This document shows positions 1 through 64,000 of a stretch of 64,000 nucleotides of DNA, one piece after another (positions within the stretch are counted from its first letter, which is position 1; every line of letters starts with the position of its first letter). The notes beneath the pieces were generated by a model. It was not told where the DNA came from and did no database searches. It saw only the letters and a program-made list of their open reading frames with translations. The stretch comes from Balneolaceae bacterium (GTDB lineage Bacteria > Bacteroidota > Rhodothermia > Balneolales > Balneolaceae), in contig JAEPQH010000019.1 of assembly GCA_017640605.1 (NCBI GenBank), positions 1 through 64,000 on the forward strand. The letters are read 5' to 3'. A program made the translations under genes and the position numbers.

Positions 1-570
1 AGGATCAGTACGGATTAAAGGTGCAAATGGCTTTTTTATCTAATGCTATAATCAACGCTGATGAAATTGGTAGCTTGAAGTTCTCTCAATCCATTCACCC
101 GTCTAGTTACATCGCCTCGCATGCGCTTTGGCTCTGGATGACTGAAATAATACGTCGGGCTATTTTTAGATAACAGCTTTTTTACAAGCTAGTCCTCCTG
201 AGGCTACTGCCGAAGGAACTGTACGGATTAAAGGTGCAAATGGCTTTTTTATCTATTGCTATAATCAACGTTGATGAAATCGTAAGCTAGAAGTTCTCTC
301 AACCCATTCACCCGTCTAGTTCCATCGCCCCGCATGCGCTTTGGCTCCGGATGACTGAAATAATACGACGGGCTAATTTTAGACATCATTCTTTTTAGGA
401 AGTAGTCATCCTGAGGCTACCGCCGAAGGATCTATACGGGTTTCAGGCGCAAATCTCTTCTTTATTTATCGCTTCAATGAACGTTGATGAAATCGGTAGC
501 TAGATGTGTACTCAATCCATTTACCCGTCTAGTTCCATTACCGCGTATGCGCTTTGGCTCTGGATGACTT
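1..570. repeat. 213-bp tandem repeat array, about 2.7 copies
   Basis: Direct repeats with a constant 213-bp period: unit 1 at 9-221, unit 2 at 222-434, partial unit 3 from 435 to about 570. Each full unit carries the landmarks CCCGTCTAGTT, GCGCTTTGGCTC and CCTGAGGCTAC-GCCGAAGGA in the same order. Bases 1-8 match the end of a unit, so the array runs past the left edge. Copies differ by scattered substitutions. The CCTGAGG...CCGAAGGAT segment resembles dispersed intergenic repeats I recall from Bacteroidota genomes. I see no gene in this stretch. Confidence 0.9.
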
Positions 571-593
571 TTAACGTTTCTTATTCAAGAATA

Positions 594-2072
594 TCAAAAC
601 TCAATATACCGACGAATCCGTTCTTCACTCTCGGGCTGTGTAGCTAAACTTACAGTAATAAGCACAATGATATTCACGATCAACCCATAAACACCTTCAT
701 GAATGGGCAAAGGTTTTAAATCGGGAAAGTATAGAAAAATTAATGTGGTGATGATTCCACAAATCAAAGCAGAAAGTGCACCTACTCCATTTGCTCGTGG
801 CCAATAAAACAGTGCAAACATAATAGGGAAGAGTTGGGCAATTCCGCCATAGGCTCCGAGCAGCAGCGAAACAATATCCGTGGATGAAAACACGGCAAAG
901 TAATAAGCTATAAGCGAGATAACTACTACACCAATCCGAATCAACAAACGCTCATGATCACCCGCTTTTAGCCATCGGTTGACTGTTGGAATTTTAGTCA
1001 ATCCATCCCGAACACCAACCGAAGCCGCAGCGTGTACAATAGCATCGCCCGAACTCATGGAAGCCGCCAATGTGCCTGCACACACCAAACCGATCAAAAC
1101 AACGGGTAAATCCATATTCAATAACACGTGTGGTAAAATTGAATCCGCTGGAGTAACCCCCGGAAACGACGATACCGCTGCAAATCCAATTACCAAAATC
1201 GGTACCAGAAAAATCTGAAAGGTTGGATATAAAACGACAGTAAGTTTAATGGTTCGATCGCTTTTTGCAGCAAAGGCTTTCATAAAAAAATGAGGCCACA
1301 TCGAAAATCCAAGTGCAGATACAATAACTGCAGAGCTGAATCCCCACCAATTCCAGGCGCCACCGTCGGCGTCTAAACCGGGAGCGGTTAAAGCTTGTTT
1401 GAAATCGGAATTCAATAATTCGGTAAACATGGGTTCTATGCCTCCATATAATGCTTTAGGCAGATAGATCCCCAAAAACCAGGCAATCACCAGCATAAAA
1501 ATGCCCTGGAACGTGTTGGTCCACCCAACGCCCATTACACCGGAAAAAAAAACGTAAATAAGAACCACTACATAAGCAATTCCTGCCCCTAGCCAAACCG
1601 GAATAAATCCTTCACTGATGGTATTTAAAACTAATCCGGCGCCTTTCATTTGTAAGGTTAAATAGGGGATGAGAACTACCACCGTAAGCACGGCAAGTAT
1701 CCCGGAAAGCCATTTACTATTAAATCGATCTTCGAGGATTTCTGCCTGGGTTACAAAACCGAATTTCTCGCCCAAAGCACGGGCTTTTGGTCCAAAAAAG
1801 TAAAAAGGGACCATTCCCACAGCTCCATAAGCGATAATATACAAAGCAGCTACCCCTCGGGAATACGCCCAACCGGGTCCGCCAAGAAAGGCAAAGCTCG
1901 AGAAGATGGAAGCGCCCAATACAAAGTATAGAATGAAAACATTCATCGAGCGATCTCCGGCCACATAGCCTGTAGTGCTATGACTCACTTTCAAACCCGG
2001 AACAATGCCCATGATGAGTGTAATCAGCAAATAAATGCCACATATCAGAAGAATGATTACCCAATCAGCCAT
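594..2072 (-). CDS. Sodium:solute symporter (SSS) family transporter
   Basis: A 492-residue polytopic inner-membrane protein with about 13 hydrophobic segments, the normal size for the SSS family. These proteins use the sodium gradient to import small solutes such as monocarboxylates, amino acids, pantothenate or sugars. The N-terminal stretch around residues 30-70, with GYVAGDRSMN and the small-residue segment SFAFLGGPGWAY, is typical of the family. The substrate cannot be read from the sequence. The start lies 3 bp after the stop of the upstream small membrane gene, so the two are almost certainly cotranscribed and probably form one transport unit. The stop lies about 25 bp from the end of the 213-bp repeat array. 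Confidence 0.9.
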   Translation of the reverse strand: MADWVIILLICGIYLLITLIMGIVPGLKVSHSTTGYVAGDRSMNVFILYFVLGASIFSSFAFLGGPGWAYSRGVAALYIIAYGAVGMVPFYFFGPKARALGEKFGFVTQAEILEDRFNSKWLSGILAVLTVVVLIPYLTLQMKGAGLVLNTISEGFIPVWLGAGIAYVVVLIYVFFSGVMGVGWTNTFQGIFMLVIAWFLGIYLPKALYGGIEPMFTELLNSDFKQALTAPGLDADGGAWNWWGFSSAVIVSALGFSMWPHFFMKAFAAKSDRTIKLTVVLYPTFQIFLVPILVIGFAAVSSFPGVTPADSILPHVLLNMDLPVVLIGLVCAGTLAASMSSGDAIVHAAASVGVRDGLTKIPTVNRWLKAGDHERLLIRIGVVVISLIAYYFAVFSSTDIVSLLLGAYGGIAQLFPIMFALFYWPRANGVGALSALICGIITTLIFLYFPDLKPLPIHEGVYGLIVNIIVLITVSLATQPESEERIRRYIEF

Positions 2073-2075
2073 AGG

Positions 2076-2336
2076 CTACGCTGTATCCTCGTTGTCTTTA
2101 AGAAACAGTATCAACAGTGTTGTAAAAGAAATCGTAACCATAAAAATCACCCAGGCGAAGGGTTGGGGAAATCCTAGAATAAGTGGCTCTGGGTTACTGA
2201 AAAACGGATAAATCGGCCAAATTAAACAACATTGTACAATGATGAGTATGGCTAACGCAATCAGCGTACGCTTTTTACGGTGTGGTGTAGAACCTGAAAA
2301 AACTAAATTATTTGGGATAGGTGATTTTGAGCTCAT
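2076..2336 (-). CDS. Small two-TM protein paired with the symporter (DUF3311-like)
   Basis: An 86-residue protein with a basic N-terminal tail and two membrane segments, at about residues 24-45 and 58-80. The second begins after a PEPLILGFPQPFAW stretch. Small two-helix proteins of the DUF3311 type are commonly encoded directly before SSS transporters and are thought to be accessory subunits. The 3-bp gap to the symporter start supports that role here. Family assignment is from pattern and context; I see no catalytic feature. Confidence 0.7.
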   Translation of the reverse strand: MSSKSPIPNNLVFSGSTPHRKKRTLIALAILIIVQCCLIWPIYPFFSNPEPLILGFPQPFAWVIFMVTISFTTLLILFLKDNEDTA

Positions 2337-2379
2337 GAGTGTTGCAAAGCTAAATGATTCGATCGAGTTCGCAAAATAT

Positions 2380-2835
2380 TTAATCCTCAGCTCGGACCTT
2401 TATACTCCATTGGAACGTAAATCTCGCCACTTGATCACCGGCTTCATCCCAACCAACACTTGTTAATTCAAGGGTTTGAGCTTCTTTAGAACATAAAGCT
2501 AGATCTATTTGCTGATCAATCAAATTCCCATCCGAACAGGTAAAAATGATCGTTCCAACAGCTTTCTTATAAAATTCCATGGTGCCATCAATAACTAAAG
2601 TCGAAATACTAATGCCTGAATCTTGAATTTTGTTTAATAACATAATTCCCCCGGCAAATTCGGCGGCCATGCCTTCGACCGCCCAGAACATACTGCCAAA
2701 TGGATTTTGATTCATTCTGCCAAGAGTTACGGCAATGGAACATGATTTATCGGAATAGTATTGCAACCGAACTCCGGCTTCCCAGGCAATGGGGATGTGG
2801 GTTTTTAGGTAGTCTTCAAATGCTTTTTCAGTCAT
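2380..2835 (-). CDS. DUF4442-like hotdog-fold protein
   Basis: A 151-residue soluble protein. The segment NPFGSMFWAVEGMAAEFAGG at about residues 44-63 resembles the central helix region of hotdog-fold thioesterase-like proteins, specifically the DUF4442 group, and the length fits that group. No signal peptide is present. A thioesterase or acyl-CoA-binding role is possible but not shown, since the family is largely uncharacterised. It is on the same strand as the symporter pair but about 40 bp upstream of it. Confidence 0.65.
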   Translation of the reverse strand: MTEKAFEDYLKTHIPIAWEAGVRLQYYSDKSCSIAVTLGRMNQNPFGSMFWAVEGMAAEFAGGIMLLNKIQDSGISISTLVIDGTMEFYKKAVGTIIFTCSDGNLIDQQIDLALCSKEAQTLELTSVGWDEAGDQVARFTFQWSIKVRAED

Positions 2836-2879
2836 TGCAGAAGATGCAGATTTGGGAGGGTTGCTTCAAGTGGATGTGT

Positions 2880-2932
2880 GACGGACAATGGACGACCAAC
2901 GACCGACGATTTATGACTAACGACTAACGATG
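2880..2932. repeat. Degenerate GAC(C/T)AACGAC short repeats
   Basis: A low-complexity stretch made of variants of GACCAACGAC, GACCGACGA, GACTAACGAC and TAACGATGATGG. I see no reading frame in it. Such ACGACTAACGA-like strings occur between genes in many Bacteroidota genomes (from memory). It marks the edge of the accessory patch at 2.9-5.5 kb. Confidence 0.6.
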
Positions 2933-3002
2933 ATGGCCGAAGGCCTGGTAATCTCAATGACTATCGATCAATTTGAAATATGTTTAAGGTTTGCAAGATG
3001 TT

Positions 3003-3030
3003 CACCAGCGTAAGCTAGCGCTAATTGGAG
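3003..3030. repeat. Palindromic element copy A
   Basis: CACCAGCG, then a short spacer, then GCGCTAATTGGAG. It aligns with copies at 3359-3385 and 3896-3918. On the minus strand it lies 8 bp after the stop of the HigA-like gene. The arms CCAGCG and CGCTA can form an imperfect hairpin. Confidence 0.6.
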
Positions 3031-3037
3031 TATTTGT

Positions 3038-3337
3038 TTATAAAAAAGTCAGTCCAATTCTTCGATTCAGTCCTTGTTCAAAAATTCGGATTAACGTTGA
3101 AAGCTGAATGTTCCCTTTCCCATTTTCAATTTTGGAGATATAGCTCTTTTTTGTCCCGGCTTTTTCAGCAAGTTGTTCCTGCGTCATTTTCGCTTCTTTT
3201 CGAGCAGACTTCAACATTTCGCTAATGATGAACATTTGTGCTCCTTCTTCATATTTGTTTCGGCTTTCGCTACCGATTTTTCCATGTTCGAGCTCTATCA
3301 GTTCCTCGAAGTTCGATATGTTTTTATACTTTTCCAT
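3038..3337 (-). CDS. HigA-like XRE-family antitoxin/regulator, no visible partner toxin
   Basis: A 99-residue protein if started at the ATG at 3337; an upstream in-frame ATG at 3361 would add eight residues that overlap palindromic element B, so 3337 is preferred. A helix-turn-helix occupies about residues 45-95: LKSARKEAKMTQEQLAEKAG, then TKKSYISKIENGKG. The N-terminal MEKYKNISNFEEL extension is typical of Bacteroidota HigA-like antitoxins, which repress their own operon and neutralise a RelE/HigB RNase. HigB normally lies just upstream, but the upstream gene is a membrane-anchored protein with no RelE/HigB features. It may be an orphan antitoxin or a stand-alone regulator. Confidence 0.75.
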   Translation of the reverse strand: MEKYKNISNFEELIELEHGKIGSESRNKYEEGAQMFIISEMLKSARKEAKMTQEQLAEKAGTKKSYISKIENGKGNIQLSTLIRIFEQGLNRRIGLTFL

Positions 3338-3358
3338 TTTGTTGTTTTGTGGGATGTG

Positions 3359-3385
3359 CACCAGCGGGCGCTGGCGCTAGTGGAG
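3359..3385. repeat. Palindromic element copy B
   Basis: Contains the perfect hairpin CCAGCG-GG-CGCTGG followed by CGCTAGTGGAG. On the minus strand it lies 12 bp downstream of the stop of the 160-residue gene and just before the HigA-like gene. It is the best-formed of the three copies. Confidence 0.7.
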
Positions 3386-3396
3386 TACACAATTTT

Positions 3397-3879
3397 TTAA
3401 ATACCAAATACAATTATTGCAGTTATTGTCGTAAATATTATCATCATCATTACATAGTAATTGTACACATAAAATCCGCTTAACATCAGTAATTCATTTT
3501 CAATTGTCGATTCAATATATCCTGAGGTTGTCGAGCTTTTAGAATTAATTAGTTGTTGTCCATTTTCAGAAATACTCCATTTTGAGTTCCAAAAATCGTC
3601 GTATTCCCAAAGATATTTTTTATTGTCAATTTTTATTTCAGCTTTATTCCCCAAACTGTTGAATTTGATAGTGCCAATTGATTGATTCGAATTGAAATCA
3701 TTAATTTCCGTTTCGGAACTGAAAAGACCTTTCTTTTTAAATCTAAGTTTAACTTCATTTATTTTTCCCAATGAGGTACTACCTAACGCTGGTTGTCTAA
3801 ATTCTCCAACCTCAATATTATTATCGAATAATCTATATTTAGACGAGAATAATCCTTTCTTCCAGTTAATTTTTTTCAT
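3397..3879 (-). CDS. Hypothetical protein with C-terminal membrane anchor
   Basis: A 160-residue protein I do not recognise. Residues 1-110 are rich in alternating hydrophobic/polar strands, with two similar KKGLFSS-type segments at about residues 8 and 49, suggesting a small internally repeated beta-sheet domain. A LURP/tubby-like fold is conceivable but unproven. Residues 135-158 form one strongly hydrophobic segment, probably a C-terminal membrane anchor. There is no signal peptide. The gene lies between palindromic elements B and C and is AT-rich, like its neighbours, in an accessory patch. Confidence 0.55.
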   Translation of the reverse strand: MKKINWKKGLFSSKYRLFDNNIEVGEFRQPALGSTSLGKINEVKLRFKKKGLFSSETEINDFNSNQSIGTIKFNSLGNKAEIKIDNKKYLWEYDDFWNSKWSISENGQQLINSKSSTTSGYIESTIENELLMLSGFYVYNYYVMMMIIFTTITAIIVFGI

Positions 3880-3895
3880 TCCGGTTAATTGTTAG

Positions 3896-3918
3896 CACCA
3901 GCGGAGTTGGCGCTAGTG
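3896..3918. repeat. Palindromic element copy C
   Basis: CACCAGCG-GAGTTGG-CGCTAGTG. The TAG stop codon of the 222-residue gene (3913-3915, minus strand) lies inside this element, so element and gene end are fused. It aligns with copies A and B. Confidence 0.65.
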
Positions 3919-4581
3919 TTTACGCTCATAGATCAATTTTCGAACCTTTTCTTTAGAAGATTTGTCCCAGCAATTTTTTAGAAACTCTTTTTTCAAGTTT
4001 GTCTTAAATGATTCAAAAACAAACAGGTTTTCTTTTTTTAGATTATTTAAAAGAAGTCTTAATGCACCTGGCTCTTCCATGAATGCAGAAACAATTAGAC
4101 TTCCAGCCCATTCACTAATATTGGTTTCGGTTAAGTATTTTGTATAAGCTTTGGCAAATAGGTCAGGGAAGTTTGGGTAAGTTGCCCATATAACAGAACT
4201 GTGATTGGGATTAAGATTTTTGCTTAATAAGAAGTTTTCTAGTAGTTCTTTGTGCCTTTCATTTCCGTGTTTTCCTAATACCCTTAAATAATAGATAATG
4301 TCCCGATCAAGCAGATCAAAAGTCTTAGCTTTATTGAAAATTAATTCTAAGTTTGATGGCGAACAGTGATTTTCCAATACACATAATGCTATTGCAAAAT
4401 CTTTATCTTTCTGAATGGCTTTTTTGGTTAAGAAATTTATTGTCTCTGTTTTTTCTATTTCTTCGAACTGTTCAATAGACTTATTGAGATTGTCAATTAA
4501 ATCATAACCTGCTCCCCAATACCTTCTATTCTCCTTTAGCAGATTATTCCACCATTCATTAATGGATTTATGTTTTTTCAT
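3913..4581 (-). CDS. Hypothetical all-alpha protein
   Basis: A 222-residue soluble protein with no signal peptide or membrane segment. The sequence looks almost entirely helical, with repeated amphipathic stretches of about 30 residues (for example SPSNLELIFNKAKTFDLL, then HGNERHKELLENFLL), compatible with a HEAT/ARM-like solenoid. I do not recognise the family. The stop codon is embedded in palindromic element C. The gene lies about 50 bp downstream of the Mrr-type nuclease on the same strand and may be transcribed with it. A defence or immunity role would be pure guesswork. Confidence 0.55.
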   Translation of the reverse strand: MKKHKSINEWWNNLLKENRRYWGAGYDLIDNLNKSIEQFEEIEKTETINFLTKKAIQKDKDFAIALCVLENHCSPSNLELIFNKAKTFDLLDRDIIYYLRVLGKHGNERHKELLENFLLSKNLNPNHSSVIWATYPNFPDLFAKAYTKYLTETNISEWAGSLIVSAFMEEPGALRLLLNNLKKENLFVFESFKTNLKKEFLKNCWDKSSKEKVRKLIYERKH

Positions 4582-4628
4582 TTACAACTTTCGATTAAAA
4601 CAGTGCGTAATTTCAGAAGAAATGTCTA

Positions 4629-5498
4629 TCAATCTCTGAATTTTTCAAAGTATCCCAACTCAACTTCATAGACTATTTTTGGTTTAAGTCCCAGTTCTAC
4701 TTTTTCGAACATCTCAACTAATTTTTCACCGTCAACTAATTCTATAGGAGGAGCTCCATCTCTATTTGCTTCTTTTTGGGCTTCCTTAGTAAAAGTTCCA
4801 GTTGTAAGAATTATTCCTTTTTCTGCTCTTCCAAGCATTGCATTCCGAAAATCACCTACCTGTGCTCTAGAAACTGATCCTGAATATCGTTTACATTGGA
4901 ATATTACTTTGAAACTTACAAATGGATTAAGCTCTAGAACACCAAAACCATCAATTCCACCATCATGAGATTTGCCTGTCACTTCTACATTCTCAAAGCC
5001 ATGTTCCCGTAGTAACTCTTTGCAAACATTCTCAAATCCACTTGGTGATAGCTCCTTTAATACTTCAATTAATGTCTTTTCTGCGTTTAAATCGATGGTG
5101 TCAGGACTATCCTCTTCTTGATCCTCAAGGATTTCTTTCTTGGATTTTGATTTTCGAGCTTTTTGATTGATCTCAACCCATTTCAAAAACAGTTTATGAG
5201 CTTCTTCATAGTCTAATGTTGTATTTTTACCCTTTTCAGTTAGTTTCCATGTTCCCCTGACAGATTTATCTAACAAACCTTCCCAAATTAAGTATTGACG
5301 AGCCCAAGCGACCTGATTATGAAATCTGTTTGCTCCTGATTTCAAAGTTTGATCGAGAAATTCTTCTTCCAGTTGCAAATTCTCAGCAATTTTTTCGGAA
5401 ACTTCTTTTGGTTTGCCTGAATATCCTAAATCTCTAAGTGCATCTAATAGTGGACCAAACCATTTTACAAATTCTGCTTGTTTTTTTCTTTTAGCCAT
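4629..5498 (-). CDS. Mrr-family restriction endonuclease-like protein
   Basis: A 289-residue protein. Residues 1-100 look like the winged-helix N-terminal Mrr_N domain (WARQYLIWEGLLDKSVRGTW is characteristic). Residues 140-260 match the Mrr catalytic domain of the PD-(D/E)xK nuclease fold: FENVCKELLREHGFENVEVTG, then GGIDGFG with the catalytic Asp, then FQCKRY with the Q-x-K motif, then GIILTTGTFTKEA. Mrr-type enzymes cut modified DNA, and all the expected motif residues are visible. No methyltransferase lies next to it, as expected for a type IV system. The lower GC compared with uvrC suggests acquired DNA. Confidence 0.85.
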   Translation of the reverse strand: MAKRKKQAEFVKWFGPLLDALRDLGYSGKPKEVSEKIAENLQLEEEFLDQTLKSGANRFHNQVAWARQYLIWEGLLDKSVRGTWKLTEKGKNTTLDYEEAHKLFLKWVEINQKARKSKSKKEILEDQEEDSPDTIDLNAEKTLIEVLKELSPSGFENVCKELLREHGFENVEVTGKSHDGGIDGFGVLELNPFVSFKVIFQCKRYSGSVSRAQVGDFRNAMLGRAEKGIILTTGTFTKEAQKEANRDGAPPIELVDGEKLVEMFEKVELGLKPKIVYEVELGYFEKFRD

Positions 5499-5591
5499 TG
5501 ATTTGTTTTACCTAAGCTTAGATTTCACTGATAAGTTAGACAATATGCTAGTGATTGGTGATTGTCAAGTGAGATGAAAGTGAATTCTTCC

Positions 5592-5599
5592 TATCTTCG
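5592..5599 (+). promoter_or_regulatory. Candidate -7 box TATCTTCG ahead of uvrC
   Basis: TATCTTCG resembles the Bacteroidota -7 box TAnnTTTG and ends only 4 bp before the ATG at 5604, so transcription from it would give a nearly leaderless message. The same octamer occurs upstream of transketolase (13278-13285). No good -33 TTTG is found at the expected distance here, so this is tentative. Confidence 0.3.
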
Positions 5600-5603
5600 G
5601 CGC

Positions 5604-7451
5604 ATGAGTTCTGCCGAGTCGCCAAATATTTCGTTGTCTGAAAAAGTAGCAAATCTGCCGCTGTCGCCGGGGGTGTATATCTACCGCGATAAGGGGCGCA
5701 GTGTGTTGTATGTGGGCAAGGCTAAAAAGCTGCGCAATCGGGTGCGTTCGTATTTTCAGGAATCTCGCCCGGTGGATGGCCGCATCCGAACCATGGTGTC
5801 CAAAGTCGACGATCTCGAGGTGATTGTCACCGACTCGGAAGCCGAAGCGCTCATCCTCGAAAACAACCTCATCAAACAGTATCAGCCGCGCTACAATATC
5901 CTGTATCGGGATGATAAATCGTATCCGTACATCTGCATCACCAAAGAAGATCGCCCACGTGTATATCCCACTCGCACGATTATCAAGGATGGCAGCAAAT
6001 ATTATGGTCCGTACGACAGCGTTGGTGCAATGAAGCGTACGCTGGAAACTATCCGAAAAGCCTTCGATTTATGCACGTGCGCGGTAAGCATCAAAAACAT
6101 CGACAAAACGCGGGGAGTCCCTAAATGGCACTCCTGCTTCGATGATTATCTCCAGAATTGTTCTGGTGATTGGGAGGCAGAGCGCTATGCGGAGACCATC
6201 AAAAAAGTAGAGCGGTTGGTGAACGGACAAACCGATGCGCTGCTTCGGGAACTGAAAGAGGAAATGCAGATTGCTTCGGATGCTCTTGCCTTCGAAGAAG
6301 CTGCGAAATTGCGCGACAGTTACCTGGCGGTGGAGCGATTCAGCCAGAAAATGAAAATGGTGGCCGACAAAAAAGTAGATCGCGATGTGTTTGCGGTGAA
6401 TGTTGCCGAAGATCTGGGCGAAGCATGTGGGGTGTTGTTCAAAATCAGAGAAGGAAAACTGATTGGAAAATTCCATCGCTTTTTAAAGAATATTGATGGC
6501 TTGAGCATCCATGACTTGATTCAGTCTTTTGTGGAAGATTATTACACCGGGCAATACACTGCGGCCATTCCGGATGAGGTGTACATCAGCCATGCCATGA
6601 CCGATGACGAGCCGTTGGTAGAATATCTCTATCAGGAGCGGGCGAAGAAAGTGCCCGTGCATGTGCCTGAACGTGGCGAAAAAGCGCAGCTCATCAAAAT
6701 GGCGACAGCGAATGCGAGGCTTCACTTAAACGAACGACGCTTAGAGAAAGAAAAAGCCGAACGGGATCGAATTCCTCATGCTGTAAAAGAATTAAAGGAG
6801 CACTTAAAGCTTCAACGATTACCACGACGTATCGAGTGTTTTGATAACTCGAACTTGCAGGGCACCGACCCCGTGGCATCGATGGTGAGTTTTGTGGATG
6901 CGAAACCGAGAAAGAGCGAGTACAAGCGGTTTAACATCAAAACGGTGGTTGGTCCCGATGACTTTGCCTCGATGAAGGAGATCCTAACACGACGGTATTC
7001 AGCCGTTATGAAAGACGGATTCCAAATTCCGGATTTGATTGTGGTAGATGGAGGAAAAGGTCAGTTGAGTTCGGCCGTGTCAGCGTTGAAGGAAATCGGG
7101 TTTTATGGAGAATGTGAGATCATCGGCTTAGCCAAGCGATTAGAGGAAGTTTTCGTACCGGGTAGATCAGAACCGTATATGATTCCTAAGAAATCAACCG
7201 CGCTCAAATTGCTGCAGCATGCAAGGGATGAGGCCCATCGGTTTGCCATCACTTTCCATCGGCAGAAAAGAGCCAAAAGAACTTTCGTTACCGAGTTGAC
7301 CGATATTGAAGGAGTGGGAGAGAAAAAAGCGAAGACATTATTAAAAGAGTTTGGGTCGGTAAGTGAAATCAAGAAAGCCGATGAAGAGGCGTTAAAAAAT
7401 GTTATAGGCCCGAAATTAGGGGAAAAAGTATACAACCATTTTAAGGGGTAA
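5604..7451 (+). CDS. uvrC: Excinuclease ABC subunit C
   Basis: UvrC makes the two incisions around a lesion in nucleotide excision repair together with UvrA and UvrB. From the ATG at 5604 the protein has 615 residues, the usual length. It shows the GIY-YIG nuclease domain at about residues 15-95 (PGVYIYRDKG, VLYVGKAKKLRNRVRSYF), a UVR domain near 205-240, the C-terminal RNase H-like nuclease (IECFDNSNLQGTDPVASMV, LIVVDGGKGQLSSA) and a helix-hairpin-helix end (LTDIEGVGEKKAKTLLKEFG). In-frame TTG at 5562 and ATG at 5574 would add 14 or 10 residues; 5604 is chosen because the following SPNISLSEKVANLP matches a normal UvrC start. GC is visibly higher than in the adjacent accessory patch. Confidence 0.97.
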   Translation: MSSAESPNISLSEKVANLPLSPGVYIYRDKGRSVLYVGKAKKLRNRVRSYFQESRPVDGRIRTMVSKVDDLEVIVTDSEAEALILENNLIKQYQPRYNILYRDDKSYPYICITKEDRPRVYPTRTIIKDGSKYYGPYDSVGAMKRTLETIRKAFDLCTCAVSIKNIDKTRGVPKWHSCFDDYLQNCSGDWEAERYAETIKKVERLVNGQTDALLRELKEEMQIASDALAFEEAAKLRDSYLAVERFSQKMKMVADKKVDRDVFAVNVAEDLGEACGVLFKIREGKLIGKFHRFLKNIDGLSIHDLIQSFVEDYYTGQYTAAIPDEVYISHAMTDDEPLVEYLYQERAKKVPVHVPERGEKAQLIKMATANARLHLNERRLEKEKAERDRIPHAVKELKEHLKLQRLPRRIECFDNSNLQGTDPVASMVSFVDAKPRKSEYKRFNIKTVVGPDDFASMKEILTRRYSAVMKDGFQIPDLIVVDGGKGQLSSAVSALKEIGFYGECEIIGLAKRLEEVFVPGRSEPYMIPKKSTALKLLQHARDEAHRFAITFHRQKRAKRTFVTELTDIEGVGEKKAKTLLKEFGSVSEIKKADEEALKNVIGPKLGEKVYNHFKG

Positions 7452-7661
7452 TCCGTCTGTTACGATGTGAATCATGTTAGTTGCATGTGATGTGAGGTCT
7501 AACATCATCATGTGATTTGTAGCATGGATGTGAGAATGTATCCTAATACCAGTTGATAGAGGTAGTCAACACAAAGTGATTATCTCGGTTAACAGATCAC
7601 CACCGTATTTCAAGTTAATTGATAATTCGGCAAACAAAATCCCAAAAAAAGGGTGACTATT

Positions 7662-8306
7662 ATGGAACTAGTAAAAAGAAATACCGGAAATAAATCATAC
7701 GCCAGTTTAAAAGATCAAGAGTTGGTTCGTTTATTCAGACGTAAAGCCGACGAGTTTGCTTTTAACGAGCTCATGAACCGACATCAGGCAAAAGTATATT
7801 CTTATATCTACAGCATGATTAACAATCCTGAAATTGCGAACGATATTTTTCAAGAGACCTTCACCAAGGTGATCACCAAAATGGACGATACCTACAATGA
7901 GCAGGGAAAATGGATTGCATGGGTAATGCGTATTGCTCATAACGCTACAATTGATCATATTAGAAAACAAAAGCGATACATCGACGTTAACTCGTGGTAT
8001 GATGAGGAGGGCGCGAAATCGGATTATTTTGATCGCATGGAAGACGATAGCGTTGTGGATGCCGACGACCAAATGGTTGTTAATGAAACCAATGCAAGCT
8101 TGATGTCGCACATCGCCAAATTGCCCGAAGAACAGCGCACTGTGGTACTTTTAAGGCACTATTATGAAATGCCTTTTAAAGAAATTGCAGAATTAACAAA
8201 TGTTTCAATAAATACGGCACTAGGACGTATGAGATATGCGTTAATCAACCTCAGAAAATATTTTGACGAGGAAAGACAATTAGAGCTAAAACATGCTAAA
8301 CAGTGA
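7662..8306 (+). CDS. ECF-type RNA polymerase sigma factor
   Basis: A 214-residue sigma-70 family factor. Region 2 lies at about residues 30-100 (FNELMNRHQAKVYSYIYSMI, DIFQETFTKV, WIAWVMRIAHNATIDHIRKQ). Region 4 lies at about 145-200 (LPEEQRTVVLLRHYYEMPFK, EIAELTNVSINTALGRMRYA). There is no region 1 or 3, as expected for ECF factors. The ATG at 7662 is preferred over an in-frame GTG at 7653. The 3' end overlaps the next gene by 14 bp, and that gene looks like its anti-sigma factor, so its activity is probably held by that membrane protein. The regulon is not visible from this window. Confidence 0.92.
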   Translation: MELVKRNTGNKSYASLKDQELVRLFRRKADEFAFNELMNRHQAKVYSYIYSMINNPEIANDIFQETFTKVITKMDDTYNEQGKWIAWVMRIAHNATIDHIRKQKRYIDVNSWYDEEGAKSDYFDRMEDDSVVDADDQMVVNETNASLMSHIAKLPEEQRTVVLLRHYYEMPFKEIAELTNVSINTALGRMRYALINLRKYFDEERQLELKHAKQ

Positions 8307-8874
8307 AGAAGGTTGTATTCGATATCTGATGCGGGAAATGGATCCCGCAGAGGAGATCGAATTTGAGCGCGCAATGATGAAGGATCAGAATCTACTTATT
8401 GAAGTAGAAAGCCTTCGAAAAACATATCAAAAACTCGGGAAGCTTCCCTTAACTACACCTCCCCAAAATCTGGTTGATGAAATCACCAACAACGCAGTTG
8501 GTGAACAACGTAAAAGGATAAATAAGAACAATAAATTTCTGCAAACACTTACTAAAGCCGTTGCTTCGATAGCAGCAGCGGTATTAGTGATTTCTGTGGG
8601 TACTCACTTTTATGGTGCAACTTCCGCAGAGGAAAACAATCAGCCCGGAACGGTTGAAGCCACATCACAGTCTTCGGTCGCAAATACAATTTCCCAGCCG
8701 TGGGTAGATCGAAATGAAGTGATAGAATTTGCAGGAACTTCTGTACAAAACCAGAATACTACCGAAGTGGAAAATGATCGCCTAGAAAGCTTCGAGAAAC
8801 TTAGGCTGGTAAACTCAGAAACCGGATTCTCTCCACCCAACCGGAAAGTAGTACTTACAAGCACATCCAACTAA
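8293..8874 (+). CDS. Probable anti-sigma factor (single-pass membrane protein)
   Basis: A 193-residue protein starting inside the sigma gene (14-bp overlap), the classic sigma/anti-sigma arrangement with translational coupling. The N-terminal cytoplasmic part (residues 1-75) is acidic and helical, with EEGCIRYLMREMDPAEEIEF resembling the start of zinc-less anti-sigma domains. One transmembrane segment lies at about residues 80-98 (AVASIAAAVLVISVGTHFYG), followed by a low-complexity S/T/N/Q/E-rich periplasmic tail. I see no HxxxCxxC zinc motif. A hairpin with a T run follows directly. The assignment rests on position, overlap and topology. Confidence 0.75.
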   Translation: MLNSEEGCIRYLMREMDPAEEIEFERAMMKDQNLLIEVESLRKTYQKLGKLPLTTPPQNLVDEITNNAVGEQRKRINKNNKFLQTLTKAVASIAAAVLVISVGTHFYGATSAEENNQPGTVEATSQSSVANTISQPWVDRNEVIEFAGTSVQNQNTTEVENDRLESFEKLRLVNSETGFSPPNRKVVLTSTSN

Positions 8875-8879
8875 TCATA

Positions 8880-8905
8880 AGGCAGCCAATGGGTTGCCTT
8901 TTTAA
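8880..8905 (+). terminator. Intrinsic terminator after sigma/anti-sigma operon
   Basis: Stem GGCAGCC / GGTTGCC (one G-T pair) with a 4-nt loop, followed by TTTTT, directly after the anti-sigma stop. Confidence 0.8.
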
Positions 8906-8940
8906 TGTGGATAACTTCCGAATAATGTGTGAATAAGTAA

Positions 8941-8972
8941 TTTTGTATGCGATTCTACCTCGCTTTATATTG
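8941..8972 (+). promoter_or_regulatory. Candidate promoter of parAB
   Basis: TTTTG at 8941-8945 and TATATTG at 8966-8972 are separated by 20 bp, close to the Bacteroidota vegetative consensus TTTG-N19/20-TAnnTTTG. The parA ATG follows about 40 bp downstream. It lies directly after the preceding operon's terminator. Confidence 0.5.
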
Positions 8973-9012
8973 AAATTAGAATAATAATGAACATTTAGTG
9001 TAGGAATTGTTA

Positions 9013-9810
9013 ATGGGCAAAGTCATTTCAATTGCCAATCAGAAAGGTGGAGTGGGTAAAACTACAACAGCTATTAATCTGGCTGCCAGTTTAGCCGCAA
9101 TCGAACACCCAACCCTTATTATAGATATCGATCCACAGAGTAATTCGACCAGTGGTTTGGGGATCGATTCAAAAACCGTGACTAATTCTATCTACGAAAT
9201 CATGATAGGAAGTGCGGATCTGACAGAGTCTATTCGGGAAACAGAGCTGGATTTTCTGGATCTGGTTCCGGCTCATATCAACTTGGTAGGTGCCGAAATC
9301 GAGATGATTGATCGCGATGAAAGAGAGCGAATTCTGAAAAAAGCGGTGGCAGAAGCTCGTGAACGCTACGATTTTGTAATTATTGATTGTCCGCCTTCAT
9401 TGGGATTACTAACCATAAACGCTTTAACCGCTTCCGATTCCATCGTAATACCGGTTCAGTGCGAGTACTTTGCTTTGGAAGGACTTGGTCAACTTTTAAA
9501 CACCATAAAGATTGTTCGCCAGCACTTAAATCCGGAGCTGGATATTGAAGGCGTTCTGTTAACGATGTATGATAATCGTACGCGACTTTCGAATCAGGTG
9601 GCAGAAGAGGTAAAACGCTATTTTGATGATCGGGTATTCAAATCAGTGATCTCTCGAAATGTGCGACTTGCAGAAGCTCCGAGTTTTGGTAAACCCGCTT
9701 TGTTGTACGATTCAATGAGTGTTGGAGCGAAAAATTATTTGTCGCTGGCGCGGGAAATCATCAAAAAGAATAGAAAATTATTTAAGAACAGTCCGGTTCT
9801 GTCGAACTAG
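9013..9810 (+). CDS. parA: ParA/Soj chromosome-partitioning ATPase
   Basis: A 265-residue ParA-type Walker ATPase that works with ParB and parS sites in origin segregation. The deviant Walker A KGGVGKTT is near residue 12, the A' motif [11 protein letters not shown] near 40, and Walker [12 protein letters not shown] near 120. The ATG at 9013 is preceded by AGGA at 9002-9005; an in-frame TTG at 9007 would add only two residues. parB follows after 9 bp, so the pair is one operon. Chromosomal parAB often lies close to the replication origin, but no dnaA, gidA or origin is seen in this window. Confidence 0.95.
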
Positions 9811-9819
9811 GAAGTATAC

Positions 9820-10743
9820 ATGGCAAGCAAGAAAGTTTTAGGAAGAGGATTAGGCGCTTTTTTTCCGGAATATGAGAACGATTCCAAGGGTGAGTCGAAT
9901 GATAAAGCTCCCAAAAAAGGCGTAGAAAAAACGATTTCTGACCCGGTTGAGCGCGTAAATATTGTGTTGAATGTGCCGGTAGATCATATCCGCGCAAACC
10001 CACATCAACCGCGTACCGAATTTGATGAAGAGAAGCTTGATGAATTAGCCGAATCGATTAAGACACACGGCTTAATTCAGCCCATTACGGTTCGCTATAT
10101 AGGTGAGAAAAGATTTGAGCTGATTGCAGGTGAACGTCGATTACGAGCCTCTAAATTGGCTGGACTTGCAGAAATTCCTGCATACATTCGTGAAGCTGAT
10201 GATGAACAGTCGATGGCTTTTGCACTTATCGAAAATATTCAGCGGCAAGACCTAAATCCGCTGGAAGTAGCGATGGGATACAAGCGCTTGATTGATGAAT
10301 TTGAGTATACCCAAGCAGAAGTTGCGAATAGAGTAGGTAAAAATCGTACCACGGTAACGAACATGCTGCGGCTGCTGAATTTACCCGATTTTATCCAAAC
10401 CGCACTTATAAACGATGAGATTTCAATTGGACATGCTCGAGCCTTGATTACGATAGAAGATGCATCGTTGCAATCTAAATTGTTGAATAAAATCATTAAA
10501 GAAGGGTGGACGGTTCGTCAGGTTGAAGATGCAGTTCGTACGGCTCATGCTCCATCCAAGAAAAAAACAACTCCAACAAAGCAACCGGCAAACCCATTTT
10601 ACGACGAGATATCAAATCGATTGCGAAATACGTTAAGCACCAAAGTTAATGTAAAGCCCAAAGCGAAAGGTGGAGAAATCAGCATCGAATATTACTCGGA
10701 AGAAGACCTCGAACGCATACTATCTATTTTTGATTCGATCTAG
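9820..10743 (+). CDS. parB: ParB/Spo0J partition protein
   Basis: A 307-residue ParB. After a linker of about 50 residues comes the CTPase/ParB N-domain (IRANPHQPRTEFDEEKLDEL, then the GERR motif in ELIAGERRLRASKLAGL), the ENIQRQDLNPLEVAMGYKRL segment, and a helix-turn-helix (YTQAEVANRVGKNRTTVTNM) for parS binding. A C-terminal dimerisation segment ends at 10743. The start at 9820 has AGGA upstream. The last 14 bp overlap the proposed start of the DUF5683 gene. Confidence 0.95.
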   Translation: MASKKVLGRGLGAFFPEYENDSKGESNDKAPKKGVEKTISDPVERVNIVLNVPVDHIRANPHQPRTEFDEEKLDELAESIKTHGLIQPITVRYIGEKRFELIAGERRLRASKLAGLAEIPAYIREADDEQSMAFALIENIQRQDLNPLEVAMGYKRLIDEFEYTQAEVANRVGKNRTTVTNMLRLLNLPDFIQTALINDEISIGHARALITIEDASLQSKLLNKIIKEGWTVRQVEDAVRTAHAPSKKKTTPTKQPANPFYDEISNRLRNTLSTKVNVKPKAKGGEISIEYYSEEDLERILSIFDSI

Positions 10744-11341
10744 TTTTTGTTTTTTAGGGATTCTTTTTGTGTTGGCCGGTAACTCTGTGGCGCAACAGCG
10801 TTTTCATTTATTAGCTCCAACGTCTCCGGTTTATACTTCAAATTCGATAAATGAAAGCGAGACTTTTCCCGATCCAAAAGCAGTAATGCGGAAATCATTG
10901 ATCGTTCCGGGATGGGGGCAAATCACAAACAAGCAAACTTGGAAAGTGCCTATCGTTTACGGATTACTTGGTGGATTAACCTATTACAGCATTACATTAA
11001 CCAAAGATTATCACGATTACAGGGCGGCTTACTATAATGCTACCAATGAAAATCAGGATTTCAGATTCGGACCCACTCCGGCCTATTTAGTGGGGCAGAA
11101 TTCATCTAGTATTCGCAATCAAAGAGACTTTTTGCGGAATAGGCGCGACTTCATATATGTAACTATTGGTTTGGCTTATTTATTAAATGTGGTAGATGCT
11201 TACGTATATGCGCATTTACGACCTTTTGATGTTTCAGATAATCTTAGTGTGGCACCAACCATCAATGTAGAAACAACGAATGCAAGCATTGCAACCTTGG
11301 ATTTGATTCCGGTGATGTCGTTCAAATTTTCAATCAAATAA
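10730..11341 (+). CDS. DUF5683 domain protein, exported
   Basis: A 203-residue protein from the TTG at 10730. That start is chosen because it gives a clean signal peptide (MIRSSFCFLGILFVLAGNSV, cleavage after ...VAQ), whereas the longer frame from 10670 begins with hydrophilic residues encoded wholly inside parB. The segment KAVMRKSLIVPGWGQITNKQ, then WKVPIVYGLLGGLTYY, is the hallmark of DUF5683, a Bacteroidota envelope family of unknown function. Two further hydrophobic segments follow. The 14-bp overlap with parB suggests coupled translation, and parAB-DUF5683 adjacency may be conserved in related genomes. Confidence 0.8.
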   Translation: MIRSSFCFLGILFVLAGNSVAQQRFHLLAPTSPVYTSNSINESETFPDPKAVMRKSLIVPGWGQITNKQTWKVPIVYGLLGGLTYYSITLTKDYHDYRAAYYNATNENQDFRFGPTPAYLVGQNSSSIRNQRDFLRNRRDFIYVTIGLAYLLNVVDAYVYAHLRPFDVSDNLSVAPTINVETTNASIATLDLIPVMSFKFSIK

Positions 11342-11343
11342 GT

Positions 11344-12051
11344 ATGAATTTTAAGTTTAAAGATGAAAACGGAACTCCGAATAAATACCGCTCAGGCTAT
11401 GATGCCGATATTTGGAGTGTGTTTAAAATTATGGGTGAGTTTGTTGAAGGATATGACAAGCTATTTCGAGTAGGGCCATGTGTATCAATTTTTGGCTCTG
11501 CACGAACTCATCCCGATAACGAGTATTACAAATTAGCCTCCGAATTTGCTGCACAGTTATCACATAAAGGTTTTGGAGTTATAACTGGTGGCGGTCCCGG
11601 AATTATGGAGGCGGCTAATAAAGGGGCTTACGATGCGGAAGGTAAATCGGTTGGTGTAGGTATTGAATTACCTTTCGAACAAGGCTTGAATGATTTTGTA
11701 CATCGAGATTACTCCATTAACTTTAACTATTTTTTCGTTCGTAAGGTAATGTTTGTGAAATACTCACAAGCTTTGGTTGTATTCCCGGGAGGATTTGGAA
11801 CTCTAGATGAGTTGTTTGAAAGTCTCACCTTAGTTCAAACGCAAAAAATATCGAAGATTCCCATCATACTCTTTGGCAGCAGTTACTGGCAAGGATTAGT
11901 GGATTGGATGAATACATCTATGAAAGAATGGGGAACCATTTCTGAACACGACACTGATCTTTTTCACGTTACTGATAGCTGTGAAGAAGGAGTAAAAATT
12001 ATCACCGATTTTTATTCAAATGAAGATCCGGAACCTAATTTCTACTTCTAG
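11344..12051 (+). CDS. LOG-family nucleoside-monophosphate phosphoribohydrolase
   Basis: A 235-residue TIGR00730/LOG-type protein. Members cleave cytokinin riboside monophosphates or other nucleotides to a free base plus ribose 5-phosphate. The diagnostic motifs are GGGPGIMEAANKGA at about residue 82 and PGGFGTLDELFE at about residue 149, with VSIFGSARTHPDNEYY near 48 starting the Rossmann-like fold. It begins 2 bp after the DUF5683 stop, so it is probably part of the parAB transcript. The physiological substrate in bacteria of this type is unknown. Confidence 0.88.
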   Translation: MNFKFKDENGTPNKYRSGYDADIWSVFKIMGEFVEGYDKLFRVGPCVSIFGSARTHPDNEYYKLASEFAAQLSHKGFGVITGGGPGIMEAANKGAYDAEGKSVGVGIELPFEQGLNDFVHRDYSINFNYFFVRKVMFVKYSQALVVFPGGFGTLDELFESLTLVQTQKISKIPIILFGSSYWQGLVDWMNTSMKEWGTISEHDTDLFHVTDSCEEGVKIITDFYSNEDPEPNFYF

Positions 12052-12180
12052 ATTAAGAATAAGTAACCATTTGAAGTAGCAACAATAAAATAAAAGATAA
12101 CTGAGTTTAAGACTTTAAAAGGTGGGAGATTTTTCAGTAAATTACCAACTTGTCTGAACCGAACTAACAAAGTTAATCAC

Positions 12181-13179
12181 ATGAAGGTATTTAAGAGTAT
12201 TTTTTTAACTGCATTATTTGCTATAGCCTCAACTCTAGCTTTTGCTCAGGAAGAAGCGGACGCTATTAATGCATATAACGAAGCCCAAGAGCTTGCACAA
12301 AGTAAAGATTTTGATGCAGCCATTGATAAATTCGGCGAAGCAATTGAATTGGGTGAAGCCGTAGGGAATACAGATATCGTTACCCGTTCAAAGAACTACA
12401 TCCCAAAATTACATTACCAAAAGGCAGCATCTGCTTTTCAAGCATTTAGAAGTTCTCCCAGTGTAGAAGGATTGGATAACGTGATCGCGCTCTTTAACAC
12501 ATCTCAGGAAATGGGATCTGAGTATGGCGATGATGACATCAGTAATCGATCGAGAGGCGTTTTAGCCCAATTGCATTATCAGAAAGCAACAATGCTATTC
12601 AAGCGCGAGGATTTTGAAGGCGCTGATACTGAGCTAGATGCGGCATTACAAATCAATCCGAATTATGCAAAAGCGTACTACCAAAAAGGATTAGTAGCAA
12701 AAAAACTAGATGGTGAAGTTGAAACCATTATGAGCTGGTTCGACCGTGCAATTAATGTTGGGAATCAAGTAAATGACAACACTGTGGTTCGTCAGGCTAC
12801 AAATTCTGCGCATGCAGAACTATTATTCAGAGGTTCAAAAGCTATTGAGAATAACCGATTAAGCAATGCTATTCAATTGCTACAAAGCTCATTAACGTAC
12901 AATTCTGAATCTTCAGATTCTTACTATCGTTTAGCTGAAGCATCTAACAAACAAGGTAACTACGACAGAGCTATTGAATTTGCGACTACTTCACTCGAGT
13001 ATGAGCAAGGTGGTGCTACAGACAAAGCTAAAATTTACTTTGAGCTTGGATTTGCCCAGCAAAGTAAAGGGAATAAAGCCCAAGCTTGCGAAGCATTCAC
13101 TAATGCAAGCTATGGCTCGTTCAAAGCTCCTTCAGAGCATAAAATGGAATTTGAGTTGAAGTGTGAAAGCACCAACTAA
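12181..13179 (+). CDS. Exported tetratricopeptide-repeat protein
   Basis: A 332-residue protein with a signal peptide (MKVFKSIFLTALFAIASTLA, cleavage after ...FAQ). The mature part is a series of TPR-like helix pairs: AINAYNEAQELAQSKDFDAA near residue 28, QKATMLFKREDFEGADTELD near 138, AKAYYQKGLVAKKLDGEVET near 160, and SDSYYRLAEASNKQGNYDRA near 245. TPR proteins in the periplasm usually serve as protein-protein scaffolds, and no partner is evident here. It is monocistronic: a 129-bp gap precedes it and a strong terminator follows. Confidence 0.85.
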   Translation: MKVFKSIFLTALFAIASTLAFAQEEADAINAYNEAQELAQSKDFDAAIDKFGEAIELGEAVGNTDIVTRSKNYIPKLHYQKAASAFQAFRSSPSVEGLDNVIALFNTSQEMGSEYGDDDISNRSRGVLAQLHYQKATMLFKREDFEGADTELDAALQINPNYAKAYYQKGLVAKKLDGEVETIMSWFDRAINVGNQVNDNTVVRQATNSAHAELLFRGSKAIENNRLSNAIQLLQSSLTYNSESSDSYYRLAEASNKQGNYDRAIEFATTSLEYEQGGATDKAKIYFELGFAQQSKGNKAQACEAFTNASYGSFKAPSEHKMEFELKCESTN

Positions 13180-13198
13180 TTCCTAATAATTTTTTCTC

Positions 13199-13231
13199 AA
13201 GCCTTGGATCTTCGATTCAAGGCTTTTTTTA
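13199..13231 (+). terminator. Intrinsic terminator after the TPR gene
   Basis: Perfect stem AAGCCTTG / CAAGGCTT around an 11-nt loop, running into a seven-T tract. Confidence 0.9.
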
Positions 13232-13277
13232 TGCTCGAAAATCTGTATTCCCGATTTAATGTAAATGCTACATTGCC

Positions 13278-13285
13278 TATCTTCG
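13278..13285 (+). promoter_or_regulatory. Candidate -7 box TATCTTCG ahead of transketolase
   Basis: TATCTTCG, with TTTA at 13255-13258 about 19 bp upstream as a weak -33 element; the start codon lies about 37 bp downstream. It is the same octamer as the one before uvrC. Confidence 0.35.
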
Positions 13286-13322
13286 GGCGCAAGTTTTAAC
13301 TCCCCCAATCCTTACGATTCTT

Positions 13323-15314
13323 ATGTCCAATTCTTCGATAGATAAATTATGCGCTGATACCATCCGAACACTTTCTATGGATGCTGTTCAAAAAGCAAAT
13401 TCTGGTCACCCCGGAATGCCGATGGGAATGGCTGATGTCGCTTATGTTTTATGGACCAAGTTTTTAAAGCACAATCCTAATAATCCGGATTGGGCGAATC
13501 GGGATCGCTTTATTTTATCGGCCGGACATGGGTCTATGTTGATTTATAGCCTATTACACTTAACGGGATATGAAGTTAGCCTCGACGATATAAAAAACTT
13601 CCGCCAGATGGGGAGTAACACTCCGGGCCATCCTGAATTTGGAATGACGCCGGGCGTTGAAATGACGACCGGTCCTTTAGGTCAGGGTTTTGCTACCGGA
13701 GTTGGGATGGCCATGGCAGAAGCTTTTCTTGCTTCGAAATTTAACACCGGCAATTTCAATTTGATCGACCATTATACCTATGCCATAGTTAGTGATGGGG
13801 ATTTGATGGAAGGAATATCACATGAAGCGGCATCGTTAGCTGGTCATCTAAAGCTGAGCAAGCTTATCTATTTGTACGATTCTAACTCCATTTCTATTGA
13901 TGGATCAACTGATCTAGCTTTTACCGAAGATGTTGCCAAGCGTTTTGATGCTTATGGATGGGATGTGCAGGAAATTGATGGTCATGATCATCAGCAGATA
14001 ACAAATGCGATTGAGAAGGCTCAAAAATCGGAGCTTCCTTCAATCGTAATATGTAAAAGTCATATTGGATTTGGTAGCCCGAATAAACAAGACACCGCCG
14101 GTTCACACGGCTCTCCTCTTGGGGAAGATGAAATTAAAATCACCAAAGAAGCCTATGGTTGGGATCCTGAAAAGTCATTCTTCATCCCGGAAGAAGCACT
14201 AACCGAGTTCAGAAAGCAGGTAAGTTTAGGTGAACAACGTGAGAATGACTGGAATTCTTTATTTGAATCGTATGCTACAGAGCATAATGATGAAGCCCTT
14301 GAATTAGTGCGTTGGCTAAGCAGAGAACTGCCTGAAAATTTAGAAGAGATTCTCCCGGTATTCAAAGCAGATGCAAAAGGATTAGCAACAAGAGCATCCT
14401 CTGGAAAAGTATTGAATGCACTAAAAAATGCAGTACCAAATATGTTTGGAGGTTCAGCCGATCTGGAGGGGAGTGTAAAAACCAATTTAGCAGATGAAGG
14501 CGTATTCAGTGCCGAAAATTATAGTGGTCGAAATACGCATTATGGGGTTCGTGAGCATGCAATGGCTGCTGCTATGAACGGTATGGCGCTGCATGATGGA
14601 GTGATTCCATTTGGTGGAACTTTCTTTGTATTTACTGATTATTGCCGACCTGCCATTCGCTTAGCAGCACTGATGCAGGCTCCTTCCATTTTTGTAATGA
14701 CACACGACAGTATTGGCCTTGGTGAAGACGGTCCAACGCACCAACCTGTTGAGCATTTAGCAAGTTTGCGTGCAATGCCAAATGTTTTGGTACTACGTCC
14801 CGGTGATGCCAACGAGGTTGCTTATGCTTGGAAAACAGCTCTTGAAAACCAATCTGGACCAACAATTTTGGTACTTACGCGACAAAATGTACCAACGTTT
14901 GCACGCACAGAAGAAAACGCTGCTTCTCATCTTCAAAATGGCGCTTACACACTAATCGATAGTGATAAGGAATATCCTGATGCAATATTAATCGGTACCG
15001 GTTCTGAACTTTATTTGGCGGTAGAAGCGCATCAGGAATTAAAAAAGAAAGGCATTGATGCTCGTGTTGTAAGTATGCCAAGTTGGGAGCTTTTTGCTGA
15101 ACAGCCACTCGAATATCGTGAAAGTGTCTTACCTTCTGAAGTTACCCGTCGAGTTGCTGTTGAAGCCGGTTCTTCCTTTGGGTGGGAGCGTTACATCGGC
15201 ACAGAAGGCAAAATGGTTGGCATTAATACCTTTGGGGAATCAGCGCCTTATCAAGAGCTTTATGAGCACTTTGGCATCACAGTAGAGAAAATTGTAGAAG
15301 CTGCACAGCGTTAA
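13323..15314 (+). CDS. tkt: Transketolase
   Basis: A 663-residue full-length transketolase, a thiamine-diphosphate enzyme of the non-oxidative pentose phosphate pathway that moves two-carbon units between sugar phosphates. Signature features include [14 protein letters not shown] near residue 25, [20 protein letters not shown] near 115, the TPP/Mg motif [20 protein letters not shown] near 158, and the transketolase pyrimidine-domain segment [20 protein letters not shown] near 460. The gene stands alone; its stop TAA at 15312-15314 shares four bases with the stop of the convergent phosphatase gene. Confidence 0.97.
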
Positions 15315-16504
15315 CCTTTAGAGGTTTTTACGCTTGTAACCGCGTTAATCTGCTTCGCATTTGCTCTTTCCGGGCGATGAATACACGTGAAAGTAACATC
15401 ATCGGCAGGGGGAACGGTACCGATAAAAGCTTCTAAAGAGGATTGAATTTTGTTGATAATGGTTTTCGAATGCAACGAACCATAAATCTCCATCAAACTT
15501 TCGATGCGTTCTTCGCCATATTCCTCGCCACGCTCATTACGGGATTCATTTAATCCATCGGTATAAAGTAATACAGAATCACCGGGCTTGAAGTGAAAAC
15601 GTTTTACCTCAAGATGTTGGCTAAGCATGTTGGTGGATGTCATCCCCAACGCAAATCCATTAGCACGTAAATTAAAGGTAGTATCTCTTTCGCGACTGTA
15701 ATAAATGGGGATATTGTGCCCGGCCCGAACATATTCGAACTCTTCTTTATCGTTAGGAAAATAGGCCACACAACCTGTTACAAAGGTTTTATCTTTTGAG
15801 TTACTCTTAACGAAATCGTTTAATTGTAAGAATAAATCTTTTGGGGATGGTTGTTCTTTATGCACTAACAAATTTACAAGAGCCTGCATCCGAACCATAT
15901 ACAATGCCGCTGAAAGTCCCTTTCCACTCACATCAGCAATAACAACATAGGTTCCTTTTTCGGTATCGATCACATCCAGATAATCGCCGCCAACTTCTTT
16001 CGCGGTATGAGCAAACGAGTACACCTCAAGATTGTCTTTGTTGAGTGAGGTTCCGGGTAACAAACTAAGCTGAATTTCACGAGCTAAATCGATTTCCTTT
16101 TGTACATCAGATTTTTCGAGAAGTTCTACCAAAAGTAGAAAAAACATAGAGATGAAACTGAAGGGAAGCAGTAATCCGCTGAAAAACACAAAATCGGTAG
16201 CTCCGAGAAAACTTAGCAGATAATGCCCAACAAAACTTACCGATCCCAATCCAAAAGCTAAACGTCGTGTTGGATTTAGGCGCTGTGTCAAGTCCGACAT
16301 CAAACGCATAAATTTAACATGACCCGGTAATTGCGCTCCCTGTTGGCGCTCAATATCCTCAACTGCTTCTTTATAAAGCAGCTTCAATCGATCGGTATCG
16401 GCAGTAAGTTCTTTTGAAATACGATCGCGGCTCATGCCGGAAACATATTCCTGATAGAATTTTTTGGTGCCGTAACCCTTCTGTGCTTCGTTCTTTAAAC
16501 TCAA
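15311..16504 (-). CDS. RsbU/SpoIIE-type PP2C serine phosphatase with membrane segments
   Basis: A 397-residue protein. An N-terminal soluble part of about 80 residues is followed by two hydrophobic segments (about residues 83-100 and 105-130) and a PP2C-like SpoIIE domain at about 165-385. The metal-binding motifs are visible: [43 protein letters not shown] and [21 protein letters not shown]. Such enzymes dephosphorylate STAS-type anti-sigma antagonists in partner-switching stress control. No anti-sigma kinase lies next to it, though a STAS-like gene occurs far away at 61185. It converges on tkt with a 4-bp overlap of stop codons and diverges from polA. Confidence 0.88.
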
Positions 16505-16596
16505 AAGATAATATTCACTTTAGTTGCCGGGTCGTGTTCGTAATTAGTGGCAAAAAGTTTAGTTTCCACCGAATAATCCTCGGAAAATAAGAATTC

Positions 16597-19350
16597 ATGT
16601 CAAAGAAACTGCTTTTTTTGTTAGATGGAATGGCGCTTGCTTACCGTGCGCATTTCGCTTTTATCAATGCCAACCTTAAAAACAGCAAAGGAATAGCTAC
16701 AGGCCCCATTTTAGGCTTTGCGAATACGATAGAGAAAATGCTTGCTGAGGAGAAACCGACGCATATAGCGGTGGCTTGGGACACGCATGCACCAACGTTT
16801 CGGCACGAAGCTGATGAAGCCTACAAAGCACAACGTCCGCCACAGCCTGATGAACTCAGAGCCGGAATTCCGTTGATTAAGGAAATGCTTGACGCATGGG
16901 GAATACCGAATATTGAGCAAGATGGGTACGAGGCCGATGACATCATTGGTACGATTGCAACTCAGGCAAACGCTGAAGATGTAGATGTGATGCTGGTTAC
17001 GCCCGACAAAGATTTTATGCAATTGGTGCACGATCATATCAGAATGATGAAGCCGAATAATAAAACCGGCGGCTTCGACATCATCGATCGGGAAGGAGTA
17101 ATGGAATACTTTGGGGTTTATCCCGAAAAAGTGATCGATGTGCTCGCCATACTCGGTGATACTGCGGATAACATTCCCGGTGTGCCCGGGATTGGGAAAA
17201 AAGGAGCACCAAAACTAATCGATAAGTTTGGGTCGTTGGAGGAATGTATCGCTAAAGCAGATACCATTTCGGCAAAACGACAGCGTGAAGGGTTGCAGGA
17301 ATATGCCGAACAAGCCATGCATGCGAAGTTTATGGTAACCATCAAAACGGATGTGCCAAATACTACAGAGTGGGAGAATCTGGAATGGAATTTTGAGGAT
17401 AAAAAACCATTGGGCCTGTTTTTTAAGAAAATGGAATTCCGAACACTCACTCGAAAATATCTCGAAGAAGATGGTCCGGTGGCTGAAAATAGTGGCGATC
17501 AGGTTGATTTATTTGGCTCGGTGGCGGAATCGGAAGACTTATCCCAACTAGATACCGAAAAAGTAGACTACGAGCTAGTTCGAAGTGTGGACAGAGTGAA
17601 GGAATTGGTTGAAGACTATTTGAAGTCGGACGTACTTTGTTTTGATACCGAAACCGATGCACCTAATCCTATTTCTGCAGGATTGGTGGGTTTTTCATTT
17701 GCAGTTGAAGCAGGAAGAGCAAGTTATATTCCCGTAAATATTGAAGGTGGGCTGGATGAAGCCGAGGTTATACAGACTTTAAAGCCGTTGTTCGAAAATA
17801 AAGAGTCAGTAAAAATTGCTCATAACTTCAAGTTCGATTATACCATGTTGATGCGCCATGGAATCGAGATTAAAGGCGATCCTTTTGATACGATGGTAGC
17901 AGCTTATTTGGTGGATGCGAATCAAAAGATCAAAATGGATGAGCTGGCCAAAAAGTACCTCGGCTATGAACCGGTTCCCATTACTGATTTGATTGGCAAA
18001 GGGAAGGGACAGAAATCAATGGCAGACTTATCACCAGAAGAAGTTTATGCATATGCTTGCGAAGATGCCGATATCACCCTGCAATTGTATCACATATTAA
18101 AGGAGCAGCTAGAAAAAGATGAGTTGATGGAAATTGCCAATACCTGCGATTTTCCACTCATTTCCGTTCTAGGTGACATCGAATATCAAGGAGTTCGATT
18201 GGATTCTGAGATGCTGGAAGGATTTTCGAAAGAGTTGGAATCTGATCTGAAAGAGCTTCAGGAACAGATTTATGAAAAAGCAGGGGAAGAATTTAATATT
18301 AACTCCCCGGCGCAGTTAGGTGTGATTCTATTCGAGAAGATGGAATTGCCGGCTGGTAAGAAAACCAAAACAGGAAAGTATTCTACCAATGAAGCAGAGT
18401 TGAGCAGATTAGCGGTGAAGTACGAACTTCCTCAATTGATATTAGATTACCGACAGCTTGCCAAACTCAAATCCACATACATCGATGCTTTGCCATCTAT
18501 GGTGAACGAAGAAACAGGACGAATTCACACCGATTTTAACCAAAGTGTAGCCGCAACAGGACGATTGGCTTCCTCTAATCCCAACCTACAGAATATACCC
18601 ATTCGAACTAAAAGAGGTCGAGAAACCCGAAAAGCATTTATCGCTGAGGATGGATTTAAGGTGATGTCAGCGGATTATTCGCAAGTAGAATTACGAGTAA
18701 TTGCACACATCGCAAAAGATGAGGCGATGATTGAAGCCTTTAAAAATGGAGAAGATATTCACGCCAGAACTGCAAAAGAGATATTTCACTTAGAATCGTT
18801 GGATGACGTGACGCCTGACCATCGACGTAAAGCAAAAGAAGTGAATTTTGGAATTCCATACGGATTGAGTGCTTATGGCTTAACTCAAAATCTGGGCATC
18901 GAAAACAGCGAAGGCAAGCAGATGATCGAAGAGTATTTTGGGCGATTTCCAAACATTCAAACTTATATCACTGAAACTCAAGCTTTTGCTAAAGAACACG
19001 GTTTTGTTAAAACGTTGTTAGGTCGCCGGAGATATATCCCGGATATCACATCAAGTAACTGGAGTAGACGAGGATTTGCCGAACGCGTGGCTATTAATAT
19101 GCCCATTCAAGGAACAGCCGCAGATATTATCAAGCTTGCGATGATTCACATTCACGATTGGTTGAAATCGAATGACAAGAAGAGCAGAATGTTACTGCAA
19201 GTACATGATGAATTGATTTTTGAAATCCACGAAAGTGAGATGGATACTGTACCCGAAAAGATTGTAGAACTTATGGAGCATGCTTTCCCGATGGACGTAC
19301 CGCTTAAAGTGGAATCAGGAATTGGAGATAACTGGCTGGAGGCGCATTGA
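16597..19350 (+). CDS. polA: DNA polymerase I
   Basis: A 917-residue three-domain PolI for Okazaki-fragment processing and repair. The 5'-3' exonuclease spans residues 1-290 (LLFLLDGMALAYRAHFAF, QDGYEADDIIGTIA, GDTADNIPGVPGIGKKGA). The 3'-5' proofreading domain appears active, since CFDTETDAPNP near residue 347 keeps the DxE metal site, with HNFKFDYTMLMRHG near 409. The polymerase domain shows motif A YSQVELRVIAHIA near 693, motif B RRKAKEVNFGIPYGLSAYGL near 745 and motif C LQVHDELIFEI near 867. It is monocistronic, followed by an inverted repeat. Confidence 0.97.
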   Translation: MSKKLLFLLDGMALAYRAHFAFINANLKNSKGIATGPILGFANTIEKMLAEEKPTHIAVAWDTHAPTFRHEADEAYKAQRPPQPDELRAGIPLIKEMLDAWGIPNIEQDGYEADDIIGTIATQANAEDVDVMLVTPDKDFMQLVHDHIRMMKPNNKTGGFDIIDREGVMEYFGVYPEKVIDVLAILGDTADNIPGVPGIGKKGAPKLIDKFGSLEECIAKADTISAKRQREGLQEYAEQAMHAKFMVTIKTDVPNTTEWENLEWNFEDKKPLGLFFKKMEFRTLTRKYLEEDGPVAENSGDQVDLFGSVAESEDLSQLDTEKVDYELVRSVDRVKELVEDYLKSDVLCFDTETDAPNPISAGLVGFSFAVEAGRASYIPVNIEGGLDEAEVIQTLKPLFENKESVKIAHNFKFDYTMLMRHGIEIKGDPFDTMVAAYLVDANQKIKMDELAKKYLGYEPVPITDLIGKGKGQKSMADLSPEEVYAYACEDADITLQLYHILKEQLEKDELMEIANTCDFPLISVLGDIEYQGVRLDSEMLEGFSKELESDLKELQEQIYEKAGEEFNINSPAQLGVILFEKMELPAGKKTKTGKYSTNEAELSRLAVKYELPQLILDYRQLAKLKSTYIDALPSMVNEETGRIHTDFNQSVAATGRLASSNPNLQNIPIRTKRGRETRKAFIAEDGFKVMSADYSQVELRVIAHIAKDEAMIEAFKNGEDIHARTAKEIFHLESLDDVTPDHRRKAKEVNFGIPYGLSAYGLTQNLGIENSEGKQMIEEYFGRFPNIQTYITETQAFAKEHGFVKTLLGRRRYIPDITSSNWSRRGFAERVAINMPIQGTAADIIKLAMIHIHDWLKSNDKKSRMLLQVHDELIFEIHESEMDTVPEKIVELMEHAFPMDVPLKVESGIGDNWLEAH

Positions 19351-19370
19351 TGAAGAAGAATTGAGGAGGG

Positions 19371-19453
19371 AGAATTTAGAATTTAGAAGCTTTTTGGTTT
19401 AGTTATCAGCACTGCAATTGATCACCAATTCTATATTCTAAATTCTAAATTCT
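19371..19453. repeat. Perfect 18-bp inverted repeat between convergent genes
   Basis: AGAATTTAGAATTTAGAA at 19371-19388 is the exact reverse complement of 19436-19453, separated by 47 bp. Each arm is itself a double GAATTTA-type repeat. It sits between the convergent polA and lipoprotein genes and could act as a bidirectional terminator, although the loop is long. Confidence 0.7.
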
Positions 19454-19459
19454 TAGGTA

Positions 19460-20263
19460 TTAGTCCTCAGGTTCGGTAGTAAATGGTGGTGGATTATCAC
19501 GCAATTGTTCGTCTGTAAGGGTATGCATGTTAAACACTTGCCATTCGTTTTTTATGAATCGAAATCGACCTATGCCAATGTCGCCGTTTGTTTTCCATTG
19601 ATCCCATTCCGAATCTACGCGCTGCCAGTAATCTGCTCCTGCACTAAATAAAAGTCGTGCTTCGGCTCGATCGTCCGGTTTGGATGAATCAGCCAGGATC
19701 AATCTAGATTCCATCGCCGACCAAACTCCAGCAATATCATCGGGATCAATTTCTATCCGGTTTCCGGCGGTCCAAAAGTGAAAATTATAGCCGGGCTGTA
19801 AAGAGGCAGAAATTCCTCCGCCATTACTTTCACTGCGAATATCAGCAGGAATATTTACATCATTCTGAAAATCTTCAGCATAGTTTGCGCCTACGATATC
19901 GGAGCTTTTGATCCACAACTTCCATGTATTGGTTGATTTACTGAGATACCATGTTTGCATATTTCGAATCTGAAATCTAGTATTTTCAGCACTATACGTT
20001 TCACCTTCCACTGCATAAACTTGTCCCCACGGAATCATGGCATTCCAATCTCCGGGTGGTTGATTTCCATAACTGAGCCTTGGTGCTAATCGCCAATCCA
20101 TGGTAGTTGGTACACCGCTGGGAATGGCTTCGTGTGGTTGATGCATATCATCCCAGATAATTTCAAGGCTATTGAAAGTTATTTCTGATTGCGCATCTAC
20201 CGATGAATCGGAGCAAGCACTAACACAAATGAGAAAGAGTACAAATAATAAAGTCTTGTTCAT
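19460..20263 (-). CDS. Lipoprotein of unknown function
   Basis: A 267-residue protein from the ATG at 20263, which gives a proper lipoprotein signal (MNKTLLFVLFLICVSAC, lipid Cys at residue 17); an upstream ATG at 20275 would add four residues. The mature part is rich in Trp and aromatic residues (WDDMHQPHEAIPSGVPTTMD, NMQTWYLSKSTNTWKLWIKS, YNFHFWTAGNRIEIDPDDI), suggesting a beta-rich, possibly carbohydrate-interacting fold. I do not recognise the family. It is expected in the outer membrane or its periplasmic face. It is divergent from the FAD oxidoreductase gene. Confidence 0.65.
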   Translation of the reverse strand: MNKTLLFVLFLICVSACSDSSVDAQSEITFNSLEIIWDDMHQPHEAIPSGVPTTMDWRLAPRLSYGNQPPGDWNAMIPWGQVYAVEGETYSAENTRFQIRNMQTWYLSKSTNTWKLWIKSSDIVGANYAEDFQNDVNIPADIRSESNGGGISASLQPGYNFHFWTAGNRIEIDPDDIAGVWSAMESRLILADSSKPDDRAEARLLFSAGADYWQRVDSEWDQWKTNGDIGIGRFRFIKNEWQVFNMHTLTDEQLRDNPPPFTTEPED

Positions 20264-20358
20264 GTGAAGGATCAAAGAAATTGTTTTTCTATATGATAGC
20301 TAACGATATGAATTTTAAGTGAAGGGAATGTAAAAAAAGACGATAAGGTTTTGTAACC

Positions 20359-21861
20359 ATGACTATCAATCAAGACTACGACGCAATTATTATTGGCTCA
20401 GGAATGGGCGGAATGAGTGCTGCTGCGCTCCTTGCTAACGACGGTTATAAAGTGCTGATTTTAGAGGCCGCACTTCATCCCGGTGGGTGTTCATCATCAT
20501 ACTTGCGAAAGGGATATGTATTTGAAAGCGGGGCTACCACACTTATCGGTTTTGATGAACATCAGCCTATGCGTTATCTCGAGGAAAAAACAGGAATACA
20601 AATACCAAGAGTTGAACTGAATCCATCCATGAATGTGTGGTTGGATGGAGAAAAAATTACACGCTTTAAAGATCGATTTGAATGGATTGAGGAAGCAGTT
20701 AGAGTGTTTGGAAATCGAAAAGGTCAGCGCAAATTCTGGAAATTAGCTTTTGAAATTGCTGATGTAGTTTGGAAGGTGAGTTTGAAAAATCCGTTTTTCC
20801 CGCCACGTAAAATTTCTGAATGGGCAAGGCTTTTCACGGTCAATTCCCCAAAAGATGTTTGGGTGCTTCCCTATGCCTTAAAAACAGTGCACCAAGTAGC
20901 TGAGCAATGTGGAATTGCTACGCCCAAATTTCTTCGTTTTCTGGACGAGCAACTGATGATTACCGCGCAAAATAAAAGCGGTGATGTTCCTTTTCTATTC
21001 GGAGCGGCCGGCATCACTTATACCAATTATTCGAATTATTATGTGCCGGGCGGACTTCTTCAAATGATTTACACAATACGCGACTTTGTAGAAGCTAGGG
21101 GTGGAAAACTGGCCACTAAAGAAGCTGCAACATCCATCAAAAGAGAAGGCAGCGAATTTCTGATTTCTACCAAAAAGAGTAGAACCTACAAAGCGCCGAT
21201 TGTTGTATCTAATGTGCCTATATGGAATATGGCAGAATTAGTTGAACCGTCGATGAAAGCCCATTTTGAAAAAGAAAGCTCAGAGTTTGAAAAATCCTGG
21301 GGAGCCTTAACGATGGGAATTGCAACCTCCGATACCTATCCCGATGATCTGGGGATTCATCATCAAATTCATTTAGATGGGGAAACGGTTCCTTCCACAA
21401 ATTCGGAATCAATATTTATTTCGATGAGCAAAAAAGGAGATACCGAGCGTGCTCCTGAAGGTGAGCGAACGCTGAATATATCATGCCACGCATCCCCGGA
21501 ACATTGGTTTGATATGAATGGTAGCTACGATCAGAATAAAGAAGAAGCGAAAACATTCATCATCGAAACATTGAAAAAAAAATTACCGGGATTTAGTCAG
21601 GCGGAGATCAAACTCGCTGATCTTGCTACTCCAGTAACTTGGCAGAATTGGGTATACCGCAAAAAAGGCAGGGTAGGAGGAATTCCCCAAAGTATGGCAC
21701 GTAGCTTGCTCAAGTGGACACCATCAGAAACGCCATTTAACGGTTTATATCTGGTTGGCGATACTACTTATCCGGGGCAAGGAATTCCCGGCGTAACTTT
21801 AGGTGGTATAAACGTATATTCACGCATTGTAAAAAATCACGCAAAACCTGTTTCAGTTTGA
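20359..21861 (+). CDS. FAD-dependent oxidoreductase of the phytoene desaturase/carotene isomerase type
   Basis: A 500-residue flavoprotein. The N-terminal dinucleotide-binding motif is IIGSGMGGMSAAALLANDGY with LILEAALHPGGCSSSY following. The C-terminal flavin-closing segment GLYLVGDTTYPGQGIPGVTL is characteristic of the CrtI/CrtISO/retinol-saturase family. These enzymes desaturate, saturate or isomerise polyene chains. Substrate specificity cannot be assigned, and a carotenoid or other isoprenoid role is likely. Its stop overlaps the rhomboid start (TTGA), and ispG, an isoprenoid-precursor gene, lies three genes downstream in what looks like one transcription unit. Confidence 0.8.
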   Translation: MTINQDYDAIIIGSGMGGMSAAALLANDGYKVLILEAALHPGGCSSSYLRKGYVFESGATTLIGFDEHQPMRYLEEKTGIQIPRVELNPSMNVWLDGEKITRFKDRFEWIEEAVRVFGNRKGQRKFWKLAFEIADVVWKVSLKNPFFPPRKISEWARLFTVNSPKDVWVLPYALKTVHQVAEQCGIATPKFLRFLDEQLMITAQNKSGDVPFLFGAAGITYTNYSNYYVPGGLLQMIYTIRDFVEARGGKLATKEAATSIKREGSEFLISTKKSRTYKAPIVVSNVPIWNMAELVEPSMKAHFEKESSEFEKSWGALTMGIATSDTYPDDLGIHHQIHLDGETVPSTNSESIFISMSKKGDTERAPEGERTLNISCHASPEHWFDMNGSYDQNKEEAKTFIIETLKKKLPGFSQAEIKLADLATPVTWQNWVYRKKGRVGGIPQSMARSLLKWTPSETPFNGLYLVGDTTYPGQGIPGVTLGGINVYSRIVKNHAKPVSV

Positions 21862-22493
21862 ATCAATTTCAGCCCAATACTTCTTTTTCACTTTTCCCGC
21901 AAGGCGTTAAAAATTTATTATTTGCGAATGGTATCATATTCCTGCTTACTAAAAGTATGTTTACCGGAGGTTGGACAGCGCTAGGGGCAACTTTTGCACC
22001 ATACCTCGCACTTTGGCCTATTGGTAGTGGCTTATTCTACCCATGGCAGTTAGTTAGCTACATGTTTTTGCACGCCGATTTGAGCCACATCTTTTTCAAT
22101 TTATTCGCACTTTGGATTTTCGGTCAAGCCATTGAGAATTTGTGGGGAACCAAACGATTTTATCTGTACTATTTTCTGACAGGAATTGGTGCTGCACTAA
22201 TCCATATGTTTATTGGAGGCGCGGAGAGTTATACGATTGGAGCTTCAGGAGCAGTTTTTGGTTTACTTTTAGCTTTTGGGATGATGTTTCCGAACCAATA
22301 CATTTTTCTATTATTTCCTCCTATCCCAATTAAGGCGAAATATTTTGTAGCTATTTATGGAATTGTTGAGCTGTTTTCAGGCTTATCCCGTCCTGATAGC
22401 GGAATCGCACACTTTGCTCACTTAGGTGGATTGGTTGTCGGTTTTATACTAATTAAATTATGGAAGATTAAACGACCTGAGATGTATGCTTAG
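21858..22493 (+). CDS. Rhomboid-family intramembrane serine protease
   Basis: A 211-residue protein with six hydrophobic segments. The catalytic motifs are present: the serine in TIGASGAVFGLL (about residue 130) and the histidine in IAHFAHLGGLVVGF (about residue 190), plus the HADLSHIFFNLFALWIFG segment in helix 2 with the oxyanion-hole Asn. The start is a TTG at 21858 sharing bases with the preceding stop (TTGA), so translation is probably coupled. Rhomboids cleave transmembrane segments within the inner membrane; the substrate is unknown. A second rhomboid follows directly. Confidence 0.88.
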   Translation: MNQFQPNTSFSLFPQGVKNLLFANGIIFLLTKSMFTGGWTALGATFAPYLALWPIGSGLFYPWQLVSYMFLHADLSHIFFNLFALWIFGQAIENLWGTKRFYLYYFLTGIGAALIHMFIGGAESYTIGASGAVFGLLLAFGMMFPNQYIFLLFPPIPIKAKYFVAIYGIVELFSGLSRPDSGIAHFAHLGGLVVGFILIKLWKIKRPEMYA

Positions 22494-22525
22494 GAACATG
22501 AACGATTTGTATGATGAGGAATAAT

Positions 22526-23404
22526 ATGGCCTACGATTCATTCGGAAATACGGCAAAGAGAGGATTTATGGGGCTCCCTGTAGCCATTAGAACCATTATT
22601 GCAATTAATGCAATCATGTTTTTGGTTCAAATTATTTTTGCGAGCCTAACGGGTACAAGCCTTACCATTTATTTGAGTTTTATACCTGATTTGTGGACCG
22701 CCATTACTCAACCATGGCGCATTGTTACTTATATGTTCCTGCATTCGTTGTCGAATCCATTTCATTTCATATTTAATATGCTGTGGTTGTGGTGGATGGG
22801 GCGCCCCGTAGAAGAGCGAATCGGACCTAGAAGCTTTTTAACCGTTTATTTTGGAGCCGGGTTTGCGGGTGCTTTTATCGATATCATTGTGAGCATTGCG
22901 GGAAATCCTGTACCTGTTATAGGTGCTTCGGGAGCAGTTTATGGGATTATGGTTGCGTTTGCAATGCTTTTCCCTCGAACGCCAATCATGTTGATTTTCC
23001 TACCGCCTATTGAAGCACGTTACGTTGTTAGTGGATTAATTGCTCTGGATGTACTCTTCTTGAATAGCGGAGATAATGTGGCGCGATTTGTGCATTTAGG
23101 AGGTGCACTTGGCGGTTACATGCTGATGAGAGCACATGCCAATGGAACCGATCTGAGTTTGATACCACGGTATTTCGAATATCTATACATGAAATTTAAG
23201 CCAAAGAATACTAGCTCTTCCTCATCTTCAACTTCCAAAAAACCGAAGAATAAAAAAATGAGCATTGTAAGTGACGCAGAGATCATTGAAGAAGTAGAAC
23301 AGAGCGAATTAGACGAGATTTTGGAAAAGATTTCGAAAAGTGGATACGATTCTCTATCGAAAGAAGAGAAAAGAAAATTATTTGAGCTAAGTAAAAAGAA
23401 TTAA
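22526..23404 (+). CDS. Second rhomboid protease with charged C-terminal extension
   Basis: A 292-residue protein from the ATG at 22526, chosen because GAGGA at 22516-22520 gives a good ribosome-binding site; the upstream ATG at 22511 lacks one. Six membrane segments occur, with the catalytic [15 protein letters not shown] and the histidine motif [14 protein letters not shown]. After about residue 215 comes a cytoplasmic tail: an S/K-rich linker and then an acidic helical end ([20 protein letters not shown]) like the DUF6576 module found on some Bacteroidota rhomboids. It lies in tandem with the first rhomboid and 7 bp before ispG. Confidence 0.88.
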
Positions 23405-23411
23405 GGGCATT

Positions 23412-24629
23412 ATGTCGGTTATCAAAAGAAAAGAAACCATTCAGGTAATGGTTGGTGATGTTGCAGTAGGTGGAGGAGCGCCTATTGTTGTGCAATCAAT
23501 GACAAACACAGACACTGCAGATATTGATGAAACGGTTGATCAGATTGATCATCTGAATAAGGCGGGATCAGAATTGGTACGCATCACCGTAAACAACGAT
23601 GCGGCAGCTAAGGCGGTGCCTTACATCAAAGAGAAGTTGATTAACCGTGGAGTTACAGTGCCAATAATCGGCGATTTCCATTACAATGGTCACGTTTTGC
23701 TAACCAAGTACCCCGACATGGCCGAATCGCTCGCAAATTTCAGAATTAACCCGGGGAATACTGGCACAAAAACGAGAGATAAGAATTTTACCACCATTGT
23801 AGAGCAAGCCATTCATTATGATAAATCGGTGCGTATTGGTGTGAACTGGGGCTCGCTGGATCAACAGTTGCTAGCTGAGAAAATGGATGTTAATAACACA
23901 CTTTCTGAGCCTAAATCAGCAAAAGAAGTGATGTTTGATACGATGATAGAAAGTGCTGTTCGGTCAACCGAGCTCGCTAAAGATGTTGGGTTAGGTGCGA
24001 ATAAAATCATTGTAAGTTGCAAAATGTCGCACGTTCAGGATGTAATTGAAGTGTACACTCGTTTATCAGAAGTGATGAATCAGCCACTTCATGTTGGTTT
24101 AACCGAAGCCGGAATGGGCATGAAAGGGATGGTTGCTAGTTCGGCTGCTTTGTCGGTTATTTTGCAACGAGGTATTGGTGACACCATCCGAGTTTCATTG
24201 ACTCCACAACCCGGCGCCGATCGTGCACTAGAAGTTGAAGTTGCTCAGCAGATTCTGCAATCGCTAAACATCCGCAGTTTTATCCCTCAAGTAACTGCTT
24301 GTCCGGGTTGCGGAAGAACCAAGAGCACGTATTTCCAGGAATTAGCGGAAGAAATACAGGAATACATTAAAGAATCGATGCCGGTTTGGAGTAAAACATA
24401 CCCCGGTGTTGAAGAAATGGATGTAGCTGTAATGGGTTGTATCGTAAACGGTCCCGGTGAGTCTAAAGCGGCAAATATTGGTATTTCTTTGCCGGGTACA
24501 TTTGAAGAACCTAAGGCCCCGGTGTACATAGATGGAGAGCATGCCAAAACGTTAAGAGGGGATAACATCGGAAAAGAGTTCAAGCAAATCTTAAACGAGT
24601 ACATCGCAAAAAATTATAGTAACAACTAG
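23412..24629 (+). CDS. ispG: 4-hydroxy-3-methylbut-2-en-1-yl diphosphate synthase
   Basis: A 405-residue IspG/GcpE, the 4Fe-4S enzyme that converts MEcPP to HMBPP in the non-mevalonate isoprenoid pathway. The cluster ligands are intact: Cys297 and Cys300 in [13 protein letters not shown], Cys343 and Glu350 in [10 protein letters not shown]. The N-terminal TIM-barrel starts with [20 protein letters not shown]. Length matches the short bacterial form without the insertion domain seen in plants and in some Bacteroidetes. It ends a run of four tightly packed genes with the carotenoid-type oxidoreductase and the rhomboids. Confidence 0.96.
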
Positions 24630-24668
24630 CAGTACTTCTCGCACAGAATGTAAGATGTTTACCAAAGA

Positions 24669-24682
24669 TGTAACCGTTTACA
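24669..24682. promoter_or_regulatory. LacI/CcpA-type operator, distal copy
   Basis: TGTAACCGTTTACA fits the LacI-family/cre consensus TGWAANCGNTNWCA at every fixed position and is nearly palindromic. It lies 199 bp upstream of the second operator in the same intergenic region, ahead of the glucan-utilisation operon. The regulator at 37805 is the natural candidate to bind it. Confidence 0.65.
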
Positions 24683-24858
24683 TTTAGTAAATCTTCTCTT
24701 TACACAATCTTCACAAAGAGCCTTCATTTAAGTTAAATAAGGTTTAATGTGATATAAGATGTTGTTAAATATTTGATAACGCACCAAGTTAATTTATTTA
24801 TTTAATTTGTGATTGGTAATCTATTCCGCGTGTTAGATTAAAAAATCATAAAATTTGC

Positions 24859-24890
24859 TTGAAAAAATGTAAGCGCTTTCAATATTTTAA
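24859..24890 (+). promoter_or_regulatory. Candidate promoter of the glucan-uptake operon
   Basis: TTG at 24859-24861 and TATTTTAA at 24883-24890, 21 bp apart, loosely fit the Bacteroidota promoter. The proximal operator (24868-24881) fills the spacer between them, the expected place for repression. Confidence 0.4.
24868..24881. promoter_or_regulatory. LacI/CcpA-type operator, proximal copy
   Basis: TGTAAGCGCTTTCA fits TGWAANCGNTNWCA fully, with the perfectly symmetric core AAGCGCTT. It is 44 bp upstream of the GTG start of the first operon gene and overlaps the candidate promoter spacer. Confidence 0.75.
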
Positions 24891-24924
24891 TTGAGTATCA
24901 ATTTTAAATGTTGGAGTCGGTACA

Positions 24925-26613
24925 GTGCTACACTATGGTCGCATAGTTTTACTTTCCTTTCTACTTCTCGGATGTTCTCTTTCTGAAAATAATCCCGTTG
25001 ATGAAAACGTACTGGCTCGAATTGAAGATCATAAGGTTACTGAAACGCAGTTTGTAAATGCATTCAAGCGCAACTTTTATAAAGTGGGGCAAACCCTTCA
25101 GCCATCGCTAGACAACAAAGTTTCGGTTTTAAAGGAAGAGTTTGAAACTTATGTGTTAGCTGTTCACTCCGAAGATTTGGGAATCGCTAACGATGAGCGT
25201 TCAGACCTGGAATATGGTTTGCTGCAACGTAAAGTGTACGCCGAGGAATATTTGCTACGCGAAGTTTTAAGTAAAAAAAATGTAACCGAAGCAGACTTAA
25301 GAGAGTTATTCCTTCGCTTCAACTCAAGGGTTCGAGCTTCCCACCTTTATGCCAAAACCAAAGAAGAAGCTGATAGGTTGTATGAAAGGTTGTTAGCGGG
25401 TGAAAGTTTTGAAGCGTTGGCTGAAGAGGTTTTTACAAATCCATACTTGGCGAATAATGGCGGTGATATTGGTGAGTTTACAGTAGATGAAATGGATATC
25501 GCGTTCGAAAATGCTGCTTTTGCACTGAATGTTGGGGATGTCTCCGCTCCGGTAAAAACCCGACAAGGTTACAGCATCATCAAGCTAACCGATCGGTACA
25601 GCACTCCAATTCTCACCGAGTTTCAATACCAATCGCAGAAAAATAATTTGATGAGTTTGGCAGCTCAGCGAAAGGAAGAGATCGAAACACGAGCATTCAT
25701 CAGTTCTACAATAGATCGTTTAAATATCGATGACGAATTACTTGAAGAATTGTGGGTGGAGATAAACAATGATCAAGCCAACTCAATTGCACATAACTTC
25801 GAAGATCAAACTTTGAATTTCGAATTATCGAATTACAGCAACCAGCCAATTTCCAGCGTAGAGGGTTTTAGTTTTACCGTAGAGAATCTTAAGCAAGAAG
25901 GATTTTATACAGATCCTACGAACCTCGCTAACATCAATGATTTTGATAACTTCAAAGACTTTGTGCACGGTATAATATTTAGAACCTACATTGTTGATCG
26001 ATTTAGAGAAACTGAACATATCAATGATCCGCTGGTTCGCTCCTCCATCGAACAATCGTTTAATGTATACCTAAGCAACCGTGTAAGAACTCACATTTTT
26101 GATTCAATCACTTTTACTGAAGATGAGTTACGAGAAGAGTTCGAGAATAATCGTGAGATGTACGATTTCCCTTTAATGGTAAATACCGGAAGAATTGTAG
26201 TCGCAACAGAAGAGGAAGCTCTAAAACTTAAAAAAGAGTTGGAAGCCGGTGCAGATTGGGAACAAGCGGTAATCAATCACACATTGATAAACCAAGACTT
26301 AATGGTGAATGGTGAAATGGGGTTACAGCCTATTCAAAATTACGGCTCGTATGCATTCGATATCAAAGATCTTTCAGTAAACGAAATTACTGAACCATTA
26401 GCATTCGAGTATGGGCAGTTTGTGCTTTTCAAAGTGTTAGAGATAGAAGAACCAAGGCCATCGACATTCGAAGAATCCAAGGGATTGGTTGAGCGAGTTC
26501 TGAAAAATCAACAAATAGAAGAACGTCTAAAAGCTACGATCTCAGAAACCATGGACAAACACGATGCTGTACTTAATATCGAGAAATTGAAATCAATAAG
26601 AATTGAATTATAG
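24925..26613 (+). CDS. SurA-like peptidyl-prolyl isomerase lipoprotein
   Basis: A 562-residue lipoprotein: signal peptide with lipobox LLLGC (Cys17). The N-terminal helical chaperone-like region is followed by a parvulin domain at about residues 135-235 (RASHLYAKTKEEADRLYERL, NNGGDIGEFTVDEM, GYSIIKLTDR). A second, degenerate parvulin-like domain lies at about 415-510 (TGRIVVATEEEALKLKKELE, FVLFKVLEIEEPRP). This is the SurA/PpiD plan, whose members fold outer-membrane beta-barrels in the periplasm. The GTG at 24925 is the only usable start, with GGAG 8 bp upstream. It is the first gene of the operon and sits 11 bp before the TonB receptor, so a client relationship is suggested but not shown. 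Confidence 0.82.
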   Translation: MLHYGRIVLLSFLLLGCSLSENNPVDENVLARIEDHKVTETQFVNAFKRNFYKVGQTLQPSLDNKVSVLKEEFETYVLAVHSEDLGIANDERSDLEYGLLQRKVYAEEYLLREVLSKKNVTEADLRELFLRFNSRVRASHLYAKTKEEADRLYERLLAGESFEALAEEVFTNPYLANNGGDIGEFTVDEMDIAFENAAFALNVGDVSAPVKTRQGYSIIKLTDRYSTPILTEFQYQSQKNNLMSLAAQRKEEIETRAFISSTIDRLNIDDELLEELWVEINNDQANSIAHNFEDQTLNFELSNYSNQPISSVEGFSFTVENLKQEGFYTDPTNLANINDFDNFKDFVHGIIFRTYIVDRFRETEHINDPLVRSSIEQSFNVYLSNRVRTHIFDSITFTEDELREEFENNREMYDFPLMVNTGRIVVATEEEALKLKKELEAGADWEQAVINHTLINQDLMVNGEMGLQPIQNYGSYAFDIKDLSVNEITEPLAFEYGQFVLFKVLEIEEPRPSTFEESKGLVERVLKNQQIEERLKATISETMDKHDAVLNIEKLKSIRIEL

Positions 26614-26624
26614 GTGAACTAATA

Positions 26625-29513
26625 ATGATAAAGCTTAGATACTTTATTTTACTCGGTTTATTTGGGTTACTTGCCGTTTCGGCAAATGCTCAATCGGGTA
26701 AAATTCAAGGTAAAGTAACAGAAGTGGGTACAGGAGAGCCGTTAACAGGTGCCACTGTAGCTATTCAGGGTACAACAAGAGGTGTGCTGGTAGACATTGA
26801 TGGTAATTATGTAATTCTGAATGTGCCGCCGGGTACGTATACATTGGAAGCGCGTTTTATCGGATTTGCAGCCCAAGTAATCGAAAACGTAGTTGTTCGT
26901 ACCGATTTAACCACCGAAATAGACTTTGAGCTTCGCGAGGAAGTTTTTGAAGGTGAGGAAATTGTGGTACAGGCAGAACGTCCGGTTATTATTAAGGATT
27001 TAACAGCGTCAGAATCGAGAGTAAGTAGTGAAGAAATTGCTTCTTTACCGGTGCAGGAAGTTACCGATGTAATTCAACTGCAAGCGGGTGTTAATATTAG
27101 TAATAATGGTGCAATTCACATTCGTGGGGGTAGAGCTTCCGAAGTTTCTTACGTTGTAGATGGTATTCGTACTACCGATGATTACGATCGTAGCCAGGGT
27201 TTACGAATTGAAAATGAAAGTATTCAAGAGCTTCAGGTAATTTCGGGTACATTTAATGCCGAACACGGTCAGGCTATGTCAGGTATTGTAAACGTAGTTA
27301 CCAAAGCCGGGAATAACGATTATGAGGCTGATTTCAGAGTGTGGGGTGGAACATATCTTGTTTCACGGCCGGAATTGTATGATGGCATTGGCTACATAAG
27401 TAATGACGGAGTAGGTGATATCGACCCAACTCGCATGTATAACTTCAGTGGATCTTTATCAGGTCCGATTTTAAGAGATAAGCTTACGTTTTTTGTAACC
27501 GGTAGATACTTTGAAAATAAAGGATGGTTAACAGGTAGAAATGCTTTTAATGCACAGGGTCCCTTCTCAGAGACTATTAATATTAGTCAATTAGATTCAT
27601 ACAGAACTCCGTATGGCGAGACTTTTGATCCTAGCTTGCCATGGTTTTCGGTAGATACATTAGGTACACAAAATGTGGAAGTTCGTGATAACGGTAAACG
27701 CGACAGTTCGCTAGTTAACATGAACCGTTTTGCTTCCTACAGTTTTCAGGGAAATTTGCAGTATAGAGTATCCAATAGTCTGAAATTCAATCTTGTTAGT
27801 TCTTATGGAAATGAAGAGGGCAGAGGCTATAACCACAGTCGTAAACTTGTACCGGAAGGGGTAAATAGCTTTTATCGCGAGAACTTTTCTGTAAATCTTA
27901 AAACTACGATTACGCCTTCTGCTAAAACTTTCGTAACCATAAATACTGCAACTACTTACAATGGTTTTGAGAGTTATTTGTATGAAAATCTGTACGATCC
28001 AAGATATTTTAATTACGATCAGATTTCAGATATTGAAACCGTATTTGGGGGCATCACTCCGGGACAACCCTTCCAGTTTGATGTACTTGGAACCGATAAT
28101 TCAATTTTTGAGCGTTCAACACGTAGTTTTATCGCAAAAGCTGAGGTTTCAAGTCAGGTTAATGACCGCCATTTCGTAAAAGCCGGTATCAACTTCCAAG
28201 GCGATATTGTAAACTTCGAAAGCATCAACTTACAGCCATTAGGTAATGATGGTGTATCGCTACCTGATGGAGTACCCGATGATGTGCTTCCTTTTGTACA
28301 GCTTGGTTTACCATCCCTTGAAACAACCAACTACAACAGATTCGAAAGAAAACCATATAACTTTAGCAGTTACATTCAGGATAAAATCGAATATGATGAT
28401 TTTATTGTAAACGTTGGTTTACGATTCGATTTCTTCCAGCCTAATGCGCAAATACCAGCAGATCCGCGCGATCCCGACATCACAAATCCAATTCTTCAAT
28501 CGAATATTGATCTAACCAGAGAAGAGCGCGAAGAAATTTGGTGGGAAGATGTAGATCCAAAATTTCAATTGAGTCCAAGAGTTGGTATCTCATATCAAGT
28601 GTCTGATAAAGGTTTATTGTACTTTTCTTATGGATATTTCTTCCAGATGCCATCCTACGAATTCCTTTTCACAAACAGCCAGGTTTTATTACCTGAGAGT
28701 TCTGGAGTATTCGGAATTTTTGGAAATCCTGATTTAAAACCAGAGAGATCTACACAATACGAACTGGGGTCGAAATTTGAGATTATTGAAGGTACAGGTT
28801 TAGAAGTGACAGGTTTTTATAAAGATACACGTGATTACGTTTCTTCAGGTTTGGTTCAACCAACGTACTTAGGGAACGTTCGATATGCACGCTGGATCAA
28901 CCGTGATTACTCTATTTCTAAAGGGCTAACTGTTGCATTAAACCAATATGTAAGCCAACGCATTAATTTTGGGCTCGATTATACCTTCAATACCGTAGAA
29001 GGAAGTAACTCAGATCCCGCGGCCGAGTTTAACCAAGCCGTTTCTTCAGGTGATCTATCAGGAGAATCTTTAACAAAACTCATCCAGCCATTAGACTGGG
29101 ACAGAACGCATATCATTAACGGTACTATGTTCTATGCAGGTAAAAATCATGGCGCCAACGTTGCTGCACGGTTTTTGACCGGTACACCATACACGCCATC
29201 ATCGCCTATTGAGCAGCGTACTGGTCCGGTTGCTTCTGTGCGAGACTTACGTAACACTGCACGTTATCCTGTTCGATTTACCATCGATATAAACACCTTC
29301 TATAATGTGGATATCGCTGGGCAGGATATGCGAATTTTCCTCAACATTTTTAACATCTTAGATAGCCAAGTTGTAAACAGTATTTATTCAGATTCAGGCT
29401 CTCCTGATTTCCCTCTGATCATGCCGATTACATTCGATAATACGTATTTCCAAGATCCTTCAAGATTTGGTGAACCACGACGAATTCAACTGGGTATTCA
29501 ACTTTCATTTTGA
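26625..29513 (+). CDS. TonB-dependent outer-membrane receptor (glucan locus)
   Basis: A 962-residue receptor: signal peptide (cleaved after ...SANAQ, residue 23), a carboxypeptidase-regulatory-like domain at about 25-110 (IQGKVTEVGTGEPLTGATVA), a plug at about 120-230 (QAGVNISNNGAIHIRGGRAS, VVDGIRTTDDYD) and a long beta-barrel ending in RRIQLGIQLSF with a terminal Phe, as outer-membrane barrels do. It imports a ligand using TonB energy. Position before amylase and pullulanase genes and behind LacI-type operators points to maltodextrins or starch fragments. It resembles SusC in domain plan, but no SusD gene follows it. Confidence 0.9.
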   Translation: MIKLRYFILLGLFGLLAVSANAQSGKIQGKVTEVGTGEPLTGATVAIQGTTRGVLVDIDGNYVILNVPPGTYTLEARFIGFAAQVIENVVVRTDLTTEIDFELREEVFEGEEIVVQAERPVIIKDLTASESRVSSEEIASLPVQEVTDVIQLQAGVNISNNGAIHIRGGRASEVSYVVDGIRTTDDYDRSQGLRIENESIQELQVISGTFNAEHGQAMSGIVNVVTKAGNNDYEADFRVWGGTYLVSRPELYDGIGYISNDGVGDIDPTRMYNFSGSLSGPILRDKLTFFVTGRYFENKGWLTGRNAFNAQGPFSETINISQLDSYRTPYGETFDPSLPWFSVDTLGTQNVEVRDNGKRDSSLVNMNRFASYSFQGNLQYRVSNSLKFNLVSSYGNEEGRGYNHSRKLVPEGVNSFYRENFSVNLKTTITPSAKTFVTINTATTYNGFESYLYENLYDPRYFNYDQISDIETVFGGITPGQPFQFDVLGTDNSIFERSTRSFIAKAEVSSQVNDRHFVKAGINFQGDIVNFESINLQPLGNDGVSLPDGVPDDVLPFVQLGLPSLETTNYNRFERKPYNFSSYIQDKIEYDDFIVNVGLRFDFFQPNAQIPADPRDPDITNPILQSNIDLTREEREEIWWEDVDPKFQLSPRVGISYQVSDKGLLYFSYGYFFQMPSYEFLFTNSQVLLPESSGVFGIFGNPDLKPERSTQYELGSKFEIIEGTGLEVTGFYKDTRDYVSSGLVQPTYLGNVRYARWINRDYSISKGLTVALNQYVSQRINFGLDYTFNTVEGSNSDPAAEFNQAVSSGDLSGESLTKLIQPLDWDRTHIINGTMFYAGKNHGANVAARFLTGTPYTPSSPIEQRTGPVASVRDLRNTARYPVRFTIDINTFYNVDIAGQDMRIFLNIFNILDSQVVNSIYSDSGSPDFPLIMPITFDNTYFQDPSRFGEPRRIQLGIQLSF

Positions 29514-29530
29514 TTTTTTCGAGTATAAAA

Positions 29531-32500
29531 ATGATTAAAAAAACACTAATTACAGCATTTATTTTCTTCTTTCCGGCGCTGCTTTTCGCTCAATCGAGCA
29601 CATATGAGCCCAGTGAAGAGCGAGCTTCCTTCCAGCAAAGAAAAAAATCTATTATGGATGGTAACCGGCTTCGGGCAACGTACCAAAATAGTGGTCACGC
29701 CGGGAGATATGACGGGCAAAACACGGATGAAATTTTATTCGAATTCCCAATAAACACCGACAGAACATATATTTATTTTGTGTCGGCTGTAATGGGAGCG
29801 GAGGTAAATAATCAGCATCCTAATGCTTCGGAACCAACGTTCCCGATTATCAACGTTGCGGAAGGTAGAACTTCAAGTGAAGGCGATTCGTGGACAATGA
29901 ACCCAATTGAAGGCTATGCACGCCCTGTTGAAGACACGGGCGAAATGGCACGAAGCGACCGAGGCCCCGGATCTATTTTAGGTAATACCTGGCCGGATGT
30001 ATGGCCTGATAAACTGGAAAACGGTGGCGATGGTTGGGCCGGATCATGGAACGGATACTTCGGTCGTGATCAATTTAGTGCCGATCTGGAGTTTTATTAC
30101 AAAGCCGGAGATGACTTATACAAACGTTTTCTTGAAGGAACATCACGAAATCAACAATTCCAGCCTGATTCAACCGATCCTACTCGCGGTGGTTTAGGAA
30201 TTTTATTAGATACTAGAATTCTTGCTTGGTCGCAAACTCTCATCAATTCGACCCACTTTAATATTTTCGAAATTACTAACGATGGATCGCACGATTACCG
30301 CAAAGTCGCCTTTGGTTTATGGATTGCGGATTTGATTGTGGGGCAGGCTGATACGCCCGAGTTTGATGACCTTAGATCGATTGCATTCGTTGCTACTTCA
30401 CAACGAACACCGGCACCGGAGCAGTTTGACGGACCAATTGGAGAAATGGGTGTGAAATTCCTTGAAACACCCGGTAACTCCATCGATGGTATTGATAACG
30501 ACGGGGACAGCTATTTCTTTGATATGCAAAACTCGTTCTACGATTCTGATAATGCCGATATTTATCAGCCATTAACAAGTGCAGATGGTTTTTACACCCG
30601 CGATTCTCTCGTTAATGCAGTAATCCCAACATTTAGCATCACCTCATTTAGCGAAACTACAATTTGTCCGGGTGATAAAATTGTGCTTATCACCGACGAA
30701 GGAGATCGAATTATCTCTACTTATCCTGCGGATGGTGAATCAGTATATTCTCGCGGACAAACCATCACCTCTGATGGAAGTTGTTTAACGGTTACGGAAG
30801 ATTTCTTCCCTGATGTGTTAGCCGAAGATCCTTTATCTACCATTCACGTAGATCAGATTGATAATGATTTAGATGGTTTGATTGACGAAAACCGACCTAA
30901 TCACTTAAATAAAGCTACGTTCATTAATAATGCTGAGCAGATTGTAGCTGTACGACATATTAATTACATGAACTTTAATGTGGGTGATACTCTGCAACGT
31001 GGCTTAATTGTGCCGAATAGAGTGATTCGAGAGCGAATGGCTTCTGATGCTTCATTCAATACGTTGGTAACCGAATATCAGGATATGTTGCGAACGATCT
31101 ACGGAGCTACACGTTCTGAAGAGTTTTATAGTACCTACTACATCAATCAATTTACTGCGGCGCCAATGATAGATGAAGCTCGTGATGATCTTTTCGATAA
31201 CGATCAGGATTGGTTTACCGCTCAGGATGATGTTGGGATCGAAGGAGATGGTGATGAACCAAGTGCTGGGCAAAACGACGGGTTTCCAACCTCGGGTGGA
31301 ACTACTTCGTTTCCGGGAGAGCCAAACATCGATAAAACCGATGTTGCAGAGAGTGACCAACTTGGGGTTTCTCGAGCTAGAATTTTTGCAGCCGGATCAT
31401 TCCCAATTGCTCAGGACGCCACTGTGTGGAGAAACTTTTTGCTTCCGGGTGATTTCGAACGAACAGGCGAAGCCGGCCGTGATGATGATATCTTTGTTTC
31501 GTCTTCACTCTTCCCATTAGCGAAAGGGCAAACCGAACGTTTTGCAGTAGCTATAACCGGTGTGCAAACCAAAAGCCAGAATGCACAAGACGATCGTAAT
31601 CTAACAAACGATAATCTCGATCAGGCATTTACAGCTTATGATAATGATTATCAGTTTGCTGTTTCACCACAACCACCGATAGTTACGGCCGTTGCAAGCG
31701 ATGGAAAAGTAACACTGTATTGGGATGATAGTGCAGAAAGCTCGTTCGACCGATATTTACAGCGAATTACCGGTAATGGCTTCGATTTTGAGGGATACAA
31801 AATCTATCGTGCAACCGATGAATCCTTCGAAGAAGTGCTAAATATCACCGATGGTAGAGGAAATCCGCAGTTTAGAACTCCTCTCGAAACCTTTGATGTG
31901 ATGAACGGAATTAAGGATTACCATCCAACAGCGGTTAATGGAGTTCAGTATTATTTAGGTAACGATTCCGGTTTACAGTACACCTTCGAAGATACCACCG
32001 TAACAAATGGCCGACGCTATTTTTACGCCGTTACCTCGTTCGACTTTGGTGCCGAAGTTGCAGGAATTGCTCCATCCGAATCCAGAATTCAGATTAGTAG
32101 AAATCCGGATGGTTCTTTTGTGCTTGGGCCAAATGTTGTGCAAGTACGTCCTGCTGCAGAGCAAGCCGGATATGTTTCGCCAAAAAATCCAATGGCAACC
32201 ATCACCAGTGGATCGCCGGGTGGAAGAGTTGAAGTTGAAATGGTTGATCCGGTAGAACTACGGGCTGACAATGTTTACAGTGTAACTTTTAAGGATACAT
32301 TGATTGCAGGGCAACCCGGAAAACCGGATACGGTTAAAACCAAAAGCTTTACACTTCGCAATGTTACGGATGGAGGTAACGATACCTTAATCGTAGATTC
32401 TGAGAAGTTTAATGGCGAAGAGCTTCCCGTTTTTGAAGGTTTTAAAGTGAGAGTTATTAACGAAACCGAGCGTGGAGTAAATCAAGAGTTAACGGGATGG

Positions 32501-33424
32501 AATACCAATCGAGATGTTACCCTCAATAACTTTCAGTTTACCGTTGCAAATACTCGACAGAATATTGCCGATTACATGGTAGTATTTGATGATTTGGGCT
32601 TTGGGCAATCCAGCGATATTACTATCGAACGCGCCCCCGGTAGATTTCAAAGTTATCCATCGGTGCCAACCAACTTTAAGGTATTTAATAGAGCTACCGG
32701 CGAAGAAATTAAGTTCGCCTACCAATCGGTAACTCGTACACCGTCAACGAATTGTCAGTTTGAGCCTGCAGTTGGTGAAGTAGGAGAGTTTTCAGCTTAT
32801 CGACAAACTGGTCCTGGTTTATTCCTGCCTTGTAGCGGCGCACTTTCTGATAATATGTACTTTATCGAAGATTTCCGTGGCGAGGAAGATGTAGCCACCT
32901 ATCGAATTCGAATGGAAGTAATTACTGAAGAAGTTGATGACGAAACAGTAACAATCAGTGAAAATCCAGCCGCTGGCGATACCATCTATGTTACCTTGAA
33001 CAAACCGTTCATCGAAGGCGATGAATTCCGATTCAGAATTCAAGATGTAAACCAGCCTATGATAGATAATGAGCTGGCAAAAGAAGAATTGGAAGACATT
33101 AAAGTAGTTCCGAATCCTTACATCGTTTCCAACCCATACGAGATTAGTGCTACCAGCACGAACAGGCAGCAACGTAGAGAATTACACTTTACACATCTGC
33201 CCGTGCCTTCAACGCTTCGCATATTTACCGTCTCTGGCTTCTTAGTAGAAGAAATTGAAATCACCGACAACAATGTACGTCGTGTTGGTGGCAATTTTGG
33301 TGGGACCTACGTGTGGGATATGTTAACCAAAGACAATCTGGAAATATCGTATGGGGTCTATCTGTATCACGTAGATGCTCCGAATATTGGTGAAAAAACA
33401 GGCAAATTTGCAGTCATTAAATAA
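29531..33424 (+). CDS. Very large exported protein with Asp-rich repeats, FN3-like module and sorting-like tail
   Basis: 1297 residues from the ATG at 29531, where the signal peptide begins (MIKKTLITAFIFFFPALLFA); a TTG at 29510 overlapping the receptor stop would add seven residues. There are three calcium-loop-like segments near residues 318 (DGIDNDGDSYFFD), 439 (DQIDNDLDGLIDE) and 550 (DLFDNDQDWFTAQDD). A fibronectin-III-like segment lies near 713 (PPIVTAVASDGKVTLYWDD). The end, from KVVPNPYIVSNPYE near 1190 to GVYLYHVDAPNIGEKTGKFA, resembles T9SS C-terminal domains. The function is unknown. The position, directly after the receptor, is where susD would be expected, although it has no TPR-like SusD fold that I can see. 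Confidence 0.75.
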   Translation: MIKKTLITAFIFFFPALLFAQSSTYEPSEERASFQQRKKSIMDGNRLRATYQNSGHAGRYDGQNTDEILFEFPINTDRTYIYFVSAVMGAEVNNQHPNASEPTFPIINVAEGRTSSEGDSWTMNPIEGYARPVEDTGEMARSDRGPGSILGNTWPDVWPDKLENGGDGWAGSWNGYFGRDQFSADLEFYYKAGDDLYKRFLEGTSRNQQFQPDSTDPTRGGLGILLDTRILAWSQTLINSTHFNIFEITNDGSHDYRKVAFGLWIADLIVGQADTPEFDDLRSIAFVATSQRTPAPEQFDGPIGEMGVKFLETPGNSIDGIDNDGDSYFFDMQNSFYDSDNADIYQPLTSADGFYTRDSLVNAVIPTFSITSFSETTICPGDKIVLITDEGDRIISTYPADGESVYSRGQTITSDGSCLTVTEDFFPDVLAEDPLSTIHVDQIDNDLDGLIDENRPNHLNKATFINNAEQIVAVRHINYMNFNVGDTLQRGLIVPNRVIRERMASDASFNTLVTEYQDMLRTIYGATRSEEFYSTYYINQFTAAPMIDEARDDLFDNDQDWFTAQDDVGIEGDGDEPSAGQNDGFPTSGGTTSFPGEPNIDKTDVAESDQLGVSRARIFAAGSFPIAQDATVWRNFLLPGDFERTGEAGRDDDIFVSSSLFPLAKGQTERFAVAITGVQTKSQNAQDDRNLTNDNLDQAFTAYDNDYQFAVSPQPPIVTAVASDGKVTLYWDDSAESSFDRYLQRITGNGFDFEGYKIYRATDESFEEVLNITDGRGNPQFRTPLETFDVMNGIKDYHPTAVNGVQYYLGNDSGLQYTFEDTTVTNGRRYFYAVTSFDFGAEVAGIAPSESRIQISRNPDGSFVLGPNVVQVRPAAEQAGYVSPKNPMATITSGSPGGRVEVEMVDPVELRADNVYSVTFKDTLIAGQPGKPDTVKTKSFTLRNVTDGGNDTLIVDSEKFNGEELPVFEGFKVRVINETERGVNQELTGWNTNRDVTLNNFQFTVANTRQNIADYMVVFDDLGFGQSSDITIERAPGRFQSYPSVPTNFKVFNRATGEEIKFAYQSVTRTPSTNCQFEPAVGEVGEFSAYRQTGPGLFLPCSGALSDNMYFIEDFRGEEDVATYRIRMEVITEEVDDETVTISENPAAGDTIYVTLNKPFIEGDEFRFRIQDVNQPMIDNELAKEELEDIKVVPNPYIVSNPYEISATSTNRQQRRELHFTHLPVPSTLRIFTVSGFLVEEIEITDNNVRRVGGNFGGTYVWDMLTKDNLEISYGVYLYHVDAPNIGEKTGKFAVIK

Positions 33425-33430
33425 GTAGTC

Positions 33431-34459
33431 ATGAAATTTCAATTAACAATATTGTCCATTATTGTAGCATTTGCCTTCACCAATGTAGAAGTGGCAAAAG
33501 CTCAATCAGTAAGTAAAACAGGAACCACCGCCGGAGCTTTTCTTCAGATTCCGGTGGGTGCGCAGGCATCGGGCATGGGCGGGGCTGTAGCTGCTCATGT
33601 TAACGATGCATCTGCCATGTTCTGGAATCCGGCCGGTTTGGCGGATATAGAATCAAACGAGTTAATGGTAGAATATGCAGACTGGTTTGTGAATATTAAT
33701 CACAATTATTTTGGTATTGCGATACCTACAAAAAAAGGAGTAGCAGGCGTAAATGTGGTGGCATTAACCATGGGAGAATTCGAAGAAACAACCTACGATA
33801 ACCCCGAAGGTACAGGTAGAACATTCAGTGCTTATATGTTATCAGGCGGTGTTTCTTACGCTCAATACCTATTTGAAGGATTTAGAATGGGCGGAAATAT
33901 TAAGTTCGTGCACGAAAAAATAGCCGAAACATCTGCCACTGCTTTTGCTTTTGATGTAGGCACCATGTACAAGCTACCATTTAACGACATTCGATTTGGT
34001 GTAGCAATTACCAACGTTGGAACACAAGCTCAACTTGATGGAGATGGCTTAATAACTCCGGTTGATGTTGCCGACGAAATTGATGGCAATTATATTGCTG
34101 ATTCTAAACTCGCAACCGATGCTTTCAATCTGCCCATCAACCTTAAAGTTGGTTTTGCCGGCGAAGTAATCGACAACGATCAATTGCGGGCAACGCTGAG
34201 TATCGATGGAAACAGTCCTTCTGATAACGTGCAAAGTGTAAGTATTGGAACTGAAATTGCGTTTTTAGACGATTTATTTTTGATCCGTGCAGGCCTGCCT
34301 TACCTGGGTATGGAAGACCGGGTGCAAAAGTATAATTTTGGAGTGGGTATTAACCGCGGCTTCAACAGAAATAATTTGAAAATGCGATTCGGATATTCTC
34401 TGGAATCGTACAAATATTTAAACTCTGTGAATAGAATCAGTTTGCAGATTTTATTTTAA
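33431..34459 (+). CDS. PorV/PorQ-family outer-membrane barrel
   Basis: A 342-residue protein with a signal peptide (cleaved after ...VAKAQ). The start of the mature chain, AFLQIPVGAQASGMGGAVAA, then DASAMFWNPAGLADIE, is the hallmark of the PorV/PorQ family, FadL-like barrels that in T9SS organisms shuttle or attach secreted cargo at the surface. The rest is beta-barrel-like, ending in RISLQILF. It lies 6 bp after the large exported protein and 37 bp before a protein with a T9SS tail, so it may be a locus-specific cargo-handling paralogue. A substrate-channel role is the alternative. Confidence 0.82.
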   Translation: MKFQLTILSIIVAFAFTNVEVAKAQSVSKTGTTAGAFLQIPVGAQASGMGGAVAAHVNDASAMFWNPAGLADIESNELMVEYADWFVNINHNYFGIAIPTKKGVAGVNVVALTMGEFEETTYDNPEGTGRTFSAYMLSGGVSYAQYLFEGFRMGGNIKFVHEKIAETSATAFAFDVGTMYKLPFNDIRFGVAITNVGTQAQLDGDGLITPVDVADEIDGNYIADSKLATDAFNLPINLKVGFAGEVIDNDQLRATLSIDGNSPSDNVQSVSIGTEIAFLDDLFLIRAGLPYLGMEDRVQKYNFGVGINRGFNRNNLKMRFGYSLESYKYLNSVNRISLQILF

Positions 34460-34496
34460 CCTAAACACTAACCCATAACTAAAAAGGGGTTCTAAC

Positions 34497-37400
34497 ATGA
34501 ACAAAGCTACAAAGCTGTTAATGTCGATTTCTGTATTCAGCATGCTGTTTGCAGTTAGCGCATTAGCTCAGGATCCAACAGATGCTCCTCCTGCTCCAAC
34601 GCAAGACGAAGCAAATGTTATTTCGTTATTCAGTGATGCATACACTGATGTAACGGTTGACACATGGAGAACAAGTTGGTCAGCGGCAACCTTTAAAGAC
34701 ACAACCATTGCAGGTAATGCGGTAAAACGCTACACCTCTCTTGATTTTGTCGGTATAGAAACCGTTGCTAATCAGATTGATATAAGCGGAATGACACACG
34801 TCAATTTCGATTTATGGACACCAAACGCTACTACTTTCAGAATCAAAATTGTTGATTTTGGTGCAGATGCAGCATTTGGTGGAGGTGACGACGTAGAGCA
34901 CGAAGTTGCTTTTGAAAGCGTTGCACAAGGCGAGTGGACTACATACAGCATTTCGCTAGCCAGCATGACCGGTTTAACCACGCAAGGCAATATTTCACAG
35001 ATTATTTTCAGTGGATTGCCAACGGGTGGCGTAACTGCATTTATCGATAATTTATTCTTCTCGGATGAAGGTGTTATCAATATGGTAGATGCTCGCGCTT
35101 TAGATCTGGGAACCGAAGTAACTGTTGAAGGGGTATTAACCACTCCGGATTTCAACTTCTTTAATAATCAGTTCTTTATGCAAGATGCTACTGCCGGTAT
35201 TTCTGTTTACATCGATGGTGATGACGCGGTAGGTACCAACAGCGATGGAAATTCTCCATTTGCAGCAGGTGATATTGTACGAGTAACCGGTACATTAATC
35301 GATACTAATGGTTTACTCCAGGTTGAGTCAGATTCAACTAAGTACACTATTCTTAGCTCGGGTAATGCGTTACCTGCTCCTGTAACAATCACCGAAGCAG
35401 ACATTTCTCTAGATAGTAAATATCAGGGTATGCGTGTTACTTTAAGTACAGCTGCAATGTTAGCAGATGGCGAAACTTGGCCAGAAGATGCCCAAACCAG
35501 TTCGGGTGTTAATGTTGATGTTGTTGCAGGCGATTCTACCTTCACAATGCGTATAGATCGCGATGAGTCTTTCTATGATGGTGCACCAGCGCCAACCGAG
35601 AAATTCCAGCTTTCAGGTAACTTGGGTGCATTTTTCTCTCCACAAATCTTCCCATTTATCGAAGGTGATGTAAGAAATGCATACAAAGTTAACTTTACAG
35701 TAAATACCGCTACGCATCCGGATACGTTGATGGAGGATCATTTCATCCAGCTACGTGGTGCCATTAACGGATCTACCGGTGCATACTTTGGCGGTCAGGT
35801 AATCGATTGGAATTCTTCTTCTACCTTTGTTGCAGAAAACCAAGGTGGCGATTACTGGAGCATCGATAGCTACATGCTTGATGGTGATGCATTAACCTAC
35901 AAAGTTTGGTCTGGTTATGATGCTAACACTGGTTCTAACAATGGTGACGGTGGCTGGGAAATTACCGGTCCTGATCGTCCTACGCGTTCGTTCACAGTAT
36001 CAGCAGATACCATGGTAACTTTATGGTCAGAAAGTCTTTCTGCTCCATTCGAAACCAATGCCGATAGCGTAAGTCTTTTCTTCCGTGTAAATGTTGGCGC
36101 GTTCGTACAGGATGGTTCATTCGATCCGGCAAACGACAAAGTGGGTATTCGTGGAAACGACCAAGTATTCATGAATCCTTCTGATTGGAGTTCAACAGCT
36201 ATTTATCTTTCAAAAGAAGAGCGTGTAGCTGCTGACGGTACCCCAATCGAAGACGATAACTTATTCTATTCCGGTACAGTATTAGTAGACAATGAAGCTG
36301 CAGATACTTTAGGTTCTTTACCTTATAAGTTTGTATTAGAAACCGGATCCGGTGTTCTTTGGGATAACAAAGACGGAAACCAAGATGGTAACCGATTTAT
36401 CGATATACCTGCTTCAGATACAACTGTACATTGGGTGAATTTCCAAGGAAAAGCTCCAACCAATGCTCAAATTGTAACTGCAAATGTTACTTTTGAAGTA
36501 AGTACTGCTGTACTTGAAGTATTAGGTTACTTCGACTCAGGTATTGGCGATAAAGTTGTAGTTCGTGGTGAACCACCATTGGATTGGGGAACTAGCGACT
36601 TCAATACTGCTACATTCGATGATCAGGATGTATTATGGAGATTAACTCAAGAATTCACTAAAGCAGTAGGTTCATCATTCAAGTACAAGTACTTTATTGA
36701 ATATGATGCCTCTAGAAGCGATGCTAGCTCCGATAACTACATCGAAGCAGTAGCTGAAAGTGGAGACTTCGGTTACGAAGAACCGGTAACTACCGGTGGT
36801 GCCGATCGTTTCTTCGACTTTAGTGACGAAGTAACCCAAACTAAAGGTGTTCAGTATTTCAACGATGTGAACACAGGTGCCATTATCCAAGCGGGTAACA
36901 CTCCAAATGGAACCATGTCTGTTACATTTAGAATCGACATGACAGCTGCACTTACTGCAGATGTGCCTTTCCGTCCTGGAACCGATTCATTGTACATGCA
37001 GCTTGAATCTAAATTCACTGCATTAACAAACGGTTTCCGTTCAGGTGGTGGATATTTCGATGATATCACTGCAAACGGAACTGCAGCCGATATTGAATTC
37101 TTACGTTACACACCAGTTGATGGTGAGGACAATATTTACGAATTAACGCTAGACTTAGACCTCACTTCTGGAACCCTAAACGACTTCGGTTATGTAGTTC
37201 GTTATGGTGAGCCATTTAGTGATTACGAAAGCATGGTAGTGAACGGTGGCGGCTTTGCAGCCGGTCGACGTTTCTATCAATTCGTAGATCCATTATCAGT
37301 TGTTAACCTAGGTAACGATCCGTTTTTAGGTGAAGTTCTTCAGTCTCAATGGCCAGAAACCTTCACCATGAAAACTGTTGCTTGGGCTGAATCAGATCTA

Positions 37401-37733
37401 GAGTTCGATGTACAGCCAGATTACGCTGGTCTTGCAACTTCTTCTGATCTTGAGCCAGTTAAACCAGAAGCATTCAGTTTATATCAAAACTATCCTAACC
37501 CATTCAACCCATCAACAAACATTAGCTTTACGTTACCAAACGCAGCTGACGTACGATTGACGGTATACAATGTGCTAGGACAAGAAGTTTCTACACTAAT
37601 TAATGGCAAAACTCTGAACAGCGGTACACATACCGTTGCTTTCGATGCCAGCGCTCTGTCTTCAGGTATGTACATTTACCGTATTGAAGCGGGCAACTTT
37701 ACAAGCACTAAGAGAATGATGCTTATTAAGTAA
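34497..37733 (+). CDS. Multi-module cell-surface protein with T9SS type A tail, SusE/F-like in concept
   Basis: 1078 residues. Signal peptide (MNKATKLLMSISVFSMLFA, cleavage after ...LAQ). Residues 40-190 form a carbohydrate-binding-like beta-sandwich (ANVISLFSDAYTDVTVDTWR, MTHVNFDLWTPNATTFRIKI). Residues 195-390 look like an OB-fold module. Four similar modules then start near 398, 524, 661 and 806, each opening with a V-x-F-x-V/I strand and containing segments such as DKVVVRGEPPLDWG, recalling starch-binding modules. The tail from 988 (AFSLYQNYPNPFNPST) to ...KRMMLIK is a T9SS type A sorting domain. It contains no catalytic motif. I infer a surface glycan-binding role by analogy with SusE/SusF; no sequence homology to them is claimed. 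Confidence 0.72.
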   Translation: MNKATKLLMSISVFSMLFAVSALAQDPTDAPPAPTQDEANVISLFSDAYTDVTVDTWRTSWSAATFKDTTIAGNAVKRYTSLDFVGIETVANQIDISGMTHVNFDLWTPNATTFRIKIVDFGADAAFGGGDDVEHEVAFESVAQGEWTTYSISLASMTGLTTQGNISQIIFSGLPTGGVTAFIDNLFFSDEGVINMVDARALDLGTEVTVEGVLTTPDFNFFNNQFFMQDATAGISVYIDGDDAVGTNSDGNSPFAAGDIVRVTGTLIDTNGLLQVESDSTKYTILSSGNALPAPVTITEADISLDSKYQGMRVTLSTAAMLADGETWPEDAQTSSGVNVDVVAGDSTFTMRIDRDESFYDGAPAPTEKFQLSGNLGAFFSPQIFPFIEGDVRNAYKVNFTVNTATHPDTLMEDHFIQLRGAINGSTGAYFGGQVIDWNSSSTFVAENQGGDYWSIDSYMLDGDALTYKVWSGYDANTGSNNGDGGWEITGPDRPTRSFTVSADTMVTLWSESLSAPFETNADSVSLFFRVNVGAFVQDGSFDPANDKVGIRGNDQVFMNPSDWSSTAIYLSKEERVAADGTPIEDDNLFYSGTVLVDNEAADTLGSLPYKFVLETGSGVLWDNKDGNQDGNRFIDIPASDTTVHWVNFQGKAPTNAQIVTANVTFEVSTAVLEVLGYFDSGIGDKVVVRGEPPLDWGTSDFNTATFDDQDVLWRLTQEFTKAVGSSFKYKYFIEYDASRSDASSDNYIEAVAESGDFGYEEPVTTGGADRFFDFSDEVTQTKGVQYFNDVNTGAIIQAGNTPNGTMSVTFRIDMTAALTADVPFRPGTDSLYMQLESKFTALTNGFRSGGGYFDDITANGTAADIEFLRYTPVDGEDNIYELTLDLDLTSGTLNDFGYVVRYGEPFSDYESMVVNGGGFAAGRRFYQFVDPLSVVNLGNDPFLGEVLQSQWPETFTMKTVAWAESDLEFDVQPDYAGLATSSDLEPVKPEAFSLYQNYPNPFNPSTNISFTLPNAADVRLTVYNVLGQEVSTLINGKTLNSGTHTVAFDASALSSGMYIYRIEAGNFTSTKRMMLIK

Positions 37734-37756
37734 TTCAGATTCTCTATAAGTCTTTT

Positions 37757-37797
37757 CGCAGGTACTCTGATCGGTACCTGCGTTATTAATTTTTTTC
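37757..37797 (+). terminator. Intrinsic terminator between the two blocks of the glucan locus
   Basis: Perfect 9-bp stem CGCAGGTAC / GTACCTGCG with an 8-nt loop, followed by a T-rich run including seven Ts. It separates the uptake genes from the regulator/hydrolase genes. Confidence 0.85.
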
Positions 37798-37804
37798 TTA
37801 CATA

Positions 37805-38794
37805 ATGGCATCAACCATTTACGATATAGCTGAAAAGGCAGGGGTGAGTATCGCTACCGTTTCAAGGGTGTTTAACCAAAGTAACAGCGTTTCTGAAGCA
37901 ACTCGCAAGAAAGTGCTTCGCGTTGCTGATGCGGTGGGTTATCATCCCCAAGCGTATGCTCAAGGCCTTGCCCGAAGTAAAAGTAACACGATCATGGCCG
38001 TGGTGCCTGTGATCTCCAATTACTTTTTTATGGAAGTTCTGGGCGGCATTCAGGATAAACTGAGTGAACAAGGCTATGAACTCACCATTTTTAATGTAAC
38101 TGCTGGCGAAAATCTTTTTAACGAGGTTGAACACGTGTTAAAACGTCGTTGGGCAGAGGGGTATTTATTTATTTCTATTCATCTTACCGACGATCAGTTT
38201 TTAAAATTAAAACGGTTCAATCTTCCTATTACATTAATCGACGAACATTACGAAGGTTTCGATTCAGTTTCGGTGGATAATGTACAAGGTGCTTATCGGG
38301 CTACTAAAACGCTTATCGAACATGGTTACCGGAAAATTGCAATGCTTTCGGCATTAAGCTCTTCGAAACCTATTCGCGATCGATTAGAAGGATACTGTAA
38401 GGCATTAACCGAACACGGAATTCCATTTGATGAAAACTACGTAGTGTCCGGTTCTTCATTTTATCGTGATGGTTTTACCGAAAAGGGCGGATTTGAAGCC
38501 ATGAAAGCGATGCTGAATATGCAAGATCCGCCGGAAGCCTGTTTTTGTGCCTCAGATATTCAAGCAGTTGGCGCTCTAAAAGCAATGGACGATTCCGGAA
38601 AACGTATCCCGTTAATCGGTTACGATGATATTGAACTATCCGAATACATTGGCTTAAGCACAATACGTCAACCCATGCGCGATATGGGCTATTTTGCTAC
38701 TCAGAATTTAATCGAGCGACTGAATAACGCCAATAAAGCTATTTCGCAGACTATTTATTCACCAGAATTCATACAACGTACATCAACATTTTAA
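37805..38794 (+). CDS. LacI-family transcriptional regulator
   Basis: A 329-residue LacI/GalR repressor. The helix-turn-helix is at residues 4-24 (IYDIAEKAGVSIATVSRVFN), with the hinge helix region (RKKVLRVADAVGYHPQAYAQ) next, followed by a periplasmic-binding-protein-like sensor domain (NTIMAVVPVISNYFFMEVLG, GYDDIELSEYIGLSTIRQPM). It starts 8 bp after a terminator and ends 1 bp before the amylase gene, so it is translated with the hydrolase genes. By context it should sense maltose or a maltodextrin and act at the two TGWAANCGNTNWCA operators upstream of 24925. Whether it represses or activates is not visible. Confidence 0.92.
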   Translation: MASTIYDIAEKAGVSIATVSRVFNQSNSVSEATRKKVLRVADAVGYHPQAYAQGLARSKSNTIMAVVPVISNYFFMEVLGGIQDKLSEQGYELTIFNVTAGENLFNEVEHVLKRRWAEGYLFISIHLTDDQFLKLKRFNLPITLIDEHYEGFDSVSVDNVQGAYRATKTLIEHGYRKIAMLSALSSSKPIRDRLEGYCKALTEHGIPFDENYVVSGSSFYRDGFTEKGGFEAMKAMLNMQDPPEACFCASDIQAVGALKAMDDSGKRIPLIGYDDIELSEYIGLSTIRQPMRDMGYFATQNLIERLNNANKAISQTIYSPEFIQRTSTF

Positions 38795-38795
38795 T

Positions 38796-41696
38796 ATGCA
38801 AAACCCAAAAAAACTGTTCACTTTCACATCACTTTTTATAGTACTTGTAGCATTACAAACGCAGGTTTGGGCGCAAGTTGTCACGTTCTCGCCATCCTTT
38901 GCAACTTCCGAAGATTCAATGCGAGTTGTACTCGATGCTACTCAAGGAAATGAAGGCCTCGTAAATTTTGATGGTCGCGTTTACTTACACACCGGTCTGA
39001 TTACCAGCAAAAGTACCAGTGGTAGCGATTGGCAATATGTACCTTTTGGTTGGGAAACCAACGATGCAAGCGTTGAGGCAACGAATCTCGGAGATAACAA
39101 ATGGGCTTTTACATATAAACCATCTATCCGTGAATTTTTTGGTGTTACAGATCCTAACGAAGTTATCGAGCAAGTAGCCATTGTATACAAAGGAGTGAGA
39201 AATGGCTCAATTGTGGCCGAAGGCAAAGATGAAGGAAATGCCGACATTTTTATCGAATTAACAGCAGGGGAAGCTGCTGCTCGCTTCGTTACTCCTGACA
39301 GCGATTACGAGTTTCTAAAAAGTGATGAGAGCTTAGAATTAGTTGGTATTGGAACTGTTAATTCAGGTGATTTAAGTCTCGAATTATTTAAGAACGATGT
39401 ATCAGTAGCAACTACTTCTGATGATACGTTACGATTTACTTATGTACCAGAAGCGGGCGACACTGACATTGAATTCGATTTAGTAGCTTCAAATGGAGCT
39501 GCTCTTTCTGATACTGCTTCCTTTTTTGTAACTGTTCGTGCAAATGATGGGGAAGTAGCAGCAAGACCGGATGGTTTAGAAGATGGAATCACTTACAACA
39601 GTGATACTTCTGTTCAGCTTTCGCTATATGCACCCAATAAGGATTTTGTGTATGTGATTGGCGATTTTAACGATTGGACACCTTCCTCCGAATATTTAAT
39701 GAATAAAGATGTGCAAGGTGGTGATGTTTGGTTTTGGACAGAAATCGATGGGCTTACGGCCGGCGAGCAGTATGGAATGCAATATTTGGTTGATGGAGAA
39801 ATTAGAATTGCCGATCCATATTCTGAACTGGTACTCGACGAATTCAACGATCAATTTATTTCGGATGACGTTTTCCCTAATCTAAAACCATATCCTGCGG
39901 GTAAAACTTCACAAATGGTTGGGTTATTAACTCCCGGTGAAACCGAATACGTGTGGGAAGTAACTGATTTCGATGCACCAGATAACGATGAACTTGTAAT
40001 TTATGAATTACTGCTTCGTGACTTTATTGCCGACCACAGCTACGAAACCTTACTCGATACGCTTGATTATATCTCAAATCTTGGTGTAAATGCCATCGAG
40101 TTTATGCCTATCAATGAATTTGATGGCAACGAAAGCTGGGGTTACAATCCTGCATTTCATCTTGCGCTCGACAAATACTACGGCACACCAAATGCGTTCA
40201 AGCGTTTTGTAGACGAAGCCCATAAAAGAGGAATTGCAATAATTTTAGATGTGGTTCTAAATCACTCTTTTGGCCAAAACCCGTTAGTTCGACTTTGGAA
40301 TGAAGGCGACTTTGGTACTCCAACAGCTGAAAATCCTTATTTCAATCAAGTAGCCAAGCACGATTTTAATGTTGGGTATGACTTCAATCACGAAAGTTCT
40401 GCTACCCGGTATTATTCTAAGCGAGTAATTGAATACTGGCTGGAAGAATATAATGTGGATGGTTTTCGCTTTGATCTTAGTAAAGGATTTACTCAGAAAA
40501 ATTCTCTTGGAAACGTTGGATTATGGGGACAATACGATCAGTCTCGTGTTAATATCTGGTTAGATTACTACGCTCACACCAAAAGTATAAACCCGGAAGC
40601 GTATGTTATTCTGGAGCATTTTGCCGATAATAGCGAAGAAAAAGTACTTGCCGATGCAGGAATGATGCTTTGGGGAAATTCTAATCACGAATATAACGAA
40701 GCAACTATGGGGTATAACTCGAACCTTTCGGGAGTTCTATCTAGCTCAAGAGGTTTTCAGTTTGGACACCTTGTAAGTTATATGGAAAGTCACGATGAGC
40801 AATGGTTGATGTTCAAAAATATCAGTTTCGGTAACTCAAGTGGCGATTACAATATTCGTGAGCTTGGAACTGCACTCGACCGAATGGAACTCGCTGGTTT
40901 ATTCTTTTTCCCACTTCCTGGTCCACGTATGATTTGGCAGTTTGGTGAACTTGGTTACGGCTACGGCGATGATGGCGAGCAATGTTTAAGAGATTCTCCT
41001 GACTGTCCTGCAGCAGCACCCGGTAGAACAGCGAACAAACCGATTCGGTGGGATTACAACGAAGATCCGGATCGAAAAGATGTATACAATACCTGGGCGA
41101 ATCTTATTAACCTAAGAAGAAGTTCACCTGCTTTTACCCGACCTGAGAATGCTGATTATTCGCTGAATGGATCATTCAAATATTTCCGTTTAGAACATTC
41201 TGATACCGACGTAGTAGCTATTGGTAATTTTGGAGTTACGCAAACTACAAGAACAGTAGATTTTACAGAAGGCGGTGTTTGGTACGATTTCTTCAATACC
41301 ACAACTATTGATGTGAATAACGACACCAAGCAGGCCGAGTTTACCTTGGCACCGGGCGAATATCGCTTATTCACAACCAAAGAATTCAACAAATCGGTTT
41401 CATCAGAAATCGAAGTATCCGATGACGCACCAATGGCATACAACCTGTATCAGAACTACCCAAATCCTTTCAATCCATCAACAAATATTACTTTTGATGT
41501 AGCCAAGTCAGGATTTGTGAGTCTAGAAGTATTTAACATGCTGGGTCAAAAAGTTGCTGATTTAGTACAAGAGCCCAAAGCAGCCGGTTCGTATACCGTT
41601 CGTTTTGATGCAAGCGGATTGAGCAGTGGAGTGTATATCTATCGCTTGCGATCCGGCAATGCGGTTAAAACACAAAAAATGATGTTACTTAAATAA
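38796..41696 (+). CDS. Secreted GH13 alpha-amylase with CBM48-like module and T9SS tail
   Basis: 966 residues. Signal peptide to about residue 27 (...QTQVWAQ). After an N-terminal beta region, residues 268-350 look like a CBM48/isoamylase-N module (YVIGDFNDWTPSSEYLMNKD). The GH13 barrel runs from about 410 to 810 with all four conserved regions: DVVLNHSFG, GFRFDLSKG (nucleophile Asp560), ILEHFAD (acid/base Glu607) and ESHDEQ (Asp667). The tail (YNLYQNYPNPFNPSTNITF to ...MMLLK) is a T9SS type A sorting domain, so the enzyme should be at the cell surface or released. It would start starch breakdown outside the cell. It begins 1 bp after lacI. Confidence 0.93.
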   Translation: MQNPKKLFTFTSLFIVLVALQTQVWAQVVTFSPSFATSEDSMRVVLDATQGNEGLVNFDGRVYLHTGLITSKSTSGSDWQYVPFGWETNDASVEATNLGDNKWAFTYKPSIREFFGVTDPNEVIEQVAIVYKGVRNGSIVAEGKDEGNADIFIELTAGEAAARFVTPDSDYEFLKSDESLELVGIGTVNSGDLSLELFKNDVSVATTSDDTLRFTYVPEAGDTDIEFDLVASNGAALSDTASFFVTVRANDGEVAARPDGLEDGITYNSDTSVQLSLYAPNKDFVYVIGDFNDWTPSSEYLMNKDVQGGDVWFWTEIDGLTAGEQYGMQYLVDGEIRIADPYSELVLDEFNDQFISDDVFPNLKPYPAGKTSQMVGLLTPGETEYVWEVTDFDAPDNDELVIYELLLRDFIADHSYETLLDTLDYISNLGVNAIEFMPINEFDGNESWGYNPAFHLALDKYYGTPNAFKRFVDEAHKRGIAIILDVVLNHSFGQNPLVRLWNEGDFGTPTAENPYFNQVAKHDFNVGYDFNHESSATRYYSKRVIEYWLEEYNVDGFRFDLSKGFTQKNSLGNVGLWGQYDQSRVNIWLDYYAHTKSINPEAYVILEHFADNSEEKVLADAGMMLWGNSNHEYNEATMGYNSNLSGVLSSSRGFQFGHLVSYMESHDEQWLMFKNISFGNSSGDYNIRELGTALDRMELAGLFFFPLPGPRMIWQFGELGYGYGDDGEQCLRDSPDCPAAAPGRTANKPIRWDYNEDPDRKDVYNTWANLINLRRSSPAFTRPENADYSLNGSFKYFRLEHSDTDVVAIGNFGVTQTTRTVDFTEGGVWYDFFNTTTIDVNNDTKQAEFTLAPGEYRLFTTKEFNKSVSSEIEVSDDAPMAYNLYQNYPNPFNPSTNITFDVAKSGFVSLEVFNMLGQKVADLVQEPKAAGSYTVRFDASGLSSGVYIYRLRSGNAVKTQKMMLLK

Positions 41697-41734
41697 TATC
41701 CTTCACGTTCTAATTTACCTTCATGGAACTATGT

Positions 41735-43093
41735 ATGAGATTTACTAAAAAAAGTTGGTTGGCACTCTGTGTTTCGATGTTTCTTTTCATTGGATGCTCC
41801 GAACCTTCCACCGAAATACCAATAAGTAAAGTTGAACATCCGGAATGGAGTAAAAATGCAAGTATTTACGAGGTAAACATTCGACAATATACTCCTGAAG
41901 GCACGTTCAACGCCTTTAGGGAAGATTTGCCACGCTTACAAGCCATGGGCGTTGATATCCTTTGGTTGATGCCCATTCACCCAATTGGCGAAGAAAACCG
42001 AAAAGGTACGCTTGGTAGTTACTATGCAGTGAAAGATTTCAAAGCGGTTAATCCCGAATTTGGAACCGAAGAGGATTTTCAAGCGCTGGTGGATGAAGCC
42101 CATGATTTAGGTATGAAAGTAATTATCGACTGGGTAGCGAATCACTCTGCCTGGGATAATGTATGGACTGTAAACAAAGATTGGTACACCTTAGACGATG
42201 AGGGCAATTTCGTACCTCCGGTTGAAGATTGGAGCGATGTAATTGATTTCAATTACGATAATGAAGAGTTAAGAGCTGCTATGCTAGATGCACTGCTTTA
42301 TTGGGTTCGTGAATTTAATATCGATGGCTACCGCTGTGATGTGGCCGGAATGGTTCCTACTGATTTTTGGGTAAATGCCCACGAAGAACTGGATAAGATT
42401 AAGGATGTATTTATGCTTGCCGAAGATGGTGAGCCGGAGCTACTTATTGAAGCATTCGACATGAATTATGCATGGCAGTATGCACACGTAATTCGGGAAA
42501 TTGCTACCGGTGAACAAACCTTTGATGACTTAGACGCATTGTTTGCCAAAGATGCAGAGCGTTTCCCTCCAAATGGCTACCGAATGTATTTTACCACTAA
42601 CCACGATGAAAATTCTTGGAATGGTTCCGATACGGAACTTTATGGGCCAAATTTCGAAAATTTTGCGGTGCTTTCTGCTACGGTAGCTGGTATGCCGCTT
42701 ATTTATAACGGACAGGAATCTGGGTTGGATAAACGCCTCGAGTTCTTCGAAAAAGACGAAATTGAGTGGAAAGAGTATAATTACGAAGATTTCTATCGAA
42801 CACTGCTAACCATTCAAGAAACGAATGAAGCACTTTGGAATGGAGAATTTGGCGGAGACAGAACCCGAATCGAATCGCCTACCGGAACCTATGCGTATTC
42901 ACGCAAAAAAGATGGAAATGAAGTAATTGTGGCAATCAACATTACCGCTCAACCTGTTGAGATAACTGTTCCAAGTTGGGAATCATCTACCTACACAAAA
43001 TATGGGGTAACCGAAGGTGTTTTCAGTGCAGATAACCAATTGTACACCTTCGAATTGCCGGCTCACCGCTGGTTTATCCTGGCTACTAATTAA
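41735..43093 (+). CDS. GH13 alpha-amylase-family lipoprotein
   Basis: 452 residues from the ATG at 41735, which gives a compact lipoprotein signal (MRFTKKSWLALCVSMFLFIGC, lipid Cys21); the upstream ATG at 41723 adds MELC and is less likely. The catalytic barrel is complete: region I WVANHSAWDN, region II GYRCDVAG (Asp202), region III LAEDGEPE (Glu230), region IV TNHDENSW (Asp291). The short barrel without accessory modules resembles cell-associated maltodextrin-cleaving GH13 enzymes. As a lipoprotein it probably acts on oligosaccharides in the periplasm or at the outer membrane after the surface amylase. It follows that amylase closely, on the same transcript. Confidence 0.92.
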   Translation: MRFTKKSWLALCVSMFLFIGCSEPSTEIPISKVEHPEWSKNASIYEVNIRQYTPEGTFNAFREDLPRLQAMGVDILWLMPIHPIGEENRKGTLGSYYAVKDFKAVNPEFGTEEDFQALVDEAHDLGMKVIIDWVANHSAWDNVWTVNKDWYTLDDEGNFVPPVEDWSDVIDFNYDNEELRAAMLDALLYWVREFNIDGYRCDVAGMVPTDFWVNAHEELDKIKDVFMLAEDGEPELLIEAFDMNYAWQYAHVIREIATGEQTFDDLDALFAKDAERFPPNGYRMYFTTNHDENSWNGSDTELYGPNFENFAVLSATVAGMPLIYNGQESGLDKRLEFFEKDEIEWKEYNYEDFYRTLLTIQETNEALWNGEFGGDRTRIESPTGTYAYSRKKDGNEVIVAINITAQPVEITVPSWESSTYTKYGVTEGVFSADNQLYTFELPAHRWFILATN

Positions 43094-43110
43094 TCAAACT
43101 AAATAAAAGT

Positions 43111-44631
43111 ATGACAGAGCTTACCTCACAAAAACCAAGACTGAGCTTTTGGCAAATCTGGAACATGAGTTTTGGGTTTTTGGGCATTCAAATGGGATTT
43201 GCACTACAAAACGCAAACACCAGCAGGATTTTTGAAACTTTGGGAGCCGACACCTCGAGTTTAGCCATTTATTGGTTAGCAGCTCCCGTTACAGGATTAA
43301 TTGTTCAGCCCATCATCGGCTATTACTCTGATAGAACTTGGATTCCTAAATGGGGGAGACGTCGCCCTTATTTTGCATTAGGAGCTATAACCGGTGCAAT
43401 TGCACTTGTGTTGATGCCAAACTCAGCTGCTCTCTGGATGGCAGTGGGTGTGCTTTGGATTATGGATGCTTCCATTAATGTAACTATGGAGCCGTTTCGC
43501 GCTTTCGTGGGTGATTTATTACCTGATGAACAACGAACCACCGGTTTTGCTATGCAAAGCTTCTTCATTGGAATTGGTGCGTTGGTCGCCTCATTCCTAC
43601 CCTGGATCTTTGCAAACTGGTTGAGTATCCCAAATACAGCACCGGAAGGCATCATCCCGCCCTCCGTAAAATATTCGTTCTACATTGGGGCTGCAATGTA
43701 CTTCATTACGGTGATGTGGACGGTGTTCAGCACTAAAGAATATCCACCGGCTGAAGATGAAGATCACGACGAACCTGCTATGAAACCGGAAGAAGAATCT
43801 GGTTTTGCACAAAGATTTTCGAAAATAGGATGGATTTCTATCGGACTTGGTGCTGCTTTTTCAGCCTATGTTGCATTTTCGGGCATTGATCCTCAACTCC
43901 ATGTACTTGGTGGCGGTCTTATCTTTTACGGCTTGGTAAATATTATTGGTATGGCACTAACCAAAAAGGGTAAAACCAAAGCAGCAATGGTTCACATCGT
44001 TAAAGATTTCATCACCATGCCGAAAACGATGGTGCAGCTTGCTTATGTACAGTTTTTCACTTGGTTCGCATTATTTTCAATGTGGATTTATACCACTTCT
44101 GCGGTAACCTCACACATTTACGGAACCACCGACACTACTTCGCTACTGTACAATCAAGGAGCGGATATGGTTGGTAATCTATTTGGTGGCTACAATGGAA
44201 TTGCGGCACTTGCTGCTATCATTCTGCCATGGATTGCGCGAAAAACCAATCGAAAAATTACGCACATGCTTGCGCTGTTTTGCGGTGGTATTGGTTTGAT
44301 TTCGATGTACTTCATTAGTGCTCCGGCTTGGCTGTGGCTAAGTATGGTAGGCGTTGGTATTGCTTGGGCAAGTATTTTGTCTATGCCGTATGCAATTCTT
44401 TCCGGTTCCTTACCGGCCGAAAAAATGGGGTACTACATGGGTGTATTCAATTTCTTTATTGTAATTCCTCAAATTATGGCGGCATCATTACTTGGTTTTA
44501 TACTAACTACCTTTTTCGATGGCGAAACCATCCTCATTTTAGTAACCGGTGGTGTTTCGATGTTGTTGGCGGGCTTCCTCACATTGCGTGTTGAAGACAA
44601 TGCCGACGATCACACTGCGATTCCAACCTAA
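43111..44631 (+). CDS. MFS/GPH-type maltose or maltodextrin permease (MalT/SLC45-like)
   Basis: A 506-residue inner-membrane protein with about 12 hydrophobic segments. The N-terminus LSFWQIWNMSFGFLGIQMGF, ALQNANTSRIFETLGAD and the loop YYSDRTWIPKWGRRRPYFAL are characteristic of the bacterial MalT/plant SUT/SLC45 sugar:cation symporter group. Its place between two amylases and a pullulanase supports maltose or short maltodextrins as substrate. It provides the cytoplasmic uptake step for the locus, taking the place of an ABC importer. The start at 43111 lies 17 bp after the lipoprotein amylase stop. Confidence 0.9.
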   Translation: MTELTSQKPRLSFWQIWNMSFGFLGIQMGFALQNANTSRIFETLGADTSSLAIYWLAAPVTGLIVQPIIGYYSDRTWIPKWGRRRPYFALGAITGAIALVLMPNSAALWMAVGVLWIMDASINVTMEPFRAFVGDLLPDEQRTTGFAMQSFFIGIGALVASFLPWIFANWLSIPNTAPEGIIPPSVKYSFYIGAAMYFITVMWTVFSTKEYPPAEDEDHDEPAMKPEEESGFAQRFSKIGWISIGLGAAFSAYVAFSGIDPQLHVLGGGLIFYGLVNIIGMALTKKGKTKAAMVHIVKDFITMPKTMVQLAYVQFFTWFALFSMWIYTTSAVTSHIYGTTDTTSLLYNQGADMVGNLFGGYNGIAALAAIILPWIARKTNRKITHMLALFCGGIGLISMYFISAPAWLWLSMVGVGIAWASILSMPYAILSGSLPAEKMGYYMGVFNFFIVIPQIMAASLLGFILTTFFDGETILILVTGGVSMLLAGFLTLRVEDNADDHTAIPT

Positions 44632-44655
44632 GTTTAATCTCACAAAATTAACTCA

Positions 44656-46962
44656 ATGAAAGACCTTCTTTCCAAAGCACCGATGTTTCTGTTGGTGCTT
44701 TTTTTATTCCAAAATACACTCGCAAAAACCTCTGATATCGAAGCGCAGACCTTAGAAATCGTCTCTGCGTTTATCATGTCACCAAATCAGATAAAAATAA
44801 CAGTAACTCAGGAAGTGGATACCGACGACATCAAAGTATTGGCAGATGGAGTTACCTTAGCCGGATTTGCTCTTCCACAGCCGGGTCAATCATATTTGAT
44901 TATGGTGGATGAAACCCTCGATTTTACCCGAAAATATGACGTTCAGGTAGGTGCAAAATCCAAGAAGACACAAGTTCACTGGAAAGCTATCGACGAGCTG
45001 TACTTTTACGATGGAGAGCTGGGCATCGATTATACCGCAGAGGCAACCTTGTTTCGATTATGGGCTCCACTAGCAACTGAGGTTGAAGTTCGTGTCTTTA
45101 ATTCGATGGATGATAATTCCCCAATTACTACTAAAACACTTACACGTGGAGAAAAGGGAGTTTGGAGCACCACGATTGAAGGGGATCACTTTGGCAAACT
45201 GTATGAATATGCAGTAACCAATTATGGAGAAACTAAAATCGTAATCGATCCCTATGCATTCTCAAAAGGAGTTGATGCTTCCGACGGCGTGATTGTAGGT
45301 CGTGCCGCAATCGTAGATCCATCTTCGATTGGTCCAGAACTCGAATACGCGAATATCGAAGGATATGAGAAGCGCGAAGATGCAATAATTTGGGAAATTC
45401 ACGTCCGCGATTTTACTGTCGATCCCGATATTACTACCGAAGCCCGTTTCGGAACCTATGATGCTTTTACAGAGCGTATCGACTATATAAAAGAACTTGG
45501 TGTTACACATGTTCAACTATTGCCCGTAATGAGCTATGCACATGGAAGTGAACTCAAAGCCGCAAATCGAGAAATGGAATTTGCCGTTGGGGTAAATTAC
45601 AACTGGGGCTACGATCCACATGGATATTTTGCACCGGAAGGAATGTATTCTGATGATCCCACTGATCCGGCATTGCGCATCAAAGAACTAAAGGAATTGA
45701 TTCATGCGGTTCACGAGGAAGGATTGGGACTCACATTAGATGTAGTATACAATCATACAGCAAGCCTTGGAATTCTAGAAGATATCGTGCCGGGTTATTA
45801 CCATTTTATGGATGCCAGCGGTGAACCAAAAATTAGTTATGGTGGAGGTCGGGTTGGTACCACACACGCGATGGCTCGTAAGCTTGTTATCGATTCTATT
45901 CTATTTTGGCTGGAAGAATATAAAGTGGATGGTTTCCGCTTTGACTTGATGGGAGACTTAGATGCACTTACCGTGCAAATGTTATGGGATGAAGCCGTGA
46001 AAATTAACCCAAATGTACATATGGTGGGCGAATGCTGGCGAACTTACGCCGGAGATGAAGGTGAAGATGTGCGACCGGCCGATCAGGATTGGATGCATCT
46101 TACGAACAGCGTGGCCTGTTTTTCGGATGAAATGCGTAACGAGCTAAAATCAGGATATGGCTCAGAAGGCGAACCACGATTTATCACCGGAGGAGCGCGA
46201 AACATTCAAACCATCTTCAATAATATTATTGCAAAACCCGGCAATATGAGCGAAGATGATCCCGGCGATGTGCTGCAATACATTGCTGCACATGATAATC
46301 TAACTTTGCATGATGTAATTGCGCATTCCGCCGATTTAGATCCTGCTACGGAAGAAGAAGAAATTCAACAACGAATTAGACTTGGGAATACGATCATTCT
46401 AACCAGTCAGGGTGTTGCTTTTTTACACGCCGGACAAGAATATGGACGCACTAAGCAATGGAAATCGGACGAAATCCCCGAAAAAGACTTCACCTTTGTG
46501 GAAGGATTCGAATATCCATATTTGATTGAGAACTCTTACGACGCTTCGGATGCGGTTAATATGTTTGATTGGGATAAGGTTACCGAGCCGGGAATCCACA
46601 AAGAAACCATGGAGTTCACGAAAGGATTGATCGCACTTCGAAAATCGAGCGATGCTTTCCGCCATGAATCAGAATTTATGGTAAGTGAACATGTTGAATT
46701 GTTGCAATCTGACGACATCGCTGAAACAGATCTTGTAATTGCATTTAAAGCGAGTTCTACGGATGGAACTTCTTATTACGTGGTGATTAATGCGGATTCT
46801 GAATCACGAACTATTCGAATTAACGAAGATCTAACCGGCGGAGAGGTATTGGTAGATTCGGATGAAGCTGGTACTGAGCCTGTGTCTGATTTATCTGGTG
46901 TGTACTTCATCGATAATGAAATTACCATGGCTCCGCTAACAGCAACGGTCATCAAAAAGTAA
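44656..46962 (+). CDS. pulA: Type I pullulanase (GH13)
   Basis: 768 residues with an N-terminal hydrophobic signal segment (MLLSK-like start, ...FLFQNTLAKTSD). N-terminal beta modules are followed by a CBM48-like module (FRLWAPLATEVEVRVFNSMD) and a GH13 barrel. The diagnostic type I pullulanase motif YNWGYDPHGYFAPEG is near residue 314. Catalytic residues are Asp430 (GFRFDLMGDLD), Glu459 (VGECWRTY) and Asp547 (AHDNLTLHD). It debranches alpha-1,6 links in pullulan, amylopectin or glycogen fragments. There is no lipobox and no T9SS tail, so it is probably periplasmic. Last gene of the locus. Confidence 0.92.
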   Translation: MKDLLSKAPMFLLVLFLFQNTLAKTSDIEAQTLEIVSAFIMSPNQIKITVTQEVDTDDIKVLADGVTLAGFALPQPGQSYLIMVDETLDFTRKYDVQVGAKSKKTQVHWKAIDELYFYDGELGIDYTAEATLFRLWAPLATEVEVRVFNSMDDNSPITTKTLTRGEKGVWSTTIEGDHFGKLYEYAVTNYGETKIVIDPYAFSKGVDASDGVIVGRAAIVDPSSIGPELEYANIEGYEKREDAIIWEIHVRDFTVDPDITTEARFGTYDAFTERIDYIKELGVTHVQLLPVMSYAHGSELKAANREMEFAVGVNYNWGYDPHGYFAPEGMYSDDPTDPALRIKELKELIHAVHEEGLGLTLDVVYNHTASLGILEDIVPGYYHFMDASGEPKISYGGGRVGTTHAMARKLVIDSILFWLEEYKVDGFRFDLMGDLDALTVQMLWDEAVKINPNVHMVGECWRTYAGDEGEDVRPADQDWMHLTNSVACFSDEMRNELKSGYGSEGEPRFITGGARNIQTIFNNIIAKPGNMSEDDPGDVLQYIAAHDNLTLHDVIAHSADLDPATEEEEIQQRIRLGNTIILTSQGVAFLHAGQEYGRTKQWKSDEIPEKDFTFVEGFEYPYLIENSYDASDAVNMFDWDKVTEPGIHKETMEFTKGLIALRKSSDAFRHESEFMVSEHVELLQSDDIAETDLVIAFKASSTDGTSYYVVINADSESRTIRINEDLTGGEVLVDSDEAGTEPVSDLSGVYFIDNEITMAPLTATVIKK

Positions 46963-46999
46963 GATTCCGCCTGTGGGGAAGTTTTTGTACTTTCCCCGC

Positions 47000-47530
47000 A
47001 TGAAGCTTGATCAAAAATACTTTGTCCCTTTTATGGGAATTGGTGCTGTAATCACGATGATATTTATCGTGTTCGCATCCTTCAATTTTAAGGATGAACA
47101 AGAAGCCAATTTTCGGGAAAACACGCAAAATTTTGAAGAACTCGGTACGATGAATCATCCAATTATTGATGGTTCATCTGCCGATAGTTTGCGATTATCC
47201 CAGCTCTCAGGCAAACAAGTGGTTGTTGTATTCTGGTCGTCTTGGTCGGATAAGTCGACTGAACTGATGAACGAATTAGACCTATTCGTTGGTGATGATA
47301 ACTTTGAAGTTGTGGCTGCACTTGTGCGGGATGTTACCGACGAAGCAAGTAATGTTTTACCCAATCATGATTTTATCTACATTGATGGAACCCGCTTGTT
47401 CAATGAATTGAAAGTGCCGGGCATTCCTAGTTATTTTTTATTAGATAAAAATGGAGGTTTCGTGGAAAGTTTTGTCGGTTATAGAAAAGGAGCTGCTGAG
47501 ATCATAAATCTCAATTTTAACGATCCATGA
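47000..47530 (+). CDS. Membrane-anchored thioredoxin-fold protein without cysteines
   Basis: 176 residues from the ATG at 47000; an in-frame GTG at 46973 would add nine residues inside a small GC hairpin and is less likely. Residues 8-28 form an uncleaved membrane anchor. The rest follows the TlpA/AhpC-TSA plan: SLRLSQLSGKQVVVVFWSSW, a cis-proline loop (VPGIPSYFLLDKNGG) and a final strand (FVESFVGYRKG). The redox CxxC is replaced (WSSWSDKS), and the whole protein has no cysteine, so it cannot do thiol exchange. A structural or chaperone-like role is possible. Its stop overlaps the pabC-like start (ATGA). Confidence 0.75.
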   Translation: MKLDQKYFVPFMGIGAVITMIFIVFASFNFKDEQEANFRENTQNFEELGTMNHPIIDGSSADSLRLSQLSGKQVVVVFWSSWSDKSTELMNELDLFVGDDNFEVVAALVRDVTDEASNVLPNHDFIYIDGTRLFNELKVPGIPSYFLLDKNGGFVESFVGYRKGAAEIINLNFNDP

Positions 47531-48387
47531 GCGGCTATTTGGCAATGAACGGAGCAATCACTCCAACAGATTCATTGCGCATCTCACCGGAAAACCGTGG
47601 CTTAATGTACGGCGATGGATGCTTCGAAACATTATGCGCATTCAAAACAAAATTTCTTGCCTTTGATGCCCACATACAGCGATTGTACAAATCCATGCTG
47701 TATCTCAATTTGGCGATTGATATCGAACAACAAGAATTTTATGATTTGGTACAAGCGCTTCTCCAAATAAATAAACTAGAAAATTGTGATGCCGTAGTTC
47801 GGATTCAAGTTTGGAGAAGGGGAGGCAGGGGCTATATAATTAGCGAAACTGCTGCCGATTGTTTGATTCAGGTGAGTGAAGTTAAGAATAGAAAAGAATC
47901 AATACGCTTGCATGTTGCGAAAACGCCGGTTATACCCAGCGAAGCACTACAAAGATCGACAAAACTCAGTAATGGTTTGAACTATATATTAGCAGGTCAG
48001 GAAGCGTTAAAACATAGGGCAGATGACGCCATACTGCTAACTACCGATGGCTATGTAAGTGAAACAACCTCGGCGAATATTTTTTGGGGTTTTGGTGATA
48101 TACTTTGTACGCCATCAACCGATTGCGATTTACTACACGGGATTACGCGCAACCAACTCATAAAACTGATTCGAAACTCCCGCACTATTGAGCTGGAGGA
48201 GAAAAGTTACCGCCTAAAAGACTTGTTAGAAGCAGATTATGTGTTTGTTACTAACTCAGTTCTAGGCATTGTGCCGGTAAGCGATATTGATGGGAGTTTC
48301 CTTTCTGTAAGTAATGAAAATTTTCTTACCATAAGGAAACAGTGGGAGACAATGAAAAATAACATCTTACAGAATGAATCAGTTTAA
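47527..48387 (+). CDS. Class IV aminotransferase, probable aminodeoxychorismate lyase
   Basis: 286 residues, fold-type IV PLP enzyme. Motifs are RGLMYGDGCFETLCAF at about residue 24, the PLP-lysine region STKLSNGLNYILAGQEALKH near 137, and DDAILLTTDGYVSETTSANI near 158. The family covers PabC (4-amino-4-deoxychorismate lyase, making p-aminobenzoate), BCAT and D-amino acid transaminases. PabC is favoured because folC follows with a 14-bp overlap, making a folate pair. Specificity is inferred from context, not from residues. The start overlaps the preceding stop by 4 bp. Confidence 0.8.
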   Translation: MSGYLAMNGAITPTDSLRISPENRGLMYGDGCFETLCAFKTKFLAFDAHIQRLYKSMLYLNLAIDIEQQEFYDLVQALLQINKLENCDAVVRIQVWRRGGRGYIISETAADCLIQVSEVKNRKESIRLHVAKTPVIPSEALQRSTKLSNGLNYILAGQEALKHRADDAILLTTDGYVSETTSANIFWGFGDILCTPSTDCDLLHGITRNQLIKLIRNSRTIELEEKSYRLKDLLEADYVFVTNSVLGIVPVSDIDGSFLSVSNENFLTIRKQWETMKNNILQNESV

Positions 48388-49624
48388 GAACATCCGTGAT
48401 GTATGGAAGTTTCTTGAGAATATTCCAAAGTTCGCAACCGCTGGAAAAAATGCAGCGAATTTTAGTCTGGATAATATTAAAGCCTTTTGTGAAGAAATCG
48501 GTAATCCACAAACTCAGTTCCCGGCTATTCATGTAGCCGGAACTAACGGCAAAGGATCGGTTTGTGGGATTTTGGAAGCCATTTATCGTGAAGCAGGTTA
48601 TATACCGGGAGTGTATACCTCACCACACTTGCAACGCTACAACGAACGATTTAAAATCAACGGAAATGTAGTGGAAGATCGGGTGATTCTTGATTTTTTT
48701 AAGCAGTCTGAATCTCTGATCAAAAAGTACGAACTCACTTATTTCGAGATTAGTACCGCTCTGGCTTTTTGGGCATTTGCACGAGCTGATGTTGATATAG
48801 CCATCATCGAAACAGGCTTGGGTGGGCGATTAGATGCCACGAATATTCTCACTCCGGAACTCTCAATTATCACTAGTATTGGCTTTGATCATACCGATGT
48901 GTTAGGAGAAACTGTATCCGAAATTGCTCGGGAAAAGGCTGGTATCATAAAACAAGATGTTCCCGTTGTGGTGGGTAATCTTCAGGATGATGCATTAAAT
49001 GAAATAGAAAAAGTTGCTGAATCGAAGAAGGCTCAATTGCTAAGAGCTGCCGATTTACAACCTGCATGGCGCGAAAGAAATATCATGCTTAATGGATGGG
49101 ACCGATTTATTTCTACCCAGTTTTATGAGCCTGTTAATCTATGGAATGTGGCCATTTCAATTACAGCTGTTCGCACATTATCCGAATCGTTTCCGGTTGA
49201 CCGATCCGCTGAAATACGTGCTATAGAACTGTTTAGAGGGGTTCCCGGCCGTTTTGAAAAATTAAACCCACTCAAGGAATGGTACTTTTCGGGTTCTCAT
49301 AATCAAGATGCGATGAATGCCTTGTTCGAGGCTGTTGAGGAATTTCAAACAGATAAGGTACATTTTATTCTTTCGATGTTGAAGGATAAAGTACAGCCCG
49401 AAATGCTTGCTAAATTCAAGCAATACGAATCGAGATATTATTACGAAATGGATTCGGAACGGGCAGCCTCAACCGAACAAATACAAGAACATCTTTCAGT
49501 AAAAACCATCGACGATTCCACTTTAAAAAACTTATTACACGAATTGAACGATGAAGTAGTAATTTTTACGGGAAGTTTTTACTTTTACAGCATTGTAAAG
49601 CGGTGGTTAACTCATTTGAACTAA
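48374..49624 (+). CDS. folC: Folylpolyglutamate synthase/dihydrofolate synthase
   Basis: 416 residues, Mur-ligase-like ATP-dependent enzyme that adds glutamate to dihydropteroate and to folates. The P-loop is HVAGTNGKGSVCGILEAIY near residue 54. TSPHLQRYNERFKINGN follows, then FEISTALAFWAFARADVDIA with ETGLGGRLDATNIL, and ITSIGFDHTDVLGETVSEIA with EKAGIIKQDVPVVVG. The size is typical. It overlaps the upstream aminotransferase gene by 14 bp. Confidence 0.94.
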   Translation: MNQFKNIRDVWKFLENIPKFATAGKNAANFSLDNIKAFCEEIGNPQTQFPAIHVAGTNGKGSVCGILEAIYREAGYIPGVYTSPHLQRYNERFKINGNVVEDRVILDFFKQSESLIKKYELTYFEISTALAFWAFARADVDIAIIETGLGGRLDATNILTPELSIITSIGFDHTDVLGETVSEIAREKAGIIKQDVPVVVGNLQDDALNEIEKVAESKKAQLLRAADLQPAWRERNIMLNGWDRFISTQFYEPVNLWNVAISITAVRTLSESFPVDRSAEIRAIELFRGVPGRFEKLNPLKEWYFSGSHNQDAMNALFEAVEEFQTDKVHFILSMLKDKVQPEMLAKFKQYESRYYYEMDSERAASTEQIQEHLSVKTIDDSTLKNLLHELNDEVVIFTGSFYFYSIVKRWLTHLN

Positions 49625-49736
49625 TCAGACTTTTCCACCATCATTTAAATCCTTACCTGATTGAGCGCTTTACACACATTTGCTTGCGCTCGCCCCAAAT
49701 TCAGTAAGATCATACATTGCAATAGCAAACATATAT

Positions 49737-51311
49737 ATGTCAGATAATCAGACCGCGGGTATTTCGGCCAAAGAACTCGAAAATATCGAATCCAAAAAAC
49801 TGGGAGAACTCCAGGTAATTGCTAAATCTATAGGAATTAAACGAGTAACTGGTGTTCGAAAGAAAGACTTAATCGATCAGATTAAAAATAAAGCCGGCCA
49901 AACAGCTCTTCCGCTTGATAGTGATTCCAAAAAAGCTCCGGAATCAGAGAAAAGTTCTCAGAAAGAAGACGAAATGAAATCGTATGGGAATCACTCGCAC
50001 ATCGTTTCTTACAAAAAAGAAAAAGAGGAAGAAGAAAAACCCGACGAAAAGAAAAATCGGAATAATAAAAACCGAAATAATAACCGTAAGAATCAAAATA
50101 ATAACCGGAATAAGAGAAATCATGAGCACGATCAACTTCCGGTATCTGACAAACCTACGCTACAAGAGCGCCTAGATGAGATTATTCCACAATTAGGACC
50201 ATATCTTGTAAATGAAGGTACACTCGAAATTTTACCTGACGGCTACGGATTTCTTCGCTCGGTAAATTACAATTACAAAGCCTCGCCGGACGATATTTAT
50301 GTGTCGCCATCACAAATTAAGCGTTTTAGATTGCGACAAGGAGATTGTGTGATAGGCATTATTCGTCCGCCAAAAGTAGGAGAGCGGTATTTTGCATTGC
50401 TTCGTGTTGAAGGTGTAAACGGACGAATTCCAACCGACATGGACAATCGTGGCGTATTTGATGATATGCTACCGATTCACCCAGATGAGCGGTATAAGCT
50501 GGAATATCAGCCCAATGAATACACTACGCGCTTCATCGATATGTTTGCGCCAGTTGGCAAAGGGCAGCGACAGTTAATCGTTGCACAGCCAAAAACCGGA
50601 AAAACCACGATTCTCCGGAATATCGCTAATGCGGTAGCTCATAACCATCCGGAAGCCAAAATTTTGATTGTTTTGGTGGATGAACGACCGGAAGAAGTAA
50701 CCGAAATGGAACGCGCTGTAAAAGGTGCAGAAGTAGTTGCTTCAACGTTTGATGAGAAACCTGAAAACCATAAAGGTTTGGCTGAAATCGTTTTCGAAAA
50801 AGCAAAACGATTGGTAGAAAGCGGACATGACGTACTGCTATTACTCGATTCGATTACACGTCTAGCCCGAGCATACAATGTGTGCGCTGGAAATAAAGGC
50901 CGGACCATGACCGGAGGTGTGGATTCGGAAGCACTCAAAGTCCCGCGACAGCAATTTAGTTCTGCCCGTAACATCGAAGGTGGTGGGTCGCTAACTATTA
51001 TTGCAACCGCGCTTGTTGAAACCGGCTCGCGTATGGATGATGTGATTTTCGAGGAATTTAAAGGAACCGGTAACTCAGAAATCGTACTTGACCGCAGAAT
51101 ATCTGATCGTAGGATTTATCCGGCCATCGATGTGTTCCGAAGCGGAACCCGACGTGAAGAACTACTAGTAAGTGAGGCGGAGCGAGAGAAAGTTGTATTA
51201 TTGCGCCGTTACATGACCAACATGAACTCCTTCGAAGCTGCAGAGTTTTTACTAGAAAAAGTAAAAGGCACTAAAAACAACGAAGAGTTTTTGATATCGA
51301 TGAATAAGTAG
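49737..51311 (+). CDS. rho: Transcription termination factor Rho, with N/K-rich insert
   Basis: 524 residues from the ATG at 49737 (MSDNQTAG); a longer frame from 49680 has no Rho-like N-terminus. The Rho N-domain (residues 8-50, [20 protein letters not shown]) is followed by a low-complexity disordered stretch of about 60 residues rich in E, K, N and R (residues ~75-130). After it come the RNA-binding cold-shock-like domain ([20 protein letters not shown]) and the hexameric ATPase (Walker [46 protein letters not shown]). Disordered inserts at this position are known in Bacteroidota Rho proteins and have been linked to condensate formation there. Confidence 0.97.
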
Positions 51312-51416
51312 GTAATTGAATAATCAACTATAGTATTACTCATTCTATCTTTATTTACGTTTTACGTACTAGGTACCGACTATTGATGGTAAATGTAATG
51401 GTCACTAATAATGTTT

Positions 51417-52172
51417 TTAGCTATTAATCCATCTCTTAAAAGTTGTTGTTCTATTAACGCTTACAATAGAGTGTTCTTCTTTTAAAACTTGTGGTGTTAA
51501 TTCGAGTTTTATTCTTGTCTTAGAATAACTATACATTTTATTAATTGCATTTATATTGATTATACATGCCCGGTTAATTCTGAAGAAGAGTGATGGATCT
51601 ACCTCATCCTCAAGTTGTTCTAAGGTGTATTCAATGGGGAGTAATTTACCGGCGAATGTTTTAAGATAAACTGCTTTATTTTGCGCAAAAAAGAAGGCGA
51701 TTTCGGAGGATATCACCATTTTTAATTGTTCCCCGATTTTGATGATAAATCGATGTTTATAGCTATCAGTAGAATCTTTAAGGATACTAAAAAGTGAATG
51801 GAAATCAACAGTTAAAACTGAGGTAAGTTCTTTTAGTTTATCAATGCTGAGCTTTAATTCTTTCTTATTTATTGGTTTTAGTAAATAAGAAATACTATTT
51901 ACTGAAAAAGCTTTTAATGCATACTCCTGATAGGCAGTTGTAAAAATAATAGGGGTTTGCACATCTAATTGTTCAAAAATGGTGAAACTAATTCCATCTG
52001 AAAGTTGAATATCCAAAAAGATTAAGTCAACTTCGTGTTCAGGAAGCCATTCTACTGAATCTTTAATTGAACTCAGTTTTGCTAAAATCTTATAGTTTGG
52101 ATAAAGTTCATAGATCAACTGCTCAAGTCGATTAGCGGCTGTTGCCTCATCTTCGATTATTAAGATTCTCAT
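51417..52172 (-). CDS. LytTR-family response regulator
   Basis: 251 residues. Receiver domain at about 1-120 (MRILIIEDEATAANRLEQLI, phospho-acceptor Asp in VDLIFLDIQL, conserved TTAY and KP near YLLKPINKKEL). LytTR DNA-binding domain at about 145-250 (FFRINRACIININAINKMYS). Such regulators bind as dimers to direct repeats. The start codon lies inside the end of the sensor kinase gene (26-bp overlap), so the pair is translationally coupled. The nearest candidate target is the outer-membrane protein gene upstream at 53356, but no operator was identified. Confidence 0.93.
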   Translation of the reverse strand: MRILIIEDEATAANRLEQLIYELYPNYKILAKLSSIKDSVEWLPEHEVDLIFLDIQLSDGISFTIFEQLDVQTPIIFTTAYQEYALKAFSVNSISYLLKPINKKELKLSIDKLKELTSVLTVDFHSLFSILKDSTDSYKHRFIIKIGEQLKMVISSEIAFFFAQNKAVYLKTFAGKLLPIEYTLEQLEDEVDPSLFFRINRACIININAINKMYSYSKTRIKLELTPQVLKEEHSIVSVNRTTTFKRWINS

Positions 52173-53259
52173 ACTTTTTTGTATTAATTAAAGGCAGTGA
52201 TACAATATAGTACCCATTAACTAAACGAAAATGCGGGCGTTCATTTCCTATCATTAGATATCTAGAGGTTAAATTTTTTTGCCCCAATTTATTCGAAGAT
52301 GAATTCGATAATTTAGGCTGATAGTTGTTGCGTATTACTATTCGTTCGTCTTGTGCATTGATCTGAATATCAAGTGGGCGATCGATATTAAATATGTTAT
52401 GCTTACATGCATTCTCTATCAATATTTGAATTGCAAAAGGAGGGATATTTCTCTCTAGCAAATTTGAGGGTAGGTCAACCGAATATTTTAGAGCTTTACC
52501 ATATCTTATGGTCTGTAAGAATACAAAGGTTTGTACAAAGTCTAATTCTTTTGATAACTCAACGAGAGGTTGTTCTATAGTTTGAAGCACATATCTGTAG
52601 AGTTTTGAAAATTCGTTAATAAATCTCTGTGCTTTTTTCTTATCATTTTCAATTAATCCAGATAACACATTTAAACTATTAAACATAAAATGTGGATTAA
52701 CTTGATTCTTTAGAACTTCGAAACGAATTTGTGCATTTTCATGCTTAAGGTTTATTTCCTTTTCTTTAGCAATTTTTGCGATGTTAAACTGAATCCACGC
52801 TTCATAAATTGCAATTAGTAGAAGATTACAAACAGAAAAAATGAGCCCGTTGTAAAATAAATTAATGCTCAATCCCTGTTCGTAATTTTTAAATAGATGA
52901 GTTAATGAAGTAACAATACTAGAAATAAATACTGCAATTAGAAGTGTAAAGAGTAGCTCTACAATTAATCTTTTTTTTAGTGCTTTTATCCAAGGCAAAC
53001 TCTCATTTAACCATCTAATTACTATTAAGTTTGGAATTGTAATTAATAAAATCGAGATGAAAGTTAGTATAGAACTGATCAGCAACTTTGATAAAAAATG
53101 AGGTAATCCAGATAGTTCGCTATAACCAATTAAATGAGTATAAGTAATTATAATTAATTGAATTATTATTGATAAGCTCATTAAAAAATTAATAAATCTT
53201 CTGAAAGTAACTCCAAAAGTAGCCGAAATACTCAGTGATATCTTAAATGGTATACTCAT
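52147..53259 (-). CDS. LytS/YehU-type sensor histidine kinase
   Basis: 370 residues. Four hydrophobic segments fill about residues 20-145, followed by a short coiled region and the His_kinase domain: KNQVNPHFMFNSLNVLSGLI with the phospho-acceptor His, then a divergent ATPase domain (IPPFAIQILIENACKHNIFN as the N-box). There is no separate sensor domain, so the stimulus is probably perceived in or at the membrane. It forms an operon with the LytTR regulator. A strong terminator separates it from the outer-membrane protein gene upstream. Confidence 0.92.
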   Translation of the reverse strand: MSIPFKISLSISATFGVTFRRFINFLMSLSIIIQLIIITYTHLIGYSELSGLPHFLSKLLISSILTFISILLITIPNLIVIRWLNESLPWIKALKKRLIVELLFTLLIAVFISSIVTSLTHLFKNYEQGLSINLFYNGLIFSVCNLLLIAIYEAWIQFNIAKIAKEKEINLKHENAQIRFEVLKNQVNPHFMFNSLNVLSGLIENDKKKAQRFINEFSKLYRYVLQTIEQPLVELSKELDFVQTFVFLQTIRYGKALKYSVDLPSNLLERNIPPFAIQILIENACKHNIFNIDRPLDIQINAQDERIVIRNNYQPKLSNSSSNKLGQKNLTSRYLMIGNERPHFRLVNGYYIVSLPLINTKKYENLNNRR

Positions 53260-53312
53260 GTGTCAAGTATAGCATTGTATTATGAAGGTTTTGTTTAGAT
53301 TATGTGCAAGTG

Positions 53313-53346
53313 AAAAAGACGTTCAGTTTAATCCAAACGTCTTTTC
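53313..53346 (-). terminator. Intrinsic terminator of the outer-membrane protein gene
   Basis: Perfect 10-bp stem AAAAGACGTT / AACGTCTTTT with a 12-nt loop. On the minus strand it ends in a T run right after the barrel gene at 53356-53937. The A/T symmetry could make it work in both directions. Confidence 0.8.
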
Positions 53347-53355
53347 TTGGTAATC

Positions 53356-53937
53356 CTAGAATTGATATTCTATACCTACTCGTAGCGACAAATAGTTTTG
53401 TTGAAGTTTTTTAGAATACAATTCCGAGTCAAGGGTGCGCTCAAGTGTATTAAATTTTACTCCTGGTGTTAATGTCCAAGATTCTGAAATAGGTAAGGCG
53501 ATACCTATCGCAGTTTGGAATCCAAAACCATGACCAGTGTCGTCAATAATTTCGCCATCTTCATTTTCTAGTTCTATATGATTATACAGACCATTTAAAC
53601 GAATGTAATATTGAAAGTTTGTGACAGCAAATGGGTGCTTGAACTGAAACCCAAAGATATAGCCAGTTTCCTCAAAATCGATATTTCTGCCGGCAAAGGA
53701 ATTGTCTGAGGAAAATTTATTCCATCCCCAGCCCCCAAGAAGTTGCAAATGAGGCATCACTCTATATGCAAATACTCCTTCGAAGCCTCCACCAATTTTT
53801 AAGTCTGCACCACCAAGATTTTTAGTAGCGTAAGATGCACCTGAATTAAACTCAAACGACAATCTATGCTCTTGGGCATTTGATATGGTTGAAAGTAAAA
53901 GAGTTATTATTAAGAAAGTACCAGTGTATATTTTCAT
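53356..53937 (-). CDS. Outer-membrane beta-barrel protein
   Basis: 193 residues with a signal peptide (MKIYTGTFLIITLLLSTISN, cleavage after ...NAQ). The mature chain alternates hydrophobic and polar residues in about eight strands (HRLSFEFNSGASYAT, GVFAYRVMPHLQLLGGWGWN, YIFGFQFKHPFAV, LSLRVGIEYQF) and ends with Phe, as in small OmpW/OmpX-like porin-family barrels. No further function can be read. It is monocistronic, upstream of the LytS/LytTR genes and divided from them by a terminator. Confidence 0.8.
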   Translation of the reverse strand: MKIYTGTFLIITLLLSTISNAQEHRLSFEFNSGASYATKNLGGADLKIGGGFEGVFAYRVMPHLQLLGGWGWNKFSSDNSFAGRNIDFEETGYIFGFQFKHPFAVTNFQYYIRLNGLYNHIELENEDGEIIDDTGHGFGFQTAIGIALPISESWTLTPGVKFNTLERTLDSELYSKKLQQNYLSLRVGIEYQF

Positions 53938-54120
53938 TGTTCAAGGGTTAAGTTTGTTGGGTTGCTACAAAGTTAACCTAGGGTGTGGTAGTAGTGAATT
54001 AATAACGGATGAACTTAGGTTTTACCTAGATGAATGATGGTAGAAACCAGATAAGCGATCTAGAATAAAGTGAAAACCGAATCTTATAGTACCAAAACTG
54101 ATGAACGAGCTTGCTAAAAA

Positions 54121-56289
54121 TCAAAACTTTAATTTCACTCCACCATTCACCACAAATCCATCTACCGGTGCGTAGATATCGCGGAACTGGGGATTATCGA
54201 TAGAGCCGGTAAATATTGTATCGAAGGCAGTTTGTCGGGTATCGAGGAAATTCTCGAAGTTTAAAAATACTGAAAAGCCATCTCTTATAACTTTTTCAGT
54301 CATTAATCCTGCAATCCAATAAGCTTGCCCTTCACTGCCATCGGTAAGTTGTTGGGGACTGAAAAAATAAGCTTCGAGACCGATCCAGAACTCTCCGTGT
54401 TTTTCGTACATCAACACATTGTTTAGTCGTCCTTTTGCAACCAGCGGGAATTCATCAGCAATTCCATCTTCTTCCTGAATCACATCAGCAAAGGTGTACC
54501 CGAAAAATAGTTTAAAATGATCGTAGGTCCATTTCATGTTAACTTCCATTCCCTGGGAGCGAACGAACCCATCACGTTGAATAAAATCCGCCTGATTATC
54601 TCTTATCCGTAATTGAAGAGGTTGTTCTATTCGGGTGTAAAACAAGAGTGTATTGAGCGAAAGGGACAATTCATCACCCAAAACAAAATTTCGGTTTACA
54701 TCAAAATTAAACCCAATAGATTGTTCCGCATCCAAATTATCAGGATTTAAAGGCATCAAATTTTGAAATTGAATTCTCTCAGCTTCTTCACTAAATACAG
54801 TTGGAGTTTTGTACCCCAAACCGCCACCTAATCGAAAGGTAAGTTCTGTATTAGGTTTGTACATCAAAGAAAGTCGTGGCAGTAAAAAACTTCCATATTC
54901 GGAATGCAAATCGAACCGAAGTCCGGTTTCTAAAATAATTTTCTGTGATATATTGGACGTATTCTGAGCAAAAATTCCAACTGTAGTTTCATCAAAGTCT
55001 AGCTGATTATTCCCATCAGGAGCTTCTTGCTTGAACGATTCTGTCCATAGATTAAGGCCGGCTATCCATTCCATATTTTCAGAAATCCTACTCATATTTA
55101 CTTCGCTAAAGGAAGAAAATTGGGTGCCGGAAAAGGTGAAATTAGGAATGCTAATCTCCCTCTCGAAATAACTAACTGTGTTTTTGATTTCCATACCAAG
55201 ACTTTCATCAAAAACGTGTGTGAGCTGGAGTTGAGTTGAAAAACGATCGGTATCGTTACGTTCGAAATACTGCGAGGCTTGTAGTACATCTCCTTTGATT
55301 AAGTCAATATTTCCACCCTCACGGAGTTCACTCACATAATTAAAGCCGGTTATTAATTCAGTATGCTCACTCAGATAGAAAAACACCTTCGGATTCAGTG
55401 TAACGCGATCAAATTTAGGAATGGCTGTAAGACCAATGTCTGCCGGATCGTAAGGTGTTCCATGATTGTAGGAAGTGAAAATAGTGGTTCCAATTTTCTG
55501 GTTTTTTGCCGAGTAAAACCCACTCACATCCAAGCCTAAAGCCGAAGTACCATTTATCATAAAGCTCAACTCGGGCTCTTCACTCGGAGTTTTAGTGATT
55601 AGGTTTACTATGCCGGCTATGGCTCCGGCACCATATAAGGTAGATGAAGCTCCTTTTATAACTTCCACTTGTTTGAGGTCGAGCGGGGCGATTTGCATCA
55701 AACTCAATCCACCGGAATAGCCAGAATATAAGGGGAGACCATCACGCAGTAACTGAGTGTATTTCCCGTCTAATCCCTGAATTCGAATGCTGGAATTGTA
55801 GCTTGTTGCCGAGGTTTGTTGGGTTCTGATTCCTGTACTTTCGTTGAGTAACATCCGAATATCACCGGGTTTCATATTGCCTTTTTCAGATAACTCTTCG
55901 CCGGCAATAAATTCAATGCGAGTAGGAATATCTTCGATGGTGCGGCTAGAGCGGGTAGATTGCACCACAATTTCTTCAAATTCTTCGTGACCATGTTCTA
56001 ATTCTATAATCTCGTTCACAAAATTAGCAGAGAGTGGGAAAGCGCGGGCATAACCAAAGGTTTCATATCCTAAAAAGGAAATTTCGATGGTAAAAATACC
56101 ATCCGGAATAGAATGCACCGATGCTTTACCGTTCGTATCTGTAACATCTCCTTTTTGTAATCCGGGAAAGAATACAGCGGCACCAGCTATAGGCTCACCA
56201 GAATCGTGATCGAGAACGGTTACCGTGTATGTATTTTGTGCGTATGCCGATGAAGAAATTAATACGAGAAATAGAAGAATGAATCGCAT
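54121..56289 (-). CDS. TonB-dependent receptor (siderophore/cobalamin/metal type)
   Basis: 722 residues from the ATG at 56289, which starts a signal peptide (MRFILLFLVLISSSAYAQ); an upstream ATG at 56316 is unlikely. A carboxypeptidase-regulatory-like domain covers about residues 20-100 (YTVTVLDHDSGEPIAGAAVF). The plug includes EDIPTRIEFIAGEELSEKGN, NESTGIRTQQTSATSYNSSI and VIKGASSTLYGAGAIAGIVN. The barrel ends in FVVNGGVKLKF. This plan resembles BtuB/FepA-like receptors rather than SusC, and the length fits. The ligand is unknown, and no Fur- or riboswitch-like element was recognised upstream. Confidence 0.9.
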   Translation of the reverse strand: MRFILLFLVLISSSAYAQNTYTVTVLDHDSGEPIAGAAVFFPGLQKGDVTDTNGKASVHSIPDGIFTIEISFLGYETFGYARAFPLSANFVNEIIELEHGHEEFEEIVVQSTRSSRTIEDIPTRIEFIAGEELSEKGNMKPGDIRMLLNESTGIRTQQTSATSYNSSIRIQGLDGKYTQLLRDGLPLYSGYSGGLSLMQIAPLDLKQVEVIKGASSTLYGAGAIAGIVNLITKTPSEEPELSFMINGTSALGLDVSGFYSAKNQKIGTTIFTSYNHGTPYDPADIGLTAIPKFDRVTLNPKVFFYLSEHTELITGFNYVSELREGGNIDLIKGDVLQASQYFERNDTDRFSTQLQLTHVFDESLGMEIKNTVSYFEREISIPNFTFSGTQFSSFSEVNMSRISENMEWIAGLNLWTESFKQEAPDGNNQLDFDETTVGIFAQNTSNISQKIILETGLRFDLHSEYGSFLLPRLSLMYKPNTELTFRLGGGLGYKTPTVFSEEAERIQFQNLMPLNPDNLDAEQSIGFNFDVNRNFVLGDELSLSLNTLLFYTRIEQPLQLRIRDNQADFIQRDGFVRSQGMEVNMKWTYDHFKLFFGYTFADVIQEEDGIADEFPLVAKGRLNNVLMYEKHGEFWIGLEAYFFSPQQLTDGSEGQAYWIAGLMTEKVIRDGFSVFLNFENFLDTRQTAFDTIFTGSIDNPQFRDIYAPVDGFVVNGGVKLKF

Positions 56290-56365
56290 ATATGTACGTA
56301 AAGAGTTTTCGTACAAAATTATCGATGTTAGGGATCTAAAGCAGGTAAATATTGAAAAAAGAATA

Positions 56366-57592
56366 CTAATTAGTTTTGTTCATAGGCTGCTTTTTCCAAT
56401 AGGTAAGTGAACGCCAAACCCACTCTAGCGGACCAAATTTATACCGATCGAGCCAGTATTTCGACCACCAAAGTTGCATTGCCCAAATTGCAAAAACTAT
56501 GCACAATTGAATTATTCGGTCTACATCTCCGAAAAGTCCAAATCCAATCCCAAAAAACAAGAATACGCCAATGATAGATTGGGCGATATAATTCGTTAAT
56601 GCCATTTGGCCAACAGAAGCAAATCGTGTTTTGAGGGCATCAAACTTGTCTGATTTCGCAAACAACATGATTGCACAGATATAACCGAAACTCACAAATA
56701 AACTGCCCCAATAATTGAACTGTGAGCCAATAAACATGGAATATTCAAATGAAAAACCGGCCTGAAGATTTGAGTACAAACCATAAATTACGATTGGAAA
56801 TCCGATAAGTAGACCCAAAAGCATGCCCTTTTTATAAAAGTCGGCGTTTTTCTTAGCACTCAAAATCCCATGCTTGTATAGTGCCATTCCGATTAGCATC
56901 AAACCGGCTGTTTTCCAAAACATCATCAAAAGAAACACAGTAGTTTGCATTTCCATAGCACTGGTTGAGTTGTAGCCAATTTGCTCGGTAAGAGTACCCG
57001 TAATCGCATGTATTTCTTGTTGGATAATTTCAGCATTTGGTTGCCAAATTACCATTGTTTCCTGAACAGCTTCCTCGGGCCAGAAAGGAAGCGAAAGACC
57101 GGTAAAAAGATAAAGTACCGAATGCACCGAAAAGACGAGAAAGCCAATTATAAACAGTGTTTTTGGTTTCATTTTTCGGAAGAAATAAACGACAAATCCA
57201 CCTATCGAATAAGCCACAAGAATATCTCCATACCAGATTAAATGCGCATGAAGTAAACCAATGATGAGTAACCAAAAATTGCGTTTATAATGTAATCCGG
57301 TTGATGTACCTGTTTTCTTTTCGGCTTTTTCGGTGACAAGTACAATTCCGGCTCCAAAAAGGATGGAGAAAATGGTGATGAATTTTTGGTCTGCAAATAT
57401 ATTACCGAGAACAAATACCCAATAATTGAGGCCCTCCGAATCTCCAAAAGCGAAAGGGTTTAGGTAAGCTGCTCCGGGCATTGCAAAGCTTTGGATGTTC
57501 ATCAATAAAATGCCGAGTATAGCTATTCCACGTAAAATATCGAGTGATTGAATGCGCTCTTTTCGAGCAACAGGCTGTACAAGAGATTCCAT
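56366..57592 (-). CDS. DUF418-family membrane protein
   Basis: 408 residues from the ATG at 57592 (MESLVQPVARKERIQSLDIL). About ten hydrophobic segments. The N-terminal RIQSLDILRGIAILGILLMN and the C-terminal DUF418 block (SVGQMALTNYIAQSIIGVFL, AIWAMQLWWSKYWLDRYKFG, PLEWVWRSLTYWKKQPM) place it in the YeiB/DUF418 group, related to membrane acyltransferases and heparan-alpha-glucosaminide acetyltransferase-like proteins. The substrate is unknown. It begins about 50 bp after the DUF6090 stop on the same strand. Confidence 0.88.
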   Translation of the reverse strand: MESLVQPVARKERIQSLDILRGIAILGILLMNIQSFAMPGAAYLNPFAFGDSEGLNYWVFVLGNIFADQKFITIFSILFGAGIVLVTEKAEKKTGTSTGLHYKRNFWLLIIGLLHAHLIWYGDILVAYSIGGFVVYFFRKMKPKTLFIIGFLVFSVHSVLYLFTGLSLPFWPEEAVQETMVIWQPNAEIIQQEIHAITGTLTEQIGYNSTSAMEMQTTVFLLMMFWKTAGLMLIGMALYKHGILSAKKNADFYKKGMLLGLLIGFPIVIYGLYSNLQAGFSFEYSMFIGSQFNYWGSLFVSFGYICAIMLFAKSDKFDALKTRFASVGQMALTNYIAQSIIGVFLFFGIGFGLFGDVDRIIQLCIVFAIWAMQLWWSKYWLDRYKFGPLEWVWRSLTYWKKQPMNKTN

Positions 57593-57645
57593 AATGACCG
57601 GAAATGATGTTGATATTCGCAAAACAGAGAGCAATTACGAATAGC

Positions 57646-58401
57646 TCAGGCTTTTGATTCAAGTGCTTTTTCAATGCGCGATAACAATCGCTTTGCGGTT
57701 TCCAGTTGCCGCTTGTATATACCCTCAATTGTAGTTACGCGAAGCAGACTCATTTTAACATAATTTCTGCCTTCTATCGATAACACTCTTTGTTCCAGCA
57801 ACTGCTTTCTTACTGCTTCATCCTGCAAAAAAAGGATTGAATCCTCGGGAGCAGTGAAGTCGATTTCATTAATCCCTTGTAAGTACCAAAAATCAGATTC
57901 TTTAAGTGAACTCTGCTTATCCCAATCATTAAAACTCGACAAATAATCCTGATAAAAGGTGTAGTAAGTATTGATGGAAGTAAACACCGAATCAAATTCG
58001 AGCACATTCATAACATTCGGGTCATTCATTCGCTGAAATGCCTGATCATTAGATGTAATATTGAAATACTTTGAGCTAATAATAGATTCTAGGTATCTGA
58101 TGTCATAATTGACAAAGTTCTCTTGTTTCAAACCCCACTTCTTAAATTCTTTGATTTGATCGATTGATGTTAAGGTGCTTGAGAAAACTGATGTATCCCG
58201 AACCAGATCGGTACGCACATCTTTCAAGTATTTTAAGGCTAATTCGTGGTGTTTAGAATATTCGTTCCAATTGTTGATCTGTAGCGCCACCAATATCCCA
58301 ACAACGACCAGTATGATTTCTCCAAGCGCATAAGCCACATACTTTTTTGTGCTGCTCATTTCTTGTGAATCTTTTCTTATTGATTTAAAAAATCGGAACA
58401 T
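57646..58401 (-). CDS. DUF6090-type single-pass membrane protein
   Basis: 251 residues. N-terminal cytoplasmic basic stretch (FRFFKSIRKDSQEMSS), then one membrane helix within KYVAYALGEIILVVVGILVA followed by LQINNWNE. This junction is the hallmark of the DUF6090 family, common in Bacteroidota. The rest is a helical periplasmic domain with many short acidic/aromatic stretches. The function of the family is unknown. The start at 58401 (second Met of two) is the best fit; the adjacent Met at 58404 is possible. Confidence 0.8.
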   Translation of the reverse strand: MFRFFKSIRKDSQEMSSTKKYVAYALGEIILVVVGILVALQINNWNEYSKHHELALKYLKDVRTDLVRDTSVFSSTLTSIDQIKEFKKWGLKQENFVNYDIRYLESIISSKYFNITSNDQAFQRMNDPNVMNVLEFDSVFTSINTYYTFYQDYLSSFNDWDKQSSLKESDFWYLQGINEIDFTAPEDSILFLQDEAVRKQLLEQRVLSIEGRNYVKMSLLRVTTIEGIYKRQLETAKRLLSRIEKALESKA

Positions 58402-58448
58402 CAATTATGTATTTAAATTGATTTGTATAGCCGCTGAATGTAGTAAAT

Positions 58449-59375
58449 CTATTTACATGGAATGGGCAAATCTTTGGTAGTAATAGCGTAAATATCACCA
58501 TTGGGTTCTAGGGGCAAAGTTGCCGGGGCATTACTTACATAAAAAAGCCATTTTCCGTCGGATGAAAGTCTTGGTCCGCTTTCTGAAGAAGTCGTATTTA
58601 TTTTAGGTAAAAGCTTTGCTTCGCTCCAGGAATTATCCTCCAATTTACAGGAGTAGAAAATCCCGGAATCTCTTCTATCGGGATGTCGACCATCCATTAA
58701 CGCAGTGTTTCCATCAGCAGAAAATGTGAGATAACTAACAAAAGTGCGTAAAGAGGGATCTGGAATCGACTCGATTTCCTCTAGGATTTCATAATCACTT
58801 TCAGCGGTTAATCTAAATCTCTTGCCACCGCGATAAGGAGATCGGAAGGAATAAAAAACGAGATTTTGTTCACCGTCTAACACTGGTCCAAATTCATCGC
58901 GTCCCGGAATCGATTCATCCGCCTCATTAACACTTGCTGGTACTACAAGCATCGGTTCCGACCAACCTGATTCTGTTCGCTCCGTTTTCCAGATATTGAT
59001 AGAGTTTGGTGCAACATCAGGGTGGGGGCGGCTCGAATCGAAATAAAGTGTGTTCCCATCGGAGGATAATTGTGGCGAGTCGTCGCGATATTTTCCTGAG
59101 AATGGCGCTACTTCGGGTTCCGACCAACCCGAATCATTCTTCTTACTCATCATGATAGTATAGTCAAACAAACCGGGGGTGCGTCGCATGAAATAAAACT
59201 CACCGCGAACTACATCAAAAGTGGGATTAAATTCTCCCATCTCAGTTGAGATAATACCGGGTGCTATTGGTGCAGGTTCCGGATGTTGTGATTGATCGTC
59301 TGAATCAGAAATAAGAAAAGAAGAGATCAACAAATAAAAAACGTAAATAGGCGAAAGAAATATAAGCCGATGCAT
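58449..59375 (-). CDS. Exported PD40/TolB-like beta-propeller protein
   Basis: 308 residues with an N-terminal signal segment (MHRLIFLSPIYVFYLLISSF). The mature part carries WD40-like PD40 repeats: FNPTFDVVRGEFYFMRRTPG, DDSPQLSSDGNTLYFDSSRP, FGPVLDGEQNLVFYSFRS, YLTFSADGNTALMDGRHPD and GPRLSSDGKWLFYVSN, so about five to six blades are visible. Such propellers in the periplasm bind proteins or ligands; no enzyme motif is seen. It is the middle of a run of minus-strand envelope genes. Confidence 0.78.
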   Translation of the reverse strand: MHRLIFLSPIYVFYLLISSFLISDSDDQSQHPEPAPIAPGIISTEMGEFNPTFDVVRGEFYFMRRTPGLFDYTIMMSKKNDSGWSEPEVAPFSGKYRDDSPQLSSDGNTLYFDSSRPHPDVAPNSINIWKTERTESGWSEPMLVVPASVNEADESIPGRDEFGPVLDGEQNLVFYSFRSPYRGGKRFRLTAESDYEILEEIESIPDPSLRTFVSYLTFSADGNTALMDGRHPDRRDSGIFYSCKLEDNSWSEAKLLPKINTTSSESGPRLSSDGKWLFYVSNAPATLPLEPNGDIYAITTKDLPIPCK

Positions 59376-59443
59376 AACTATGTAGGTTAATTCGTTTGGT
59401 ACAAATTAGTTACGAAGCTCGACCCATAGATGGATTTATTTAT

Positions 59444-59917
59444 TTAAAAACCTTCGTTATTACTGCCTCTTAGAATTTTTCCACGAAAATAGAGCTCATT
59501 TCCATCGGTGCCGTATTCATTACCGAGATATCTGAAAGCAGGTGCTACAGCTCCTTCTACGATATAAGATGTTGCGTAGCAGGCTGTTTTTCCTTCAACT
59601 ACGATACACTCTGTTTCAATAGGATAATATACATTCAATGAGTCGCGGGCGTAATTGGAATCGGTCCAAACCTGAAATGTCGAGAGATGTGCCTCAGGAA
59701 TACGAGTAACTTCAAATGCGGGATCGCCAAGATGAATTTGATCTTCTAACCGAACATACACTTCTAAGGTATCACCTTCACTAAGTGGCATCCAACTACC
59801 GGTAACTTCTCCACGCTCACCGGCTGCGCTTACCGATACCGAATTTTCCTTGCACGAAGCAAGAACGACTATGAGAACAGAAAATAGTAGTAAAGTACTT
59901 ATCTGGCTCTTAGTCAT
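59444..59917 (-). CDS. Small lipoprotein of unknown function
   Basis: 157 residues with a lipoprotein signal (MTKSQISTLLLFSVLIVVLA, lipid Cys22 in LASCKEN). The mature domain looks all-beta (EVYVRLEDQIHLGDPAFEVT), with two cysteines in ECIVVEGKTACYA that could form a disulfide. Family not recognised. Its start overlaps the end of the Gfo/Idh/MocA gene by 8 bp, so the two are cotranscribed. Confidence 0.65.
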   Translation of the reverse strand: MTKSQISTLLLFSVLIVVLASCKENSVSVSAAGERGEVTGSWMPLSEGDTLEVYVRLEDQIHLGDPAFEVTRIPEAHLSTFQVWTDSNYARDSLNVYYPIETECIVVEGKTACYATSYIVEGAVAPAFRYLGNEYGTDGNELYFRGKILRGSNNEGF

Positions 59918-61004
59918 CTAAATACACTTTTTGTCCTGTTTTGGCACTTTGCATTGCTGCCTCTAAAATTTCCATTACAATTATATTGTTTTCGAGCGAA
60001 GACAAGCTCATTGGCTCTTCTTGTATTTCGTCTCTGATTACTGCTTTAAAGTAAGAAAACGGATCGTGATATGGTGCTTCAAGTGAAGGTAGAACTGACG
60101 ATTCCATGGGTACTTGTTCGTTTTCCTGAATGCGCAGAGTTGTTGCATCATCAGCGTATAGAACACCAGATTTGCCATACACATGCATGTCTTTACGTGC
60201 GATTGGCCAGTTCCAACTTGCTTGTATAATGCCTTGCATGGTTGGATATTCGAGCAGAATCGTCGCTTCGTCATCAACAAGCGGATAAAGTTCGGGCTTA
60301 ATGGTTTGAGTCAGAGCAAACACGGAAATTGGTCGCTCACCCTTGGTAAGCCAGGTAATTAAATTGGCACCATAACAGCCAAAATCAGTAAGTGCGCCCG
60401 CTCCATTTTGTTTAGGATCGGTGAGCCAATCTAAAAACTCAGAATTTATTTCAATTTCTGCCGGACCTTTATGGCCGTCATGAACAACAATTTTTCGGAG
60501 TGGACCAATAGCATTACTGTTCACGATTTCATGCGCTTTATGGTTAGATGGATACCACGTAGTTTCGTAGTTGGTGAGCAAATGAATTCCATGCACTTCT
60601 GCCAATCGTTTCATCTCAAGTGCATGTTCGAGGCTAACGGCAAGTGGCTTTTCAACCATGACGTGAATACCTCGAGGTGCACTTTTTTGAACCACCTCCA
60701 AATGCTCATAAATAGTACCGAAAGCTGTTACTGCTTCAACTTCTTTAGCAGCGAACATTTCATCCATTGTGTCAAAAACAATATCCATCGAATACCCATG
60801 TTGATCAGCGTAGCGTTGCGCGAGCTCTCGATTCGGTTCAACAATTGCCGTAATTTCGATATCACCAATATCTTCTCGGCCAAGTATCCAATGCACGTGG
60901 GTGTGTGTAAGGCCAACTACGCCAATTTTTAGCGGCTCGGATTGAAAAGCTAAGACCGATTGATTGAGGAGTATTAGAAAAAAGATTAAAGAGAAAAATT
61001 TCAT
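59910..61004 (-). CDS. Exported Gfo/Idh/MocA-family oxidoreductase
   Basis: 364 residues. A cleavable signal peptide (MKFFSLIFFLILLNQSVLAF) precedes a Rossmann domain (LKIGVVGLTHTHVHWILG, with the glycine motif altered to GVVGLTHTH), then VEKPLAVSLEHALEMKRLAE with the family's EKP motif near residue 117, and the C-terminal alpha/beta domain (GALTDFGCYGANLITWLTKG). Family members are NAD(P)-dependent sugar or inositol dehydrogenases, or glycosidases using NAD transiently. Export is unusual because the cofactor must be carried out; some members use the Tat route, but no twin-arginine is visible here. Substrate unknown. Confidence 0.82.
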   Translation of the reverse strand: MKFFSLIFFLILLNQSVLAFQSEPLKIGVVGLTHTHVHWILGREDIGDIEITAIVEPNRELAQRYADQHGYSMDIVFDTMDEMFAAKEVEAVTAFGTIYEHLEVVQKSAPRGIHVMVEKPLAVSLEHALEMKRLAEVHGIHLLTNYETTWYPSNHKAHEIVNSNAIGPLRKIVVHDGHKGPAEIEINSEFLDWLTDPKQNGAGALTDFGCYGANLITWLTKGERPISVFALTQTIKPELYPLVDDEATILLEYPTMQGIIQASWNWPIARKDMHVYGKSGVLYADDATTLRIQENEQVPMESSVLPSLEAPYHDPFSYFKAVIRDEIQEEPMSLSSLENNIIVMEILEAAMQSAKTGQKVYLDD

Positions 61005-61052
61005 GCTTTGGGATGGTATTTGATTAAGCAGTCTGAATGGAGAATAGTTGAA

Positions 61053-61069
61053 AGCTTTTTCAAAAAGCT
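61053..61069. repeat. 17-bp perfect palindrome AGCTTTTT-C-AAAAAGCT
   Basis: Lies in the 180-bp gap between the divergent Gfo/Idh/MocA and STAS-like genes, about 50 bp from the former's start. It could be an operator or a chance AT-rich palindrome. A second small hairpin, TCAGTT-TTTT-AACTGA, is at 61161-61176, just before the ATG at 61185. Confidence 0.4.
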
Positions 61070-61184
61070 AATTAAACACTATTATTAAGTTGTTTTAATT
61101 AATGACATAGGGGAACTATTAATTTTAGATATTACTTAAAAGAATTGGTGCAGAGAAAACTCAGTTTTTTAACTGAATAGAATA

Positions 61185-61544
61185 ATGAAAAAAACTATCT
61201 ACAAAATTATAGAGGGTGATATAATTTTTGCAAGTTGGCAGGGTATTATCACAAGTGAGGAACGAACTCGTTTTCGTGATGAGATTCAGCAACGTTGTGA
61301 AGAAATCGGTACAAAAAAGTTTATCGTTGATCTGCGTAAACAGAAAAATAAGACGGAAATTCAGGACAACTACGACTTTGGTAAACAACTACGCCGAAAA
61401 ATGAAAGGGTATACTATTGCAGCAATTTATAATCCGATGGGAGTTAATGAAGAGTTTTTGATCGAAACCGTAAAGCGAGGCGAGGTAAACATCAAGGTTT
61501 TTAATCGGCTGGATGCGGCGAAAAAGTGGATTTTGAGTCAATAA
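61185..61544 (+). CDS. Small STAS/SpoIIAA-like protein
   Basis: 119 residues, soluble, no signal peptide. The pattern GDIIFASWQGIITSEERTRF, then KKFIVDLRKQKNK, then YTIAAIYNPMGVNEEFLIET and a final helix DAAKKWILSQ recalls the STAS-like SpoIIAA (YP/CRAL-TRIO-like) fold, in which a small domain ends with a DxxKAxxWL helix. A regulatory role is possible. The RsbU-like phosphatase at 15311 could in principle act on such a protein, but the two are far apart. Its stop overlaps the stop of the convergent hydrolase gene. Confidence 0.5.
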   Translation: MKKTIYKIIEGDIIFASWQGIITSEERTRFRDEIQQRCEEIGTKKFIVDLRKQKNKTEIQDNYDFGKQLRRKMKGYTIAAIYNPMGVNEEFLIETVKRGEVNIKVFNRLDAAKKWILSQ

Positions 61545-62401
61545 CTCATGTTAACAGGCTCAATGGCATATTGTTTGTTCTCATCTTTAAAAAGTACCCC
61601 GGCTTTAGCATAAATAGAGTGATAAAAGAGCAGTGTAGCCTGCTCGTTAAAGGCTTGCCGCAACAGAATGGTTTTGGCTTTTTTGGCAGCCAGTGGATCA
61701 ACATCTAGGGACTGCATAAAATAATGATTTAAGTGCGCCTCACTTGGTAGCAAATCACCTAAGTAGTAAGCGAACTCATTCGCTTCTTCATCAAATATTT
61801 TCACAATTTGATGTCCGGGCGTATGTCCACCGGTATGAATAAGTTGAATGCCCGGTAAAAGTTCAAAAAGCGAATCAGTGATTAAAACCAGTTTATCTTC
61901 GGCGTGTAATTTGTACAACTCATCCATTTGATAGTGCGTTGCAGCTATATTATCTGCTTGCATAGCCTGTTCGATCGCGTAATACCACTCTAGTTTTTGC
62001 ACAAAATAGTGCGCATTTGGTAAGGTGATATTAGTTTCCGCTTTACTATTTACAAAGGTAGAACCGGCAGCATGATCGAAATGGAGATGCGTAAGCACAA
62101 CATGGGTTACATCCTCTGGTGTGAGACCAAAAATATCGAGATTGGTTATCAGGTTGGAAGTGTTAGTATATGAACTGCCTTTATCAAGCCCCCAGCCTAA
62201 ACCGGTGTCGAGCAGAATAACTTGATTTCCGTGAAGCACAAGAATTGGATCGATTCCCACAGTAGGAACAAATCCGAAATCAGGTAAATCTTTTGTTTTA
62301 CCCGTTATTTCGGTGCTACTTACTTTTTTGAAGTTGTTTCCATCATATACTTCAAAAATTCCCTCGCTTAACTGTTCTATGGTAAATCTACCTACTTTCA
62401 T
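61538..62401 (-). CDS. Metallo-beta-lactamase-fold hydrolase
   Basis: 287 residues, cytoplasmic. The zinc motif HxHxDH is complete in VVLTHLHFDHAAGS (about residue 105), with LLDTGLGWGLDKGSSY before it, LIHTGGHTPGHQIVKI near 195 (third metal His), and YYLGDLLPSEAHLNHY with the bridging Asp near 215. The layout resembles AHL-lactonase-like and related MBL hydrolases. The substrate cannot be told. It is convergent with the STAS-like gene (7-bp overlap) and divergent from the FAD oxidoreductase at 62497. Confidence 0.85.
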   Translation of the reverse strand: MKVGRFTIEQLSEGIFEVYDGNNFKKVSSTEITGKTKDLPDFGFVPTVGIDPILVLHGNQVILLDTGLGWGLDKGSSYTNTSNLITNLDIFGLTPEDVTHVVLTHLHFDHAAGSTFVNSKAETNITLPNAHYFVQKLEWYYAIEQAMQADNIAATHYQMDELYKLHAEDKLVLITDSLFELLPGIQLIHTGGHTPGHQIVKIFDEEANEFAYYLGDLLPSEAHLNHYFMQSLDVDPLAAKKAKTILLRQAFNEQATLLFYHSIYAKAGVLFKDENKQYAIEPVNMSY

Positions 62402-62496
62402 ACTCTGTGTGAATGCCTACCGAAATGCTTTGGTTAATTCTCTCAATTATACTTAAAAATAGTTCACTTTCTTCTAATTCATTTTATTTTCTCTCT

Positions 62497-64000
62497 ATGG
62501 ATTCATACGACGCTATTATCATCGGATCGGGGCATAACGGACTCACAACTGGCTGTTATCTTGCAAAAAACGGCTACAAAGTGTTGGTATTAGAACGCAG
62601 AGATACCATTGGCGGTGCAGTATGTACCGAAACTATGTTTCAAAGTGATGAGAATCCGCATGGCTTTAAAATGGATGTTGGTTCATCGGTTCATATCATG
62701 ATTCATCAAACAGGAATTATCGAAGAACTGGAATTGGAAAAGTACGGACTTGAGTATATAGATATGGATCCAATCATGTCGTATCCTGTGCCAACCGGAA
62801 AAGGAGTGATTCATTTTTGGAAAGATGTAGATCGAACGCTGGAATCCATTTCTAAAGTAGCTCCCGAAGATGTTAAAAATTATCAGGAGTTCATTCGGTT
62901 TTGGGGAAAAATCAACAAAGGCGTACTTAAAACATTCATGAGTGTGCCAACAGGCGGTAATATTATTTCTACCATGGCCAAACAGCAGATGCGTGATGGA
63001 TCTATGTTTGAACGCGGAGAACAAATGCCTGGACTCCAAAAGATTTTATCCAGCTATGGGAAAGTTGTTGATGATGCCTTTGATAATGAATACATGAAAG
63101 CGGCTTTATTGTGGTTTGCTGCTCAATCGGGACCATTACCCGATCATTCAGCAACGGGCGATTTTGCAGGTTGGCAAAGTATGTTGCATGAATCAGGTGC
63201 TAAGCATCCAAAAGGGGGCAGCGGAATGCTCACTCAGGCCATGAAAAATTTGATTGAAGCTCACGGAGGGGAAGTGCGCGCAAACTCACCTATCGAGAAA
63301 ATTATTGTAGAGCAAGGCAAAGCGGTGGGCGTTGTTACTGAACAAGGAGAAGATTTCAGAGCCCCGATTATTATTTCGAATGCGCATGTGCAAACTACAA
63401 TGTTAAAAATGGTAGGGAAAGATCACCTCGAATCTTCAATGCTTACCAAGGTGAAGAATATACATGTAGGCAATGGGTTTGGAATGGTAATACGTTGCGC
63501 AGTGGAAGAACTGCCGCAATACACAGCCGCTCCCGATGATCCTTATATTCATAACGGGATTCAACTAATGGCGCCATCGGTTCAATATATGAATAATGCT
63601 ATTGGGGATTACATGCAGAAACGCCCCCCTGAAAAACCGGCCGTGCTTGCAATGACTTTCTCCAAAATTGATCCGGAAGTTGCGAAGGATGGAAAACATA
63701 CCATGTTTGTTTGGGCACAATGGCATCCATACGAACTCGCGAACGGCAAACATTGGGACGACATCAGAGAGCAGGAAGCTCAGAAAATTTATGATGTGGT
63801 AGTTGATTATGCCCCTAACATGAAGGGAAAGCTAATCGACTGGTACATCCAATCGCCGCTAGATATCGAACGCAAACATGGATTACTTCGCGGTAATGTG
63901 ATGCATGTGGAAATGAGCTTCGATCAAATGTTTATGTTTCGTCCAATTCCGGAGATGAGTAGATATGAAACTCCTATTAAAAACTTGTATTTATCCAGTG
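62497..64000 (+). CDS. FAD-dependent carotenoid-type oxidoreductase, cut by the right edge
   Basis: An open frame of 501 codons from the ATG at 62497 to the window end with no stop. The N-terminus is a classic FAD motif (DAIIIGSGHNGLTTGCYLAK, then VLERRDTIGGAVCTE). The internal layout (MDVGSSVHIMIHQTG, GGSGMLTQAMKNLIEAHGGE, IIISNAHVQTTMLKMVGKDH) fits the phytoene-dehydrogenase-related family that includes CrtO-type beta-carotene ketolases and PYROXD2-like proteins. About 30-60 residues, including the C-terminal flavin-binding end, are missing. It is a distant relative of the oxidoreductase at 20359. Substrate unknown. Confidence 0.82.
   Translation, partial: MDSYDAIIIGSGHNGLTTGCYLAKNGYKVLVLERRDTIGGAVCTETMFQSDENPHGFKMDVGSSVHIMIHQTGIIEELELEKYGLEYIDMDPIMSYPVPTGKGVIHFWKDVDRTLESISKVAPEDVKNYQEFIRFWGKINKGVLKTFMSVPTGGNIISTMAKQQMRDGSMFERGEQMPGLQKILSSYGKVVDDAFDNEYMKAALLWFAAQSGPLPDHSATGDFAGWQSMLHESGAKHPKGGSGMLTQAMKNLIEAHGGEVRANSPIEKIIVEQGKAVGVVTEQGEDFRAPIIISNAHVQTTMLKMVGKDHLESSMLTKVKNIHVGNGFGMVIRCAVEELPQYTAAPDDPYIHNGIQLMAPSVQYMNNAIGDYMQKRPPEKPAVLAMTFSKIDPEVAKDGKHTMFVWAQWHPYELANGKHWDDIREQEAQKIYDVVVDYAPNMKGKLIDWYIQSPLDIERKHGLLRGNVMHVEMSFDQMFMFRPIPEMSRYETPIKNLYLSS

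Follow-up and report, generated by a model that had tools for sequence, protein, structure and literature searches.

A tandem PrsA-like parvulin lipoprotein heads a SusD-less TonB receptor operon in a Balneolaceae bacterium and accompanies related receptor cassettes across families

Several described systems resemble parts of the locus analyzed here. PrsA of Firmicutes is a lipid-anchored parvulin composed of an N-domain and one parvulin, while SurA combines an N-terminal helical region with two parvulins in the order N-P1-P2-C. BamM, BamJ, and BamK are PPI-fold lipoproteins of the Bacteroidota BAM complex (PMC12611786, PMC12578637), and PPI and SkpA are chaperone-fold structural parts of the SprA translocon (PMC10994853). 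The pairs SprB-SprF and PG1035-PorP are type B CTD cargos with a cognate barrel (PMC9143113). Finally, SusCDEFG unites a receptor, a surface starch-binding protein, a surface amylase, a regulator, and maltodextrin enzymes.

The window examined is a stretch of 64,000 nucleotides from a Balneolaceae bacterium (GCA_017640605.1, contig JAEPQH010000019.1, positions 1 to 64,000). As an earlier note on this DNA had read, a lipidated two-parvulin protein, hereafter the foldase, is encoded by the first gene of an operon, 11 bp before a TonB-dependent receptor (Table 1); the reading frame, the lipobox, the Pfam matches, and the AlphaFold model all agree with this description. The reading frame is genuine, with a GTG start codon, 562 aa, and the N-terminus MLHYGRIVLLSFLLLGC-SLSEN, which contains the lipobox LLGC with Cys17. 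A PPIC-type parvulin was detected at aa 143-223 (PF00639, 72.7 bits against a cut-off of 21.7), in addition to two PF13145 stretches, and PF00639 matched 41/41 members of the family. The AlphaFold model (pLDDT 84.7, from 11 sequences) shows two consecutive units, aa 29-226 and 308-508, followed by a long C-terminal helix. Each unit is made of a small strand pair, a helical segment, and a parvulin, the second parvulin (about aa 418-508) being weaker than the first. When profiles of the two halves were aligned with each other, they matched (hhalign 97.8%, E 8e-13, 191 columns), which confirms, at the level of sequence profiles, an internal duplication.

The nearest solved structures are those of PrsA and SurA. 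The top phmmer match is B. subtilis PrsA (4wo7, E 8e-21), parvulin 1 resembles a B. anthracis PrsA fragment (6xd8, TM 0.89 over the target, 39% identity), and SurA (1m5y) appears among the fold matches. The protein scores below the cut-offs of both NCBIfam models, SurA (44 bits, cut-off 394) and PrsA (87.6 bits, cut-off 343). Because of the duplicated halves and these nearest structures, "tandem PrsA-like protein" is a better name for it than SurA. "SurA-like", the label used previously, was imprecise, as the layout is [N-domain + parvulin] x2 rather than N-P1-P2-C; in addition, the second catalytic His is replaced by Ser. The likeness to PrsA lies in the lipid-anchored parvulin, but the foldase has two PrsA-like halves in tandem, resides in a Gram-negative envelope, is encoded by a receptor-linked gene, and has a noncanonical active site. 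It shares with SurA an N-terminal helical region and two parvulins; unlike SurA, it gives every parvulin its own N-domain, is usually a lipoprotein, and is specific to a cassette. The same genome has separate SurA-like genes, a tandem trio on another contig (C26, L015) with no receptor found nearby, consistent with the previous statement that housekeeping SurA genes are located elsewhere.

Table 1 Features of the foldase operon (positions in the window; "." marks features without strand)
Feature	Positions	Strand	Basis or remark
Second LacI-type palindrome TGTAACCGTTTACA, one mismatch	24669..24682	.	Sequence
LacI-family operator TGTAAGCGCTTTCA, exact	24868..24881	.	43 bp before foldase start
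Tandem PrsA-like parvulin lipoprotein (foldase), 562 aa, operon leader	24925..26613	+	ORF, Pfam, AlphaFold, profile comparison
Lipobox LLGC, predicted lipidated Cys17	24964..24975	+	Sequence and conservation
Parvulin domain 1, aa 134-226	25324..25602	+	Pfam, AlphaFold, profile comparison
Degenerate parvulin domain 2, aa 418-508	26176..26448	+	AlphaFold, profile comparison
TonB-dependent receptor (CarbopepD_reg_2 + Plug + barrel)	26625..29513	+	Below SusC/RagA cut-off
CTDbig, 1,304-aa secreted protein, T9SS-type C-terminal domain	29510..33424	+	Without its own Pfam match
PorV/PorQ-family outer-membrane barrel	33431..34459	+	NF033709, 174.8 bits, cut-off 90
T9SS type A cargo	34497..37733	+	Family profiles
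LacI-family regulator	37805..38794	+	Family profiles
T9SS alpha-amylase-family enzyme with CBM48	38796..41696	+	Family profiles
Alpha-amylase-family enzyme	41723..43093	+	Family profiles
MFS sugar transporter	43111..44631	+	Family profiles
Pullulanase-type enzyme (CBM48, GH13, SpuA_C)	44656..46962	+	Family profiles

Since an exact LacI operator precedes the foldase gene, this gene leads the operon, and the operator site suggests control by sugar. The earlier description of an inducible glucan operon gained support from this perfect operator and from the genes that follow the PorV-like barrel, namely those for a T9SS type A protein, a LacI regulator, a T9SS amylase, an amylase, an MFS transporter, and a pullulanase. 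The foldase-receptor, receptor-CTDbig, and CTDbig-PorV spacings are 11, -4, and 6 bp, and an in-frame ATG at 29531 is the likelier start of CTDbig. The operon and SusCDEFG are alike in their components; the former differs in having no SusD, a receptor under the SusC cut-off, T9SS-delivered surface proteins, and a foldase. The receptor reaches only 74 bits with the SusC/RagA model TIGR04056 (cut-off 368), no SusD match was found among the operon genes scanned, and the three SusD genes of the genome are on other contigs. Upstream, at 21858-24629, the window contains a tandem pair of rhomboid-protease genes, then ispG/gcpE. Because many Balneolota relatives have a gene run of matching sizes upstream of the cassette, the latter looks to be anchored at one ancestral site.

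CTDbig has a signal peptide, and the SprA translocon is encoded in the same genome. Its C-terminal domain resembles type A T9SS sorting domains (hhalign 95.3%, E 2e-8) while staying below curated cut-offs: neither TIGR04183 nor PF18962 matched CTDbig, and CHU_C matched 3/17 members. Nothing convincing was matched when the CTDbig profile was compared with the PDB, and the AlphaFold model (1,200 aa, 9 sequences) has a pLDDT of 39. The neighboring barrel is below the equivalog cut-offs of PorV (58.9/250) and PorQ (101.6/220). CTDbig and this barrel recall SprB-SprF and PG1035-PorP, in which a FadL-family barrel serves to export and anchor its particular large T9SS surface protein; however, these pairs have no described link to a TonB receptor or a foldase, whereas the C-terminal domain of CTDbig resembles type A and its barrel is of the PorV/PorQ type. 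In one complete genome (G031, L134 12202-17217), we found a tandem CTDbig-PorV-CTDbig-PorV duplication. Its two PorV-like proteins show 100% identity (98.5% at the DNA level), whereas the two CTDbig bodies share 33% identity and are closely alike only in the C-terminal domain, the last residues being nearly identical. Such a pattern would be expected of a barrel that recognizes the C-terminal domain of CTDbig, by analogy with SprF and SprB (PMC9143113). The assemblies of several genomes (L025, L026, L031, L035, L037, L038, L039, L041) are interrupted no more than about 300 bp from the 3' end of CTDbig; such breaks would be expected if a near-identical CTD/PorV repeat were nearby, as in G031.

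The family was surveyed by searches of relatives, of the class, and of the phylum, after which the flanks were read with family profiles; the survey profile was built partly from the surveyed loci, the phylum-level members being new to it. The closest named relatives are Balneolota. Rather than being usually unlinked to receptors, a possibility raised in the earlier note, the foldase recurs beside them. All 54 A-type members (54/54; 54 genomes, 19 families) are located directly before a TonB receptor, with a gap of -59 to +221 bp except for one over-extended reading frame. CTDbig is next wherever the locus extends far enough (48 near-complete), PorV follows in 39, and the remaining loci stop at contig or stretch ends; where the contig permits, the order is always foldase, receptor, CTDbig, and PorV-like barrel. 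An exact match to the operator TGTAAGCGCTTTCA precedes the foldase in 24/53 A-type loci (nearly all the Balneolota ones), 22-228 bp from the called start, and in 0/29 B-type loci. The T9SS protein, LacI, and T9SS amylase downstream recur in every Balneolota A locus read far enough. Elsewhere in the A type, counterparts of the T9SS type A cargo have starch-binding modules (CBM20; weak CBM53/CBM48), and more distant A loci retain such a protein and mostly an amylase; GH53 and/or cellulase-like genes occur instead in G298 and G358.

The 29 B-type loci mostly have the order receptor-CTDbig-PorV-foldase, with 2-5 kb separating PorV from the foldase in five variants. Two distant B loci (L124, L125) have the order receptor-PorV-CTDbig-foldase and a shorter foldase of about 470 aa. 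In the six C-type mannosidase loci, the foldase and the receptor-CTDbig-PorV triad are on opposite strands, about 5 kb apart. The genome studied here contains two further foldase loci. A B cassette (L013, contig C4, 769-9816) comprises receptor, CTDbig, PorV-like barrel, and foldase last, and no LacI-type operator was found before its foldase; a third paralog (L014/L154, contig C7) lies beside an alpha-mannosidase-like gene, as judged by eye, with a triad about 5 kb off on the other strand. The three foldases pair one to one with three CTDbig, despite the 29 Plug-domain receptors of this genome. A 1,234-aa reading frame that seemed to be a foldase fusion (L107) was discarded as a high-GC open-frame artifact.

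Overall, the triad or its visible part shares a locus with the foldase in 94/97 members examined; one exception is unlinked within about 20 kb (L052), and two are limited by contig ends (L051, L123). By a rough estimate, which rests on 29 Plug receptors in the genome studied and about 3,300 assumed genes, a gene picked at random would be followed by a receptor gene in about 1% of cases. Since the surveyed genomes are related by descent and linkage among relatives is not independent evidence, the weight of the survey comes from retention across families and from the rearranged orders, not from the raw count. Chance or hitchhiking linkage was rejected on this basis. The foldase clades and partner clades also match: A-type CTDbig are monophyletic (48/48 in one clade), and the A-type foldase clade unites all 54 members and one contig-end member, with modest support (0.69). 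The earlier proposal of a dedicated foldase is strongly supported with respect to the receptor system as a whole, given this linkage, the three arrangements, and the matching clades.

CTDbig was searched for in 15 genomes: the 12 that encode it also encode the foldase, and the three that do not also have no foldase. Additional CTDbig genes are present in many genomes, and 16/18 of these extra loci are receptor-CTDbig-PorV triads without the foldase; among the 18, a divergent parvulin lies close to one, and very weak matches occur at two others. These foldase-less triads (L165, L167, L169-L182), several per genome in the class, constitute a recurring SusD-less cassette. A requirement of the foldase for all triads was thus rejected, and, judged from gene content, the foldase is not an indispensable component of all such complexes. 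Because the triad is also found alone, it forms the core, with the foldase as an optional fourth gene tied to particular clades. Since many triads are without it, the barrels can be assembled without the foldase, perhaps by general SurA-like proteins.

In parvulin domain 1, His140 is retained and the usual second catalytic His is replaced by Ser217. Both histidines of active parvulins were sought in A-type foldases; the first is kept in 52/54, and the second is Ser in 52/54 and Ala in 2. B-type members keep the second in 25/29, with Gln often replacing the first (15/29). No recognizable catalytic residues were found in domain 2. To judge from Pin1, the second parvulin His may be dispensable for activity. 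Because the A-type active site is noncanonical and domain 2 is degenerate, isomerase activity seems doubtful, and the constant yet altered active sites suggest client binding more than catalysis.

The earlier note had also considered that the lipid anchor could make the foldase a structural part of the uptake complex. This idea lost ground, as the cysteine to be lipidated is absent in 9/54 A-type and 4/29 B-type members, all in an equivalent cassette. Thus, at least 13/83 A/B members have no Cys before the first strand, so the anchor is not essential, a result that counts against a role as surface lipoprotein for the family in general; a universal anchor, as in the BAM surface lipoproteins, was rejected. 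The foldase is like BamM, BamJ, and BamK in being a PPI-fold lipoprotein tied to outer-membrane protein assembly. However, those are surface-exposed and belong to BAM, BamJ being of the FKBP type, whereas the foldase is of the parvulin type and the lipid is missing in some members. As the cysteine-free members bear ordinary signal peptides, their products should be soluble and periplasmic. Where the Cys is present, the tether to the first strand is short (median 13 residues). Where an acidic export signal would follow the Cys, at +2 to +7, there is a mean of 1.44 acidic residues and no fixed motif.

It seems reasonably probable that the foldase is a periplasmic chaperone that is expressed together with its cassette and serves specifically to assemble the outer-membrane proteins encoded there. 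This reading draws on the constant A-type linkage, the persistence of the set in the B and C types, the co-occurrence with CTDbig, the matching clades, the operator before the foldase, the PrsA/SurA chaperone fold, the periplasmic cysteine-free members, and the tree distances. The foldase would usually be tethered to the membrane through its short lipid-anchored linker and would probably hold or guide its clients rather than act as a fast prolyl isomerase. Candidate clients are the receptor, the PorV-like barrel, and CTDbig; the barrels are likelier, as partial correlations of tree distances with the foldase (PorV 0.58, TBDR 0.34, CTDbig -0.17), which are weak and have no proper null, lean weakly toward them. 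The cassette itself would be an alpha-glucan importer without SusD, in which CTDbig, exported by the T9SS and retained by a PorV-like barrel of its own, probably acts next to the receptor at the place that SusD has in Sus.

Operon membership alone is not proof of physical interaction, and the receptor link could be merely operonic, with CTDbig as the client that the foldase keeps export-competent or hands to the translocon. This explanation, which overlaps with the preceding one, is possible, if on the unlikely side. It would account for the strict co-occurrence with CTDbig in the genomes tested and for the position of the B-type foldase at the CTDbig/PorV end; the T9SS translocon itself has a PPI (PMC10994853), and SprA is present in this genome. 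Most additional CTDbig genes in the class, however, have no foldase, and the partial correlation with CTDbig is negative. The foldase might also be a structural subunit of the mature outer-membrane complex, its parvulin folds serving as a scaffold. Chaperone folds are reused structurally in SprA-PPI-SkpA (PMC10994853) and in BAM (PMC12611786, PMC12578637), and the nearly invariant altered active site of the A clade and the short tether would fit such a use, but members without a lipidation site and the common foldase-less triads make it unlikely. The resemblance to T9SS PPI and SkpA is that of a chaperone-fold protein on a machine that also uses PorV; those belong to one general translocon, whereas the foldase gene is repeated with each receptor cassette.

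That the foldase is an ordinary SurA/PrsA paralog, placed in the operon as a general envelope chaperone for times when glucan is present, appears very improbable. Its Pfam and PDB matches are indeed general foldases, and general paralogs exist in this genome. Nevertheless, linkage has persisted across 19 families, through changes of gene order, and in three receptor clades, the active-site residues are clade-specific, and the housekeeping paralogs of the class fall outside and have no receptor linkage.

The components of the cassette are each of a known kind. In the literature searched, no description was found of their combination, in which a tandem-parvulin foldase is bound to a cassette whose SusD-less receptor has a T9SS partner; this absence is not proof of novelty. 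More broadly, and tentatively, there may be a class of TonB glycan importers across Bacteroidota (in the broad sense) in which a giant surface protein, delivered by the T9SS and held by a private PorV-like barrel, takes the place of SusD, a subset also having a dedicated tandem-parvulin chaperone for building the complex. The recurring receptor-CTDbig-PorV triad looks like SusD-free glycan capture, linking the T9SS to nutrient import. Outer-membrane chaperones are generally viewed as general services; with a foldase that tracks one type of receptor cassette across many families of a phylum and, in one gene order, under the same sugar operator, it becomes possible to address directly why certain outer-membrane machines require a helper of their own.

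Follow-up and report, generated by a model that had tools for sequence, protein, structure and literature searches.

Gene organization of the locus

The window, by which we mean the whole 64,000-nucleotide stretch of DNA that was analysed, carries on its + strand a gene cassette whose first gene (24925–26613) encodes a PPIC-type peptidyl-prolyl isomerase of 562 amino acids (SurA/PrsA-like; Pfam Rotamase_2, 1.9e-21). A 962-amino-acid TonB-dependent receptor follows (26625–29513, + strand) in which Pfam finds CarbopepD_reg_2, Plug and TonB barrel domains, and which scores 74 bits against the SusC/RagA model TIGR04056, whose cut-off is 368. The next gene, here called BIG (29531–33424, + strand), runs uninterrupted for 1297 codons from the ATG at 29531 to the stop at 33422–33424, and an alternative in-frame TTG start 21 bases 5' of the ATG would give 1304 residues. 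Behind it lie a 342-amino-acid outer-membrane barrel of the PorV/PorQ family (33431–34459, + strand), assigned by NF033709 and by fold matches, and a type IX secretion system (T9SS) type A protein of 1078 amino acids (34497–37733, + strand; TIGR04183 2.2e-13, PF18962 1.8e-12), which is the last gene of the cassette before a terminator-like hairpin at 37757–37782 (+ strand). Terminator-like sites across the region show no excess over shuffles; promoter-like sites near the cassette are rarer than in shuffles and were not used as evidence.

The genes that follow, all on the + strand, encode a LacI-family regulator (37805–38794), a GH13 amylase-type enzyme with a CBM48 module and a T9SS tail (38796–41696), a GH13 amylase (41723–43093), an MFS transporter (43111–44631) and a GH13 pullulanase-like enzyme with CBM48 and SpuA_C (44656–46962). 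The glycan of this locus is probably alpha-glucan, and two paralogous cassettes adjoin other carbohydrate genes. No tRNA was found in the 64,000 nucleotides.

The BIG protein

The N terminus of BIG is a Sec-type signal peptide with the end ...FFFPALLFAQ, covering residues 1–20 (29531–29590, + strand) by our own reading of the cleavage site; Q21 is invariant among the 47 relatives aligned, and no cysteine or lipobox is visible near the signal peptide end (ALLFAQ). The original prediction of a 1297-residue exported protein placed directly after a TonB receptor agrees with the reading frame, with this signal peptide and with the 17 bases that separate the receptor stop from the BIG ATG.

Neither Pfam nor NCBIfam supplies a family name for BIG, and its body has no relative above chance level in Pfam, NCBIfam or the PDB. 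An AlphaFold model of residues 22–1190, built from 12 alignment rows, is poor (pLDDT 55, pTM 0.43); it is mostly beta, with no binding site seen in it at that quality, and a Foldseek search with it returned mostly FN3 chains, none with a TM-score above 0.08 when normalized to the query. Because the model is poor and these TM-scores are low, we claim no fold for the body. A conserved block at about residues 713–850 (31667–32080, + strand) stands out by its invariant columns and weak FN3 matches. The FN3-like module that had been proposed is weakly supported, by a PDB FN3 match at E 0.17 and by the FN3 chains that head the Foldseek results for the low-confidence model; it has no match in Pfam.

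Three DxxDNDxD loops had been noted in BIG, and all three are there: DGIDNDGD at residues 319–326 (30485–30508), DQIDNDLD at 441–448 (30851–30874) and DLFDNDQD at 553–560 (31187–31210), all on the + strand and spaced by 122 and 112 residues. When the residues were shuffled, the wider pattern D..[DN][DN]D.D occurred a mean of 0.014 times, and three occurrences were reached in 0 of 5000 shuffles. Loops 1 and 3 are conserved (D322 in 44 and D556 in 46 of the 47 relatives), and loop 2, within a variable insert, is aligned in 32 of the 47. The number of motifs per relative ranges from 0 to 5, and in three loci (L072, L073 and L088) only 16 residues separate loops 1 and 3. The suggestion that the loops mark a repeated domain of about 115 residues with metal-stabilized turns does not hold across the 47 relatives, in which both loop count and spacing vary, and a regular calcium-binding repeat protein was rejected on the same uneven spacing and counts. 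Loops 1 and 3 look like conserved turns flanking a variable insert.

The C-terminal tail and the adjoining barrel

Residues 1190–1297 of BIG (33098–33421, + strand) form a T9SS-type C-terminal domain (CTD) that is PorU/PorZ-like by family profile. The two best solved matches to a profile of 36 BIG tails are PorU 6za2 (E 0.0021) and PorZ 5m11 (E 0.013), and at E 0.01 the PorZ model matches 31 of these tails, the PorU model 25 and the type A model 18. The window's own BIG protein matches none of the PorZ, PorU and type A (TIGR04183) models, so the case for a T9SS tail rests on the family profile; the sorting-like tail foreseen earlier is thus upheld by the profile and the relatives, and the tail of the window protein taken alone matches no model.

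Measured from the PNPY motif, BIG tails have a median length of 98 residues (62 genes) against 77 residues (60 genes) for the shorter type A tails encoded nearby in these loci, a comparison confined to complete genes with the motif, which kept 60 of 83 type A query matches. In PMC11285876 the uncleaved CTDs of PorZ and PorU are given as 96 and 108 residues and cleaved CTDs as 67–88, and PorU and PorZ are described as retaining their CTDs, held on PorV and PorQ (PMC5562754, PMC10202324, PMC11285876). Tail length need not imply retention, however, because the extra length in PorU and PorZ is mostly a hairpin that a section heading of PMC11285876 terms functionally not relevant. A read-through model of the tail with PorV (pTM 0.79) could speak to CTD binding only indirectly. 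The distance correlation between tail and PorV is weak (0.19 allowing for the receptor, 0.15 allowing for the BIG body) and lies below that between tail and receptor (0.33), so these data do not show specificity between CTD and barrel.

The barrel itself scores 174.8 bits against NF033709 (cut-off 90), which places it in the PorV/PorQ family, and falls below the curated cut-offs for PorQ (101.6 of 220 bits, NF033711) and PorV (58.9 of 250 bits, NF033710). We rejected it as canonical PorV or PorQ on these scores and because the canonical genes lie elsewhere in the genome, where PorV (adjoining PorU) and PorQ are separate genes, each above its cut-off. Its best fold matches are 8gl6_F (Z 33.5; PorV from a RemA-CTD-bound complex) and the PorV chain 6h3i_F (33.1), with FadL-type channels lower at Z of 30.7 or less; against the BamG model it reaches 22 bits (cut-off 250). 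The PorVs of such receptor–BIG–barrel triplets do not form a single clade in a tree. Together, a PorV-family neighbour and a PorU/PorZ-like tail suggest a way in which BIG may be exported and held.

Conservation of the cassette among relatives

Synteny was tallied on six-frame segments for 67 BIG genes scoring above 300 bits in 63 of 64 chosen loci; the 735-amino-acid relative in L011 scores below 300 bits and so falls outside the tally. A same-strand receptor lies within 2.5 kb of 63 of the 67 genes, and at most 300 bases upstream in 59. The homologues thus stand beside TonB receptors, as predicted, and the opposite arrangement, most of them lying away from receptors, is not what these loci show. 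A PorV/PorQ-family gene lies on the same strand within 2.5 kb of 60 BIG genes, a PorV-family barrel at most 300 bases downstream of 56, and both a receptor and a PorV-family gene are near 57.

Four of the seven BIG genes that lack a barrel are near a contig end (L054, L017 and the second genes of L013 and L016). The first BIG gene of L013 is followed by another receptor–BIG pair and the first of L016 by another BIG gene; in L095 the PorV gene is truly absent within 2.5 kb, despite 7 kb of downstream sequence. Four BIG genes have no receptor within 2.5 kb: the one in L015, which starts at a contig end, and the second ones in L016, L055 and L019, each preceded by another BIG gene or by the barrel of that gene. 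Among the 63 other loci listed, 20 have a relative of the isomerase immediately 5' of the receptor, and type A genes are common neighbours of the cassette.

Distances of the BIG body and of the receptor correlate at 0.92 (0.67 allowing for PorV). The cassettes are passed on as units: body and receptor share their nearest neighbour in 34 of 52 loci where about 1 would be expected.

Distribution relative to SprA and SusD

We compared 247 genomes, a sample whose members are not phylogenetically independent, so that the SprA and SusD contrasts below are confounded by phylogeny. Matches to BIG at E below 1e-25, a threshold set after seeing the lists, were called strong (91 genomes, the weakest at 1.3e-29); the 32 weak matches are at 2.1e-13 or weaker. 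SprA, the translocon of the T9SS, is present in all 91 strong-BIG genomes, and a BIG match of any strength occurs in 0 of the 57 genomes without SprA, 20 of which are listed, 19 of those from one family. When genomes with at least 7 of at most 9 scored SusD matches are called SusD-rich, again by a threshold chosen after seeing the lists, a strong BIG match is found in 0 of 57 and a weak one in 5 (G064, G158, G162, G178 and G207).

A similar pattern is seen at closer range. In the window's family, 17 genomes with BIG have 0–4 SusD matches and 13 others have 4–9; in genus g2, seven BIG genomes have 1–4 and the one genome without BIG has 6; in genus g4, two BIG genomes have 2 each and two without BIG have 9 and 4. 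By the PF07980 model at E 1e-10, 47 of the 91 strong-BIG genomes have no SusD match; SusD and BIG occur together in the other 44, and the genome from which the window comes contains three SusD matches. We favour the view that the distribution of BIG, opposite to that of SusD, points to a role as receptor partner, as does the carbohydrate neighbourhood.

Interpretation

The cassette and the secretion of its large protein are well supported: BIG has a Sec signal, a CTD at the family level, and its strong matches lie in genomes with SprA. We consider it somewhat more likely than not that the T9SS secretes BIG, that the tail of BIG is left uncleaved and sits on its own PorV paralogue, and that BIG is thereby held over the receptor as an analogue of SusD. 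After export by Sec, for which the signal peptide is seen in the sequence, BIG would be taken from the translocon by the adjacent PorV/PorQ-family barrel and not by canonical PorV; its CTD would stay uncleaved by analogy with PorU and PorZ, so that the barrel would remain its membrane anchor. A large, probably beta-rich ectodomain on or beside the receptor could then capture ligand, probably alpha-glucans, and present it in SusD-like fashion. BIG would thus be an analogue of SusD that differs in descent, secretion route and anchor.

BIG might instead be ordinary T9SS cargo, carried by canonical PorV and cleaved at its CTD by PorU, and so an LPS-attached or released binding protein or adhesin, with the PorV-family neighbour acting for the type A proteins encoded here or in FadL-like transport. 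We regard this as unlikely, if a serious alternative. The genome does have canonical PorU and PorV, the cassette often has genes for type A cargo beside it, half of the 36 tails are recognized by the type A model and the tie between tail and barrel is no stronger than their shared history; yet the PorZ and PorU models match more tails than the type A model does, BIG tails are longer than those of type A, and such cargo would not need the PorV-family gene that accompanies 60 of 67 BIG genes.

Less probable still is an accessory role for the cassette in assembly or secretion, in which barrel and BIG aid export of the type A protein (34497–37733) or folding of the receptor, and not ligand capture. 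The canopy that BamG and BamH form over BamA, as described in PMC12611786 and PMC12578637, is a precedent for a FadL-fold barrel with a surface protein, and the isomerase gene at the head of 20 of the 63 other loci listed and the frequent type A genes beside the cassette would suit such a function; but each cassette has its own receptor, unlike a general factor, and the BIG body follows that receptor most closely, with a distribution opposite to SusD. That BIG is a calcium-stabilized coat or adhesion protein, linked to receptor genes only through shared regulation, is very improbable despite its conserved DxxDNDxD turns and the mostly beta, low-confidence body model, given that the cassettes are inherited as units, body and receptor having a common nearest neighbour in 34 of the 52 loci where chance would give about 1.

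Returning to BIG as a receptor partner, we advance more tentatively, as a proposal somewhat short of probable, that the cassette represents a second, independently evolved form of TonB-linked glycan capture, in which a large T9SS-delivered partner, docked through its uncleaved CTD on a dedicated PorV paralogue, forms a complex of receptor, partner and barrel that replaces SusD as a main surface binder and vanishes where SusD expands, in Balneolota, other GTDB Bacteroidota lineages and further FCB phyla. If true, a T9SS-delivered, barrel-anchored partner would join two systems mostly studied separately, give a role to some of the many PorV paralogues of these genomes, provide genes with which ideas on the unnamed proteins adjoining TonB receptors can be tested, and extend cognate pairing of CTD and barrel beyond sortase and gliding proteins.

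Comparison with known systems

The SusD fold is alpha-helical and TPR-like. BIG was rejected as a SusD protein, with no SusD family found in it by Pfam at E of 1 or less, nor in 12 relatives at 0.05. With the partners in SusC/SusD and RagA/RagB it shares an extracellular location and a gene that, in carbohydrate loci, comes directly behind that of a TonB receptor (the role of SusD in the receptor partnership is described in PMC7029141), whereas it has no lipobox cysteine, a T9SS-type tail in place of a lipid anchor and an extra barrel gene, and its receptor scores far under the SusC cut-off. The PorU–PorV and PorZ–PorQ pairs, which belong to the attachment complex of the T9SS (PMC5562754, PMC10202324), likewise combine a large T9SS-type protein bearing this kind of CTD with a PorV/PorQ-family barrel; unlike PorU and PorZ, BIG has a body that matches no sortase or PorZ model and is linked to a TonB receptor.

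In type B systems, a substrate gene is likewise followed by its own FadL-type barrel, and this cognate PorP/SprF barrel is described as carrying and anchoring its substrate (PMC12618676, PMC9143113), but the BIG tail is PorU/PorZ/type A-like and its barrel is of the PorV/PorQ family. These two papers deal with adhesins and gliding; neither TonB nor SusD turned up when the main text of PMC9143113 was searched for these terms. BamG–BamH resembles the proposed arrangement in that a FadL-fold barrel holds a surface protein over another barrel, although BamH, unlike BIG, is a lipoprotein and the BAM complex folds outer-membrane proteins (PMC12611786, PMC12578637).

A literature search of open-licence PubMed Central papers found no description of the cassette. 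It has probably been published, as hypothetical proteins, in the xylan locus Rmar_1069–1073 of Rhodothermus marinus, a match that we make by description: in the account given in PMC6987092, TonB receptor 1070 is followed by hypothetical proteins, of which Rmar_1071 and Rmar_1073 have Por sorting domains, and Rmar_1072 would then be the cassette barrel. That locus differs in that SusC and SusD are also present (PMC6987092).

BIG sits third in a compact cassette

The gene at positions 29531-33424 of the window is an open reading frame whose 1297-residue product starts with a Sec signal peptide, and it is preceded, in a compact cassette whose genes all lie on one strand, by a PPIase gene (24925-26613) and a TonB receptor gene (26625-29513). 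This protein, BIG, is followed by a PorV/PorQ-family barrel gene (33431-34459) and a type IX secretion (T9SS) type A protein gene (34497-37733), with a terminator-like hairpin (37757-37782) 3' of the latter. In the 1078-residue type A protein, long stretches have no assignment and the DUF5689 and OB-like matches are weak; it is possibly a starch-binding surface protein. The body of BIG (all but its C-terminal tail) matches no named Pfam or NCBIfam family.

Three DxxDNDxD loops are present in BIG as originally noted, and the motif count lies above that of all 5000 shuffles. Their reading as turns of a repeated domain was not borne out, since only 16 residues separate loops 1 and 3 in three homologous loci (L072, L073 and L088); loop spacing in the window thus measures an insert rather than the period of a repeated domain. 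Among 47 relatives, D322 of loop 1 is conserved in 44 and D556 of loop 3 in 46, and loop 2 lies inside the variable insert. We infer that BIG may bind a ligand, bind metal and touch the receptor.

BIG occurs in T9SS genomes beside a receptor and a barrel

BIG is matched at E 0.001 or better in 123 of 247 genomes of the phylum, 91 strongly (E 1e-25, a cut of our own choosing) and 32 weakly; in the weak cases the shared part may be only the tail or the FN3-like part. A scan of named genomes yielded eight loci, their records naming Balneolaceae, Gracilimonas, KSB1 (two), Caldithrix, Melioribacteraceae, an FCB group bacterium and, in one case, Acetofilamentum. Relatives with names (L012, Balneolaceae; L018, Gracilimonas) point to Balneolaceae as the probable origin of the window's genome. 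The T9SS translocon SprA is present in all 91 strong-BIG genomes, and BIG matches of any strength are absent from the 57 genomes that lack it. This pattern is consistent with BIG being a T9SS substrate, though the genomes are not independent (of the 20 SprA-less genomes listed, 19 belong to one family).

We compared 64 loci: the window, three stretches of its own genome, the eight from the named-genome scan and 52 hand-picked from the match list of other genomes, which make up a sample and not a census. The tally, made on six-frame segments and counting BIG genes above 300 bits, gave 67 such genes in 63 of the loci. A same-strand TonB receptor lies within 2.5 kb of 63 of the 67, a PorV-family gene of 60, and both of 57; within 300 bases, the receptor is upstream at 59 and the barrel downstream at 56. 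The order is receptor-PorV-BIG in L079 and L098, and a PPIase gene separates receptor from BIG in L087. Four loci (L013, L016, L019 and L055) carry two BIG genes each; in L055 (2891-10807, minus strand) one receptor is followed in tandem by BIG (1325 residues), a PorV-like gene, a shorter BIG (946 residues) and a PorV-like gene, which is a duplication of the BIG-barrel pair behind a single receptor. L095 (7149-10877) has an upstream receptor but lacks a PorV-family gene within 2.5 kb, and is the sole such case in which 7 kb of downstream sequence is covered.

Cassette components share their history

Pairwise-distance correlations across 52 cassettes, which include species history, are 0.92 for body and receptor, 0.86 for body and PorV, 0.885 for PorV and receptor and 0.71 for tail and PorV; the largest permuted value is 0.24. 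Nearest neighbors agree in 28 to 34 of the 52 cassettes, about one being expected, and of the own-genome paralogues L009 is nearest to L083 in all four parts and L010 to L018. With PorV controlled for, the partial correlation of body and receptor is 0.67; with the receptor controlled for, those of body and tail with PorV are 0.27 and only 0.19. These sequence distances therefore favor a tie between BIG body and receptor, with species history still within the correlations, and offer little for a tail-barrel tie beyond shared history. In the PorV tree the window and its orthologous cassettes group together (100/99); cassette PorVs overall require three label changes, with deep forks lacking resolution and long branches meeting.

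The barrel and the BIG tail

The window barrel scores above the PorV/PorQ family cut-off and far below those of PorV and PorQ, and its nearest solved folds are PorV of the RemA-CTD-bound complex (Z 33.5) and PorV 6h3i_F (33.1). Its genome has 14 PorV/PorQ-family matches, nine above cut-off; canonical PorV (302 bits) adjoins PorU (1112 bits), and PorQ (266 bits) is at another site. Three PorV-family genes belong to receptor-BIG-barrel cassettes (those of the window, L009 and L010); another two directly follow a receptor or receptor-tail-protein pair with smaller BIG-like proteins nearby. One of these stretches, L122 (1889-8192, C7), has a TonB receptor, a 704-residue protein whose tail is of BIG type and whose match over the whole length is weaker, and a PorV-family gene, perhaps a reduced cassette form; in the other (C1), a TonB receptor directly precedes a PorV-family gene (L121, 4936-8888), and some 5 kb upstream of this receptor lies a 735-residue BIG-like tail protein (L011, 7675-9882). 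Elsewhere in the same genome, L125 (5126-8690, C26) has a 530-residue protein with a T9SS-like tail, then two consecutive PorV-family genes, with no TonB receptor in the stretch, and L124 (7141-8226, C14) a lone NCBIfam PorV2 (NF052325) match of 284 bits (cut-off 325).

Tail and barrel of the window are in the same frame, and their read-through translation was used for structure prediction (mean pLDDT 79, pTM 0.79, 79 residues below 50). Since a pTM near 0.65 would be expected of an undocked tail by our rough estimate, the tail is likely docked on the barrel in this model, where the covalent link may by itself promote contact.

A PDB search with a profile of 36 tails gave PorU 6za2 (E 0.0021), then PorZ 5m11 (E 0.013). 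At E 0.01, 31 of these tails match the PorZ model, 25 PorU and 18 type A; the window tail alone matches none of the three. PorU and PorZ are described as anchored by PorV and PorQ with their CTDs not cut off (PMC5562754, PMC10202324, PMC11285876); cleaved CTDs are given as 67-88 residues, and those of PorZ and PorU as 96 and 108 (PMC11285876). Median tail length is 98 residues from PNPY for BIG (62 genes) versus 77 from NPF for type A proteins (60 proteins, same loci). However, PMC11285876 terms the hairpin behind most of the CTD length difference functionally not relevant, which weakens the argument from length and lowered our confidence in the full mechanism, in which BIG would be a receptor partner, delivered by T9SS and anchored by its own PorV paralogue. 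We consider that mechanism somewhat better than an even bet, and we are highly confident that BIG is secreted by the T9SS and is genetically linked with receptor and barrel.

Function and comparison with SusD systems

The genes downstream of the cassette encode a LacI regulator, two GH13 enzymes, an MFS transporter and a pullulanase-like enzyme, a set that suggests a starch or maltodextrin locus. Beside the L009 cassette are a CBM9 T9SS protein, GHL10 enzymes and a sodium symporter, and beside L010 a CBM4_9 T9SS protein; the same module with such varied carbohydrate genes nearby argues for a general uptake role.

SusD (PF07980, 1e-10) is matched in 121 of the 247 genomes, including 44 of the 91 with strong BIG matches (47 have none); no strong BIG match falls in any of the 57 SusD-rich genomes, five of which have a weak one. 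In the window's family, 17 BIG genomes have 0-4 SusD matches versus 4-9 in 13 others; the window genome has three, and SusD and BIG can coexist. The single parts of the cassette (Sec export, T9SS-type tail, TonB receptor) are ordinary, and no description of the receptor-BIG-barrel arrangement was found in the literature searched. The published Rhodothermus marinus xylan locus (PMC6987092) lists SusC and SusD and, next to them, a TonB receptor with hypothetical proteins bearing Por tails behind it, and from that description we take it to contain a probable BIG cassette.
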